From NCBI GenBank assembly GCA_017415425.1, contig JAFQGT010000004.1, positions 1 to 40,862 of the forward strand: 40,862 bases of DNA. The letters are read 5' to 3'. The notes beneath the pieces were generated by a model that had not been told where the DNA came from, made no database searches, and saw only the letters and a program-made list of their open reading frames with translations. Each line of letters opens with the position of its first letter. Position 1 is the first letter of the stretch. The position numbers and the translations under genes are program-made. Shown here one piece after another: positions 1 through 40,862 of the stretch. Source of the stretch: Oscillospiraceae bacterium. Lineage in GTDB: Bacteria; Bacillota; Clostridia; Oscillospirales; Oscillospiraceae.

Positions 1-25
1 AGATGGCGAAAAGCCATCCATACGA

Positions 26-140
26 GTTCGTGTTGATTGTCATGAGGGTCCACCTGTTCCCATCCCGAACACAGAAGTTAAGCTCATGTACGCCCACAAT
101 ACTTGGCGGGTGACTGCCCGGGAAGATAGGTAACGCGAAC
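26..140 (+). rRNA. rrf: 5S ribosomal RNA
   Basis: The stretch holds the conserved 5S core (CCATCCCGAACACAGAAGTT and the GCCCACAATACTTGGCGGG arm). A closing terminal helix can be drawn between GTTCGTG at 26-32 and CGCGAAC at 134-140, giving about 115 nt. A short hairpin just upstream (ATGGC-GAAAA-GCCAT, about 3-17) fits the 23S-5S spacer, so the window probably opens at the 3' end of an rRNA operon. The exact ends are set from the helix and could move by one or two bases. Confidence 0.95.
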
Positions 141-145
141 ATTTT

Positions 146-221
146 GCCCCCTTAGCTCAGTCGGTAGAGCGACGGACTGTTAATCCGCAGGTCGTTGGTT
201 CGAGTCCAACAGGGGGCGCCA
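146..221 (+). tRNA. tRNA-Asn (GTT anticodon)
   Basis: A complete cloverleaf is visible: acceptor GCCCCCT pairs with AGGGGGC, the anticodon loop is CTGTTAA with anticodon GTT, and the T arm is GTTGG-TTCGAGT-CCAAC. The CCA end is encoded at 219-221. It lies five bases after the 5S gene and is probably cotranscribed with the rRNA operon, ending at the terminator that follows immediately. Confidence 0.97.
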
Positions 222-253
222 AAAATCCCGAATGCGAAAGCGTTCGGGATTTT
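221..253 (+). terminator. Rho-independent terminator of the rRNA/tRNA-Asn unit
   Basis: The stem AAAATCCCGAATGC is closed by a GAAA loop and GCGTTCGGGATTTT. The hairpin begins at the last base of the tRNA. Nearly the same hairpin closes the transketolase operon at 19480-19514, so it looks like a favoured terminator cassette in this genome. Confidence 0.85.
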
Positions 254-358
254 ACTTTTTCACTATTCACTTTTCACTCTTCACTAAACCTCGCATTCGG
301 GATTTTTGGGAAGTAAGAAGTAATAGTGAATAGTGAAGAAGTATTGCGGCTTCGCCGC
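221..358. repeat. Nested inverted-repeat element between tRNA-Asn and the next gene
   Basis: Two nested perfect inverted repeats are visible. AAAAATCCCGAATGC (221-235) is inverted as GCATTCGGGATTTTT (293-307), and TTCACTATTCAC (259-270) is inverted as GTGAATAGTGAA (326-337). A small hairpin GCGG-CTTCG-CCGC (346-358) ends the unit. The structure resembles a small non-coding dispersed repeat; I see no transposase. The terminator strand at 221-235 could pair either locally or with 293-307. That it is dispersed in the genome is an inference, since only one full copy is in this window. Confidence 0.5.
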
Positions 359-372
359 TTTTGTGCTATAAT
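344..372 (+). promoter_or_regulatory. Promoter for the small lipoprotein gene
   Basis: TTGCGG (344-349), a 17-base spacer and TATAAT (367-372), preceded by an extended TGC. The spacer contains the end hairpin of the upstream repeat element, so the repeat supplies the -35 region. Confidence 0.65.
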
Positions 373-392
373 AAACCCAAGGCGGTGATGAT

Positions 393-761
393 ATGAAAAA
401 AATGATTGCAGTTATTCTTTCTCTTTTTATGATTTGTATTTTTTCTGCTTGTTCATCAGAGAAGAATAATGAGGAAATCTTAATCACATCTCAAAATAGT
501 CCCGACGGCAATTATTCAGTATGCTTATATCAAGTGGGAAGCCCACAATGGTCTTTTGGTTCGGTAGGCGCCAAGCTGGTTTTAAAAAAGTCAAATGGTG
601 AAATTGTGGATGAAAAAGCATTTTCATTGGCAAATGATGGCGCGGGAGTTTATGAAGGCAATTTAAAATCGATTACTTGGTTGGAAAATGAGGTTGAGAT
701 TTTAATGGATGCAGATGAAAGGCCGGAAGAATACTATGTTTTAAATTATGGCGAAAAGTAA
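393..761 (+). CDS. Small secreted lipoprotein, possibly DUF5412-like
   Basis: A 122-residue protein with a lipoprotein signal peptide: basic start MKK, hydrophobic core, and lipobox FSAC with the acylated cysteine at residue 20. It should be anchored on the outer face of the membrane. The mature part (SPDGNYSV near residue 37, then strand-rich sequence with KLVLKKSNGEIVDEKAF) resembles the DUF5412 type of small Firmicutes lipoproteins, but this is only a visual match. No catalytic motif is seen. The start is supported by GGCGGTGATGAT upstream of ATG. It stands alone between its own promoter at 344-372 and the terminator at 803-843. Function unknown. Confidence 0.8.
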   Translation: MKKMIAVILSLFMICIFSACSSEKNNEEILITSQNSPDGNYSVCLYQVGSPQWSFGSVGAKLVLKKSNGEIVDEKAFSLANDGAGVYEGNLKSITWLENEVEILMDADERPEEYYVLNYGEK

Positions 762-802
762 TGAAAATCAGGTTTTCACCTAGTTCTTTTTCGGACACGA
801 AT

Positions 803-843
803 GCCAAAAAGAACACCACCCATTGGGTGGTGTTCTTTTTGGC
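803..843. terminator. Bidirectional terminator between the lipoprotein and the sensor kinase
   Basis: A long perfect stem GCCAAAAAGAACACCACCC / GGGTGGTGTTCTTTTTGGC separated by a short loop. A- and T-rich arms on both sides allow it to serve the convergent genes ending at 761 (plus) and 868 (minus). Confidence 0.9.
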
Positions 844-867
844 TTTCTATAAAGATCAAGCAAACGT

Positions 868-2691
868 TTACAGGATGGTGGCAGAAGAAGATGCAGCGTC
901 GAGTGGTTCTTGTTTTCTGAGAGGCTGATCTGAGAGAGTAGCCGGTATTCTCAAGGTAACGGTGGTTCCCTGGTTTACGGTACTTTCAATCTGCAGACCG
1001 TACTGTGGACCGTAGTACACCTGCACCCGCTGTTGAACATTGTAAATGCCATAGCCGTGACCGCAGACGCTGGCAGAGGGGGTGGTCAAGAGTTTTTCTA
1101 TACTCTCCGGAGGCATTCCCACACCGTTATCTATAATACGGATGCAAATGGTATCTTCTTCCGGGAACGCCTGAATCAACAAAACACCTTGGTGATCCGG
1201 TCCGGCGGGTCGCAGACCGTGTTTCACTGCGTTTTCTACGATTGGCTGAAGCAGGTGCTTGATAATGGTGTGATTCGTAACCCGCTCGTCGATTTCAAAT
1301 TGGAAATCAATGGAGTTTAGCTGATAATCGAACTTTTCAACTGCCAGAAATTCCTGGACCATTTCGATTTCGTCTTTCAGCCTAATAAACAGGTGTCCGT
1401 TATTTAGAACGATTCTGTAATAACGGGACAAGGAATCAATGGAATCCCGGGCTTCCGGATCCCGGATTTTATAGCGAATGACGCTGAGGGTGTTGTACAG
1501 TAAATGAGGATTGAACCGCATTTGCAGAAGCTCCAGCTCCATACGGAGATTTTCTGCCTTGTAATTTTCAATCTTTGCGGAATACTCCTGGGCATTGTGG
1601 ATCATCTTCCGGACAATCTGGGATATCTCACTGATATCGTCGTCAATGAAGTTGGATTCGGCAGAGCCGCTGAGGGAGCGATTCAAATCGGTGTTGATCT
1701 GTTTTACCGCCTGCACCATCCGCTTGGTCAGCAGATGTGCGGTCAAATAACAGGTACTGATGATCAAAATCAGCAACAGTACGGAGATAATGATGAATTT
1801 AACCAACTGCGGCCGAATCAGACTCCGGGTGTAGGTAGCCGGGATCATATACACCACATCGCTGTTCGGAACATTGGGAATGGGTACGGAAAGGATGGTG
1901 TAATCGGGAAGACGTGAGTTATTGCGATACTGATGTATCAAGAACTGGGTCTCCTGCTCAGGAACGGAGGATTCCAGAATCATATCCACCAATTCGGTAT
2001 TGTTGTCCAGACAAACTGCGAAAATACTGTTAGGAGCGGCTGTGGAGAGGTGTTTTTCGAGGATCTGGGAGGTAGGAATGCTGAATTCCAGCACGCAATC
2101 GGCTCCGTCAAAGCTTTTGATTTGGGTGTACATAAACAGCCGCGTCTCTTGCTTGTCGGGAATGTTGTTGGTTTTTATCACCACATCCCGTATGTGCCAG
2201 ATGGTTTGGCCTTCATCCAGAGCAATGATCTTATAATACATTGCATTGTCACTGCCGAAAGGAAATTCCTTTGCCAATGCCGATAGAGGCTGACAGTAAC
2301 GGCCGTAAGCGGTTTGGGTGGAGTGGGGATACCATCGAATTTCCAGAGCAGGGCTGTCCGCAGTGATGGAACCCACCAACTGATTCATCTGGGAAATTAC
2401 ATCCAAGGCCTGGACGAGGGGGAGGGTGTGCAATTGGGAAATGGAGTAACGAATTGAGTAATTGTTGCGGACATACTCCATTTTGGAAAGCAGATTGGTA
2501 ATGTTCTGGGACATCAGAAGAGCGCAGGAATCCGCATCACTTTGATATTCGGACAGGGCGTCCTCTTTCCACTCTTGTTGCACATTTTGCAAGTATATGG
2601 TCTCTGCAAATAGACCGGGAAGCAGGGCAAAAAGCAGAATGACCATAGCAATACGGTGCTTGTATGGTATCTTTTTCAAAAGCTGTTTCAT
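868..2691 (-). CDS. YesM-type membrane sensor histidine kinase
   Basis: A 607-residue two-component sensor. Transmembrane helices lie near residues 13-31 and 298-321 and enclose an extracellular sensor region of about 265 residues. A HAMP-like linker follows, then a His_kinase (PF06580-type) region with the phosphoacceptor in RFNPHLLYNTL (His396). The HATPase domain has the N box around Asn487 (LQPIVENAVKHG), DNGVGMP at 521-527 and GHGYGIYN at 544-551. Such kinases usually sit beside a REC-AraC regulator and sugar ABC importer genes. Here the only candidate partner is at 14068-15348, on the far side of the importer locus. The start has AAAAAGGACG upstream and its own promoter at 2736-2764. 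Signal unknown, probably a carbohydrate. Confidence 0.93.
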   Translation of the reverse strand: MKQLLKKIPYKHRIAMVILLFALLPGLFAETIYLQNVQQEWKEDALSEYQSDADSCALLMSQNITNLLSKMEYVRNNYSIRYSISQLHTLPLVQALDVISQMNQLVGSITADSPALEIRWYPHSTQTAYGRYCQPLSALAKEFPFGSDNAMYYKIIALDEGQTIWHIRDVVIKTNNIPDKQETRLFMYTQIKSFDGADCVLEFSIPTSQILEKHLSTAAPNSIFAVCLDNNTELVDMILESSVPEQETQFLIHQYRNNSRLPDYTILSVPIPNVPNSDVVYMIPATYTRSLIRPQLVKFIIISVLLLILIISTCYLTAHLLTKRMVQAVKQINTDLNRSLSGSAESNFIDDDISEISQIVRKMIHNAQEYSAKIENYKAENLRMELELLQMRFNPHLLYNTLSVIRYKIRDPEARDSIDSLSRYYRIVLNNGHLFIRLKDEIEMVQEFLAVEKFDYQLNSIDFQFEIDERVTNHTIIKHLLQPIVENAVKHGLRPAGPDHQGVLLIQAFPEEDTICIRIIDNGVGMPPESIEKLLTTPSASVCGHGYGIYNVQQRVQVYYGPQYGLQIESTVNQGTTVTLRIPATLSDQPLRKQEPLDAASSSATIL

Positions 2692-2735
2692 TTTATGTTC
2701 GTCCTTTTTCTACATACGAAGGAATGAATATAAAC

Positions 2736-2764
2736 ATTATATAGGAATACCGCTCCAAATACAA
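2736..2764 (-). promoter_or_regulatory. Promoter of the sensor kinase gene
   Basis: Read on the minus strand: TTGTAT (2764-2759), 17-base spacer, TATAAT (2741-2736), about 45 bases before the start codon. Confidence 0.75.
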
Positions 2765-2776
2765 CAATAAAATGTG

Positions 2777-2790
2777 GCAAAGCGTTTTGC
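2777..2790. promoter_or_regulatory. LacI/CcpA-like palindrome upstream of the kinase promoter
   Basis: GCAAAGCGTTTTGC is a near-perfect dyad centred on a CG step, as in LacI/CcpA-family operators. It lies just upstream of the kinase -35 box. It departs from the strict catabolite-responsive element at both ends, so the binding protein is uncertain. Confidence 0.4.
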
Positions 2791-2834
2791 AGCAAACACC
2801 GAAAGGGAAGATTATGATGATATAAGATAATTAG

Positions 2835-2865
2835 AATCCCACGCCTGTATATTGGCGTGGGATTT
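2835..2865. terminator. Terminator of the isomerase/oxidoreductase operon
   Basis: AATCCCACGCC and GGCGTGGGATT form a perfect stem with an 8-base loop, about 20 bases after the stop of the minus-strand isomerase gene. The T-tract on the minus side is interrupted, so efficiency is uncertain. Confidence 0.7.
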
Positions 2866-2884
2866 GTTGTTGAAAAGAGAAGGA

Positions 2885-3718
2885 TCAGTCGGTTTCAGAC
2901 AAGGTCTTTCGCAGGAATTTGATGGTTTCCTTGACATCGATGATATTCTGCTCGCCGGTGGTTTCCCGTTCAATGTAAAGGTCGCCTTTGTAGCCGCTCC
3001 GCAGCAGCTTTGGCAGAAATACCGGCCAGTTTACAGAACCTTGACAGACCTGCGTCTCTTCGCCCAACTCATAAAAATTGCCCTTGGGGTAATTGCCGTC
3101 TTTTACGTGAATACCTTTAATCCGGCTACCGAATACGTCAATGGCATCAATGGGATTGCCTCTGCCGTACATAATCAAGTTAGCGGGGTCCAGATTGATG
3201 CCCAGATTGTCATTGCCGGCATCTTGAATTACCCGCATAAGAGTGGTGGGAGTTTCCTGACCGGTCTCAAAATTGAAACCAATGCCTTTGTTTTGGCAGT
3301 AATCAGCGATTCGGTGCACACCGGCCACTACATCCTTATAGCCGGCGTAGCAAGGCTGCTCCGGCATAAAGCCCATATGGGATGCCAGATAGGGAGCGCC
3401 AACCATCTCAGTAAAGTCAGCCCAGCGCTCCAGATCGTTCAGTCTTGTCTCCCGATAAGCTTCCGGCACGATACCCAGAAGCTCCGGGCCCTGGTGGAAA
3501 TTCCAGGCACGGGGACCGCTCCAGCCACCCCAGACAGAGGTGATCTGAACCTTGCCCTGCAAAGCATCCTTGACTTTCTTGGCTACTTCCGGTGTGGCAT
3601 ACACAGGATTCCATTCGCTGAGCTGGATACTGTCAATACCAAGTTCAAAAATTATCTCGGGGCCTTCGTTCAGTAAACGTTCCAGCCCCCTGATGACACC
3701 TACTTTGTTGTTATACAT
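2885..3718 (-). CDS. TIM-barrel sugar phosphate isomerase/epimerase (IolE-like)
   Basis: A 277-residue protein of the xylose isomerase-like/AP-endonuclease-2 TIM-barrel superfamily. The usual metal-ligand segments occur in order: FNFETGQE, NLDPANL, KGIHVKD and LYIERE near the C-terminus. Such enzymes isomerise, epimerise or dehydrate (keto-)sugars and inositols in the cytoplasm. The start at 3718 is chosen because AAAGGAG sits eight bases upstream; a start 36 bases earlier has no such site. It overlaps the end of the Gfo/Idh/MocA gene by eight bases (ATGTATAA), so the two are translationally coupled. The pairing suggests that the oxidoreductase makes a keto-sugar on which this enzyme acts. 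The exact substrate cannot be read from sequence. Confidence 0.9.
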   Translation of the reverse strand: MYNNKVGVIRGLERLLNEGPEIIFELGIDSIQLSEWNPVYATPEVAKKVKDALQGKVQITSVWGGWSGPRAWNFHQGPELLGIVPEAYRETRLNDLERWADFTEMVGAPYLASHMGFMPEQPCYAGYKDVVAGVHRIADYCQNKGIGFNFETGQETPTTLMRVIQDAGNDNLGINLDPANLIMYGRGNPIDAIDVFGSRIKGIHVKDGNYPKGNFYELGEETQVCQGSVNWPVFLPKLLRSGYKGDLYIERETTGEQNIIDVKETIKFLRKTLSETD

Positions 3719-4748
3719 AAACTTTTTCTCCTTTATTTGCAGATTCTTGTTCAATCAGAGCCAGACGGATGGAATCCATCGTGCTTTCGGCAGAAATAAT
3801 GTCGCTGTCCCGTTTCTTTTCGATGCAGTCAATGAATTCAATCATTTCCAGCTCATAGTAGTTAAGATCGCCTTCGTTGTAGGTGGGAATGTGGTGAATA
3901 TTGCTCTTGCCGTCGTTTACGCCTCTTTCAAATACCGACACACAGGCGTGTTCGTCCTGGGACAATACGATGGTAGCGCCCTCACAGCTGACGATGCCGG
4001 AGGTTGTGAAGGGGTAACCGGGAGCCAGGGACCAGTCTGTCATCGTGGTGACGTAGAAACCGTCATACCCATAATTTGAGGTAATGGCATCAAAACCACT
4101 CTCATAGTGGCTTGCCATAGACATAACGCTCTTGGGCATACCAAAGGTCCACTGCACAAAGTCCACATCGTGTACGTGCAGGTCCAGGACGGCGCCGCCA
4201 CTCATATCGAAGTTCATAAACCAGTTGTTCCAGGACCACAGGGGAGCGGCACTGATGCGGGTAAACTCTGCCCGGATCACCTTACCGTACTTGCCGGATC
4301 TCACCAGATCCCTCAGACACTGATACTGAGGTGAGAACCGGATACACTGACCGATCTGCAACTTTACGTTGTTTCTCTTGGCAGCATCCACCATACTCTG
4401 GCACTGCTCCAGATTCAGAGCCATAGGTTTTTCGGAGAATACGTGGATACCCTTGTCCATTGCCTTGACGGCAAGCTCGGCGTGAAGATAGGTGGGAACT
4501 GCTGTGATGATAAAGTCCAGAGATTCCTTTTCCAGCATTTCGTCCATATCGGTGTACAGATGGTACTGGGAAAGATCCACAGGCACGGTGGCGGTGCCAA
4601 TGTTCAGTTCGACTTTCTTCTGGAGCTGCTCCGGATCAATGTCGCACAAGGCAACCAGTTCTACATCCTTGTGCTTTTTTACATTAAAATAGAACGTTAG
4701 GTGGGATTTACCCAGGCCACCCAGGCCGACAATTGCAAATTTCAGCAT
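3711..4748 (-). CDS. Gfo/Idh/MocA-family NAD(P)-dependent oxidoreductase
   Basis: A 345-residue enzyme with an N-terminal Rossmann fold (IVGLGGLGKSH at residues 6-16, an acidic LCDID after strand two) and the family motif SEKPMALN around residue 105. Members oxidise or reduce a hydroxyl of sugars, inositols or glycosides with NAD(P). It is the first gene of a two-gene operon with the isomerase at 2885-3718, whose start overlaps its stop. GGAGGACAAATT precedes the ATG. Expression probably starts from the promoter at 4841-4868, which has a palindromic operator at its start point. Unlike the pair at 10.3-12.9 kb, it lacks the GH109-like YPTHxLGP segment, so it is more likely a plain sugar dehydrogenase. 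Confidence 0.92.
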   Translation of the reverse strand: MLKFAIVGLGGLGKSHLTFYFNVKKHKDVELVALCDIDPEQLQKKVELNIGTATVPVDLSQYHLYTDMDEMLEKESLDFIITAVPTYLHAELAVKAMDKGIHVFSEKPMALNLEQCQSMVDAAKRNNVKLQIGQCIRFSPQYQCLRDLVRSGKYGKVIRAEFTRISAAPLWSWNNWFMNFDMSGGAVLDLHVHDVDFVQWTFGMPKSVMSMASHYESGFDAITSNYGYDGFYVTTMTDWSLAPGYPFTTSGIVSCEGATIVLSQDEHACVSVFERGVNDGKSNIHHIPTYNEGDLNYYELEMIEFIDCIEKKRDSDIISAESTMDSIRLALIEQESANKGEKVYV

Positions 4749-4813
4749 AATTTGTCCTCCGTAAATCTACTATCATTTTGGTTAAAATTGACTTTTGCAG
4801 AAACATTGTTTTT

Positions 4814-4836
4814 TTATGTAATTGCGCATTACATAA
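4814..4836. promoter_or_regulatory. Perfect palindromic operator at the start of the oxidoreductase operon
   Basis: TTATGTAAT, five bases (TGCGC), ATTACATAA: a perfect 9-bp inverted repeat. It lies just downstream of the -10 box at 4841-4846, over the expected transcription start, as expected for a repressor site. The binding protein is unknown. Confidence 0.6.
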
Positions 4837-4840
4837 AATT

Positions 4841-4868
4841 ATGATAGCATATACATAGCGGAGGTCAA
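4841..4868 (-). promoter_or_regulatory. Promoter of the Gfo/Idh-isomerase operon
   Basis: On the minus strand: TTGACC (4868-4863), a 16-base spacer ending in the extended TGC, and TATCAT (4846-4841). Confidence 0.65.
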
Positions 4869-4920
4869 TAGACACGATTGACTTTAATATGGACAAAATT
4901 GATTTTAGGAGCGTGTTCTT

Positions 4921-5763
4921 GTGGAATATTTGCAGCAAAAGGAACTTACACCGGTTTCCTACAACAGCGGTGGCGTAAAGCTGCTGGGCCCTACATATGT
5001 GAGAAAATCGTCTATGAGCGGACAGCTCCATTGGCACGACCGTATGGAGATCCTAGTAGTGTGTGAAGGCGAGTTGCAAGGAATGATCGGCAAGGATGTG
5101 TACCATATTCGCACCGGCCAAATAGCAATCGTGAATCCCGGTCAGCTCCACGGCATTTTTTGCTCTCAGGAGGGAGCGGCCTACTATGTGGTGATGTTTG
5201 ATACGGCTAATTTCTTCAATGGTACGGAAGCTTCCCGCCGGCTGCTGAAAGCCATCCATAACCGTACGGTTAGCTTCCACAGCCGCTGCGCGGATACGGA
5301 GATCGTTCTGACCGTGCAGAAAATCATAGACAACTGCCAATCTGCCGATCCCTTCAGCGACCTGTTTGTAGAGAGCGGAATATACGCACTGCTAGGCCAG
5401 CTTTATCAGACACAGCTGCTGCCTGCGGTAGCCAGTACAGTGACAGATGTTCGGTTTGGCTCGGTTTTGGAATACATCAATCTGCATTTCACCGAGGATT
5501 TGCACAGCACGGAGCTCAGTCGGCGATTTGGCTATGACACTGCCTACTTTAGCCGGCGGTTTAAGAGCCTGACCGGTATGAGTCCCTCCCGATATATTCG
5601 GATGCTCCGGTTGGAATACGCCCAGCAGATGTTGGATCGGAGAGATATGCGTGTCCAGGATGTGGCAGCCAAGTGCGGCTTTGCGGATGCCGGGTATTTT
5701 TGCCGCTGCTATAAGGCATATTATCATATTTCACCCACAGAGTATTTGGCACAAAATGCATAA
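4921..5763 (+). CDS. AraC-family transcriptional regulator with N-terminal cupin domain
   Basis: A 280-residue one-component regulator. Residues ~20-140 form a cupin-like ligand-binding domain (LHWHDRMEILVV, PGQLHGI). The C-terminal ~100 residues carry two helix-turn-helix units, with FGYDTAYFSRRFKSLTGMSP and then DVAAKCGFADAGYFCRCYK before the final SPTEY. The gene starts with GTG, supported by AGGAG nine bases upstream. It is divergent from the oxidoreductase/isomerase operon and directly precedes the ABC importer operon, so both are likely targets. The cupin probably binds the sugar or a breakdown product; ligand unknown. Confidence 0.93.
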   Translation: MEYLQQKELTPVSYNSGGVKLLGPTYVRKSSMSGQLHWHDRMEILVVCEGELQGMIGKDVYHIRTGQIAIVNPGQLHGIFCSQEGAAYYVVMFDTANFFNGTEASRRLLKAIHNRTVSFHSRCADTEIVLTVQKIIDNCQSADPFSDLFVESGIYALLGQLYQTQLLPAVASTVTDVRFGSVLEYINLHFTEDLHSTELSRRFGYDTAYFSRRFKSLTGMSPSRYIRMLRLEYAQQMLDRRDMRVQDVAAKCGFADAGYFCRCYKAYYHISPTEYLAQNA

Positions 5764-6085
5764 AAATTTTCTTTTTCTGAGGGCGAATCTGCCTCGCCAA
5801 GACTTGTTCGAAACCAAGAAAATGGCAATAATCGACGAATTTTGGAAGAAAATATTCAAAATTATCCGAAGAATCAGCCAATCGTTGGGTTTTTGGTTTA
5901 TTTGCATAGCACACTATAATATAGCGATAAAAAAACGTAGCAAATGACACAAAAAAAGTAAAAATTATACCCACAAAAGTAATTTTTTATATTGCAATCT
6001 CTATAGGGAAAAACTATAATATGTGATAGAAGAGTCTGAATGTCTAAACGAAGGCTTAACGCAGACTAGAAAGGGGTTTAGTTTC
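5764..6085 (+). promoter_or_regulatory. Importer operon control region (promoter 5992-6020)
   Basis: This gene-free 322-base stretch is A+T-rich. It holds a good promoter, TTGCAA (5992-5997), 17 bases, TATAAT (6015-6020), and a second TATAAT at about 5920 without a convincing -35 box. A weak stem GGCGA/TCGCC near 5783-5799 may mark the end of the araC transcript. The leader to the importer start is about 58 bases. No further coding region is evident. Confidence 0.65.
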
Positions 6086-7027
6086 ATGCGCAACAGTTTA
6101 AAGACAGCAGAACAAAAAGTTGAGGTACGGAAAGGTAAGCTAAAGAAGATCTACCAGGACCGCAGCTTATATATGTTGGTTCTGCCGTCTATTTTGACGA
6201 TTTTTTTCTTCCGGTATCTCACTATGCCGGGCGTCTTGATGGCGTTCCAGAATTTTAAGATCTTCGACGGCATTGCGGGAAGCCAGTGGGTCGGCTTGGA
6301 TAATGCCCGAAAGATCCTGAGTCAGGGCGCGCTGAAGGCTGCCGTTGGCAATACGGTATTCCTGAGTATCGGTAGTCTGGTGTTCTCGTTCCCGTGTCCT
6401 ATTTTCTTATCCCTGTTAATCATTGAGGTGCAGAATCAGAAGTTTAAGAAGGTTATCCAGACCCTCAGCTATCTGCCCCACTTCCTGTCCTGGATGGCCA
6501 TTGTTGGTCTGATCCAGCTAGTGTTTGGCCGTGACGGCCTGATCAATGACTTCAGAATGTGGCTGGGCGCAGAAGAGCGGATTATGTACCTGGCACAGCA
6601 GAAGAACTTCGTTCCCCTGATTCTGGGCACCGGCTTGTGGCAGGGTTTGGGCTGGAGTACCATTCTGCATTTGGCTAACCTGTCTGCCATCAATCCGGAA
6701 CTGTATGAAGCAGCGGAGATTGACGGCGCAGGCTATTTCCAGCGTCTAAAGTATATCACCTTCCCCCATATGATGCCCAGTATTGTTTTACAGCTTATCT
6801 TCCGTGTTGGCGGTATTTTCGGTGATAACTTTGAGCTGATCTACGGTCTGCAGAATCCGTTTATTGATTATGAAGTTATTTCCACCATTGTTATGAAGAC
6901 CGGTGTTTTGAACGGTCAGTATTCTCTCTCGGTTTGTATGAGCTTGATTATGGCTTGCTTGTCACTGCTGCTGACCTTGGGAGTCAACTGGTTCTCCAAA
7001 AAGGTCACCGGCACCGGAATTTTCTAA
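6086..7027 (+). CDS. Sugar ABC transporter permease (LplB/PotB-like)
   Basis: A 313-residue inner-membrane permease of the carbohydrate uptake type with about six transmembrane helices, the first near residues 29-43. The EAA loop that contacts the ATPase reads EAAEIDGAGYFQRLKYITFP starting at residue 208. The start is placed at 6086 because GAAAGGGG lies about nine bases upstream; an earlier in-frame ATG at 6023 lies almost on the -10 box at 6015-6020 and has no ribosome-binding site. It forms an operon with the second permease (15-base gap) and the binding protein. No ATPase gene is present in the window, as usual for this family, which borrows a shared MsmX-type ATPase. Confidence 0.93.
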   Translation: MRNSLKTAEQKVEVRKGKLKKIYQDRSLYMLVLPSILTIFFFRYLTMPGVLMAFQNFKIFDGIAGSQWVGLDNARKILSQGALKAAVGNTVFLSIGSLVFSFPCPIFLSLLIIEVQNQKFKKVIQTLSYLPHFLSWMAIVGLIQLVFGRDGLINDFRMWLGAEERIMYLAQQKNFVPLILGTGLWQGLGWSTILHLANLSAINPELYEAAEIDGAGYFQRLKYITFPHMMPSIVLQLIFRVGGIFGDNFELIYGLQNPFIDYEVISTIVMKTGVLNGQYSLSVCMSLIMACLSLLLTLGVNWFSKKVTGTGIF

Positions 7028-7042
7028 AGGAGTGGAGAATCG

Positions 7043-7936
7043 ATGAGAAAACGTACATTATCCAGAAAAATTTTCGATGTGTGCAATGTCATATTCCTGT
7101 CTCTGCTGGTTGTGACGATGGTCTTGCCCTATGTAAACATCCTTGCCAAAGCCTTCAACGATGCCGAAGATACCAAAATGGGCGGTATCGTGTTCTGGCC
7201 CCGGAAGCCTACCTTGTATAATTTCCAGACAGTTATGGGAAGTGACGGCTTTATGCGGGCTGTGTTCGTCTCTGTTGCTCGTTGCTTGAGCGGTGCGGGC
7301 CTGGCTCTGGTGGTTCAGTTTATGGCTGCCTACACCTTCACCCATAAGGATCTGATTGGCCGTACCGGCATTCTGGTGTATTATATGATCCCCGGCTACG
7401 TGGGCGGCGGTATTATCACCCAGTACATTCTGTTCTCCAATCTGGGTCTGTTTAATAACTTTATGCTATACATACTTCCCGGATGCTTTAATATGTTTGA
7501 AATGGTCATCATCCGTACCTTCATCAATGGCTTGCCTAAGGGCTTGACCGAGGCGGCAAAATTGGACGGCGCTTCGGATATGGGTATTTTGCTCCGGATC
7601 GTGATTCCTCTGTGTAAGCCTATTATGGCAACCACATTGCTGTGGTCTGTGATCGCCCACTGGAATGACTGGTCCACCACCTTCTACTTCTTTACCGATG
7701 AGAGACTGTACACACTGTCGTATCTGCTGATGAAGGTCCTGAAGGAAGCTGCTGCGATTCAGGAAATGATCAAGTCTGCGTTGATGAACGGTATTATTCT
7801 GGAAATCAAATCTGTGACTACTGAGGCGCTTCAGGCTGCGCAGGTTATCATCACCACAGCCCCCATCGTGTTCAGCTATCCGTTCTTGCAGAAGTACTTT
7901 ATTAAGGGCGCTGTGATTGGCGCTATCAAGGACTAA
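7043..7936 (+). CDS. Sugar ABC transporter permease (LplC/YtcP-like)
   Basis: A 297-residue second permease of the importer, with about six transmembrane helices and the EAA motif EAAKLDGASDMGILLRIVIP starting at residue 170. AAAGGAGTGG precedes the ATG. With the permease at 6086 it would form a heterodimeric channel. Family relatives move oligosaccharides, alginate or rhamnogalacturonan fragments and intact glycosides, so a di- or oligosaccharide or glycoside substrate is plausible. Hairpins in the gap to the binding-protein gene may separate expression levels. Confidence 0.93.
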   Translation: MRKRTLSRKIFDVCNVIFLSLLVVTMVLPYVNILAKAFNDAEDTKMGGIVFWPRKPTLYNFQTVMGSDGFMRAVFVSVARCLSGAGLALVVQFMAAYTFTHKDLIGRTGILVYYMIPGYVGGGIITQYILFSNLGLFNNFMLYILPGCFNMFEMVIIRTFINGLPKGLTEAAKLDGASDMGILLRIVIPLCKPIMATTLLWSVIAHWNDWSTTFYFFTDERLYTLSYLLMKVLKEAAAIQEMIKSALMNGIILEIKSVTTEALQAAQVIITTAPIVFSYPFLQKYFIKGAVIGAIKD

Positions 7937-7943
7937 GTTAATA

Positions 7944-8022
7944 GGACTCAAACCCCGAATGTGAGTCTTGTTATATTCTCGGTTGTTGTTTTCTGCCGGG
8001 CGATCCGGCTGGAAACAACCCC
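7944..8022 (+). promoter_or_regulatory. Intercistronic hairpins before the binding-protein gene
   Basis: Two stems are visible: GACTCA/TGAGTC (about 7947-7968), and GGTTGTT with inner TGCCGG/CCGGC closing on AACAACC (about 7982-8020). Neither is followed by a T-tract, so they look more like mRNA processing or stability elements than terminators. Such elements often let the downstream binding protein be made in excess. Confidence 0.45.
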
Positions 8023-8057
8023 CCTAAAGACATTTTGAAGACTAGGAGGAGTATGCA

Positions 8058-10070
8058 ATGAAAAACATGAAATGGTTCACCCGTATGTTGGCACTGCTGC
8101 TGGTAGCGACTATGGTTTTGGCTGGCTGTGGCAAGACGAATGTTGATTCTACCGAACCCACCAATAACAAGACACCTGACAATAACGGCGAAACACCCTA
8201 TTGGGAATTGCTGGATGAGGTGCAGGACACTTCCGATCTGCCCACTTGGACTGGCGATAAGCTGGAGGTCACCATCTGGGTTAGCGCCGGTTCCGATGCT
8301 TCAATGGGTAACTACACCCCTGATGCCCCTGTGTGGAAGGAACTGGAGCGTGTTACCGGTGTTATCTTTAACCACGAGGAAAGTTACGGCAACGGTGGTG
8401 GCTCCATCGACGCAAAGCTGCCTATGGTTATCGCCTCTGGCCGACTGCCCCACGTGATCCTGGGCTACGGCTGTGAGAACCAGCTGCTGGAGCTGTTCCA
8501 GGAGGATTATCTGGTTGACCTGACTCCCTACTATGAGGACGGCACTCTGGATCAGCTGACTAAGGTTCTGCCTGTTGAAGAATGCACACCGTATATTTAT
8601 AAAAACTATATGGATGAAGAGGGAAGCATTTATGCCATCCCTGTGACCTATGCTGGTTCCGAGATCAATATCGCTAAGGTTTGGGACGCTGCAAACATTG
8701 AAGTTGACGGCTATGATCCGCAATACTACGCCACTTATGGTGACAGACCCCATACCTGGAGCGGCATCGGCGGTGACGCTGTATATATCCGTGACGACGT
8801 TTTGCAGGCTGTTCGCCCCGGCGCTCTGACCCTGGAAGATATTCGCGATATCTATATGGAAGATGGTACATTCACCGAAGAGCAGCTCTTTGATGTTGGT
8901 CTGAAGTCTGCTGATGATTTCTGGAAGCTGCTGCGGGACATCAAGGCTGAGTTGGATGCCAACCCCGGCAAGTACACCGACTTCAACGGTGAAACCTGTG
9001 AAGTTATGCAGGGTTCCTTTGTCGAGGGTGATAACTGGAGATACTCCGTTAACCTGTGCCAGTGGCTGTATCAGATTCCTGCTAACACTGACTATTTCTG
9101 CTTCGCTGATTACACTCCTGAAAGTGAAGACGACCTGCTGCAGTGGGCATTCCTGTCTGACTTCTATGTGGATCACTGGAGAGAATTGAGCAAGCTGGTT
9201 CGTGAAGATGTTATCTCCAAGAACTCCTGGGTTGACAACAACGCTATCTTCAACGAGAAGCTGTATGCCGGCCACTACCTGGTCTGCTACGGTGGATTGA
9301 ACCTCCAGGAAGCTGGCGGCTACACCTACCGTCCTATTTGGGTAGATGCTCCTTACAATGCTTACGAAGTCGGCGGTTTCAGCACCGTTAACTACCTGTA
9401 CCCCCTGGCTCTGTTCAAGGATGCCTTCACGGATGAAGAACTGGAACAGTTCCTGCACTGCCTCAACTACCTGAACTCTGATGTTGGCTGTGCAAACTTC
9501 CTGTGGGGTCCCGAATCTGCCGGTTGGGTCGCTTATGACGAGAACGGTGACAGATACTTTGTGGACGAAGATGTGGAAGAGTATATGCTTGATGCTTCCT
9601 CCATCGACGGTAACGAAGATCCTATGTGGAACGGTCTGTTTAACATTTACGGTCACAGCTGTGTCTGGTGGCCCCTTGGTGTCCGCTCTGCAATAGTAAA
9701 GCCCAGCTACACTCTGGCCGATACAATGGAAAGACGGGAAGAGGATGCTATAAGGTTGTTCTGCCCCGGTATTCTGGAAGGTCGCTCTGAGGGCGAAAAC
9801 TCTGTGTTTATGAACTCTGCACCACAGGTTCACGTTTGGGGTATGCAGTTCGAGTACTGCCAGCAGTTCTGGAATGCTCGTACGGGTTTTGAGGATCGTA
9901 TCAAGAAGATGATCGTTTCTGAGACCGATGCAGACTTTGACAAGCAGCTGGCTGAGCTGAAGGCCTACACTGAGGCTAACGGCTTGACCGATGAAAACCT
10001 GGCAGATTTCAACGCAAAATACGTTGAAGAGAACAGAGACCTGCTGGTCGCTGCAGGAATCATCGATTAA
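8058..10070 (+). CDS. Extracellular solute-binding lipoprotein of the sugar importer
   Basis: A 670-residue lipoprotein. The signal peptide has lipobox LAGC with the acylated Cys at residue 24, followed by a Thr/Asn/Pro linker to about residue 45. The mature part is a large type-I-type sugar-binding protein like LplA/YtcQ, with many aromatic residues suited to glycan stacking. At 670 residues it is longer than the usual 450-560, suggesting a larger ligand. It captures substrate outside the cell and delivers it to the two permeases just upstream. GGAGGAG lies eight bases before ATG and a strong terminator follows at 10106-10142. Substrate cannot be deduced from sequence alone. Confidence 0.9.
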   Translation: MKNMKWFTRMLALLLVATMVLAGCGKTNVDSTEPTNNKTPDNNGETPYWELLDEVQDTSDLPTWTGDKLEVTIWVSAGSDASMGNYTPDAPVWKELERVTGVIFNHEESYGNGGGSIDAKLPMVIASGRLPHVILGYGCENQLLELFQEDYLVDLTPYYEDGTLDQLTKVLPVEECTPYIYKNYMDEEGSIYAIPVTYAGSEINIAKVWDAANIEVDGYDPQYYATYGDRPHTWSGIGGDAVYIRDDVLQAVRPGALTLEDIRDIYMEDGTFTEEQLFDVGLKSADDFWKLLRDIKAELDANPGKYTDFNGETCEVMQGSFVEGDNWRYSVNLCQWLYQIPANTDYFCFADYTPESEDDLLQWAFLSDFYVDHWRELSKLVREDVISKNSWVDNNAIFNEKLYAGHYLVCYGGLNLQEAGGYTYRPIWVDAPYNAYEVGGFSTVNYLYPLALFKDAFTDEELEQFLHCLNYLNSDVGCANFLWGPESAGWVAYDENGDRYFVDEDVEEYMLDASSIDGNEDPMWNGLFNIYGHSCVWWPLGVRSAIVKPSYTLADTMERREEDAIRLFCPGILEGRSEGENSVFMNSAPQVHVWGMQFEYCQQFWNARTGFEDRIKKMIVSETDADFDKQLAELKAYTEANGLTDENLADFNAKYVEENRDLLVAAGIID

Positions 10071-10105
10071 ACAATTACTTCAATCTCGTTTTTTGACGTA
10101 AAGTA

Positions 10106-10142
10106 GGGGGGAGAGATGGTCGGGCACCTCTCCCCCCTTTTT
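10106..10142 (+). terminator. Terminator of the importer operon
   Basis: Stem GGGGGGAGAG / CTCTCCCCCC with a 12-base loop followed by TTTTT, a textbook intrinsic terminator after the binding-protein gene. Confidence 0.95.
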
Positions 10143-10163
10143 CTCGTAACGAAACAAAATTTT

Positions 10164-10193
10164 TTGAAGACACTGGCTGAAACCGTTTATAAT
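10164..10193 (+). promoter_or_regulatory. Promoter of the GH109-like gene pair with a cre-like site
   Basis: TTGAAG (10164-10169), 18 bases, TATAAT (10188-10193). The segment TGAAACCGTTTATA (10178-10191) matches the catabolite-responsive element pattern TGWAANCGNTNWCA with one mismatch at the penultimate base, and it overlaps the spacer and -10 box. This suggests CcpA repression when preferred sugars are present. Confidence 0.65.
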
Positions 10194-10314
10194 AAGCGGA
10201 TATTACAATTGTAGATGCCGCACCCGATCTGCTGCACAACGCAACTTATGAGGCAGGAAGTGCCTCGTTGAAATGAAACAAAAGATGAGAAACCAATCGG
10301 TTAGGAGAATAACA

Positions 10315-11595
10315 ATGAAGGAAAAAATCAAGGTTGGCTACATTGGTCTTGGCGGACGAGGACTCAACGTGCTGCAAGAAAACTTCATAAAGATGGAGGA
10401 CGTTGAGATCAAATATCTCTGCGATGTTCTGGAAAGCAGAATGCAACTGGCAGTGGAACTGTTTGAGAAGGATGGACTGCCTATTCCTATCACAACCACT
10501 TGTTCTGACGATATTATGAACGACCCTGAGGTGGATGCAGTGGTTATAATGACCGGCTGGAACACCCACATAGATCTGGCAAAGAAATCGATGCTGGCAG
10601 GCAAGTATACCGCTATCGAGGTGGGCTGCGCATATGACCTGCAGGAGTGCTTCGATCTGATTGATATTTACGAGCAGACTAAGTCTCCTCTTATGATGCT
10701 GGAAAACTGCTGCTACGGCCGTAATGAGATGATGGCACTGCGACTGGTGAAGGAAGGCATCTTTGGTGAGATCGTTCACTGCCGCGGCGGTTATCGCCAT
10801 TACCTGCCCAGTGAGGACCTGTTCCCCGAGAGAGCCTATAATCACTACCGTGCTCACGAGTATGTCAACCGGAACTGCGAGCAGTATCCCACTCACGAGC
10901 TGGGCCCCATTTGCAAGTGCTTGAATATCAACCGTGGCAACCGACTGATGAAGCTGACATCCACTGCTTCTAAGAGCAGAGCCTTGAAGGATTATGTTAC
11001 AAGATACTTGCCGGAAGACAGCGAGTTTCAGAACGTCGAGTTCAAACAGGGTGATATTGTCAACACAATAATCACCTGCGCCAACGGCGAAACTATCCTG
11101 CTGACCCTGGATACCACTTTGCCGATTCCTTACTACAGCCGTGACTTTACCGTCCGCGGAACCAAGGGCTGCTTCGAGGAGGATCGCTTCACTGTCTTCC
11201 TGGAGGGTCAAACGGAAGATTTCCTGCTGTATCCCGGAATGAAGGCCGATGAGGTCTTCAACAAGAAGCAGGAGAAGGATTTTGCCCTGTATGACCACCC
11301 CCTGTGGGCTGAGTATGTAAAAACCGAAATGCGTGGCGGTCACGGCGGTTTTGACTGGCTGGTGTGCCGTGCTTTCGTGGAGAGCGTGAAGAGAGGAATC
11401 GAAACCCCCATTGATGCCTATGATACCGTTACATTGATGGCAATTGCTCCTCTGTCTGAAATGTCCATTCAAAAGGGCGGTATGCCTGTGAGCATTCCTG
11501 ACTTTACCAGAGGTAAGTGGATCCGTCGGGAGCCGCCTCTGCAAACCAAGTACTCTCTGGATGAGATCGTTACTGATCCCGATACCCCCATCTGA
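10315..11595 (+). CDS. GH109-like Gfo/Idh/MocA protein (NAD-dependent glycosidase or oxidoreductase), copy 1
   Basis: A 426-residue protein with an N-terminal Rossmann fold (GYIGLGGRGLN) and a Gfo/Idh/MocA C-terminal domain. Several segments recall glycoside hydrolase family 109: MMLENCCYGRNEM, QYPTHELGPICKCLNINRG with His194, GGHGGFDWLV, and the ending PDFTRGKW. GH109 enzymes hold NAD tightly and cleave glycosides by transient oxidation at C3, elimination and water addition. The start at 10315 has TAGGAGAATAAC upstream; an ATG 42 bases earlier has none. The next gene is a close paralogue in the same operon. Alternative: an ordinary sugar dehydrogenase. The family is sure; the glycosidase activity is an inference. 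Confidence 0.87.
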   Translation: MKEKIKVGYIGLGGRGLNVLQENFIKMEDVEIKYLCDVLESRMQLAVELFEKDGLPIPITTTCSDDIMNDPEVDAVVIMTGWNTHIDLAKKSMLAGKYTAIEVGCAYDLQECFDLIDIYEQTKSPLMMLENCCYGRNEMMALRLVKEGIFGEIVHCRGGYRHYLPSEDLFPERAYNHYRAHEYVNRNCEQYPTHELGPICKCLNINRGNRLMKLTSTASKSRALKDYVTRYLPEDSEFQNVEFKQGDIVNTIITCANGETILLTLDTTLPIPYYSRDFTVRGTKGCFEEDRFTVFLEGQTEDFLLYPGMKADEVFNKKQEKDFALYDHPLWAEYVKTEMRGGHGGFDWLVCRAFVESVKRGIETPIDAYDTVTLMAIAPLSEMSIQKGGMPVSIPDFTRGKWIRREPPLQTKYSLDEIVTDPDTPI

Positions 11596-11616
11596 TCAGA
11601 CTAGGAGGATATGTAT

Positions 11617-12876
11617 ATGAAGAAGATCGTTAAAGTTGGCTATATTGGCCTTGGCAGACAGGGCTTCTCTATGCTAAACCGGGGTTTCTCCGAAATGAAA
11701 GATGTGCAGATCGTGATCGTGTGTGATCTGGATGAGAGCAAGCTCCAGAAGGCTGTGGATATGCTGGTGGAGAAGGGTAGACCTGCTCCCAAAATCACCA
11801 AGGACTATCAGGATGTTGTAAACGATCCGGAAATCGACGCGGTTATCATTGCCAGCGGTTGGAACACCCATATGGCTATGGCCAAGGCATCTGTGCTGGC
11901 CGGTAAATACACTGCTGTAGAAGTAGGTTGTGCTTATGACTTGCAGGAGTGCTTCGACCTGATCGAGGCTTATGAAAAGACCAAGGCTCCTCTGATGATG
12001 CTGGAGAACTGCTGCTACGGCCGGGACGAGTTGATGGTGCTGAATATGGTCAAACAGGGCCTGTTTGGTGAAATCGTCCACTGCAAGGGCGGCTATATGC
12101 ACTACCTGCCCTGTACCGAGCTGCTAGTAGCAGGACAGTTTAATCACTACCGCCTCCAGGAGTACATCCACAGAAACTGTGAGCAGTATCCCACTCATCA
12201 GTTGGGCCCCATCTCCAAGTGTCTTAGCCTGAACCGCGGCAACCGGATGATGAAGCTCACCTCTGTTGCTTCCAAGAGCAGAGCCTTGAATGAGTATATC
12301 AAAAAATACCGGCCTGAGGAAGAATTGCAGAATCTGGAGTTTAAGCAGGGCGATATTGTCAACACTGTGATCACCTGTGCCAACGGTGAGACTATTCTGC
12401 TGACGCTGGATACCACGCTGCCTCGTCCCTACTACAGCCGCGATTTTGCTGTCCGCGGCACCAGAGGCTGCTATACAGAAGACCGCTACTCTGTGTTCCT
12501 TGAGGAAGGCAGACATTGCGATTGGAGCGATATGAACAACCGCGAAAAGTTCTACGAGACGCACGACCATCCTCTGAACAAGGAGTACTACTCCGGCGAG
12601 CAGAAGGGCGGACACGGCGGTATCGACTGGTTGGTATACCGCGCCTTTATCGAGAGCGTGAAGAACGAGACCAACACCCCCATCGATGCTTACGACACCG
12701 TCAGCTGGATGGCAATTGCCCCCTTGTCTGAGATGTCTATTCAGTTGGGCGGCGCACCTGTGGATGTGCCTGACTTTACCAAGGGCAAGTGGATCCGTCG
12801 GGAGCCTCCTGTTACCGGTAAGTATAGTCTGGATGTGGTGGTATCCGATCCCGATACGCCTATCATCCCGGAATAA
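11617..12876 (+). CDS. GH109-like Gfo/Idh/MocA protein, copy 2 (paralogue of copy 1)
   Basis: A 419-residue tandem paralogue of the upstream gene, alignable along its whole length with long identical stretches such as EVGCAYDLQECFDLI and MMLENCCYGR. It keeps GYIGLGRQG, QYPTHQLGPISKC with His194 at the same position, and KGGHGGIDWLVYRA. The most visible divergence is in one loop (residues ~295-330) and around CTELLVAG, which may alter substrate choice. The start at 11617 is preferred because AGGAGG ends eight bases before it; the ATG at 11611 is only two bases from AGGAGG. It probably acts on a related glycoside or the opposite anomer, or forms a heteromer with copy 1. Activity not proven. Confidence 0.87.
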   Translation: MKKIVKVGYIGLGRQGFSMLNRGFSEMKDVQIVIVCDLDESKLQKAVDMLVEKGRPAPKITKDYQDVVNDPEIDAVIIASGWNTHMAMAKASVLAGKYTAVEVGCAYDLQECFDLIEAYEKTKAPLMMLENCCYGRDELMVLNMVKQGLFGEIVHCKGGYMHYLPCTELLVAGQFNHYRLQEYIHRNCEQYPTHQLGPISKCLSLNRGNRMMKLTSVASKSRALNEYIKKYRPEEELQNLEFKQGDIVNTVITCANGETILLTLDTTLPRPYYSRDFAVRGTRGCYTEDRYSVFLEEGRHCDWSDMNNREKFYETHDHPLNKEYYSGEQKGGHGGIDWLVYRAFIESVKNETNTPIDAYDTVSWMAIAPLSEMSIQLGGAPVDVPDFTKGKWIRREPPVTGKYSLDVVVSDPDTPIIPE

Positions 12877-12926
12877 GTGATACAACACGGGGACAACTAT
12901 AACCTAAATAAAAGACAATGAATCAG

Positions 12927-13013
12927 AAACACGACCACGGATTGTCAAGAAGTGTAGAACCTGTTAAGATCGGTCATATGCACTTTTTGCGTGGTCGTGT
13001 TTTACTTTTTGCT
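12927..13013 (+). terminator. Long-armed hairpin after the GH109-like pair
   Basis: A perfect 13-bp stem AAACACGACCACG (12927-12939) / CGTGGTCGTGTTT (12990-13002) encloses about 50 bases that can fold further (AAGTG/CACTT inside). It is followed by TACTTTTT. It may terminate or attenuate transcription into the isomerase gene at 13034, which has no promoter of its own that I can recognise. Confidence 0.65.
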
Positions 13014-13033
13014 TAAAGTAAAGGAATGATGGT

Positions 13034-13880
13034 ATGAATTTTACAATGTACGCAGGCCTTAGCCAGATGTTCCGGAAGGATGGAATTGAAGAGACCGCCG
13101 CTTATGCCAAGGAACTGGGATACTCCTCAGTGGAATTTTTTTCAGAGCGTAATACAGCCCCAGTACATCACGTCACCGGCAACTCCTGCCGAGGCTGCGC
13201 AGTGCAAAAAGGTGCTGGAAGATTATGGACTGTTCACCGCCTGCCACTCTGTTCTTGCCAATGTCAGAAGATGCCCTGACAGCAAGGAGAATCTGATCAA
13301 ACAGGTGGAGATCGCGGCAGAACTGGGCAGCCCCTTGTTCCATCATACCCTGATCCCTGAGTACAATGTGGATATTTCTGGCTACAATGAAGAAATTGCA
13401 CGAGCCGTGGAAGTGGCAGTGGCAGTTGCCAATAGGGCAGCAGAACTGGGTATTACCTGCATCTACGAGGAGCAGGGTGCATTTGTCAACGGCGTAGAGG
13501 GCTTTGACGGTTTTTACAAACTGATGAAGTCCGCTTGCAAAAATGTAGGCGTCTGCGGAGACTTCGGAAATATTCTGTTCGTCAATGAAAAACCCGAGGA
13601 TTTTTTGCGGGCTTACGGTAGCCAGATCCGCCATATCCACGTAAAAGACTATTTGCTGAAGAAAGCACCTGCTGCGCCCGGTATGTACTGGGCACCGGCG
13701 TTGGATAACCACTGGCTGCGGGATACCATTATCGGAGACGGCATCGTGAATTTGGATGCCTGTATGCAGATACTCCGGGAAGTCGGTTATCAGGGTGCAT
13801 TTGCTTTGGAGAACGGACACCCGGAACCCTTTGAATCGGGTGTAAAACAGGCAATGAATCTTTTGCGCCAATATTGGTAA
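13034..13880 (+). pseudogene. Second sugar phosphate isomerase/epimerase, frameshifted at a T7 run
   Basis: Two overlapping frames together give one intact TIM-barrel isomerase of about 280 residues. The first frame (start 13034, AAAGGAATGATGG upstream) runs MNFTMYAGLSQM...YSSVEFF. It leaves register at TTTTTTT (13136-13142) and continues one frame over with QSVIQPQYITSPATPAEAAQ to the stop at 13880. Removing one T restores a continuous protein. Metal-ligand-like segments are all in the second frame: CIYEEQG, VCGDFGN, RHIHVKD and FALENGH. Either this is a true inactivating insertion, a sequencing error, or polymerase slippage on T7 makes some full-length product. A second-frame ATG at 13080 lacks a good ribosome-binding site. 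Context suggests it acts with the GH109-like enzymes. Confidence 0.8.
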
Positions 13881-14011
13881 AGCGAAAAGAAAACGGTGAT
13901 TTTTTGTACAGAATGGATTTGTTGTGCAGCAAGCGTTTTCGCTGTCTGGTGATCCCATCAGCTGCGCTAAGACTTTCTATGCAGAAAGTGGAGTAAGTAA
14001 GATTTACAAAA

Positions 14012-14049
14012 ATTACTGCCATCGACCTATTTAGGCCGATGGCAGTAAT
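14012..14049. terminator. Bidirectional terminator between the isomerase and the response regulator
   Basis: ATTACTGCCATCG / CGATGGCAGTAAT form a perfect stem around a 12-base loop, located between two convergent genes. The preceding 13881-14011 holds a weak AGCGAAAA/TTTTCGCT pairing and no convincing gene. Confidence 0.7.
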
Positions 14050-14067
14050 AGTACAATGCATATTCAA

Positions 14068-15348
14068 TTAAGTGTGCTTGATCCGGTATGCAGTGGGGGC
14101 TAAACCAGTGTAGCGCTTGAAAGCAAGATAAAAGCTTGTCTTGGAACTGTAACCCACAAGCTCTGCGATCCGGGCAATGCTTTCTTCGCTTTCTGTAAGC
14201 AGGACCATAGCTTTGTCCATACGGTACTGGGTGATGTATCCAAAAATGGTAGTGCCGCACTCTGAGGTAAAGCAATGATTAGCGTAGGTGGGGGAGAGGA
14301 ATACGTGCTGTGCCACATCGTTGGTAGTCAGCGGGTTCATATAATTTTCCTCAATATAGGTACGCATAATGGCCACGATCTCGCTGTACTCCATAGTTAA
14401 AGAAGTGTCCTGAAGCTCGTCTACCGTGGGTGCCATAAATAAATCAGAATAAGAAGCAATGGGCGTTGTGGTTTCTGCTTGGGTCAGGTACTCCAGAACT
14501 TCCTGCGCCTGCCGGTAAAGTACCGGAAGATCGGTAAAGTTCTCGGACGGGGAGCTGTAGCCCATTGTGATGTGCAGATTGGTTTTTGCTTCTACATCCA
14601 GACATACCTTGGCCAGCAAATCAGAAACGGAAAGTTCCTGGTCCCGGTACAGCAGCAAGAATGCGCTTTGCTGATTGCCAGTCAGCATAGGGATGATCTG
14701 CGTTTCTTTTAAGTCATAGGACAGGATCGATTGCAAATAGTTGTATGTTTGCAGTTTGTTGTGGGTGTCTAGCGGAGCTTCCAGTGCAAAACAGGTGAGG
14801 ACCAGATTGGTGGCAGGGGCGACGGTAAGACCCAATTGTGACAGCTCTTCCCGAATATGCGCCTCATCATCTGCGTAGAAGAGAAGGGTGGAAACATAGT
14901 GGGACAGGGCGGTTTTTCGATAATACTCTTGTTGAGAATGGGTTTTCTGCTGCTCAAAATGCAGCAGCTGCTCCTGTCGCAGTTGATCCAGAACCCTGCC
15001 GGTGATATCTAACAGCTGATTTAGACGGACGGGTTTCAGAATGTAGTCGAAAATGCCCAGTTTCAGCGCAGTTCTTGCATAATCAAATTCCGAGTAACTG
15101 GAAATGAAAATGATTTTGATATTGGCTTTCAGATTGTTCAGTTCCGTAGCCAGTTGAAGGCCATCCATAATGGGCATAGATATATCCGTGATAACCAGAT
15201 CGGGGAGATCCTTTTTGGCGGCATCCAGCAGATCCTTGCCATTGGAGAATGTGCCAACCAACTCAAAACCGAAGCTCTCCCAGTCGGTGATCTCGCTTAG
15301 TTCCTGCAGGATATGGGGATTGTCGTCGGCAATCATAAGATGAAACAT
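14068..15348 (-). CDS. YesN-type response regulator (REC plus AraC HTH)
   Basis: A 426-residue regulator. The receiver domain (residues 1-120) has the acidic pair DD at 8-9, phosphoacceptor Asp55 in LVITDISMP, and Lys105 in LKPVRL. A middle region of about 200 residues follows, and the C-terminal ~100 residues carry an AraC double helix-turn-helix (TNDVAQHVFLSPTYANHCF, then IARIAELVGYSSKTSFYLAF). It partners with YesM-type kinases to control sugar ABC importers. The only such kinase in view is at 868-2691, about 11 kb away, with the importer locus between. AAAGGAGCACGATTTT precedes the ATG, and a promoter lies at 15420-15448. Confidence 0.93.
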   Translation of the reverse strand: MFHLMIADDNPHILQELSEITDWESFGFELVGTFSNGKDLLDAAKKDLPDLVITDISMPIMDGLQLATELNNLKANIKIIFISSYSEFDYARTALKLGIFDYILKPVRLNQLLDITGRVLDQLRQEQLLHFEQQKTHSQQEYYRKTALSHYVSTLLFYADDEAHIREELSQLGLTVAPATNLVLTCFALEAPLDTHNKLQTYNYLQSILSYDLKETQIIPMLTGNQQSAFLLLYRDQELSVSDLLAKVCLDVEAKTNLHITMGYSSPSENFTDLPVLYRQAQEVLEYLTQAETTTPIASYSDLFMAPTVDELQDTSLTMEYSEIVAIMRTYIEENYMNPLTTNDVAQHVFLSPTYANHCFTSECGTTIFGYITQYRMDKAMVLLTESEESIARIAELVGYSSKTSFYLAFKRYTGLAPTAYRIKHT

Positions 15349-15419
15349 AAAATCGTGCTCCTTTGCTAATAGGGATAACCGTCCGGGCGTGAGTCACCCA
15401 CTTCTGAATAGATAAATAA

Positions 15420-15448
15420 ATTATACAATTCAATTAACTTGAAATCAA
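15420..15448 (-). promoter_or_regulatory. Promoter of the response regulator gene
   Basis: On the minus strand: TTGATT (15448-15443), 17 bases, TATAAT (15425-15420), about 70 bases before the start codon. Confidence 0.7.
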
Positions 15449-15559
15449 CCACCAAGATGCAACAAACTGACAGATAATGAAAAAATGTCTGGTTCTCCTC
15501 TTGCATTTAGGTGTTATTTGTGGTTTACTTATAGCTAGGAAAACGTGGGCATTACAAAT

Positions 15560-15597
15560 CCTTCTGCCGGGTCATTCCGGGGTGCTCACGGGTAGAA
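15560..15597 (+). promoter_or_regulatory. Structured leader before the YhcH-like gene
   Basis: TTCTGCC pairs with GGTAGAA, enclosing a small CCGG/CCGG stem, just ahead of the ribosome-binding site at about 15601-15612. No promoter is obvious in 15449-15560. The fold does not match a riboswitch class that I recognise. Confidence 0.3.
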
Positions 15598-15619
15598 CAA
15601 AAAGGAAAGGTGAAAAGAT

Positions 15620-16075
15620 ATGATTACAGGTAATATTAAAGATTGTAAACGCTACAGCGGTATGAACGAAGCCTTTGCAAAGGCATTTGCGTTTTTGCAG
15701 ACACTTACCGAGGAATCTATGGATGAAAAGATCGATGAGGGCGGTGTCAGAGGCGATATTTCCGTGATCAAAAAGAGCGACACGACGGCTGATGGCAGCC
15801 CCAAGCCCTTTGAGGCCCACAGAAAGTACATTGACATTCACTTCGTGGTAAAGGGCGAAGAGCGGTTCGGCTATGCCCACATTGACACACTGATACCTGC
15901 AACTGAGTATGACGAAACTGACGACTACCAGTTGCTAACCGGTAAGCCAGATTTCCTGACATTGCGTCCTGGTGATTTTTGCATTACTTACCCCGAAGAC
16001 GCCCATATGCCCTGTATGACCACCGACGGCGAAGCGGAAGTCAAGAAGGTCATTCTGAAGATCGCCGACCAATAA
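15620..16075 (+). CDS. YhcH/YjgK/YiaL-family protein (probable sugar anomerase)
   Basis: A 151-residue cupin-like protein of the DUF386 (YhcH/YjgK/YiaL, EbgC-related) family. The segments PFEAHRKYIDIHFVVKGEERFG and CITYPEDAHMPCM carry the conserved His and acidic residues. A characterised member, NanQ (YhcH), speeds anomer interconversion of sialic acid, and EbgC binds beta-galactosidase. A mutarotase-like role on a sugar released by the neighbouring locus is therefore likely. AAAGGTGAAAAGAT precedes ATG. It is divergent from the response regulator and stands alone. The frameshifted sialate esterase at 19.5 kb hints weakly at sialylated glycans, but no Nan pathway genes are present here. Confidence 0.88.
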   Translation: MITGNIKDCKRYSGMNEAFAKAFAFLQTLTEESMDEKIDEGGVRGDISVIKKSDTTADGSPKPFEAHRKYIDIHFVVKGEERFGYAHIDTLIPATEYDETDDYQLLTGKPDFLTLRPGDFCITYPEDAHMPCMTTDGEAEVKKVILKIADQ

Positions 16076-16174
16076 TTTCCCATAAACCCATACGGAAAGC
16101 TTAATATGTGGGAATTACGGAAGGTATGATGTGCTTGCACAATGGGAACTTCCTGTACTGGAAAACATTACAGC

Positions 16175-16203
16175 TTGTTTTTGGAGAGCAGATGGAATAA
16201 AAT
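16175..16203 (+). promoter_or_regulatory. Promoter of the Cys-rich mini-gene
   Basis: TTGTTT (16175-16180), 17 bases, TAAAAT (16198-16203). This places the transcript start near 16210, about 38 bases before the mini-gene start codon. Confidence 0.5.
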
Positions 16204-16248
16204 GAATCCTGTCCTCGCGAGACAAATCCTGAATAGGAGGTCAGAGGT

Positions 16249-16329
16249 ATGTTTTCCTGTATCTTGAATATTGTGGATTGCAGCTCCGTGTGGCAGACTC
16301 TCTGCCAGATCTTCGGTATCGGCTGCTAA
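16249..16329 (+). CDS. 26-residue four-cysteine peptide, unknown function
   Basis: A complete mini-gene: AGGAGG at 16235-16240, eight bases, ATG at 16249, 26 codons, TAA, then a strong terminator at 16335-16376. The peptide begins MFSCIL and ends FGIGC. Cysteines are at 4, 11, 19 and 26, a 7-8-7 spacing that would place all four on one face of a helix, and the rest is mostly hydrophobic with a single Trp. There is no basic signal-peptide start. Possibilities are a metal- or redox-binding micropeptide, a membrane-associated peptide, a precursor for modification, or a regulatory leader peptide. It has its own probable promoter and terminator, which argues for a real gene. I do not recognise the family. 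Confidence 0.55.
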   Translation: MFSCILNIVDCSSVWQTLCQIFGIGC

Positions 16330-16666
16330 TACAAAACGAAAAAGGTCTCCGGCACAGCCGGAGACCCTTTTCGTTGCAGTGTGACCGGGAAATACAAAAA
16401 CCGTGGTAAAAACCACGGTCTTCGTATAAAGAAAAGAGGAGAAGAAAATGAAAAATGAAAAACCATTTATAAAATCGGACTGACTTGGTGTAGTCCTACT
16501 ATAATTACCTTGTATGCTTTTATATTACGATGTAAATATGAAGAAATAAAGCGGTAAAATATTAAGTTCTTATGAAGTTATATTTATTTTCATTGGAATG
16601 TTTATTTGACTGGGTGTTTGCTTTTTGGGTAGCGGTGTCGTATACTTGAGCAAAGGGGGTGGCAGG
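16330..16666 (+). other. 337-base spacer before the radical SAM gene
   Basis: Apart from the terminator at 16335-16376, it holds a second hairpin ACCGTGGT-AAAA-ACCACGGT (16400-16419). An 11-codon reading frame (16448-16483) follows a good AGAGGAG site but has no recognisable content. There is also an inverted repeat GGACT-N10-AGTCC (16477-16496) immediately before TATAAT (about 16499-16504), which may be an operator and -10 box for the radical SAM gene, although no good -35 box is seen. Confidence 0.4.
16335..16376 (+). terminator. Terminator of the Cys-rich mini-gene
   Basis: GGTCTCCGGC, a tiny loop and GCCGGAGACC, flanked by AACGAAAA and TTTTCGTT that extend the stem. It starts six bases after the mini-gene stop codon. 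Confidence 0.9.
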
Positions 16667-17536
16667 ATGTATCGCACATTTCACGATCAATGCCTTGAGA
16701 AATTCGGTTGTAAGGTGTACAAGCTGTCCATTGACGCAGGATTTACCTGCCCAAACCGAGACGGAACATTGGGAACCGGGGGTTGTATCTTTTGCTCCAG
16801 TGACGGTGGCAGTGGCTTTGCTGCCCAGGGCGCAAGTGTTTCCCAGCTGCTGCTGGATGCACAAAAAAGGGTGGAGCAGAAGAATCGGGGTGGCAAGTAT
16901 ATTGCCTATTTTCAGTCCTTTACCAATACTTATGCACCTCTTACGGTACTAAAGCAGCGGTTTTGGGAGGCAATCGCCCCGGAATATATCGTGGGTCTGG
17001 CGATCGGTACCCGGCCGGATTGCCTGCCTCAAGAAACAGTGAAGCTGCTGGAGGAACTGAATCAAATAAAGCCGGTAACAGTAGAGTTGGGACTACAGAC
17101 CGTTCATCCCGATTCGATTACCTATATTCGCAGAGGGTACGCAAATGAGGTGTATGAGGATGCGGTCCGCAGGCTGAAAAGTGCCGGTGTGGAAGTGGTG
17201 ACCCATATCATACTGGGGCTGCCGGGGGAGACACCGGAGATGATGGCCCAGACCACCCGAGCAGCGGTAGCGGCCGGCACAGACGGAGTGAAATTTCACC
17301 TACTGCACGTACTGAAGGGTACGGACCTGGAGCGGGATTACCTGGCTGGGAAATTTACCTGTATGACCTTGGAAGCATATGCAGATACCTTAAAGAGCTG
17401 TATTGCGGAACTATCACCCCGGATCGTGGTTCATCGGATTACCGGAGACGGTGCGAAACGGAATTTGGTGGCGCCTTTGTGGTCGGCGGATAAAAAACGC
17501 GTGCTCAACTATCTGAGAAAAACGCTGGAAGAATAG
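16667..17536 (+). CDS. TIGR01212-family radical SAM protein (YhcC-like)
   Basis: A 289-residue radical SAM enzyme. The [4Fe-4S] cysteines follow the long-spaced pattern of the TIGR01212/YhcC group: Cys28, Cys40 and Cys43 in FTCPNRDG and TGGCIFCSSDGG. Further family segments are YFQSFTNTYAP, GLAIGTRPDCLP, VELGLQTVH and THIILGLPGE, typical of Elp3/coproporphyrinogen-like radical SAM barrels. The reaction of YhcC-like proteins is not established as far as I know. The start at 16667 is supported by AAAGGGGGTG six bases upstream; an in-frame ATG 42 bases earlier has none. It appears to be a single-gene unit ending near a small stem at 17535-17553. Confidence 0.9.
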   Translation: MYRTFHDQCLEKFGCKVYKLSIDAGFTCPNRDGTLGTGGCIFCSSDGGSGFAAQGASVSQLLLDAQKRVEQKNRGGKYIAYFQSFTNTYAPLTVLKQRFWEAIAPEYIVGLAIGTRPDCLPQETVKLLEELNQIKPVTVELGLQTVHPDSITYIRRGYANEVYEDAVRRLKSAGVEVVTHIILGLPGETPEMMAQTTRAAVAAGTDGVKFHLLHVLKGTDLERDYLAGKFTCMTLEAYADTLKSCIAELSPRIVVHRITGDGAKRNLVAPLWSADKKRVLNYLRKTLEE

Positions 17537-17565
17537 ATTTCTTTTTGGGAAATCAAGGAAACCTA

Positions 17566-17594
17566 TTGCAAGATTCGCGTTTTGATGATACTAT
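17566..17594 (+). promoter_or_regulatory. Promoter of the transketolase operon
   Basis: TTGCAA (17566-17571), 17 bases, TACTAT (17589-17594). The leader contains a perfect small hairpin GTCCGA-TT-TCGGAC (17646-17659) just before the ribosome-binding site. Confidence 0.55.
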
Positions 17595-17682
17595 ATTCTA
17601 AATGGCTGCGGCCTTTGGCGGCAATCGTAAAAATTTTATCCAAAAGTCCGATTTCGGACAAGATAAAACAAGGAGGAAAACC

Positions 17683-18525
17683 ATGACTTCCAGTGAAAAG
17701 AAGCAACTGCAAATCACTGCCTGCAAGGTCCGTATGGGCGTAATTGAGTCTACCTACGGCGCAAAGGCAGGCCATCCCGGCGGCAGCCTGTCTGCTGCAG
17801 AAGTGTACACTTACCTGTACTTCAAAGAAATGAACATTGATCCCAAGAATCCCAAGTGGGAGGGCCGCGATCGTTTCGTTCTGTCCAAGGGTCACACCAC
17901 CCCCGGCCTGTACTCTGTGCTGGCTAATCGTGGTTTCTTCCCCGTGGAAGATCTGCCCACCTTCCGTCACATTGACTCCTACCTGCAGGGCCACCCCAAT
18001 ATGAATATGGTGCCCGGCGTGGATATGTCCACCGGTTCTCTAGGCCAGGGCGTTTCCGTAGCCACCGGTATGGCACTAGCTGCCAAGCACACCGGCAAGA
18101 CCAACCGTGTTTACTCCCTGCTGGGTGACGGTGAGATTCAGGAGGGCCAGGTTTGGGAAGCTTGTATGGCTGCTGCCCACTTCAACCTGGACAACTTGTG
18201 CATCATCATTGACAACAACGGTCTGCAGATCGACGGCAACATTGCTGACGTTATGAGTCCCTATCCTATCGTAGACAAGCTGGAGGCCTTTGGCTTCGCA
18301 GTGAAGACTGTGGACGGACATAACTTTGATGAGCTGGAAGCTGCATTTAACGAGGCACGTCAGACCAAGGGTAAGCCTTTTGCCATCGTTATGAAGACCA
18401 CTAAGGGCAAGGGCGTTTCCTTTATGGAGAACGATGCCGGCTGGCACGGCAAGGCTCCCAACGACGCTGAGTACCAGCAGGCAATGACCGAGCTGAAGGC
18501 TCAGCTGGCAGAACTGGAGGCATAA
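17683..18525 (+). CDS. Transketolase, N-terminal (thiamine diphosphate-binding) subunit
   Basis: A 280-residue half transketolase. It carries the GHPGGSLS start region, FVLSKGHTTPGLYSVLA, and the thiamine diphosphate motif GDGEIQEG (Gly148-Asp149-Gly150) ending at Asn178-Asn179 in IDNNGLQIDG. With the C-terminal subunit just downstream it forms the split transketolase common in Firmicutes, moving two-carbon units between pentose, tetrose and hexose phosphates. The start at 17683 follows AAGGAGGAAAACC. The two genes are two bases apart. Its good codon bias suggests strong expression. Confidence 0.96.
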   Translation: MTSSEKKQLQITACKVRMGVIESTYGAKAGHPGGSLSAAEVYTYLYFKEMNIDPKNPKWEGRDRFVLSKGHTTPGLYSVLANRGFFPVEDLPTFRHIDSYLQGHPNMNMVPGVDMSTGSLGQGVSVATGMALAAKHTGKTNRVYSLLGDGEIQEGQVWEACMAAAHFNLDNLCIIIDNNGLQIDGNIADVMSPYPIVDKLEAFGFAVKTVDGHNFDELEAAFNEARQTKGKPFAIVMKTTKGKGVSFMENDAGWHGKAPNDAEYQQAMTELKAQLAELEA

Positions 18526-18527
18526 TT

Positions 18528-19469
18528 ATGGCAGAAATGAAGAAAGTTGCAACCCGCGACAGCTACGGCGCCGCTCTGGTAGAGTTGGGCACTCAGTATG
18601 ATAATCTGGTGGTTCTGGATGCCGACCTGGCTGGCGCCACCAAGACCGGTATGTTCAAGAAGGCATTCCCCGAGCGTCACTTCGACGCCGGTATTGCCGA
18701 GGCCAATATGATCTGTATGGCTACCGGTATGTCCACCGCTGGCTTGGTGCCCTTTGCATCCAGCTTTGCTATGTTCGCAGCCGGCCGTGCTTTCGAGCAG
18801 GTTCGTAATTCCATCGGCTATCCTCACCTGAATGTGAAGATCGGCGCTACCCACGGCGGCATCTCCGTCGGTGAGGACGGCGCAAGCCATCAGTGCTGCG
18901 AAGATTTCGCTCTGATGCGTTCCATTCCTGGTATGACCGTTATCTGCCCCGCTGACGATGTGGAGGCTAAGGCTGCTGTGAAGGCTGCATACGAGATGAA
19001 GGGCCCTGTTTACCTGCGCTTCGGTCGTCTGGCTGTGCCTGTCTTCCACGCAGAAGACTTCAAGTTCCAGATCGGCAAGGGCGAAGTGCTCCGCGAGGGT
19101 ACCGATGTTGCCATCATCGCCAACGGCCTGCTGACCTACGAAGCTATCGAAGCCGGTGAGAAGCTGGCAGAGGCTGGCATCAATGCTATGGTCATCAATA
19201 TGGCTACCATCAAGCCTCTGGATGAGGAACTGGTAATCGCTGCTGCCAAGAAGTGTGGTAAGGTCATCACCTGTGAAGAGCACTCCGTTATCGGCGGTCT
19301 GGGCGAAGCTGTTGCTTCCTGCCTGAGTGAAAAGTGCCCCACTCTGGTTCGCCGCATCGGCGTCAACGACGAGTTCGGTCACTCCGGTCCTGCGAAGGAT
19401 CTGCTGAAGCAGTTTGGCCTGTGCGCTGACCACATCGTAGAAGTTGCCAAGGAAATCTGCGGTAAGTAA
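18528..19469 (+). CDS. Transketolase, C-terminal (pyrimidine-binding) subunit
   Basis: A 313-residue partner of the upstream gene. It has the pyrimidine-binding domain (LDADLAGATKTGMF, FDAGIAEANMICMATGMS, GEDGASHQCCEDFALMRSIPG) and the transketolase C-terminal domain (GLLTYEAIEAGEKL, VITCEEHSVIGGLGEAVAS). GGAGG lies inside the end of the preceding gene, which implies translational coupling and equal amounts of both subunits. A strong terminator follows at 19480-19514. Confidence 0.96.
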   Translation: MAEMKKVATRDSYGAALVELGTQYDNLVVLDADLAGATKTGMFKKAFPERHFDAGIAEANMICMATGMSTAGLVPFASSFAMFAAGRAFEQVRNSIGYPHLNVKIGATHGGISVGEDGASHQCCEDFALMRSIPGMTVICPADDVEAKAAVKAAYEMKGPVYLRFGRLAVPVFHAEDFKFQIGKGEVLREGTDVAIIANGLLTYEAIEAGEKLAEAGINAMVINMATIKPLDEELVIAAAKKCGKVITCEEHSVIGGLGEAVASCLSEKCPTLVRRIGVNDEFGHSGPAKDLLKQFGLCADHIVEVAKEICGK

Positions 19470-19479
19470 GTTGCAATCA

Positions 19480-19514
19480 AAAATCCCGGATGCGAAAGCA
19501 TCCGGGATTTTTTA
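19480..19514. terminator. Terminator of the transketolase operon
   Basis: AAAATCCCGGATGC-GAAA-GCATCCGGGATTTTTT, a perfect stem with a GAAA loop and T-tract. It is nearly identical to the one after tRNA-Asn and also lies downstream of the minus-strand esterase remnant. Confidence 0.95.
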
Positions 19515-19526
19515 GCAATAAAGGAA

Positions 19527-20545
19527 TCAATTGTTCAAAACAAACGATTCAATGGCTGCGGCAACTCTTTTTGAGAGCTTGTCCTTTGTAGGTGGGTGGA
19601 TATTATCCGTTTCACACACATCCGCGCAAACAACGCTCATTACATTGTCACGCTCCTGCTGAATATCCAGCTGTGCCTGCTGGACCAGTTTCCAGCCTTC
19701 AGAGTTTAAGGTGCTCTGGTAATCAGCTAGCTGAATGATGATAAAAGGCAAATTGCGGTTGTCCAGATCGGTGCGCCAAGTATCGATCAAAACGGCAAGC
19801 TCTTGCTTATAAACTTTCGCTTCCTGCAAATAGGTGTCACTTTCACCTTGATACCAGACTACCGCCGAAACAGAAAAGGGAACTACTTGCAAAAAGGCTT
19901 GTTCATAGAGAAGACCTGCAATATTCCATTTGAACAGGGAAGAGAGATCTTCTTCGGGGTGTGCTTGTTGGAAAGGGATCTCAATGCCGCTTTTTTCAAA
20001 AGTGCCTGCCGGAACCCAGCTTTCGATAATGGATGCACCCTGTGCGCAGGTGATAACGCCTACTGCAATATCTTTGGCCTTTGCAAGTTCCAAACCGGTA
20101 AAATAACCGATGGCAGACCACTCACCGACCGCTTCTTTTTCACATACCGACCATTTATCTGCCGCATAGTAGCGATAGCCGCTTTTTTCGTGTCGTCCGT
20201 TGATGGCAAAAGACGCACATTTTTGTTGGATTCATAAGAAGATGGGTCTGTGTTGGTTTCCTTTAACTTCAGCTCCATATTGGATTGGCCCGCAAACAGG
20301 AAAACCTCACCGATATAAATATTACAAAACGATACGGATGCGGTTTCTGCTGTAAAGGTCAATGTGTAGGGACCGCCGTATTCCATAGGAGGGAACTCCA
20401 CAAGCCAGTGTGCTTTGTGAGAAACAACAGTTTTTGCCTGCCCGGCAAAGGTTATACTTGCCTGACCGGTTCCGGTTCCGTAAATACGGATGGGCAGCTT
20501 AGCGGCAAAGACCATATTTGAACGGAAGATGTGATTTAGTTTCAT
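19527..20545 (-). pseudogene. Sialate O-acetylesterase, frameshifted
   Basis: Two minus-strand frames make one SGNH/sialate O-acetylesterase-like protein of about 339 residues. The upstream part (20545 down) has the N-terminal strand-rich domain and the nucleophile block GQSNMEL. The downstream part has VWYQGESD and the catalytic-His block NIHPPTKDKLSKRV. The register is lost at an A6 run on the coding strand (T6 at 20183-20188 on the plus strand). One extra A would join STDDTKK to SGYRYYAADKWSVCEKEAVG and on into ELAKAKDIAVGV. No signal peptide is seen, so a working enzyme would be cytoplasmic. A sequencing error or real decay are both possible. The upstream gene at 20571 is only 25 bases away. 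Confidence 0.85.
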
Positions 20546-20570
20546 TACAGATTTACTTTACCTTTGCGAA

Positions 20571-21155
20571 TTATATTTTTAGACCGGTGACTTGATACAT
20601 CTCTTCGTTTGAGATCTTCACAGTTACGGATACATACTTTCTCATAATGGCGGCAAGGGCATCTTCGTGCATCAACCCGATGCTGACCTTGCTGGCAGGA
20701 CCCTCGTGGTGATGGTCGATTTCGTGGCGGCTCATACCGTGGGCGATGGTAAGGGTGCCGCCGGGGGCCAGATGAGAAAACAGTACCCGAATCAGCTGTT
20801 CCGGCTCCGGGAAGTGGGGGAAGGCGTTGTAGACCATAATGCAGTCAAACTTTTGTGTAAATACAGCGGTCTCCACATCCCCGCAGATGATCTGCACATT
20901 ATCCTGAGGGAACTTGCTTTGGGCAATCTTCACCATCTCAGGCGAAATATCGATGGCGGTGACGGAGGCCACCTGCCGCTGCAAATAATCGGGGATCAAT
21001 ACACCGGTACCGCAGGCTACATCCAAAATATGACAACCGGATTTTACACCTGCGCCGTCCAGGATCATTCCGATTTTTCGGTCAGAGCGGATCATATCGG
21101 CATCCCACTGAGGGGCAAGACGATCAAAAAAGGAGATCACATCCTGCTTATTCAT
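20571..21155 (-). CDS. Class I SAM-dependent methyltransferase
   Basis: A 194-residue methyltransferase with the SAM-binding motif I ILDVACGTGVLIP, motif II VTAIDISPEMVKIAQ, and a later CIMVYNAFPHFPEP region. The substrate is unknown. The C-terminal part includes the His-rich segment HEIDHHHEGPAS, which is unusual for the family and could bind a metal. The start at 21155 is chosen because AGGAGG precedes it by eight bases. Its start overlaps the stop of the ECF S-component gene by eight bases (ATGAATAA), so the two are coupled. The pairing suggests methylation of, or with, the imported vitamin or metal ligand, but this is only a guess. Confidence 0.88.
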   Translation of the reverse strand: MNKQDVISFFDRLAPQWDADMIRSDRKIGMILDGAGVKSGCHILDVACGTGVLIPDYLQRQVASVTAIDISPEMVKIAQSKFPQDNVQIICGDVETAVFTQKFDCIMVYNAFPHFPEPEQLIRVLFSHLAPGGTLTIAHGMSRHEIDHHHEGPASKVSIGLMHEDALAAIMRKYVSVTVKISNEEMYQVTGLKI

Positions 21156-21699
21156 TGGTGCCTCCTGCGTAGCGCTGAGGCAGAAGTTTTGCACGGGTCA
21201 GTGCGGATACCAACAGGGGGAGCAATACAAGCTGAATACAAATGCCGGGAATACCTTCCACCAAAGAGGTGGTGACCCAGGCAAAGGGTGCTACACCGGG
21301 TGTGAAAATCAGACTTTTGGCAAGACCGGCTACCACACGGCCGGCAATCATAGCCACCACCATACTGATGTACAAATCAGCCACAGCTTTGCCCGTGCGG
21401 ATATAACGCATCATCAGACCGGTTGCACAGCCGTAGACGGCGCATTCCACCATCATTGAAGGTAGATAAGCAACAGGCGGCATACTGGTAAGCAGACTGC
21501 TTAAGGCAGGTCCTAACAGACCACAGACCAGACCGTAGGGCCAGGAGCAGATCAGACCGCACAGCAGCACTGGGATGTGCATAGGCAGGAAAATACTTCC
21601 ACCATTGGGGAAGGAGTGAAATGCCATAGGCAGCACCACGCACAGCGCAACACATACAGCGGTCATAACCAGCCGTTTTGCATAAGAGAGTTTATTCAT
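21148..21699 (-). CDS. ECF transporter S component (substrate-binding membrane protein)
   Basis: A 183-residue hydrophobic protein with about five or six transmembrane helices. It has the fold of ECF-type vitamin transporter S components: a short basic N-terminus, FPNGGSIFLPMHIPVLLCGLI, GLLGPALSSLLTSMPP and ECAVYGCATGLMMRYI. It would bind a micronutrient and work with a shared ECF energising module not seen here. The start at 21699 has AAGGAGGACTCTGCA upstream. Conserved residues do not tell me the ligand; the HIPVL segment recalls S components of the folate/pantothenate/queuosine-precursor types. Confidence 0.85.
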   Translation of the reverse strand: MNKLSYAKRLVMTAVCVALCVVLPMAFHSFPNGGSIFLPMHIPVLLCGLICSWPYGLVCGLLGPALSSLLTSMPPVAYLPSMMVECAVYGCATGLMMRYIRTGKAVADLYISMVVAMIAGRVVAGLAKSLIFTPGVAPFAWVTTSLVEGIPGICIQLVLLPLLVSALTRAKLLPQRYAGGTNE

Positions 21700-21727
21700 T
21701 GCAGAGTCCTCCTTGCTTGTTTTTGTC

Positions 21728-21756
21728 ATTATAGCGCAGTAGAAATGCGTTGAGAA
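21728..21756 (-). promoter_or_regulatory. Promoter of the ECF S-component operon
   Basis: On the minus strand: TTCTCA (21756-21751), 17 bases, TATAAT (21733-21728), about 30 bases before the start codon. No riboswitch can be folded in the short leader. Confidence 0.6.
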
Positions 21757-21786
21757 GCCCCCTGGGGGGTTGGAAATGTAAAAAAA

Positions 21787-21811
21787 GAGAAGGTGCAGCA
21801 GCACCTTCTCC
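21787..21811. terminator. Terminator of the sortase gene
   Basis: GAGAAGGTGC-AGCA-GCACCTTCTC followed on the minus strand by a seven-T tract; it lies about 25 bases past the sortase stop. Confidence 0.92.
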
Positions 21812-21834
21812 AGGAGAACCGAATGATATATGCA

Positions 21835-22740
21835 TTAACCGATCCGTCTGGCTACTATCACCATTCGGCCGTTGGCTTGGGAATACTCGCAGGTGGACAG
21901 CGTGATGAATTTATCACCGTATTCGGCATCTACACCGGTATCATACAGCGATAACAGTTTGCAGTCGGACACGAATTTATAAAAAGCATCTTCATCGGCT
22001 GCATCAATAAAGTTGTGATAGTCAAATCCGAAACCGACGGATGCTGTGGTGGTGAATACTGCCATTACTTCATAGCTGTGCCGTTTGGTAAGGGTATCAA
22101 AGTGGATAACAGGATGCTCCACCCAAAAGGATTCTTTTTTGTAGTTGAGCAGGGTAGCAAACATAGAGCCGTCCCGCATATTATGTCCATAAATGGTAAT
22201 ATTGTCAGATGGCTGCGTTATGTCACAATCCTCGGATGCATAAATACAACCGTGAGCAGAGCCGGTTTTGTTAAAGTCGCGCTTAAGATAGTAATTGGAA
22301 CGGTCCGGGGTTTGCATAACCGGATAGTTCATAACGGTACCGTCAATTCGAATCCAACCGACCAAATCGGAATTCAGAGTAAATATCCGGGCGTACTCCG
22401 GCAGGACCTGTATGGTTTCGCCGGTTACGGGATGCCGCATCTCCACATAATTGGAAGAGGGAGACTGCGTACCGGTGTTGCCGTCGCTGGGTGCGGTAGC
22501 ATCGGGGCTCTCACCGGTGTGATTGTCATCGGCGCTCTCGCCGGTGCTGTTATTGGAAACTGTTGGGCTTGTGGGAGAAACGGGACGGTACTGATCGACC
22601 AGACTGGCCAGGTCATCGTACGTATCCTTCTGCTTGCGGGATTCTGCGTAATAGTCGATCAGAAGCCACAAGCTGACAATGAAAACAATACTGAAGATAA
22701 TCAACAGTAAATTATTCAACCATCTTTTCAAAAATGACAC
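21835..22740 (-). CDS. srtB: Class B sortase
   Basis: A 301-residue membrane-anchored transpeptidase. One N-terminal transmembrane helix (residues ~10-28) is followed by a Ser/Thr/Pro/Asp-rich spacer (50-97) and the sortase B domain. The catalytic set is His186 (IYGHNM), Cys284 (TLSTCEY) and Arg293 (GRMVIVARRIG). It links proteins with NPxTN-like sorting signals to the wall or to pilin. No substrate with such a signal is in this window. The start at 22740 is GTG; AAAGG lies only two bases before it, so a TTG three codons later may be the true start. Promoter at 22763-22791 and terminator at 21787-21811 make it a single-gene unit. Confidence 0.93.
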   Translation of the reverse strand: MSFLKRWLNNLLLIIFSIVFIVSLWLLIDYYAESRKQKDTYDDLASLVDQYRPVSPTSPTVSNNSTGESADDNHTGESPDATAPSDGNTGTQSPSSNYVEMRHPVTGETIQVLPEYARIFTLNSDLVGWIRIDGTVMNYPVMQTPDRSNYYLKRDFNKTGSAHGCIYASEDCDITQPSDNITIYGHNMRDGSMFATLLNYKKESFWVEHPVIHFDTLTKRHSYEVMAVFTTTASVGFGFDYHNFIDAADEDAFYKFVSDCKLLSLYDTGVDAEYGDKFITLSTCEYSQANGRMVIVARRIG

Positions 22741-22762
22741 ATCCTTTGTGGGGGTTTCGTAT

Positions 22763-22791
22763 ATAATACTCTGTTTTGGTGAAAAAGTAAA
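22763..22791 (-). promoter_or_regulatory. Promoter of the sortase gene
   Basis: On the minus strand: TTTACT (22791-22786), 17 bases, TATTAT (22768-22763), giving a leader of only about 15 bases. Confidence 0.5.
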
Positions 22792-22831
22792 GCGTCCACC
22801 TCTTTGGAAAATCTACTTTTTTGCATATGCG

Positions 22832-23851
22832 TTAGCAGAGAGAATTGAGATACTCTTCCAGGCACAGACCGGACTCATAGATCGCTTTGGCAACATCCTT
22901 TCCTACATACCGATAATGCCAGGGCTCATAGATAATGCCGGTGTATTCGCTTTTGTCATTGGGGTAGCGGAGGATGAAGCCGTATTCCCAGCAATGTTTC
23001 ATCAGCCATTTCTGTGCAGGAGTGTTCTCCTGGGCTTCGTCCAGAACCCAATAGCTGCTGTCCACCAAATCTACAGCAAGACCCAATTCGTGTTCGCTGG
23101 TACCGGGAATGGCAATGATGGTTGCAGCTGTTTTTTGGGCGGTATCCTGGTCGTAACCTAAATCCAAATAGTAGTTCACTTTTCGGTCATATAAGTACAC
23201 CTGTGTCTCGTGGGAGCGGTAGGCAGAGGTGATCTGGGCATCGAACCCCGCGGCTCGGCAGTCCCGCAACATTTGCAGCAGACTGTCCACACAGCTGCGA
23301 TCCACTAGATAATCGCCTTCTGCGGTTACCAGATCCGGGGTGTAGTCGTCAAAAATGGAGCACCAGGGGTTTGCGATGATGATCTCGTTTCCATCAGATG
23401 TAAAGAAGTGGCTGCGACCATTGATGGGGACTTCGCCTCGCGCCATAGTGCCATCTTCCTGCAGATAGTACCGCTTATCATCCAACTCCAGCCATCCGGT
23501 CTGCAGAATGCCATCTTCGCCCAGATAGTACCGCTTGCCGTCCAACTCCAGCCAGCCGGTGTGGAGGCTGCCGTCCTCGTTCTTGTAGACGGTATAGCTG
23601 GTAACGCCGTCATAATGTGTGATCCAACAGGGAAAATCCAAAGGAGTGGTTTGTGTAGAAGAGGCATAAGATAATTCGGTGGCTTCGGTAGCCTCTGTAG
23701 CTTCTGTATCCACCTGGATGGATTCGGTAGTGTTTGTTGTAAAATCGGTAGATTCGGTAGGGTTGAGGGTGGGCTCTGTAGGCTGCGGTATTTGGTGGCA
23801 GCCGGTAAGCAAAAACGCAAACAGGACAATGAGAATCAGACAGTGTTTCAT
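22832..23851 (-). CDS. D,D-carboxypeptidase lipoprotein (VanY/peptidase M15B) with wall-binding repeats
   Basis: A 339-residue lipoprotein: lipobox LTGC with Cys18, then a Thr/Glu-rich spacer (22-70) made of short TEAT-type repeats. Next come about three CW-type repeats (residues ~88-153: GSLHTGWLELDGKRYYL, GILQTGWLELDDKRYYL and a degenerate third). The C-terminal M15B peptidase domain has SAYRSHETQ (Arg212), zinc ligands His254 and Asp261 in SEHELGLAVD, and Glu309/His312 in EPWHYRYVG. It should trim terminal D-Ala from peptidoglycan stems at the cell surface while the repeats hold it to the wall. The CW repeats match those of the protein at 33.8 kb. The start has GAGGTATCTCT upstream. Confidence 0.93.
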   Translation of the reverse strand: MKHCLILIVLFAFLLTGCHQIPQPTEPTLNPTESTDFTTNTTESIQVDTEATEATEATELSYASSTQTTPLDFPCWITHYDGVTSYTVYKNEDGSLHTGWLELDGKRYYLGEDGILQTGWLELDDKRYYLQEDGTMARGEVPINGRSHFFTSDGNEIIIANPWCSIFDDYTPDLVTAEGDYLVDRSCVDSLLQMLRDCRAAGFDAQITSAYRSHETQVYLYDRKVNYYLDLGYDQDTAQKTAATIIAIPGTSEHELGLAVDLVDSSYWVLDEAQENTPAQKWLMKHCWEYGFILRYPNDKSEYTGIIYEPWHYRYVGKDVAKAIYESGLCLEEYLNSLC

Positions 23852-24043
23852 AGAGATACCTCACAACGTTGAAATAATCACTTGCATATAATTTATCACA
23901 AAAAAACAGAAAAGGAAAGAATTTTTACGAAACTTGCAAAGAAAGCGGATATCATCGGTTGCTTATTGAGAGCAGAGTATGGGAAGCGATCCTTATTTTG
24001 CCAATAACAGCAAACCCCGCCCTTATAGGGCGGGGTTTGCTGT
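23852..24043. terminator. Spacer with tRNA-Gly terminator (24006-24044)
   Basis: A strong hairpin AACAGCAAACCCCGCCCT-TAT-AGGGCGGGGTTTGCTGTT ends at the 3' end of the minus-strand tRNA-Gly and would terminate its transcript. The remaining ~150 bases are A-rich and should hold the promoter of the carboxypeptidase gene, but no clear -35/-10 pair stands out. Confidence 0.75.
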
Positions 24044-24117
24044 TGGAGCAGGGTACGGGAGTCGAACCCGCCTTCACGGCTTGGGAAGCCGTTGTATTAC
24101 CGATATACGAACCCTGC
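24044..24117 (-). tRNA. tRNA-Gly (CCC anticodon)
   Basis: On the minus strand the acceptor GCAGGGT pairs with ACCCTGC, the discriminator is T and CCA is encoded (24046-24044). The anticodon arm ACGGC-TTCCCAA-GCCGT has anticodon CCC. It is a single-gene unit with its own promoter and terminator. Confidence 0.97.
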
Positions 24118-24128
24118 GCAGTGAGCTT

Positions 24129-24157
24129 ATTATAGCAAAGCCTTTAGAATAATTCAA
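24129..24157 (-). promoter_or_regulatory. Promoter of tRNA-Gly
   Basis: On the minus strand: TTGAAT (24157-24152), 17 bases ending in the extended TGC, TATAAT (24134-24129), 11 bases before the tRNA. Confidence 0.85.
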
Positions 24158-24225
24158 CCTTTTTTTGTCGACTTGCTGGTCTTTTCAGAGCCTGTATGTT
24201 ATGCTGAAAAAAAGGAGGTATAACT

Positions 24226-24450
24226 ATGGAATACGAAATGGTGCGGGAGATTCAGAATTTGTGCCCCAACAATCAGATGCGGGATATTTTCTTTGACGAG
24301 GTGGAAACCGATGATCCGGAAAGCTATGTGCGTGCCTATCTGAAGGGGAAGGCAGTGGAGGTGTCCACCCAACAAAGCGAAAACGGCTGTGTGACGGTTT
24401 TTGCTACCTGCGACGGATTGAACCAAAAATTTGTGTTCACACCGATCTGA
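24226..24450 (+). CDS. Small acidic protein of unknown function
   Basis: A 74-residue soluble protein with AAAGGAGGTATAACT before the ATG, so translation should be efficient. It has an acidic N-terminal half (MRDIFFDEVETDDPESYV) and a strand-rich end (VTVFATCDGLNQKFVFTPI). Two or three cysteines are present but in no known pattern. It lies about 140 bases upstream of cooC in the same direction, with a separate promoter for cooC between. I do not recognise the family and cannot tell whether it belongs to the acs locus. Confidence 0.75.
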   Translation: MEYEMVREIQNLCPNNQMRDIFFDEVETDDPESYVRAYLKGKAVEVSTQQSENGCVTVFATCDGLNQKFVFTPI

Positions 24451-24495
24451 CGGGAAGAATCCGGAGAAATAAGAGACTTTCCGTTGAAATTATGG

Positions 24496-24524
24496 TTGAA
24501 TTTAGAAGCGGAATGTGATATGAT
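24496..24524 (+). promoter_or_regulatory. Promoter of the cooC-acsD-acsCE unit
   Basis: TTGAAT (24496-24501), 17 bases, extended TGA then TATGAT (24519-24524), about 63 bases before the cooC start. Confidence 0.8.
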
Positions 24525-24587
24525 AACCTAGTACTGATATGGACCCAGTGCGCCCATTTTGAAAAGAGTACAAAGGAGCAAAAAACT

Positions 24588-25358
24588 ATGGCAACACCCC
24601 ATACCATCGCAGTAGCCGGAAAAGGCGGCGTGGGTAAAACCACAACCTGTGGTATGATTATTGATTATTTGAGTAGTAAGAAGCAAGGCCCTGTTTTGGT
24701 GGTGGATGCTGACGCCAATGCCAACCTCAACGAGGTTTTGGGTGTGGAAGTAGAAACTTCCTTGGGTGCCATCCGGGAAGAGATGGCGCAGGCTGAGCTG
24801 AAGGGCACGATCCCGTCGGGAATGACCAAGGCGGATTATGCAGAATTTAAGTTTAATTCTGCCATCATCGAAGAAGATGATTATGATATGCTGGTTATGG
24901 GTCGCACCCAGGGTAAGGGCTGCTATTGCTATGTCAATGGCGTGCTGAAATCCCAGGTGGACAAGTATGCCAAGAATTACAGCTACATCGTGATGGATAA
25001 CGAAGCAGGTCTGGAACACGTGGCCAGAGGAACTCTGCCACATGTTGATACGATGCTACTGATTTCTGATTGCTCCCGTCGGGGCATTCAGGCGGCTGCC
25101 CGTGTGGCTGAGATCGTGGAAGAGATGGATCTGAAGCCTGCTGTAATGGGTCTGGTGATCAACCGTGCACCGGGCGGACAGCTGGACGCGGGTGTTCGGG
25201 AAGAGATCGAAAAGCACGGGTTGAAGCTGCTGGGCATTTTGCCACAGGATGAGGGAGTTTACCGCTGTGACTGTGCCGGTGAACCTTCCGCAAAGCTGCC
25301 TCAGGATAACCCTGTAAAAGCTGCGGTCAAGGATCTGATGCAAAACCTGGGTCTGTAA
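24588..25358 (+). CDS. cooC: CODH/ACS nickel-insertion ATPase CooC/AcsF
   Basis: A 256-residue MinD/ArsA-type ATPase. The deviant Walker A is GKGGVGKTT (residues 11-19), the switch region is VVDADANANL, and the paired cysteines Cys112-x-Cys114 (KGCYCYVNG) correspond to the metal-binding CXC of characterised CooC. It is expected to load nickel into CO dehydrogenase or acetyl-CoA synthase in an ATP-dependent step. It is the first gene of the acs locus here. The catalytic CODH gene that would be its usual neighbour is absent from the window, so here it may serve AcsB, as AcsF does. AAAGGAGCAAAAAACT precedes the ATG. Confidence 0.93.
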   Translation: MATPHTIAVAGKGGVGKTTTCGMIIDYLSSKKQGPVLVVDADANANLNEVLGVEVETSLGAIREEMAQAELKGTIPSGMTKADYAEFKFNSAIIEEDDYDMLVMGRTQGKGCYCYVNGVLKSQVDKYAKNYSYIVMDNEAGLEHVARGTLPHVDTMLLISDCSRRGIQAAARVAEIVEEMDLKPAVMGLVINRAPGGQLDAGVREEIEKHGLKLLGILPQDEGVYRCDCAGEPSAKLPQDNPVKAAVKDLMQNLGL

Positions 25359-25379
25359 AACATCTTTTATTTCGGATTA

Positions 25380-25409
25380 AAAATCAAAGGCAATAAAGCA
25401 GTTGATTTT
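25380..25409 (+). promoter_or_regulatory. Intercistronic hairpin between cooC and acsD
   Basis: AAAATCAA and TTGATTTT form an 8-bp A/T-rich stem around 14 bases. It is too weak for a strong terminator and may be a processing site that sets different levels of the ATPase and the structural subunits. Confidence 0.35.
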
Positions 25410-25444
25410 AATTAATATATTATTTTTTAAGGGGGATATTTACT

Positions 25445-26386
25445 ATGTCTTTCGTTCCTAAGACAGCACCCTTCAGCGGCAAGATCAATGCCGTGACCCT
25501 GGGTACCGGTGACAAGGCAATCGTCATCGGCGGCCAGAATGTGCTGCCCTTCTACACCTTCGATGCTGCTATCGAAAACGCACCTAAGGTCGGTGTTGAG
25601 ATTTCTGATGTGGCAGACACTTGGGATGTTCCCGGTCTGGTAGACTTCTACGCCGGCTGCACCACTATGGCAGATCGTGCTAAGAAGGCCGAAGAACTAC
25701 CCGGCTGCGATTTTATCGCGCTGAACTTCGTGTCTGCTGACCCCAACGGCGCAAACCGCTCTGTTGAGGAATGTGTCGCTGACGCAAAGGCTGTCGCTGA
25801 CGCAATCGCAAAGCCCATCGTTGTTCTGGGCTGCAAGAATGTGGAAAAGGACGCCGATCTGTTCACCAAGATGTCCGAGGCTCTGGCTGGCAAGAACGTA
25901 CTGTTTATGTCCGCAAAGAACGAGAACTACAAGACTGTGGGCGCTTCCGTTGTTCTGGCTAATGGCCAGAAGGTTGGCGCTGAGACCGCTGACGACATCA
26001 ACCTGGCCAAGCAGCTGAACATTATGCTGAAGGGCCTGAATGTGAATCCCGAAGCTGTTGTTATGGATATCGGTACTGCCGCTGTTGGTTACGGTTATGA
26101 GTATGCTGCTTCCACTCTGGACCGTATCCGTCTGGCTGCTCTGCAGCAGTCCGATGCTGACCTGCAGATGCCTATTATGGCTCTGGTCTGCAACGACGTT
26201 TGGGGCGTGAAGGAATCTACCGCTTCTGAAGAAGACGAGCCCGCTTGGGGTTGCCGTGAAGAGCGCGCCATTTCTATGGAAGTGGCTACCGCAGCTGCTG
26301 ACTTGACCGGCGGTGCTGACGCTGTCGTTCTGCGTCACCCTGCTTCCGTGGCAGCAATCCAGAAGTTCATTGCTGAACTGATCTAA
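25445..26386 (+). CDS. acsD: Corrinoid iron-sulfur protein small subunit (CODH/ACS delta)
   Basis: A 313-residue TIM-barrel subunit of the corrinoid iron-sulfur protein. Family segments include IGGQNVLPFYTFDA, VGVEISD, FIALNFVSADPNG, VMDIGTAAVGYGYEYAASTLDRIR and MALVCNDVWGVKE. It pairs with the AcsC part of the next protein to hold the cobamide, which carries the methyl group from methyltetrahydrofolate to acetyl-CoA synthase. The length matches the usual ~310 residues. AAGGGGGATATTTACT precedes ATG. It is 20 bases upstream of the acsC-acsE gene, clearly in the same operon. Confidence 0.96.
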   Translation: MSFVPKTAPFSGKINAVTLGTGDKAIVIGGQNVLPFYTFDAAIENAPKVGVEISDVADTWDVPGLVDFYAGCTTMADRAKKAEELPGCDFIALNFVSADPNGANRSVEECVADAKAVADAIAKPIVVLGCKNVEKDADLFTKMSEALAGKNVLFMSAKNENYKTVGASVVLANGQKVGAETADDINLAKQLNIMLKGLNVNPEAVVMDIGTAAVGYGYEYAASTLDRIRLAALQQSDADLQMPIMALVCNDVWGVKESTASEEDEPAWGCREERAISMEVATAAADLTGGADAVVLRHPASVAAIQKFIAELI

Positions 26387-26406
26387 TCAGAAGGAGGATA
26401 CATACA

Positions 26407-28680
26407 ATGGCTTTGAAAGGTCTTGATATTTTTAAGCTGTCTCCTAAGAAGAACTGTAAGGAGTGCGGCAGCCCCACCTGTATGGCATTCTGTATGAAGG
26501 TGGCGCAGGGCGCTGTTGAACTGAGCAAGTGCCCCTATTTCTCTGAGGAAGCTCTGGCAACTCTGAATGCTTCCACCGCTCCTCTGATGAAGACAATCTC
26601 CGTTGGCGAGCACAAGCTGGGCGGTGAGACCGTTCTGTTCCGTCACGAGAAGACTCTGGTTAACAAGAACCTGTTTGCAGTTTCTGTTTGCACCTGTATG
26701 GAAGCAGCTACCGTTGACGCCAAGCTGGCTGAGGCCAAAAAGGTCGATTACGAGCGTATCGGCGAGCGTATGTATGTGGAAATGATCCACGTTGCCAACA
26801 ACCAGGCAGATCCCGCTGTTTACGCTGAGCTGGTTAAGAAGGCTGCTGCTACCGGTCGTGCTCTGGTCCTGGAGTGCTGGGATGTAGAGTGCGCAAAGGC
26901 TGCTCTGGCAGTTTGCGGCAAGGATGTGATCCTGGACGGCGCTACTCCCGCCAACTGGGAAGCTATGAGCGAAGTTGCTACCGCCGCCGGCGTTGCACTG
27001 GGTGTTTGGGCTGAGAACATTTCCGACCTGTACGACACCGTTAAGAATCTGGAAGCCAAGGGCAACACCAACCTGGTTCTGGATGTGACCGGCGCTACCG
27101 CTAAAGAAACTCTGGCTAACGCTGTCAATGTCCGTCGTACTGCTCTGAAGCAGGAAGACCGCACCTTCGGTTATCCCTCCATCGTGAATCTGGCTAAGGT
27201 GGCTAAGGGCGACGATCGCCTGCAGACCGCTCTGGCTGCTATGTTCGTGGAAAAGTACGCATCCATCGTTGTGATGTCCAATATGTCCTACGCACAGGCT
27301 CTGCCTCTGTACGGCCTGCGCCAGAACATCTTTACCGATCCTCAGAAGCCTATGAAGGTGGAAGCTAAGATCTACCCCCTAAACGGCGCTGATGAGAACA
27401 GTCCCTGCGCTCTGACTGTTGACTTCGCTCTGACCTACTTCCTGGTTTCCGGCGAACTGGAGCGCTCCGGCCAGCCTGTCAATCTGATCATCACCGATGC
27501 ATCCGGTATGTCCGTTCTGACTGCTTGGGCCGCCGGCAAGCTGTCTTCTTCCACCATCAAGAAGACCTTCGACGAGCTGGATATTGCTAATAAGATCAAG
27601 AACCGCACCCTGATCATCCCTGGCAAGGTTGCTGTTATGAAGGGTGAAATTCAGGAGAAGCTGCCTGAGTGGAATGTGGTTGTCGGTCCTCTGGAGGCTG
27701 TTCAGCTGCCCAAGTATATGAAGGATAAGGAATACGAAGCTGCTGTTGCTGCTGCTGAAGCAGAGCGCGCCGCCAAGGCAGGTGCTGTTAAGGAAGAGGT
27801 TAAGGAGCTGTCCTTCGACGAGCTGCTGGCTACCCGTGTTCCCAAGATCGAGATCGTGGATATGGGCGTTTCCTACAAGGGCCACAACCCCGAATCCAAG
27901 ACCTTCGTTACCATCGGCGAGCGCATCCACTGTATCGCTCCCGCTATTAAGAAGGCTATGGCTGAGCGGGATCCCGCTCCCATTCTGGAACGTGCTGCTG
28001 CTCAGATTAAGGCCGGCGCTACCTACCTGGATGTCAATATCGGACCTGCTGAGAAGGACGGTCCTGAACTGATGATGTGGGCAGTCAAGCTGCTGCAGGA
28101 GAACTTTAACAATGTTCCTCTGGCTCTGGATACTGCCAATATGAAGGCTATCGAAGCCGGTATCAAGGTTTACAACCGTACCAACGGCAAGCCTATCGTC
28201 AACTCTGCTGACGCCGGTTCCCGTATTGGCTACATCGATCTGGCTGCTGCTAACGATGCTATCTGTATCGCTCTGTGCTCCGCTGACGGTATTGCTAAGG
28301 ATAACGCTGAGCGCGAAATGCACTGCGACAATATGCTGGAGCGCGGCCTGTCTCTGGGTATGACCTCCGACGACCTGTGGTTCGACCCCCTGTTCCTGGT
28401 TGTCAAGGGTATGCAGGACAAGCAGATGGAAGTTCTGGAAGCTATCAAGATGTTCTCCGACAAGGGCCTGAAGTCCACCGGTGGTCTGTCCAACAACTCC
28501 AACGGCGCACCCAAGCACGTCCGTCCCATTATGGACGCTACTCTGGTTGCTATGTGTATGATGCAGGGCCTGACCTCCGCTATCGTCAACCCCAACGACC
28601 TGCGTCTGATGGAGACCATCAAGTCCTGCGACATCTTCAAGAACCACGTGCTGTATTCCGACTCTTATCTGGATATGTAA
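26407..28680 (+). CDS. acsCE: Fusion of corrinoid iron-sulfur protein large subunit (AcsC) and methyltetrahydrofolate methyltransferase (AcsE)
   Basis: A single 757-codon frame joins two Wood-Ljungdahl proteins that are separate in Moorella. Residues 1-~441 are the CFeSP large subunit, with the [4Fe-4S] motif C17-x2-C20-x4-C25-x16-C42, a TIM barrel and a C-terminal B12-binding region. Residues ~442-497 are an Ala/Glu/Lys-rich linker (EYEAAVAAAEAERAAKAG). Residues ~498-757 are a full pterin-binding methyltransferase with IGERIHC, YLDVNIGP, LALDTANM, SADAGSR and GLSNNSNG. Both halves have normal length. The fusion would keep the methyl donor enzyme beside its cobalt acceptor. AAGGAGGATACATACA precedes ATG. 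There is no internal start with a ribosome-binding site near 27880-27900, so it is not two overlapping genes. Confidence 0.95.
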   Translation: MALKGLDIFKLSPKKNCKECGSPTCMAFCMKVAQGAVELSKCPYFSEEALATLNASTAPLMKTISVGEHKLGGETVLFRHEKTLVNKNLFAVSVCTCMEAATVDAKLAEAKKVDYERIGERMYVEMIHVANNQADPAVYAELVKKAAATGRALVLECWDVECAKAALAVCGKDVILDGATPANWEAMSEVATAAGVALGVWAENISDLYDTVKNLEAKGNTNLVLDVTGATAKETLANAVNVRRTALKQEDRTFGYPSIVNLAKVAKGDDRLQTALAAMFVEKYASIVVMSNMSYAQALPLYGLRQNIFTDPQKPMKVEAKIYPLNGADENSPCALTVDFALTYFLVSGELERSGQPVNLIITDASGMSVLTAWAAGKLSSSTIKKTFDELDIANKIKNRTLIIPGKVAVMKGEIQEKLPEWNVVVGPLEAVQLPKYMKDKEYEAAVAAAEAERAAKAGAVKEEVKELSFDELLATRVPKIEIVDMGVSYKGHNPESKTFVTIGERIHCIAPAIKKAMAERDPAPILERAAAQIKAGATYLDVNIGPAEKDGPELMMWAVKLLQENFNNVPLALDTANMKAIEAGIKVYNRTNGKPIVNSADAGSRIGYIDLAAANDAICIALCSADGIAKDNAEREMHCDNMLERGLSLGMTSDDLWFDPLFLVVKGMQDKQMEVLEAIKMFSDKGLKSTGGLSNNSNGAPKHVRPIMDATLVAMCMMQGLTSAIVNPNDLRLMETIKSCDIFKNHVLYSDSYLDM

Positions 28681-28696
28681 TTTCCCCGCGTTTTGT

Positions 28697-28724
28697 GGCT
28701 GGGAGGGAAGACTCCCTCCCAGCC
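28697..28724 (+). terminator. Terminator after acsCE
   Basis: GGCTGGGAGGG and CCCTCCCAGCC form a perfect 11-bp stem followed by ATTGTATTATGTTTTA; the broken T-tract suggests partial read-through into acsB. A second small stem ATCCCCC/GGGGGAT lies at about 28742-28756. Confidence 0.75.
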
Positions 28725-28766
28725 ATTGTATTATGTTTTATATCCCCCCTAGGGGGATGTACAATA

Positions 28767-28796
28767 TTGACAAAAGCAAACTGACAATCCTGTATA
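28767..28796 (+). promoter_or_regulatory. Promoter of acsB
   Basis: A consensus TTGACA (28767-28772) is followed after 18 bases by TGTATA (28791-28796); a TATATT at 28793 would give a longer spacer. The start of acsB is about 45 bases further. Confidence 0.5.
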
Positions 28797-28842
28797 TTTT
28801 GCTGAAGAGGCTGAATATAAATTATTTTTTGGAGGGACAAAA

Positions 28843-30969
28843 ATGAGCGTATTAACTGATCTGATTTACGGCGGCTCCAATGCAGTGGCAGGCCTTACCG
28901 AGGGCGCTGTCAATGCGGCGATTGAAAAGTATGGTGCTGACCATCCTGTTGCATTCCCCGACACTGCTTACTTTTTCCCCACCATTTACGCCGCCACCGG
29001 TGTTAAGGTGAAGACTCTGGGCGATCTGCCCGCCTGTGTGGGCGTGCTGAAGAGCCTGATTACCAACCAGGAAGATCTGGGTCAGGCGCTGAACGCCGGT
29101 CTTGCCACCGCTGTGGGCGCTGAGATCATTGAGGGCCTCAAGTATGCCGAAGGCGGCAATCCCTATGAAAACGATTCCGGTATCGGCTTTGTGCCCGATC
29201 CCATCATCCGCTCCCTGGGCGTGCCTCTGGTTACCGGCGATATTCCCGGCGTGGCAGTTGTGCTGGGCAAGGCCGACAATGCCGAGGATGTTGTGAAGGT
29301 GGTCAAGGACTACCAGTCCAAGGGCATTATGACCTTTATGGTGGGCGATGTGATCGAACAGTGCGTCGAGGGCGGCGTTCGTATGGGTCTTGAGTTCCGT
29401 GTGATTCCTCTGGGTCACGATGTGACCTCCGTGATACACGTGGTTACCGTCGCTGTCCGTGCAGCTTTGATTTTCGGTAATGTGCAGCCCGGCGATTTGG
29501 GAGGTCTGTTGGATTATACCAAGAACAGAGTTCCCGCATTTGTCAACACCTTCGGCGCCATTGATGCAGTGGTCGTCTCTGCCGGCGCAGGCGCCATCGC
29601 TTTGGGCTTCCCCGTGGTGGTGGATATCGATTTGGGCGAGAACCAGGTTCCCGGCGCTCTGGAGTCCGTTTGCGATCACAACGAGACCGTCAAGAAGTCT
29701 CTGGAACTGCGGAACATTAAGATCAAGGTAAAGGAACTGCCCATCCCCGTGGCATTTGCTGCTGCATTTGAGGGCGAGATCATCCGTAAGGCCGATATGC
29801 ACAACGAGTTCTGGTCCTCTAAGAATCCCACCGCTGAGTTGGTGGTTATGCGGGAGCTGAACGAGGTTGAGGATCACAAGATCACCATCGTCGGACCGGA
29901 TCTGGCGGATGCCAAGGAACTGGCTCTGGCTACTTATGTGGAGGTCGCCGGCAAGAAGATGCAGGTGGACTTCGAGTCTGTTATCGAACGCAAATTCCAC
30001 GCTTGGTTCAACTATATGGAAGGCGTTATGCACACCGGTCAACGGAACCAGGTCCGTGTCCGTGTGTCCAACAGCGCTTTCGAGGCCGGATTGAGCCTAA
30101 AGCACTTTGCTGAGGTGCTGTACGTAATGATTATGGACGAGTTCGACGCAGTGGTTGACAAGTGCCAGATCACCTTGATCACCGATGCTGCCGAGGCCGG
30201 TAAGTTCCGTGATGAGATCGCTATGCCCCGTTACGCCCAGAGAGATGACCGTCTGGCATCTATGACCGACGAGGCTGTGGACCGCTACTACACCTGTATC
30301 CTGTGTCAGTCCTTTGCTCCCGCTCACTGCTGCGTGGTTACTCCCGAGCGCCTGGGTCTGTGCGGTGCGGTGTCCTGGCTGGATGCTAAGGCTACCAATG
30401 AGCTGGATCCCAACGGTCCTTGCCAGCCTATTCTGAAGAAGGGTCTGATCGACGAGCGCACCGGCCGTTATGAGGAAGTCAACCGGATGATCAACGAAGC
30501 CACCCACGGTGCCGTTGAAAACGTAACGCTGTACTCCATTCTGGAAGATCCTATGACCTCCTGCGGCTGCTTCGAGTGCATCTGCGGCATCGAGCCAATG
30601 TCCAGCGGTGTCATCGTAGTCAACCGTGAGTATAAGGGTATGACTCCCTCCGGTATGACTTTCGGCGAGCTGGCCTCCTGTACTGGCGGCGGTGTTCAGA
30701 CTCCCGGCTTTATGGGTCACGGCCGTCACTTCATCGCTTCCAAGAAGTTCCTGGCTGCTGAGGGTGGCATCGAGCGTATCGTTTGGATGCCCAAGGAGCT
30801 GAAGGACGATGTGGCGGAGCGGCTGAATAAGACCGCTATGGAACTGTACGGCATTGAGAACTTCACCGATATGGTGGCGGACGAGACTGTTACCTGCGAT
30901 GCAGAGGAACTGCTGAACTGGCTGACCGAGAAGGGTCACCCTGTTCTGGGTCTGGAGCCTCTGGCTTGA
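28843..30969 (+). CDS. acsB: Acetyl-CoA synthase, catalytic subunit (A-cluster)
   Basis: A 708-residue acetyl-CoA synthase that joins a methyl group, CO and CoA. All A-cluster ligands are present with the spacing of the Moorella enzyme: Cys485, Cys488, Cys497 and Cys507 for the [4Fe-4S] cube (CILCQSFAPAHCC then LGLCG), and Cys574-Gly-Cys576 (SCGCFECICG) for the two-nickel site. The length is close to the 729 residues of Moorella, so the N-terminal CODH-contacting domain is kept. This implies a CODH partner encoded elsewhere. GGAGGGACAAAA precedes ATG. Strong codon bias, its own promoter and a strong terminator (30992-31026) point to high expression. Confidence 0.97.
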   Translation: MSVLTDLIYGGSNAVAGLTEGAVNAAIEKYGADHPVAFPDTAYFFPTIYAATGVKVKTLGDLPACVGVLKSLITNQEDLGQALNAGLATAVGAEIIEGLKYAEGGNPYENDSGIGFVPDPIIRSLGVPLVTGDIPGVAVVLGKADNAEDVVKVVKDYQSKGIMTFMVGDVIEQCVEGGVRMGLEFRVIPLGHDVTSVIHVVTVAVRAALIFGNVQPGDLGGLLDYTKNRVPAFVNTFGAIDAVVVSAGAGAIALGFPVVVDIDLGENQVPGALESVCDHNETVKKSLELRNIKIKVKELPIPVAFAAAFEGEIIRKADMHNEFWSSKNPTAELVVMRELNEVEDHKITIVGPDLADAKELALATYVEVAGKKMQVDFESVIERKFHAWFNYMEGVMHTGQRNQVRVRVSNSAFEAGLSLKHFAEVLYVMIMDEFDAVVDKCQITLITDAAEAGKFRDEIAMPRYAQRDDRLASMTDEAVDRYYTCILCQSFAPAHCCVVTPERLGLCGAVSWLDAKATNELDPNGPCQPILKKGLIDERTGRYEEVNRMINEATHGAVENVTLYSILEDPMTSCGCFECICGIEPMSSGVIVVNREYKGMTPSGMTFGELASCTGGGVQTPGFMGHGRHFIASKKFLAAEGGIERIVWMPKELKDDVAERLNKTAMELYGIENFTDMVADETVTCDAEELLNWLTEKGHPVLGLEPLA

Positions 30970-30991
30970 TTTGCCCACAATCTAACATTTG

Positions 30992-31026
30992 AAATGGGTC
31001 ACAGCTTCGGCTGTGACCCATTTTTT
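30992..31026 (+). terminator. Terminator of acsB
   Basis: AAATGGGTCACAGC-TTCG-GCTGTGACCCATTTTTT, a perfect stem with a stable TTCG loop and T-tract. Confidence 0.95.
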
Positions 31027-31039
31027 GCGGTCCTCTTGG

Positions 31040-31068
31040 TAGACATCGGCCAAAAGCTATGGTATAAT
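31040..31068 (+). promoter_or_regulatory. Promoter of the acsV-DUF3786 unit
   Basis: TAGACA (31040-31045), 17 bases with extended TGG, TATAAT (31063-31068). Confidence 0.75.
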
Positions 31069-31109
31069 TGCTAAAATAGCACTACTATGGAATAGAGCGA
31101 GGTTTTTGT

Positions 31110-33038
31110 ATGCCAAAAGTTATTTTCCAAATTGAGGGCGCTACATCGGTAGAGATCACCTGCCAGGCAGGGGATAATCTGCTGGAGCTGGCTCGGCGGG
31201 CCAATGTGGCCATTGATGCCCCTTGTTCCGGCAACGGCTCCTGCGGTAAGTGCCGGGTAAAGCTACTGGAGGGTGAACTGGAGACCATTCCCTCCCGCCA
31301 CATCAACGATGAAGAATTTGAGACCGGCTGGCGTCTGTCTTGCAACTGCAAGGTAGTAGGGGATTGTACCGTTTTTGTGCCGGATATTGCCTCTGCCTAC
31401 CAAAGCCGGATGAAAACAGCAGACCTGAGCAGTCCTCAGGAACTTGCGATTTTTGAAAGCTGCCAGAACCGGCTTCGGGAAAGCGGTATTGTTTTTGAAA
31501 ATTCTTTCCGGGCAGTTGTGGTGGAGATGGCTGAGCCGACTCTGGATGACACGATGCCTGATAACGAGCGGCTGACCTGGGCAGTCCAGGAGGCATTGGA
31601 CGTTGCAAACGTAAAGATTCCCTTTGGGGTTATGGTGAAGTTAGCTTCTGTACTCCGGGAGAATAACTTCCGCATTTGCGTTAAGGGCGAGCTGCAGGGA
31701 GATACTTTCCTGTGTATGGAGCTTTCCAATCCCGATGATACCACCATTGTAGGTTGCGCCATTGATATCGGTACCACAACGGTGACAATGGTACTAACCG
31801 ATCTGACTACCGGCAAGCTCCTTGCTAAGGGATCTTCCGGTAACGGACAGATCCGTTTTGGCGCGGATGTGATCAACCGGATCATTCAGCAAGGCAAGGA
31901 CGGCGGCAAGAAAAAGCTGCAGGATGCCATTATTAAAGAAACCCTCAATCCCATCATCGTTAACTTGTGCAAAACTGCCGACATCTCTGCCCGCAGTATT
32001 CTGCGGCTGTGTGTAGCGGCCAATACCACAATGAACCACCTGTTTGTGGGTGTGGATGCAGAGCCTGTCCGGATGGAACCCTATATCCCCAGTTTCTTCG
32101 GCTGGGAGGATCTCACTGCCGGAGATCTGAAATTGCCGGCTAATCCTTTGGCTCCTGTCCTAATCGCACCCAATATCGGCTCCTATGTGGGCGGTGATAT
32201 TACCGCCGGTGCGTTGGCTGCAGGATTGTGGGATCGGGATGAGATGAGCTTGTTTATTGACTTGGGTACCAATGGCGAGATCGTCTTTGGCAACCGGGAC
32301 TTTATGATGAGCTGTGCCTGCTCTGCCGGCCCTGCATTTGAGGGCGGTGATATTTCCTGCGGTATGCGGGCTACCGACGGCGCTGTGGAAGCGGTGACCA
32401 TCGATAAACACACGATGGAGCCTACGTTGACCATCGTGGGCGAACCCGGACAAAAACCTGTGGGTATTTGCGGTTCAGGTATTATTGATGTGATCTCCGA
32501 GCTGTTCCGCTGTGGTATTATCAATGCTAAGGGCCTGTTTGTCCGTGAGGGTGAAAGAGTTTTGCGGGATACCCACAATATGGGCAGATTTGTGCTGGCT
32601 ACTGCCCAGGAAAGTGAAACCGGTCGGGAGATCTCCATCAATGAGGTGGATATTGACAACTTCATCCGTGCCAAGGGTGCGATTTTCTCGGCCATTGACA
32701 CAATGCTCAGCGCTGTGGATATGACTGTGGATATGATCGACACGGTATATGTGGCAGGCGGTATCGGTTCCGGTATCAATATGAAAAACTCAGTGAATAT
32801 CGGTATGCTGCCGGATGTGGAATTGGAGAAGTATCAATACATCGGCAATTCCTCCCTCACCGGAGCCTATGCGATGGTAATGAGTGACGCGGCGGCTGCC
32901 AAGTGCGCAGAGGTGGGCGCAAATATGACCTACCTGGAGCTCTCCACCCACCCAGGATATATGGATGCTTTTGTGGCAGCTTGTTTCCTGCCCCATACAG
33001 ATGCCAGCCTGTTTCCCAGCAGTGTACAGGAGATGTAA
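31110..33038 (+). CDS. acsV: Reductive activator of the corrinoid iron-sulfur protein (RACo/AcsV)
   Basis: A 642-residue protein. The N-terminal ~95 residues are a plant-type [2Fe-2S] ferredoxin domain with Cys39, Cys45 and Cys48 (APCSGNGSCGKC) and a fourth ligand at Cys78 or Cys80. A linker region follows, then an ASKHA-type ATPase region starting at CAIDIGTTTVTMVL, with LFIDLGTNGEIVFG and VYVAGGIGSG. RACo-type enzymes use ATP to drive reduction of inactive Co(II) in the corrinoid protein back to Co(I). Here the target is AcsD plus the AcsC part of the fusion. It is cotranscribed with the DUF3786 gene one base downstream. The start lacks a strong ribosome-binding site (GAGCGAGG about ten bases upstream). 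Confidence 0.94.
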   Translation: MPKVIFQIEGATSVEITCQAGDNLLELARRANVAIDAPCSGNGSCGKCRVKLLEGELETIPSRHINDEEFETGWRLSCNCKVVGDCTVFVPDIASAYQSRMKTADLSSPQELAIFESCQNRLRESGIVFENSFRAVVVEMAEPTLDDTMPDNERLTWAVQEALDVANVKIPFGVMVKLASVLRENNFRICVKGELQGDTFLCMELSNPDDTTIVGCAIDIGTTTVTMVLTDLTTGKLLAKGSSGNGQIRFGADVINRIIQQGKDGGKKKLQDAIIKETLNPIIVNLCKTADISARSILRLCVAANTTMNHLFVGVDAEPVRMEPYIPSFFGWEDLTAGDLKLPANPLAPVLIAPNIGSYVGGDITAGALAAGLWDRDEMSLFIDLGTNGEIVFGNRDFMMSCACSAGPAFEGGDISCGMRATDGAVEAVTIDKHTMEPTLTIVGEPGQKPVGICGSGIIDVISELFRCGIINAKGLFVREGERVLRDTHNMGRFVLATAQESETGREISINEVDIDNFIRAKGAIFSAIDTMLSAVDMTVDMIDTVYVAGGIGSGINMKNSVNIGMLPDVELEKYQYIGNSSLTGAYAMVMSDAAAAKCAEVGANMTYLELSTHPGYMDAFVAACFLPHTDASLFPSSVQEM

Positions 33039-33039
33039 T

Positions 33040-33651
33040 ATGCAGATTGAAAATCATAAGGAAGAAGTACCCTTTGCTCATTATGAGGAAAAATTCAGAG
33101 CGCTGAATCCGGAGGAAGCAGTGTCCCGTCTGCCCGGCCTTACCTGGGACGGAGCGGCGTTTATGGTGACTTTGTTGGGGCGCAAATTCCGAATCACCCA
33201 TCCCGATTATTCCATTACTCCGGAAGATGGTGGCAGCACGCCGCCGCTGGCAACTCAGACATTCCTGCTGCGTTATTTGCTGGAGTGCAAGGCGGTAGAT
33301 TGGAAAGGGGAGTGGAAGACCTTTCGGGAGATGCCTTGGGGTGAGATGTATATCAAACCCTATACAGGCCGGGTGCTGACCCGGGCGGCATTTACATTGG
33401 GTACTCGTCTGGATGCGTTCCGGGCGGCAGCAGAAAAAATGGGTGCATTCCCAGAATCTCACGGAGATGCCGGTTACCGGTTCCGGTTGGTGGATGGCTA
33501 TTGGATGCAGATCCTGGTTTGGGCAGGCGATGAAGAGTTTCCTCCCAACGCCCAGGTGCTTTACTCGGATAACTTTGCAGATGGCTTTGCAGCGGAAGAT
33601 CGGGTGGTGGCAGGCGATATTCTGATCTCCACCATTAAGGTGAATATGTAA
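33040..33651 (+). CDS. DUF3786 protein linked to the acetyl-CoA synthase locus
   Basis: A 203-residue soluble protein with the DUF3786 look: EEAVSRLPGLTWDGAAFMVTLLGRKF, LLRYLLECKAVDW, WKTFREMPWGEMY and RFRLVDGYWMQILVW. No cofactor motif can be seen. DUF3786 genes often neighbour corrinoid/Wood-Ljungdahl genes, so a role in corrinoid protein assembly or activation is likely but unproven. The ATG starts one base after the acsV stop, with AGGAGATG inside the end of acsV, giving translational coupling. Confidence 0.85.
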   Translation: MQIENHKEEVPFAHYEEKFRALNPEEAVSRLPGLTWDGAAFMVTLLGRKFRITHPDYSITPEDGGSTPPLATQTFLLRYLLECKAVDWKGEWKTFREMPWGEMYIKPYTGRVLTRAAFTLGTRLDAFRAAAEKMGAFPESHGDAGYRFRLVDGYWMQILVWAGDEEFPPNAQVLYSDNFADGFAAEDRVVAGDILISTIKVNM

Positions 33652-33716
33652 TAAAATTCTGGACGACCTTTTTGCGTGTATATGATTGCGATGGCTGGAA
33701 AACAACTAAAAAAGCC

Positions 33717-33745
33717 TTGAATTTGCTGATGTTAAATGGTATAAT
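33717..33745 (+). promoter_or_regulatory. Promoter of the secreted papain-like protein gene
   Basis: TTGAAT (33717-33722), 17 bases with extended TGG, TATAAT (33740-33745), about 55 bases before the TTG start. Confidence 0.85.
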
Positions 33746-33799
33746 CGCGCATATATGTGGCTAAATATGGCAATTTATCTTTGTTAGGAGGAGACATAT

Positions 33800-35374
33800 T
33801 TGCTCAAGAGAATTCTTGCAGGTCTGCTGAGTTTGGTATTGATACTATCTGTGTTGCCGCTGAGTGCAACGGCCGCTTCACAGGAAGAAGAGAAACAAAT
33901 CGAATCGACGATCACAAAGCACTACTACCGCACAGTAATCGATTCCGGAATGGAAAATCTAAAGGGATATTGCGGTCTGCTGGCCAGCTGGCAGCTGTAC
34001 CTTATGGGAGTCAACAAAAGTGTGTTGATGCTTGACGGCAATATGCAGTATGATTATTACTGCACTCTTAAGGAAACTTCCGGCGGTTATTCGGTCACTA
34101 CTTACAGCAGTAAGGACTACACGCTGGAAGATGCACTGAATGCAATTACCAAAAACGGAAGCAAAAATGTATATAATATTTTAGTAGGTTTTCAGTGGAC
34201 TGCCACTGAGGCTGGCGCAAAATACGGCCACGCGTTAGTGGTGTATGCGATCCTGGACGGAATGGTATACTTTACTGAAGGGTACGACACTTCTCTGGGC
34301 ACTGCTGCCGGCCAGCCCATCAAGCTGTCTATCGCAGAATTTGTAGACTTTTATGAGGATTGGACCCGCTTTGAAGGTGCAGTCGTTTTTAGTCCTAAAA
34401 ATTATCTGGATACCTGCACGGAGTATGCGTGTCATATGATTGCGGAAGTTTCCCAGCGGACAGCGGTGTTTTCCCTGCCTGCTACGGATGAGGAGGAAAC
34501 AGAATCCTCCCTTTTGTGGGAGGCAGTAGCCGGAGAGCGGGTGCGGGTGACAGGTCTTTACCACAACCAGTATAATAACTATTACTATCGGGTGGATGAT
34601 TGCGGCAAGATCGGTTACATATCGGCAGATAGCTTAATACCGGAACTGTTTGTTTGGGATGATGTTTGTCTGAATGATCTGCAATTGCCAGTCAGTGTCC
34701 CAAGGGGAAAAAGTTTGAATATTGCCGGAGAAATCTGCAGTTCATATACCAAAATTACAGGTATTTCGTTGCAGATCAGATCTCAGGACCAAATGTTGGT
34801 TCGGTCTTATTCCGATGCCAAAGCCAGCGGATATTATCAGATGGAATCCGATGCGATGGAAGCGGCAATGGCACTGGATACATTGTCTGCCGGTTGTTAT
34901 GATCTGCGTGTAGCTGCCAATTGCTGGAATTATTATCTGACGGATGGCCGTGTACAAAAAAACGAAGAAGAGATAACGCTATTGAATAAGATCTTCTTTG
35001 TGGGAAAACCGAGTATTTACCCGGTTCAAAAGAAAACCACAGATGAGAACAATGATGTGCCGGATGGCTGGTTCTACCGTCAGGACAAGCTCTACTATTA
35101 TAAAGACGGCAAGCCGGTTACCGGATGGATTTGTTACCACGGTATTGATTATTATCTGCAGGAAGATGGCAGCGTAACTACCGGGTGGGCAACAATTAAT
35201 GGCAGTCAGCGGTACTTTAGTGGCACAGGCGCAATGCGGACCGGCTGGGTCACCACTGAAAAAGGAATTTGCTACCTGCTGAAAAACGGCGTTATGGCAA
35301 AGGGAAGTTATATCGTTCAGGGACAGCATTATAAGTTTTCCGACACCGGATGGCTTCTGAAAAGCGATTCATAA
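33800..35374 (+). CDS. Secreted papain-like domain protein with SH3 and CW wall-binding repeats
   Basis: A 524-residue exported protein. A Sec signal peptide (residues 1-26, ending SATAA) is followed by a region that looks like a papain-type cysteine peptidase: Cys58 in GYCGLLASWQ at a helix start and His144 in YGHALVVYAILDG on a strand. A bacterial SH3-like segment follows (~220-280, VAGERVRVTGLY to KIGYISA), then a beta-rich domain. The last ~105 residues contain about five CW-type glucan/choline-binding repeats (YYYKDGKPVTGW and similar). It probably sits on the wall and cleaves a peptide or peptidoglycan bond. The start is TTG with AGGAGG eight bases upstream. Peptidase activity is inferred from two residues only. 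Confidence 0.8.
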   Translation: MLKRILAGLLSLVLILSVLPLSATAASQEEEKQIESTITKHYYRTVIDSGMENLKGYCGLLASWQLYLMGVNKSVLMLDGNMQYDYYCTLKETSGGYSVTTYSSKDYTLEDALNAITKNGSKNVYNILVGFQWTATEAGAKYGHALVVYAILDGMVYFTEGYDTSLGTAAGQPIKLSIAEFVDFYEDWTRFEGAVVFSPKNYLDTCTEYACHMIAEVSQRTAVFSLPATDEEETESSLLWEAVAGERVRVTGLYHNQYNNYYYRVDDCGKIGYISADSLIPELFVWDDVCLNDLQLPVSVPRGKSLNIAGEICSSYTKITGISLQIRSQDQMLVRSYSDAKASGYYQMESDAMEAAMALDTLSAGCYDLRVAANCWNYYLTDGRVQKNEEEITLLNKIFFVGKPSIYPVQKKTTDENNDVPDGWFYRQDKLYYYKDGKPVTGWICYHGIDYYLQEDGSVTTGWATINGSQRYFSGTGAMRTGWVTTEKGICYLLKNGVMAKGSYIVQGQHYKFSDTGWLLKSDS

Positions 35375-35379
35375 AAAGG

Positions 35380-35409
35380 AATCCCGTCTTCAATTGAAGA
35401 CGGGATTTT
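35380..35409. terminator. Bidirectional terminator between the secreted protein and the ImmA-like gene
   Basis: AATCCCGTCTTC-AATT-GAAGACGGGATT, a perfect stem between two convergent genes. Confidence 0.92.
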
Positions 35410-35833
35410 GTTCTTGAAATTGTACATTTTTTCGCTCTTTCCAGTAGTTTAGAGCGGCTTGGATACACTCTTCCGGCAAATCAAAGTACTCTGCCAGCTG
35501 CCAGAGTTCGGTATACCCATCCTCAAAGGCAGCGCGAAATGCTTTTTCTGTGAGAAAATGCTCCGCGATCCAGCGGTTAGCGCGGGATTCACTGCGTTCC
35601 ACCAATTCGTAGGGACTGTCTACCTTGTGTAATGCACCGGTGGCCAAATGCCCCAACTCGTGGCAACATACCCCGCGCAGCAGTCGCAACGAGGACGTCT
35701 TCGAAAAATCAAGAAAAACCGCATAATAATCCTGATCCCGAATGGTTGCGCCCGGTTGGGGGCAACCGGCATAGGGAATTACATCCACTTGATTTGCTTT
35801 GCAATATTCATAAAAATCTGAAAGATCAAACAC
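35390..35833 (-). CDS. ImmA/IrrE-family metallopeptidase
   Basis: A 147-residue zinc metallopeptidase with the catalytic motif HELGH (His58, Glu59, His62) and a downstream acidic ligand region (ESRANRWIAEHFL). ImmA/IrrE proteins cleave or unfold a partner XRE repressor on a stress signal. The gene follows the XRE gene at 36195-35836 after two bases, the classical antirepressor-repressor pairing seen in ICEBs1, prophages and stress islands. It starts with GTG, preceded by AGAGGACTTAAC, and its stop lies inside the terminator stem. Its C-terminal end YWKERKNVQFQEQ has no known function. Confidence 0.92.
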   Translation of the reverse strand: MFDLSDFYEYCKANQVDVIPYAGCPQPGATIRDQDYYAVFLDFSKTSSLRLLRGVCCHELGHLATGALHKVDSPYELVERSESRANRWIAEHFLTEKAFRAAFEDGYTELWQLAEYFDLPEECIQAALNYWKERKNVQFQEQNPVFN

Positions 35834-35835
35834 CG

Positions 35836-36195
35836 TTAAGTCCTCTGTTTGGCTGCCCGTCGCTGTCGCATAAGTCGAACCATATCACGGACAGTTTCCT
35901 TCTCCTCTTCGTCCAATTCTTTGAAATCACCGTAAAACGCCATATCCACCTGGTCAAGAATATCCTGGGAGCTGACAGGGGAGCGGTCATCGGCATCTTG
36001 TCCCAGCAGTTGACCTACTGAAATAAAGAAATACCCGGCGATTTTTTGAGCGGTTTCCGCATTGATGCTCTTCTTTCGTCCCATTTTCAGGTCTGTGATC
36101 AAGCTACGGCTCAATCCCAAATCGGCACACAGACGACCGGGACGGATATCCGCCTCTTGGCACAGAGAAAGAATGCGTTCATATAAATTACCCAT
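35836..36195 (-). CDS. XRE-family transcriptional repressor
   Basis: A 119-residue regulator with an N-terminal Cro/C1-type helix-turn-helix (residues ~6-65: LCADLGLSRSLITDLKMGRK and AQKIAGYFFISVGQLLG), and a helical acidic tail (LDEEEKETVRDMVRLMRQRR) that likely dimerises or contacts ImmA. The start at 36195 is supported by GGAGGTAGCCTT; an in-frame ATG 81 bases earlier has none. Its promoter at 36295-36323 is filled by a dyad operator, and a second dyad lies in the leader, so it most likely represses itself until the ImmA partner removes it. Confidence 0.92.
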   Translation of the reverse strand: MGNLYERILSLCQEADIRPGRLCADLGLSRSLITDLKMGRKKSINAETAQKIAGYFFISVGQLLGQDADDRSPVSSQDILDQVDMAFYGDFKELDEEEKETVRDMVRLMRQRRAAKQRT

Positions 36196-36257
36196 AAGGC
36201 TACCTCCGGCAAAGCGAGGGGCTCCCGCTTTGTGTAATGATGTACCCAATGGTAAAA

Positions 36258-36275
36258 TGTACACATACGGGTACA
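36258..36275. promoter_or_regulatory. Operator O2 of the XRE repressor
   Basis: TGTAC, eight bases, GTACA: same half-site and spacing as the dyad at 36300-36317. It lies in the transcribed leader between the XRE promoter and gene. Confidence 0.6.
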
Positions 36276-36294
36276 AATAATAGATGATATCTCT

Positions 36295-36323
36295 ATATTA
36301 GTACGTGAACGTGTACTTGTCAA
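36295..36323 (-). promoter_or_regulatory. XRE/immA promoter with operator O1 inside its spacer
   Basis: On the minus strand: consensus TTGACA (36323-36318), a 17-base spacer AGTACACGTTCACGTAC, and TAATAT (36300-36295). The spacer is itself the dyad GTAC-N8-GTAC (36300-36317 with flanking A/T), so repressor binding would exclude RNA polymerase. Confidence 0.8.
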
Positions 36324-36466
36324 CAATTAACCTCGAAAAAACTCGAAAAGATAATTGTGGCACTCAGGATCTGCTGACAACAGATTAACAAATAAAAAGT
36401 CCGAAAAAACGGACGGTATTCGATGCGGCGTGACTATATTAGACTTTTTGCAACAAAAAATAAAGG
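36324..36466. other. Spacer between the XRE control region and the tRNA-fMet promoter
   Basis: A 143-base A+T-rich stretch with no supported gene. It contains short runs such as AAACTCGAAAAG and AAAAAGTCCGAAAAAACGGAC, the latter a possible small stem GTCCG/CGGAC near 36398-36413. Confidence 0.4.
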
Positions 36467-36495
36467 TTGACATATATGGTATTCCGTGTTATATT
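36467..36495 (+). promoter_or_regulatory. Promoter of initiator tRNA
   Basis: Consensus TTGACA (36467-36472), 17 bases, TATATT (36490-36495), 28 bases before the mature tRNA. Confidence 0.85.
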
Positions 36496-36523
36496 ATACA
36501 GGCGCTTAGGTGCAGATCAATAT

Positions 36524-36599
<76 letters not shown>

Positions 36600-36600
36600 T

Positions 36601-36636
36601 AAAAAGTCCTGAAATCGTAAGATTTCAGGACTTTTT
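36601..36636 (+). terminator. Terminator of initiator tRNA
   Basis: AAAAAGTCCTGAAATC-GTAA-GATTTCAGGACTTTTT, a perfect stem right after the CCA end. Confidence 0.95.
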
Positions 36637-37096
36637 CTTGTGTTTTAGGAGTCGAAAAGTTCGGGGATAATTTCCACAAATTTGCAAAAAACCGTTTGAC
36701 CCATGTTTTGACCCATAATAGGATATCACATAGTGGACAAGTTAGGATTTTTCAGAATACAATGTCCACTAAATAGGAAAATCTCAGAAATTTTCAAAAC
36801 TTTTGAAAAGAAATTTTCTGCGACCGACCGGTGCTGCACTTGATGTTCAAAACCTCTCTCAATGCCGATCACCGGCACCGGGAGAGGTTTTACTTGTTTA
36901 TTTCGTTTTGTTAGGTGTTGTGAGATAAGATCAACTATGGTCATCTGAAAGGTTGAATACGATGTTGATAATGATTGAGTTTTGTGATAATATATTTTTA
37001 ACTATGCATTGTAATACTAAGTCTTTCTTGTATGCAATGGTAGCGGCATCGTTGTTACGGCGATAAAGAGAATTTGAAGTACGGGGGCACGGATTG
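36637..37096. other. 460-base non-coding stretch between tRNA-fMet and the restriction-modification gene
   Basis: No convincing intact gene. It holds a tandem TTTGACCCATGT/TTTGACCCATA (about 36696-36718) that on the minus strand recalls the extreme 3' end of some integrase genes; a perfect 9-bp inverted repeat TAGTGGACA (36731-36739) / TGTCCACTA (36763-36771); a nested hairpin AAACCTCTC/GAGAGGTTT with inner GCCG/CGGC (about 36850-36890), a possible terminator; and a promoter at 36965-36993. These features fit the scarred edge of a tRNA-associated island, but no integrase or duplicated att site is visible. Confidence 0.4.
36965..36993 (+). promoter_or_regulatory. Promoter of the restriction-modification gene
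   Basis: TTGATA (36965-36970), 17 bases with extended TGA, TAATAT (36988-36993), leaving a leader of about 97 bases. Confidence 0.7.
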
Positions 37097-40000
37097 ATGA
37101 TTACCAGACAAAATTTTGAACAGGTAGTGCAATTCCTGGGATTTACTCAAAACGGAACAACGGGCGTTTATGAGAAACGATATGATGCGTTCGATTATGT
37201 TATTACCATAAATTTTAAAGTCGAAAAGATTGAGTATACTAGTGGAACCAATCCAATACGGGTGAATGACCAGACAACATCTAATTTCTCGCACCCTGAG
37301 AATTTTGTGGTATTAGAATGCGTTAATCGTCTTTTGGAGAAAGGTTATCGCCCTGAGCATATTGAATTAGAAAAGAAATGGACATTGGGCCATGAAGAAA
37401 AGGGCGGAAAAGCTGACATCTGCGTATACTCATCAGATGGAAAAATGCTCTTTATTGTTGAGTGCAAGACATATGGAAAAGAGTATAAAAAAGAATACGA
37501 CAAAACCTGTACAGATGGAGGCCAGTTGTTTTCGTATTGGCAGCAGGAAGGCAGTACAAAATGGTTAGCGCTTTATGCTGCGGACTATGTTGATGGTAAA
37601 ATACTATACATTACTGATAGTATTGATTGCAGCGATGATGCAAATATTCTTTCCTTGGCTAAGAAAGACACATCTATCGCAACCTACAGTTCTGCTCATA
37701 CAAAAACGGAACTTCATACCGTTTGGACAGAAACATATGACAGACGTTTTTGTGGGGATGTAATTTTTAGGGATGATTCTCAGGCATATCAAATCGGTGT
37801 AAAACCTCTGAGAAAACGCGATCTTCGTGACTTTAGCGAAGGAGACAAAATCGTTAATCGGTTTGAAGAGATTCTGCGCCATAACAATGTATCTGACAAG
37901 GAAAATGCATTTAATAGACTAATTGCGTTATTTATTTGCAAACTGGTTGATGAAATACAAAAAACGGATGTTGATGTAGTCGATTTTCAATACAAGGTTG
38001 GTACAGACACATATGAATCTTTGCAAGATCGCTTACAGCGCTTGCACAAAGAAGGCATGGAGAAATTCATGCGAGAAGAAATCTTCTATGTGTCCGACGA
38101 TTACGCAGATAATCTGGTTCAGCAATATACTGGGCAAAAACGCAAAAACATGATTGCAGAGCTCAAGAAGACACTACGGATTCTTAAGTTTTACACCAAT
38201 AATGACTTTACCTTTAAAGATGTCCATAATGAGGAACTATTTTACCAGAATGGAAAAATACTTGTTGAAGTGGTTCAGCTTTTTCAGGAGTATCGCATTA
38301 TTGGATCTAAGGATTTACAGATGCTCGGCGATTTGTTTGAGCAGTTGCTAAATAAGGGATTTAAACAAAACGAAGGACAGTTCTTTACGCCTACACCTAT
38401 TACACGGTTTATTTGGGATAGCTTGCCTGTAAAAAGCATTGTCCAGAGTACCAAGGGTATAGAGTATCCTAAAATCATCGATTACGCCTGTGGTGCAGGT
38501 CACTTTCTGACAGAAGGTTTTGAGGCGATTAATGCTTGCGTTTTGACCATTTCCCCCGAAACAGAAATTGAGCCTTCTTGGGTAGAGAAGAAAGTATATG
38601 GTGTCGAAAAGGATTATCGTCTGGCGCGTGTTTCAAAGATATCATTGTTCATGCATGGTGCCGGAGACGGTAACATTATCTTTGGCGATGGGTTAGAAAA
38701 CTACCCCGACAAAAGCATTATCCCCAATAGTTTTGATATTCTTGTCGCTAACCCGCCTTATTCTGTGGCGGCATTTAAGCCACACTTGAAGCTTAAGGAT
38801 AATGAACTAACAATACTTGAGAAAATCTCCAACAATGGATCTGAAATCGAAACGCTGTTTATCGAACGGAGTGCACAGTTGTTAAAGCCCAAAGGCATAG
38901 CCGCGGTTATTCTGCCGAGTAGCATTTTGAATAAGGAAAGTGAAAGTTTCATTGCTGCAAGAGAAAATCTACTGCGACACTTTAATATCCGGGCTATTGC
39001 TCAGTTAGGAAGTAAGACGTTTGGTGCAACGGGAACAAACACGGTTATCCTATTTTTGGAGAAGTTTGATGAACCGCCCAAACGGACAGATCTTGTAGCT
39101 GACAGTGTGACAGCCATCTTTGAAAACGGCGATTTGGATGATTGGGAAGACAAAGCCATTCTTGATGGGTACTTAGCGAAAATAGGTGTTGATTTGGATA
39201 CCTATCGTGTGTTTGTCGGAGCTGGACTCAACTATTTAGATTGGGAGAGTAATCCATATTTTAAAATGTATTTGGATGCGTTTCTGGCTTCGGCGGAGGT
39301 GGCTACGAAAATTAAGCAAAAAGGATTTATTAAGGCTACCCAGGCGGAAAAAGAGAGATGGCTCAATCAACATTTCTATGCATTTGCAAAAAATAAAGAA
39401 GCAGAAAAACTCATATATTATGCGTTGGTTTATTTGCAGAACACTTTGGTGATTACTGCACCAGATGGGAATAAAGAACAAGAAGAATTCCTAGGATATA
39501 AGTGGAGCAATCGAAAAGGACAAGAAGGCATCCAAATAATTACTCCAGGAGGACTTCTCTATAATGTTACGGATCGTTCTGATGACGGAGTTCTCTCAGG
39601 TATAATCAGAAATGCATATGTAGGAAATGCTTGTGCTGTGCCTGAATTGAGTGATTACTACTATTATTTGCGTTTGCAGGATATGCTGGACTTTGGCAAT
39701 GTCGAGTTTAATAAGGCAATTAAAACTACCAAAACCAGAGTTCCCCGTACCGGTGATGGTTGGACAGTATACAAGTTATCTGATGACAAAGTGTTCGATG
39801 TATTCATCGGCGATCGTGTTCTGTCTACCGAAGTTGAGGAAAGTGGAAAGTATCCAATATATAGTGCAAATGTTTTTGAAGAGTTTGGTCGAACAAACAA
39901 GCAAAATGTGACCGATTTTTCCCAGCCTTCGATTGTATGGGGAATTGATGGTGACTGGATGGTTAATTGTATTCCTGCCAATAAGCCGTTCTATCCAACA

Positions 40001-40822
40001 GATCATTGTGGTGTTCTCAGGATAAAAAGCGAAGCACTAATGCCAGACTATGTTGCCTTAGCATTGCAAGTTGAGGGTGAGTATGAACGGTTTTCTCGGC
40101 ATAATCGTGCTTCTACGCAGAGAATTCAAAACCTTCAGATTTCCATTCCTCAACATGCTGTTCAGGAAGCTGTTGTGAACCAGGTGCGGAGAGTTGATGA
40201 CCAGCTTGCAGAAAAACGCAAAGAGATTATGGAACTGACAGAAGCAATTAGGTTGAAATTCCAGACTGTCTTTGGGGATGTGCTGATGCCGGGAAGTGGC
40301 GTTGAGCGCAGGCCGTTAGGTAGATTGTGTGTTAATTTGGATAGTATGAGGGAACCTATTACTTCACACAAACGACAAAAGGGAAGCATTCCATACTATG
40401 GTGCTTCGGGAATAGTGGATTATGTCAAAGATTTCTTGTTTGATGAGCGACTCCTGCTTGTTTCTGAAGATGGTGCTAATTTACTTACAAGAAAAACACC
40501 CATAGCATTTGAAGTGAATGGAAAAACTTGGGTCAACAACCATGCGCATGTATTGCGCTTTGATGATTATTGCATGCAGCAGTATGTCGAACATTACCTT
40601 AATTATACGGACTTAGCAGCTTATATCAACAAGAATGCAAATCCCAAACTCACACAAGAAAAATTAGAGGGAATAGCTATTCCTATTCCAAGCAAAGAGG
40701 CATTGAGTAGTTTTGCAAAGTATATGGACGAACGGCGCAAACAGCAAACAACATTGTTGGCGTCTTATAATGAATTGCAGAAGAGTCGAAAAGAACTAAT
40801 TGAGAAAGCATTTTGTTACTAA
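37097..40822 (+). CDS. Single-chain restriction-modification-specificity enzyme (type IIG/IIB, AloI/PpiI-like)
   Basis: A 1241-residue protein with all functions in one chain. The N-terminal nuclease domain has the PD-(D/E)xK pattern Asp107 ... Glu122-Cys-Lys124 (KADICVY then FIVECKT). The N6-adenine methylase core has motif I DYACGAGHF (462-470) and catalytic motif IV NPPY (552-555). The C-terminal part holds two HsdS-like target recognition domains, ~886-1030 and ~1069-1200 (PIYSANVFEEF; IPYYGASGIVDYV), separated by a helix and ended by a coiled coil. Size and order match AloI/PpiI-type IIB enzymes, which cut on both sides of their site. ATG at 37097 follows GGGGG by nine bases; a TTG one codon earlier is possible. 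Its A+T-richer codons suggest transfer. Confidence 0.9.
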   Translation: MITRQNFEQVVQFLGFTQNGTTGVYEKRYDAFDYVITINFKVEKIEYTSGTNPIRVNDQTTSNFSHPENFVVLECVNRLLEKGYRPEHIELEKKWTLGHEEKGGKADICVYSSDGKMLFIVECKTYGKEYKKEYDKTCTDGGQLFSYWQQEGSTKWLALYAADYVDGKILYITDSIDCSDDANILSLAKKDTSIATYSSAHTKTELHTVWTETYDRRFCGDVIFRDDSQAYQIGVKPLRKRDLRDFSEGDKIVNRFEEILRHNNVSDKENAFNRLIALFICKLVDEIQKTDVDVVDFQYKVGTDTYESLQDRLQRLHKEGMEKFMREEIFYVSDDYADNLVQQYTGQKRKNMIAELKKTLRILKFYTNNDFTFKDVHNEELFYQNGKILVEVVQLFQEYRIIGSKDLQMLGDLFEQLLNKGFKQNEGQFFTPTPITRFIWDSLPVKSIVQSTKGIEYPKIIDYACGAGHFLTEGFEAINACVLTISPETEIEPSWVEKKVYGVEKDYRLARVSKISLFMHGAGDGNIIFGDGLENYPDKSIIPNSFDILVANPPYSVAAFKPHLKLKDNELTILEKISNNGSEIETLFIERSAQLLKPKGIAAVILPSSILNKESESFIAARENLLRHFNIRAIAQLGSKTFGATGTNTVILFLEKFDEPPKRTDLVADSVTAIFENGDLDDWEDKAILDGYLAKIGVDLDTYRVFVGAGLNYLDWESNPYFKMYLDAFLASAEVATKIKQKGFIKATQAEKERWLNQHFYAFAKNKEAEKLIYYALVYLQNTLVITAPDGNKEQEEFLGYKWSNRKGQEGIQIITPGGLLYNVTDRSDDGVLSGIIRNAYVGNACAVPELSDYYYYLRLQDMLDFGNVEFNKAIKTTKTRVPRTGDGWTVYKLSDDKVFDVFIGDRVLSTEVEESGKYPIYSANVFEEFGRTNKQNVTDFSQPSIVWGIDGDWMVNCIPANKPFYPTDHCGVLRIKSEALMPDYVALALQVEGEYERFSRHNRASTQRIQNLQISIPQHAVQEAVVNQVRRVDDQLAEKRKEIMELTEAIRLKFQTVFGDVLMPGSGVERRPLGRLCVNLDSMREPITSHKRQKGSIPYYGASGIVDYVKDFLFDERLLLVSEDGANLLTRKTPIAFEVNGKTWVNNHAHVLRFDDYCMQQYVEHYLNYTDLAAYINKNANPKLTQEKLEGIAIPIPSKEALSSFAKYMDERRKQQTTLLASYNELQKSRKELIEKAFCY

Positions 40823-40862
40823 TTCATGAATACTTCATTGGTTTATATGCCCTAGTTGTGGC
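40823..40862 (+). other. Window end after the restriction-modification gene
   Basis: Only 40 bases remain after the stop codon; no terminator or further gene can be recognised. Confidence 0.6.

Follow-up and report, generated by a model that had tools for sequence, protein, structure and literature searches.

The corrinoid iron–sulphur protein (CFeSP), made up of AcsC and AcsD, and the methyltransferase AcsE (MeTr) are normally separate proteins that dock with one another for methyl transfer. The locus described here raises the question of whether the CFeSP large subunit and the methyltransferase can also be a single protein. In the window, by which we mean the whole 40,862-nucleotide stretch of DNA analysed, a first-pass annotation recognised a full AcsC and a full AcsE in one frame, leading to the further questions of which organisms carry such a gene, how it arose and what its product might do.

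A single frame for AcsC and AcsE

The acsC–acsE fusion gene (acsCE) lies at 26407..28680 on the + strand. Its frame opens with ATG, has zero internal stops when the window is translated and encodes 757 residues with a calculated mass of 81.9 kDa; a Shine–Dalgarno sequence, AAGGAGG, can be read directly at 26391..26397 (+). Family models bear out the annotation of two full proteins in the one frame. Residues 1–441 (26407..27729, +), the AcsC part or CFeSP large subunit, score 496 bits against NF003195 (full-length; curated cut-off 306) and match PDB 9fzy_F with an E value of 5e-139. Residues 499–757 (27901..28677, +), the AcsE part or methyl-tetrahydrofolate (methyl-THF):CFeSP methyltransferase, score 459 bits against NF040758 (full-length; curated cut-off 370) and can be aligned with 1f6y. 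Taken alone, the AcsE domain reaches 462 bits with the latter model, compared with 458–500 bits for three split AcsE proteins. A second AcsE model, NF005719, stays below its cut-off for the fused protein (172 versus 259 bits), but three split AcsE proteins also fail it, at 186–188 bits, and it cannot therefore separate fused from split.

Pfam divides the 757-residue product into FeS (13–44), CdhD (70–436) and Pterin_bind (519–728) domains. The first of these holds Cys17, Cys20, Cys25 and Cys42 (26455..26532, +), whose spacing is the C-x2-C-x4-C-x16-C [4Fe–4S] motif that the first-pass annotation had picked out. The C-terminal corrinoid (B12) domain of the AcsC part, used below as a segment of a mosaic test, spans approximately residues 335–441 (27409..27729, +), going by the domain boundary in CFeSP structures. 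In the AcsE part, Asp575, Asn599, Asp660 and Asn696 match D75, N96, D160 and N199 of the Moorella protein in the alignment to 1f6y, residues which we take to be those of the methyltransferase active site. Judged by these alignments, AcsC and AcsE are both complete, with the Fe–S cysteines and the methyltransferase active-site residues kept. The AcsC half is predicted to bind the corrinoid and to pair with AcsD, whose gene lies directly upstream, and the AcsE half is predicted to transfer the methyl group to the corrinoid. Across 27 close fused genes, dN/dS is 0.15–0.19 for the AcsC parts, 0.11 for AcsE and 0.24–0.32 for the linker between them; the fused frame is under purifying selection.

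The acs gene cluster

The gene order in the window is CooC-like ATPase, acsD, acsCE, acsB, acsV and DUF3786, all on the + strand. The first gene (24588..25358) encodes a CooC-like P-loop ATPase of the CbiA/AAA_31 families and is a neighbour in most loci. It is followed by acsD, encoding the CFeSP small subunit (25445..26386; NF040759, 449 bits versus a cut-off of 430). Downstream of acsCE are acsB, encoding acetyl-CoA synthase (28843..30969; NF040764, 996 bits versus 800), acsV, encoding the corrinoid activation/regeneration protein (31110..33038; NF040756, 923 bits versus 800), and a gene for a DUF3786 protein (32965..33651; PF12654), a recurrent neighbour by synteny. Of the 48 fused named loci described below, 14 have the full order and the remaining 34 part of it; certain of the loci with a shortened order end early and others do not, and in one (L095) no acsB match was found within 6 kb downstream of acsCE. 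In the gene orders listed, acsD is immediately upstream wherever the locus extends that far, the exceptions being four loci without an AcsD match.

In the window genome (97.4 % complete, 4.5 % contamination, 41 contigs) the whole protein gives a single match and no separate AcsC or AcsE was found; the separate pair that the first-pass annotation thought might overturn its reading was thus not seen at the gene level. The CODH of this genome is on another contig, which also carries a second acsB and a gene that by eye we name CooC-like. The two acsB paralogues (28843–30969 of the window, beside acsCE, and 13816–16188 of locus L155 on contig C6, beside CODH) are 53 % identical, and the cysteine motifs are intact in both. 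In six split loci acsD is preceded by two acsB matches, and both copies are full length in L123 (Blautia schinkii) and L125 (B. wexlerae).

Distribution of the fused and split forms

A search with the 757-residue product for the co-linear AcsC and AcsE architecture, as suggested in the first-pass annotation, recovered the fusion from many further assemblies. Among the best 80 named loci of a GTDB r220 scan, taken from a longer candidate list, 48 are fused and 32 split. By label, the fused records comprise 33 from Oscillospiraceae (including four Candidatus Faecousia, two Candidatus Avoscillospira and Pseudoflavonifractor sp. MSJ-30, the last (L095, NZ_JAHLPU010000040.1) apparently a cultured strain), one from Lachnospiraceae (L113) and 14 without a family, with two of the 48 (L104 and L121) sharing one isolate name. 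The split records are labelled Lachnospiraceae (23) or lack a family (nine). In the split form, found in Blautia, Fusicatenibacter and other genera of the window's family, acsC and acsE are adjacent genes in the same order as in the fusion, but a stop codon closes AcsC ahead of AcsE: this was so in 32/32 split named loci and in 31/31 further junctions read directly, 28 of which are from family genomes. The proteins of the 32 split named loci are 58–72 % (AcsC) and 71–81 % (AcsE) identical to the window protein.

To put numbers on the window's own family, we sampled 398 of its genomes that are at least 85 % complete. Matches at E ≤ 1e-50 came from 99, which a hand tally sorted into 44 with an unbroken fusion, six with a fusion cut by contig ends, one with a frame-broken fusion, 47 with separate genes and one with AcsE only. 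The fused form is therefore present in 50 of the 98 AcsC-bearing genomes, the frame-broken fusion and the 47 separate pairs making up the remainder, and AcsE is encoded in all 98 genomes that have any stretch of AcsC. For the separate pairs, a stop was read at 40 junctions (the 28 above and 12 others) and the genes are on different contigs in seven. The frame-broken case (L211; G823, contig C11) is an acsCE gene whose frame is broken within AcsC and whose linker is intact, reflecting either sequencing error or decay. Sorted by genus, 13 are fused, 20 separate and none mixed. In all 44 genomes with an unbroken fusion, the fusion is the sole match at E ≤ 1e-50 with at most two candidates scored per genome; in another search, which scored more candidates for each of 13 such genomes, the second matches among those listed are at most 33 % identical.

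Beyond the family, 116 of 398 genomes in a phylum sample matched at E ≤ 1e-60. One is the window genome; the other 115 belong to other families, and none of these appears fused; here, frames reported as longer than 600 were read and all are split, the others being judged by their short frames (≤513). In an order sample, 14 of 295 genomes matched, four of them fused and all four in the window's family; eight of the matched genomes are from other families, and reading them showed AcsC closed by a stop in each. The suggestion that the fusion marks a lineage-specific form of the pathway thus held up, with no fused case seen outside the family in the phylum and order samples. From the nearest named records, we infer that the family carrying it is GTDB Oscillospiraceae (Candidatus Faecousia, Avoscillospira and their kin). 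The fusion is a real gene, found in 13 of the 33 sampled AcsC/AcsE genera of one family, where it replaces separate acsC and acsE; its carriers are gut bacteria, for the most part uncultured.

The linker

The two halves of the window protein are joined by residues 442–498 (27730..27900, +), a linker of approximately 57–59 residues depending on the choice of cut; linkers in 60 fused loci range from 41 to 65 residues, with a median of 59. The first-pass annotation described a linker of about 55 residues rich in Ala, Glu and Lys. Such a linker is indeed present, but its Ala/Glu/Lys richness is confined to the first part. An alignment of 16 fused proteins shows that this start is variable, whereas the tail (residues 479–498, PKIEIVDMGVSYKGHNPESK; 27841..27900, +) is better kept, with a pattern like V-x-Y-K-x-x-x-P, and is retained in most fused proteins. 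No clear copy of the tail was seen upstream of AcsE in three frames of six split loci (L018, L114, L115, L119, L126 and L141). Across all 49 complete fused genes the dN/dS of the linker rises to 0.51–0.57, and the sequence of the tether is thus loosely constrained. There is no conserved internal start: a Shine–Dalgarno-like site with a start is found in 9 of the 60 linkers, at scattered positions, and none is present in the window linker.

Two explanations would make the single chain less than it appears. Adjacent genes might have been joined, in assembly or annotation, through a missed stop or an indel, and the window genome is fragmented (41 contigs) and in relatives acsC lies next to acsE. 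The same architecture recurs, however, in many independent assemblies, both in the 48 named loci, with their linkers of 41–65 residues, and in half of the AcsC-bearing genomes of the family sample (50 of 98), and we reject an artefact as exceedingly improbable; the stop or indel in the linker that the first-pass annotation named as a possible refutation finds no counterpart in relatives, where the frame is open too. Alternatively, the chain might be cut (or its translation re-initiated) in the linker to yield ordinary separate AcsC and AcsE, with the fusion acting mainly to couple their expression 1:1. Variable linkers rich in Ala, Glu and Lys can be protease-sensitive, and this is such a linker, but its length is fairly constant (median 59) and most fused proteins keep the tail; re-initiation we reject, as candidate starts are scattered and occur in just nine linkers, the window's not among them. 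We consider this second explanation as a whole unlikely.

Origin and probable movement of the fused gene

Evidence on the number of fusion events comes first of all from AcsE. In trees of AcsE only (52 rows), a branch with support of 100/100 keeps the 26 fused domains together on one side, and a mixture model returns the same branch at 100/99, suggesting that the fusion probably arose once. A531, N593 and D627 of AcsE are candidates for residues near-specific to the fused form. S366, M368 and M411 of AcsC were also considered as marks of fusion and were rejected, being found in the split sister group L114/L119/L126 as well.

The AcsC part gives a different picture, in which the fused/split label requires two changes. 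Fused genes fall into two linker types, A and B, and over the barrel segment of AcsC (61–315) type B groups with the split locus L018 of genome G071 (100/100), away from type A. Over the B12-domain segment (335–441), types A and B share one branch (100/98) without L018, a branch that also takes in the split sister group L114/L119/L126, in a tree that left out L013; the arrangement inside this branch is weak (55/72 for fused against split). Followed along the alignment, L018 AcsC is nearest to type B over columns 61–320, whereas from about column 340 onwards split proteins are closer to it. The AcsE of L018 belongs with the split kind, having 90 % identity to that of a Blautia locus. Owing to L018, the fused genes were not recovered as a single clade in the concatenated and AcsC trees; an AU test on a fused clade gave p 0.112 despite a likelihood difference of 55.9, and we place no weight on it. 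In an RpoB tree, for which sequence was available from 27 of 30 genomes, ten fused genomes form one clade (100/100) and G071 sits with the two type-B genomes (100/100), but the fused genome G088 lies among split genera, next to G025 (100/99; its RpoB is L178), and a single clade of fused genomes is rejected (p 3e-69). The AcsCE of G088 (L012/L212) groups with those of G053 and G138 (99/99).

Since neither the AcsC nor the RpoB trees hold a single fused clade, recombination and transfer are needed to reconcile them with AcsE. A block comprising the B12 domain, linker and AcsE seems to have recombined between acsC genes, into type B, and genus g88 probably received the fused gene laterally; the fused/split label was fixed before the trees were built, whereas the data that revealed types A and B and the breakpoint also served to test them. 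The simplest reading of these sequences would be one fusion, movement of the block into type B and transfer to g88, with G071 preserving the older state. An alternative is loss in G071, and the RpoB placement of G071 beside G086 (95/91) leans that way.

Two independent fusions, one for each linker type and alike through convergence, would account for the grouping of type B with the split L018 in the AcsC trees at 100/100, for the two label changes and for the different linker starts. Against this, a branch with support of 100/100 and 100/99 has the AcsE domains of both types together on one side, and their B12 domains share another (100/98, one split sister group inside and L013 left out). Linker comparisons divide: of 12 A–B pairs (four A, three B), eight have scores that no more than 1 of 500 shuffles could reach, shared Ala-rich stretches inflating such scores, and four are weak, being reached by 7–65 of 500. 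We regard convergence as distinctly unlikely, and a single fusion followed by recombination and transfer is the reading used below.

Relation to known systems and a proposed mechanism

We found no described AcsC–AcsE fusion in the open-access literature searched. The CFeSP and MeTr of structures 4djd, 2ycl, 9fzy and 1f6y, which we take to be Moorella, Carboxydothermus and Clostridium proteins, have the same domains, cluster cysteines and active-site residues as AcsCE. They are, however, two proteins (4djd has both chains), whereas AcsCE is one chain with a linker of 41–65 residues. The nearest known arrangement that AcsCE resembles is MetH, in which a folate barrel and a cobalamin domain are held on a single chain and to which the AcsE half is distantly related (1q7m, E 8e-19); the B12, homocysteine and reactivation modules of MetH are of other families and its methyl group goes to homocysteine, not AcsB. 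HgcAB-like fusion proteins (NF043039) also carry an AcsC-type corrinoid domain in a fusion, but with a ferredoxin-like partner and a link to mercury methylation, and the match to AcsCE is weak (residues 315–442; 46.6 bits against a cut-off of 285).

Taken together, the comparisons describe a genuine, conserved fusion, most likely of single origin, and a variant of a known enzyme pair. We think it probable that this fusion carries out tethered CFeSP methyl transfer, a mechanism that we infer from its domains. The AcsCE chain would pair with AcsD to form CFeSP, with the methyltransferase barrel tethered to the C-terminus of the B12 domain. The barrel would take the methyl group from methyl-THF and hand it on to the Co(I) of the tethered corrinoid, after which the B12 domain would undock and bring this group to the AcsB A-cluster, or visit AcsV for reactivation. 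Because the tether starts at the C-terminal end of the B12 domain itself, docking would take place within one chain, or within a dimer should the methyltransferase still form one, and the AcsC:AcsE stoichiometry would be locked at 1:1. The fixed stoichiometry, raised local concentration and swinging B12 domain proposed in the first-pass annotation are reasonable expectations.

A more elaborate reading, to which we give somewhat less than even credence, is that B12 domain, linker and methyltransferase moved as a unit, a functional cassette by which docking in the methyl branch of the Wood–Ljungdahl pathway would have become intramolecular, as in MetH. Its history would consist of a single origin, a swap into type B near the boundary between barrel and B12 domain and a whole-gene move to g88. 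The cassette would perhaps serve a dedicated second acetyl-CoA synthase, as one acsB is beside acsCE and another beside CODH.

Consequences for reading gut acetogen genomes

A published survey gives acsE as ‘not detected’ for 78 % of the Oscillospirales genomes that have CODH/ACS, covering 7 of 9 genera (PMC11338639). Its text describes assignment of gene functions by eggNOG-mapper, with acsE as K15023 and with all numbers counted where a gene was given two or more orthologue numbers, and the words ‘fusion’ and ‘fused’ were not found in its main text. The fusion may explain these missing acsE genes, the acsE lying inside a gene that best matches acsC. In a ranking of the whole fused chain against PDB, AcsC (E 5e-139) comes far above AcsE (E 1e-38), and a best-hit method could plausibly hide acsE in this way; given that all orthologue numbers were counted, the mapper would need to have given the fused gene the AcsC number alone. 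Divergence of AcsE is an unlikely cause, the fused domain scoring within the range of its split counterparts (462 versus 458–500 bits).

If acsE is hidden by fusion, the methyl branch in these gut bacteria would be fuller than published accounts suggest, and they may be overlooked where acetogens are counted by the presence of acsE. A ruminant study, as its text describes, required acsE before a genome was called an acetogen, using METABOLIC for annotation (PMC12449052). In metatranscriptomes of the human gut, Faecousia and CAG-170 are given 65 and 26 %, respectively, of the CODH transcripts from Oscillospirales (PMC11338639), and in macropods Ca. Faecousia is described as the sole genus predicted to be acetogenic (PMC12911397). 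Knowledge of the fusion is useful for reading gut acetogen genomes, and AcsCE would be a naturally tethered form of a methyl-transfer complex whose members have otherwise been studied as individual proteins.

Other features of the window genome

Fhs was found in the window genome, with no match there to MetF (PF02219) or to a second AcsE-like protein such as MetH. MetF is found in 38 of 41 genomes of the window's genus, and the pathway may therefore be incomplete in this genome or a piece of the assembly missing. Two other genomes, G135 and G853, have a MetF match on the contig that carries acsCE, a little upstream of it. A monomeric group B1 [FeFe] hydrogenase gene adjoins the CODH/acsB cluster (L155, 16280–17788, −).

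Within the window, the acs cluster is flanked by genes for choline-binding-repeat proteins (33800–35374, +, and 22832–23851, −), one of which has a VanY-type carboxypeptidase domain. Further along, at 37094–40822 (+), a 1242-residue protein unites HSDR_N-like, N6-adenine methylase and type I specificity domains in one chain, resembling a single-chain restriction–modification enzyme.
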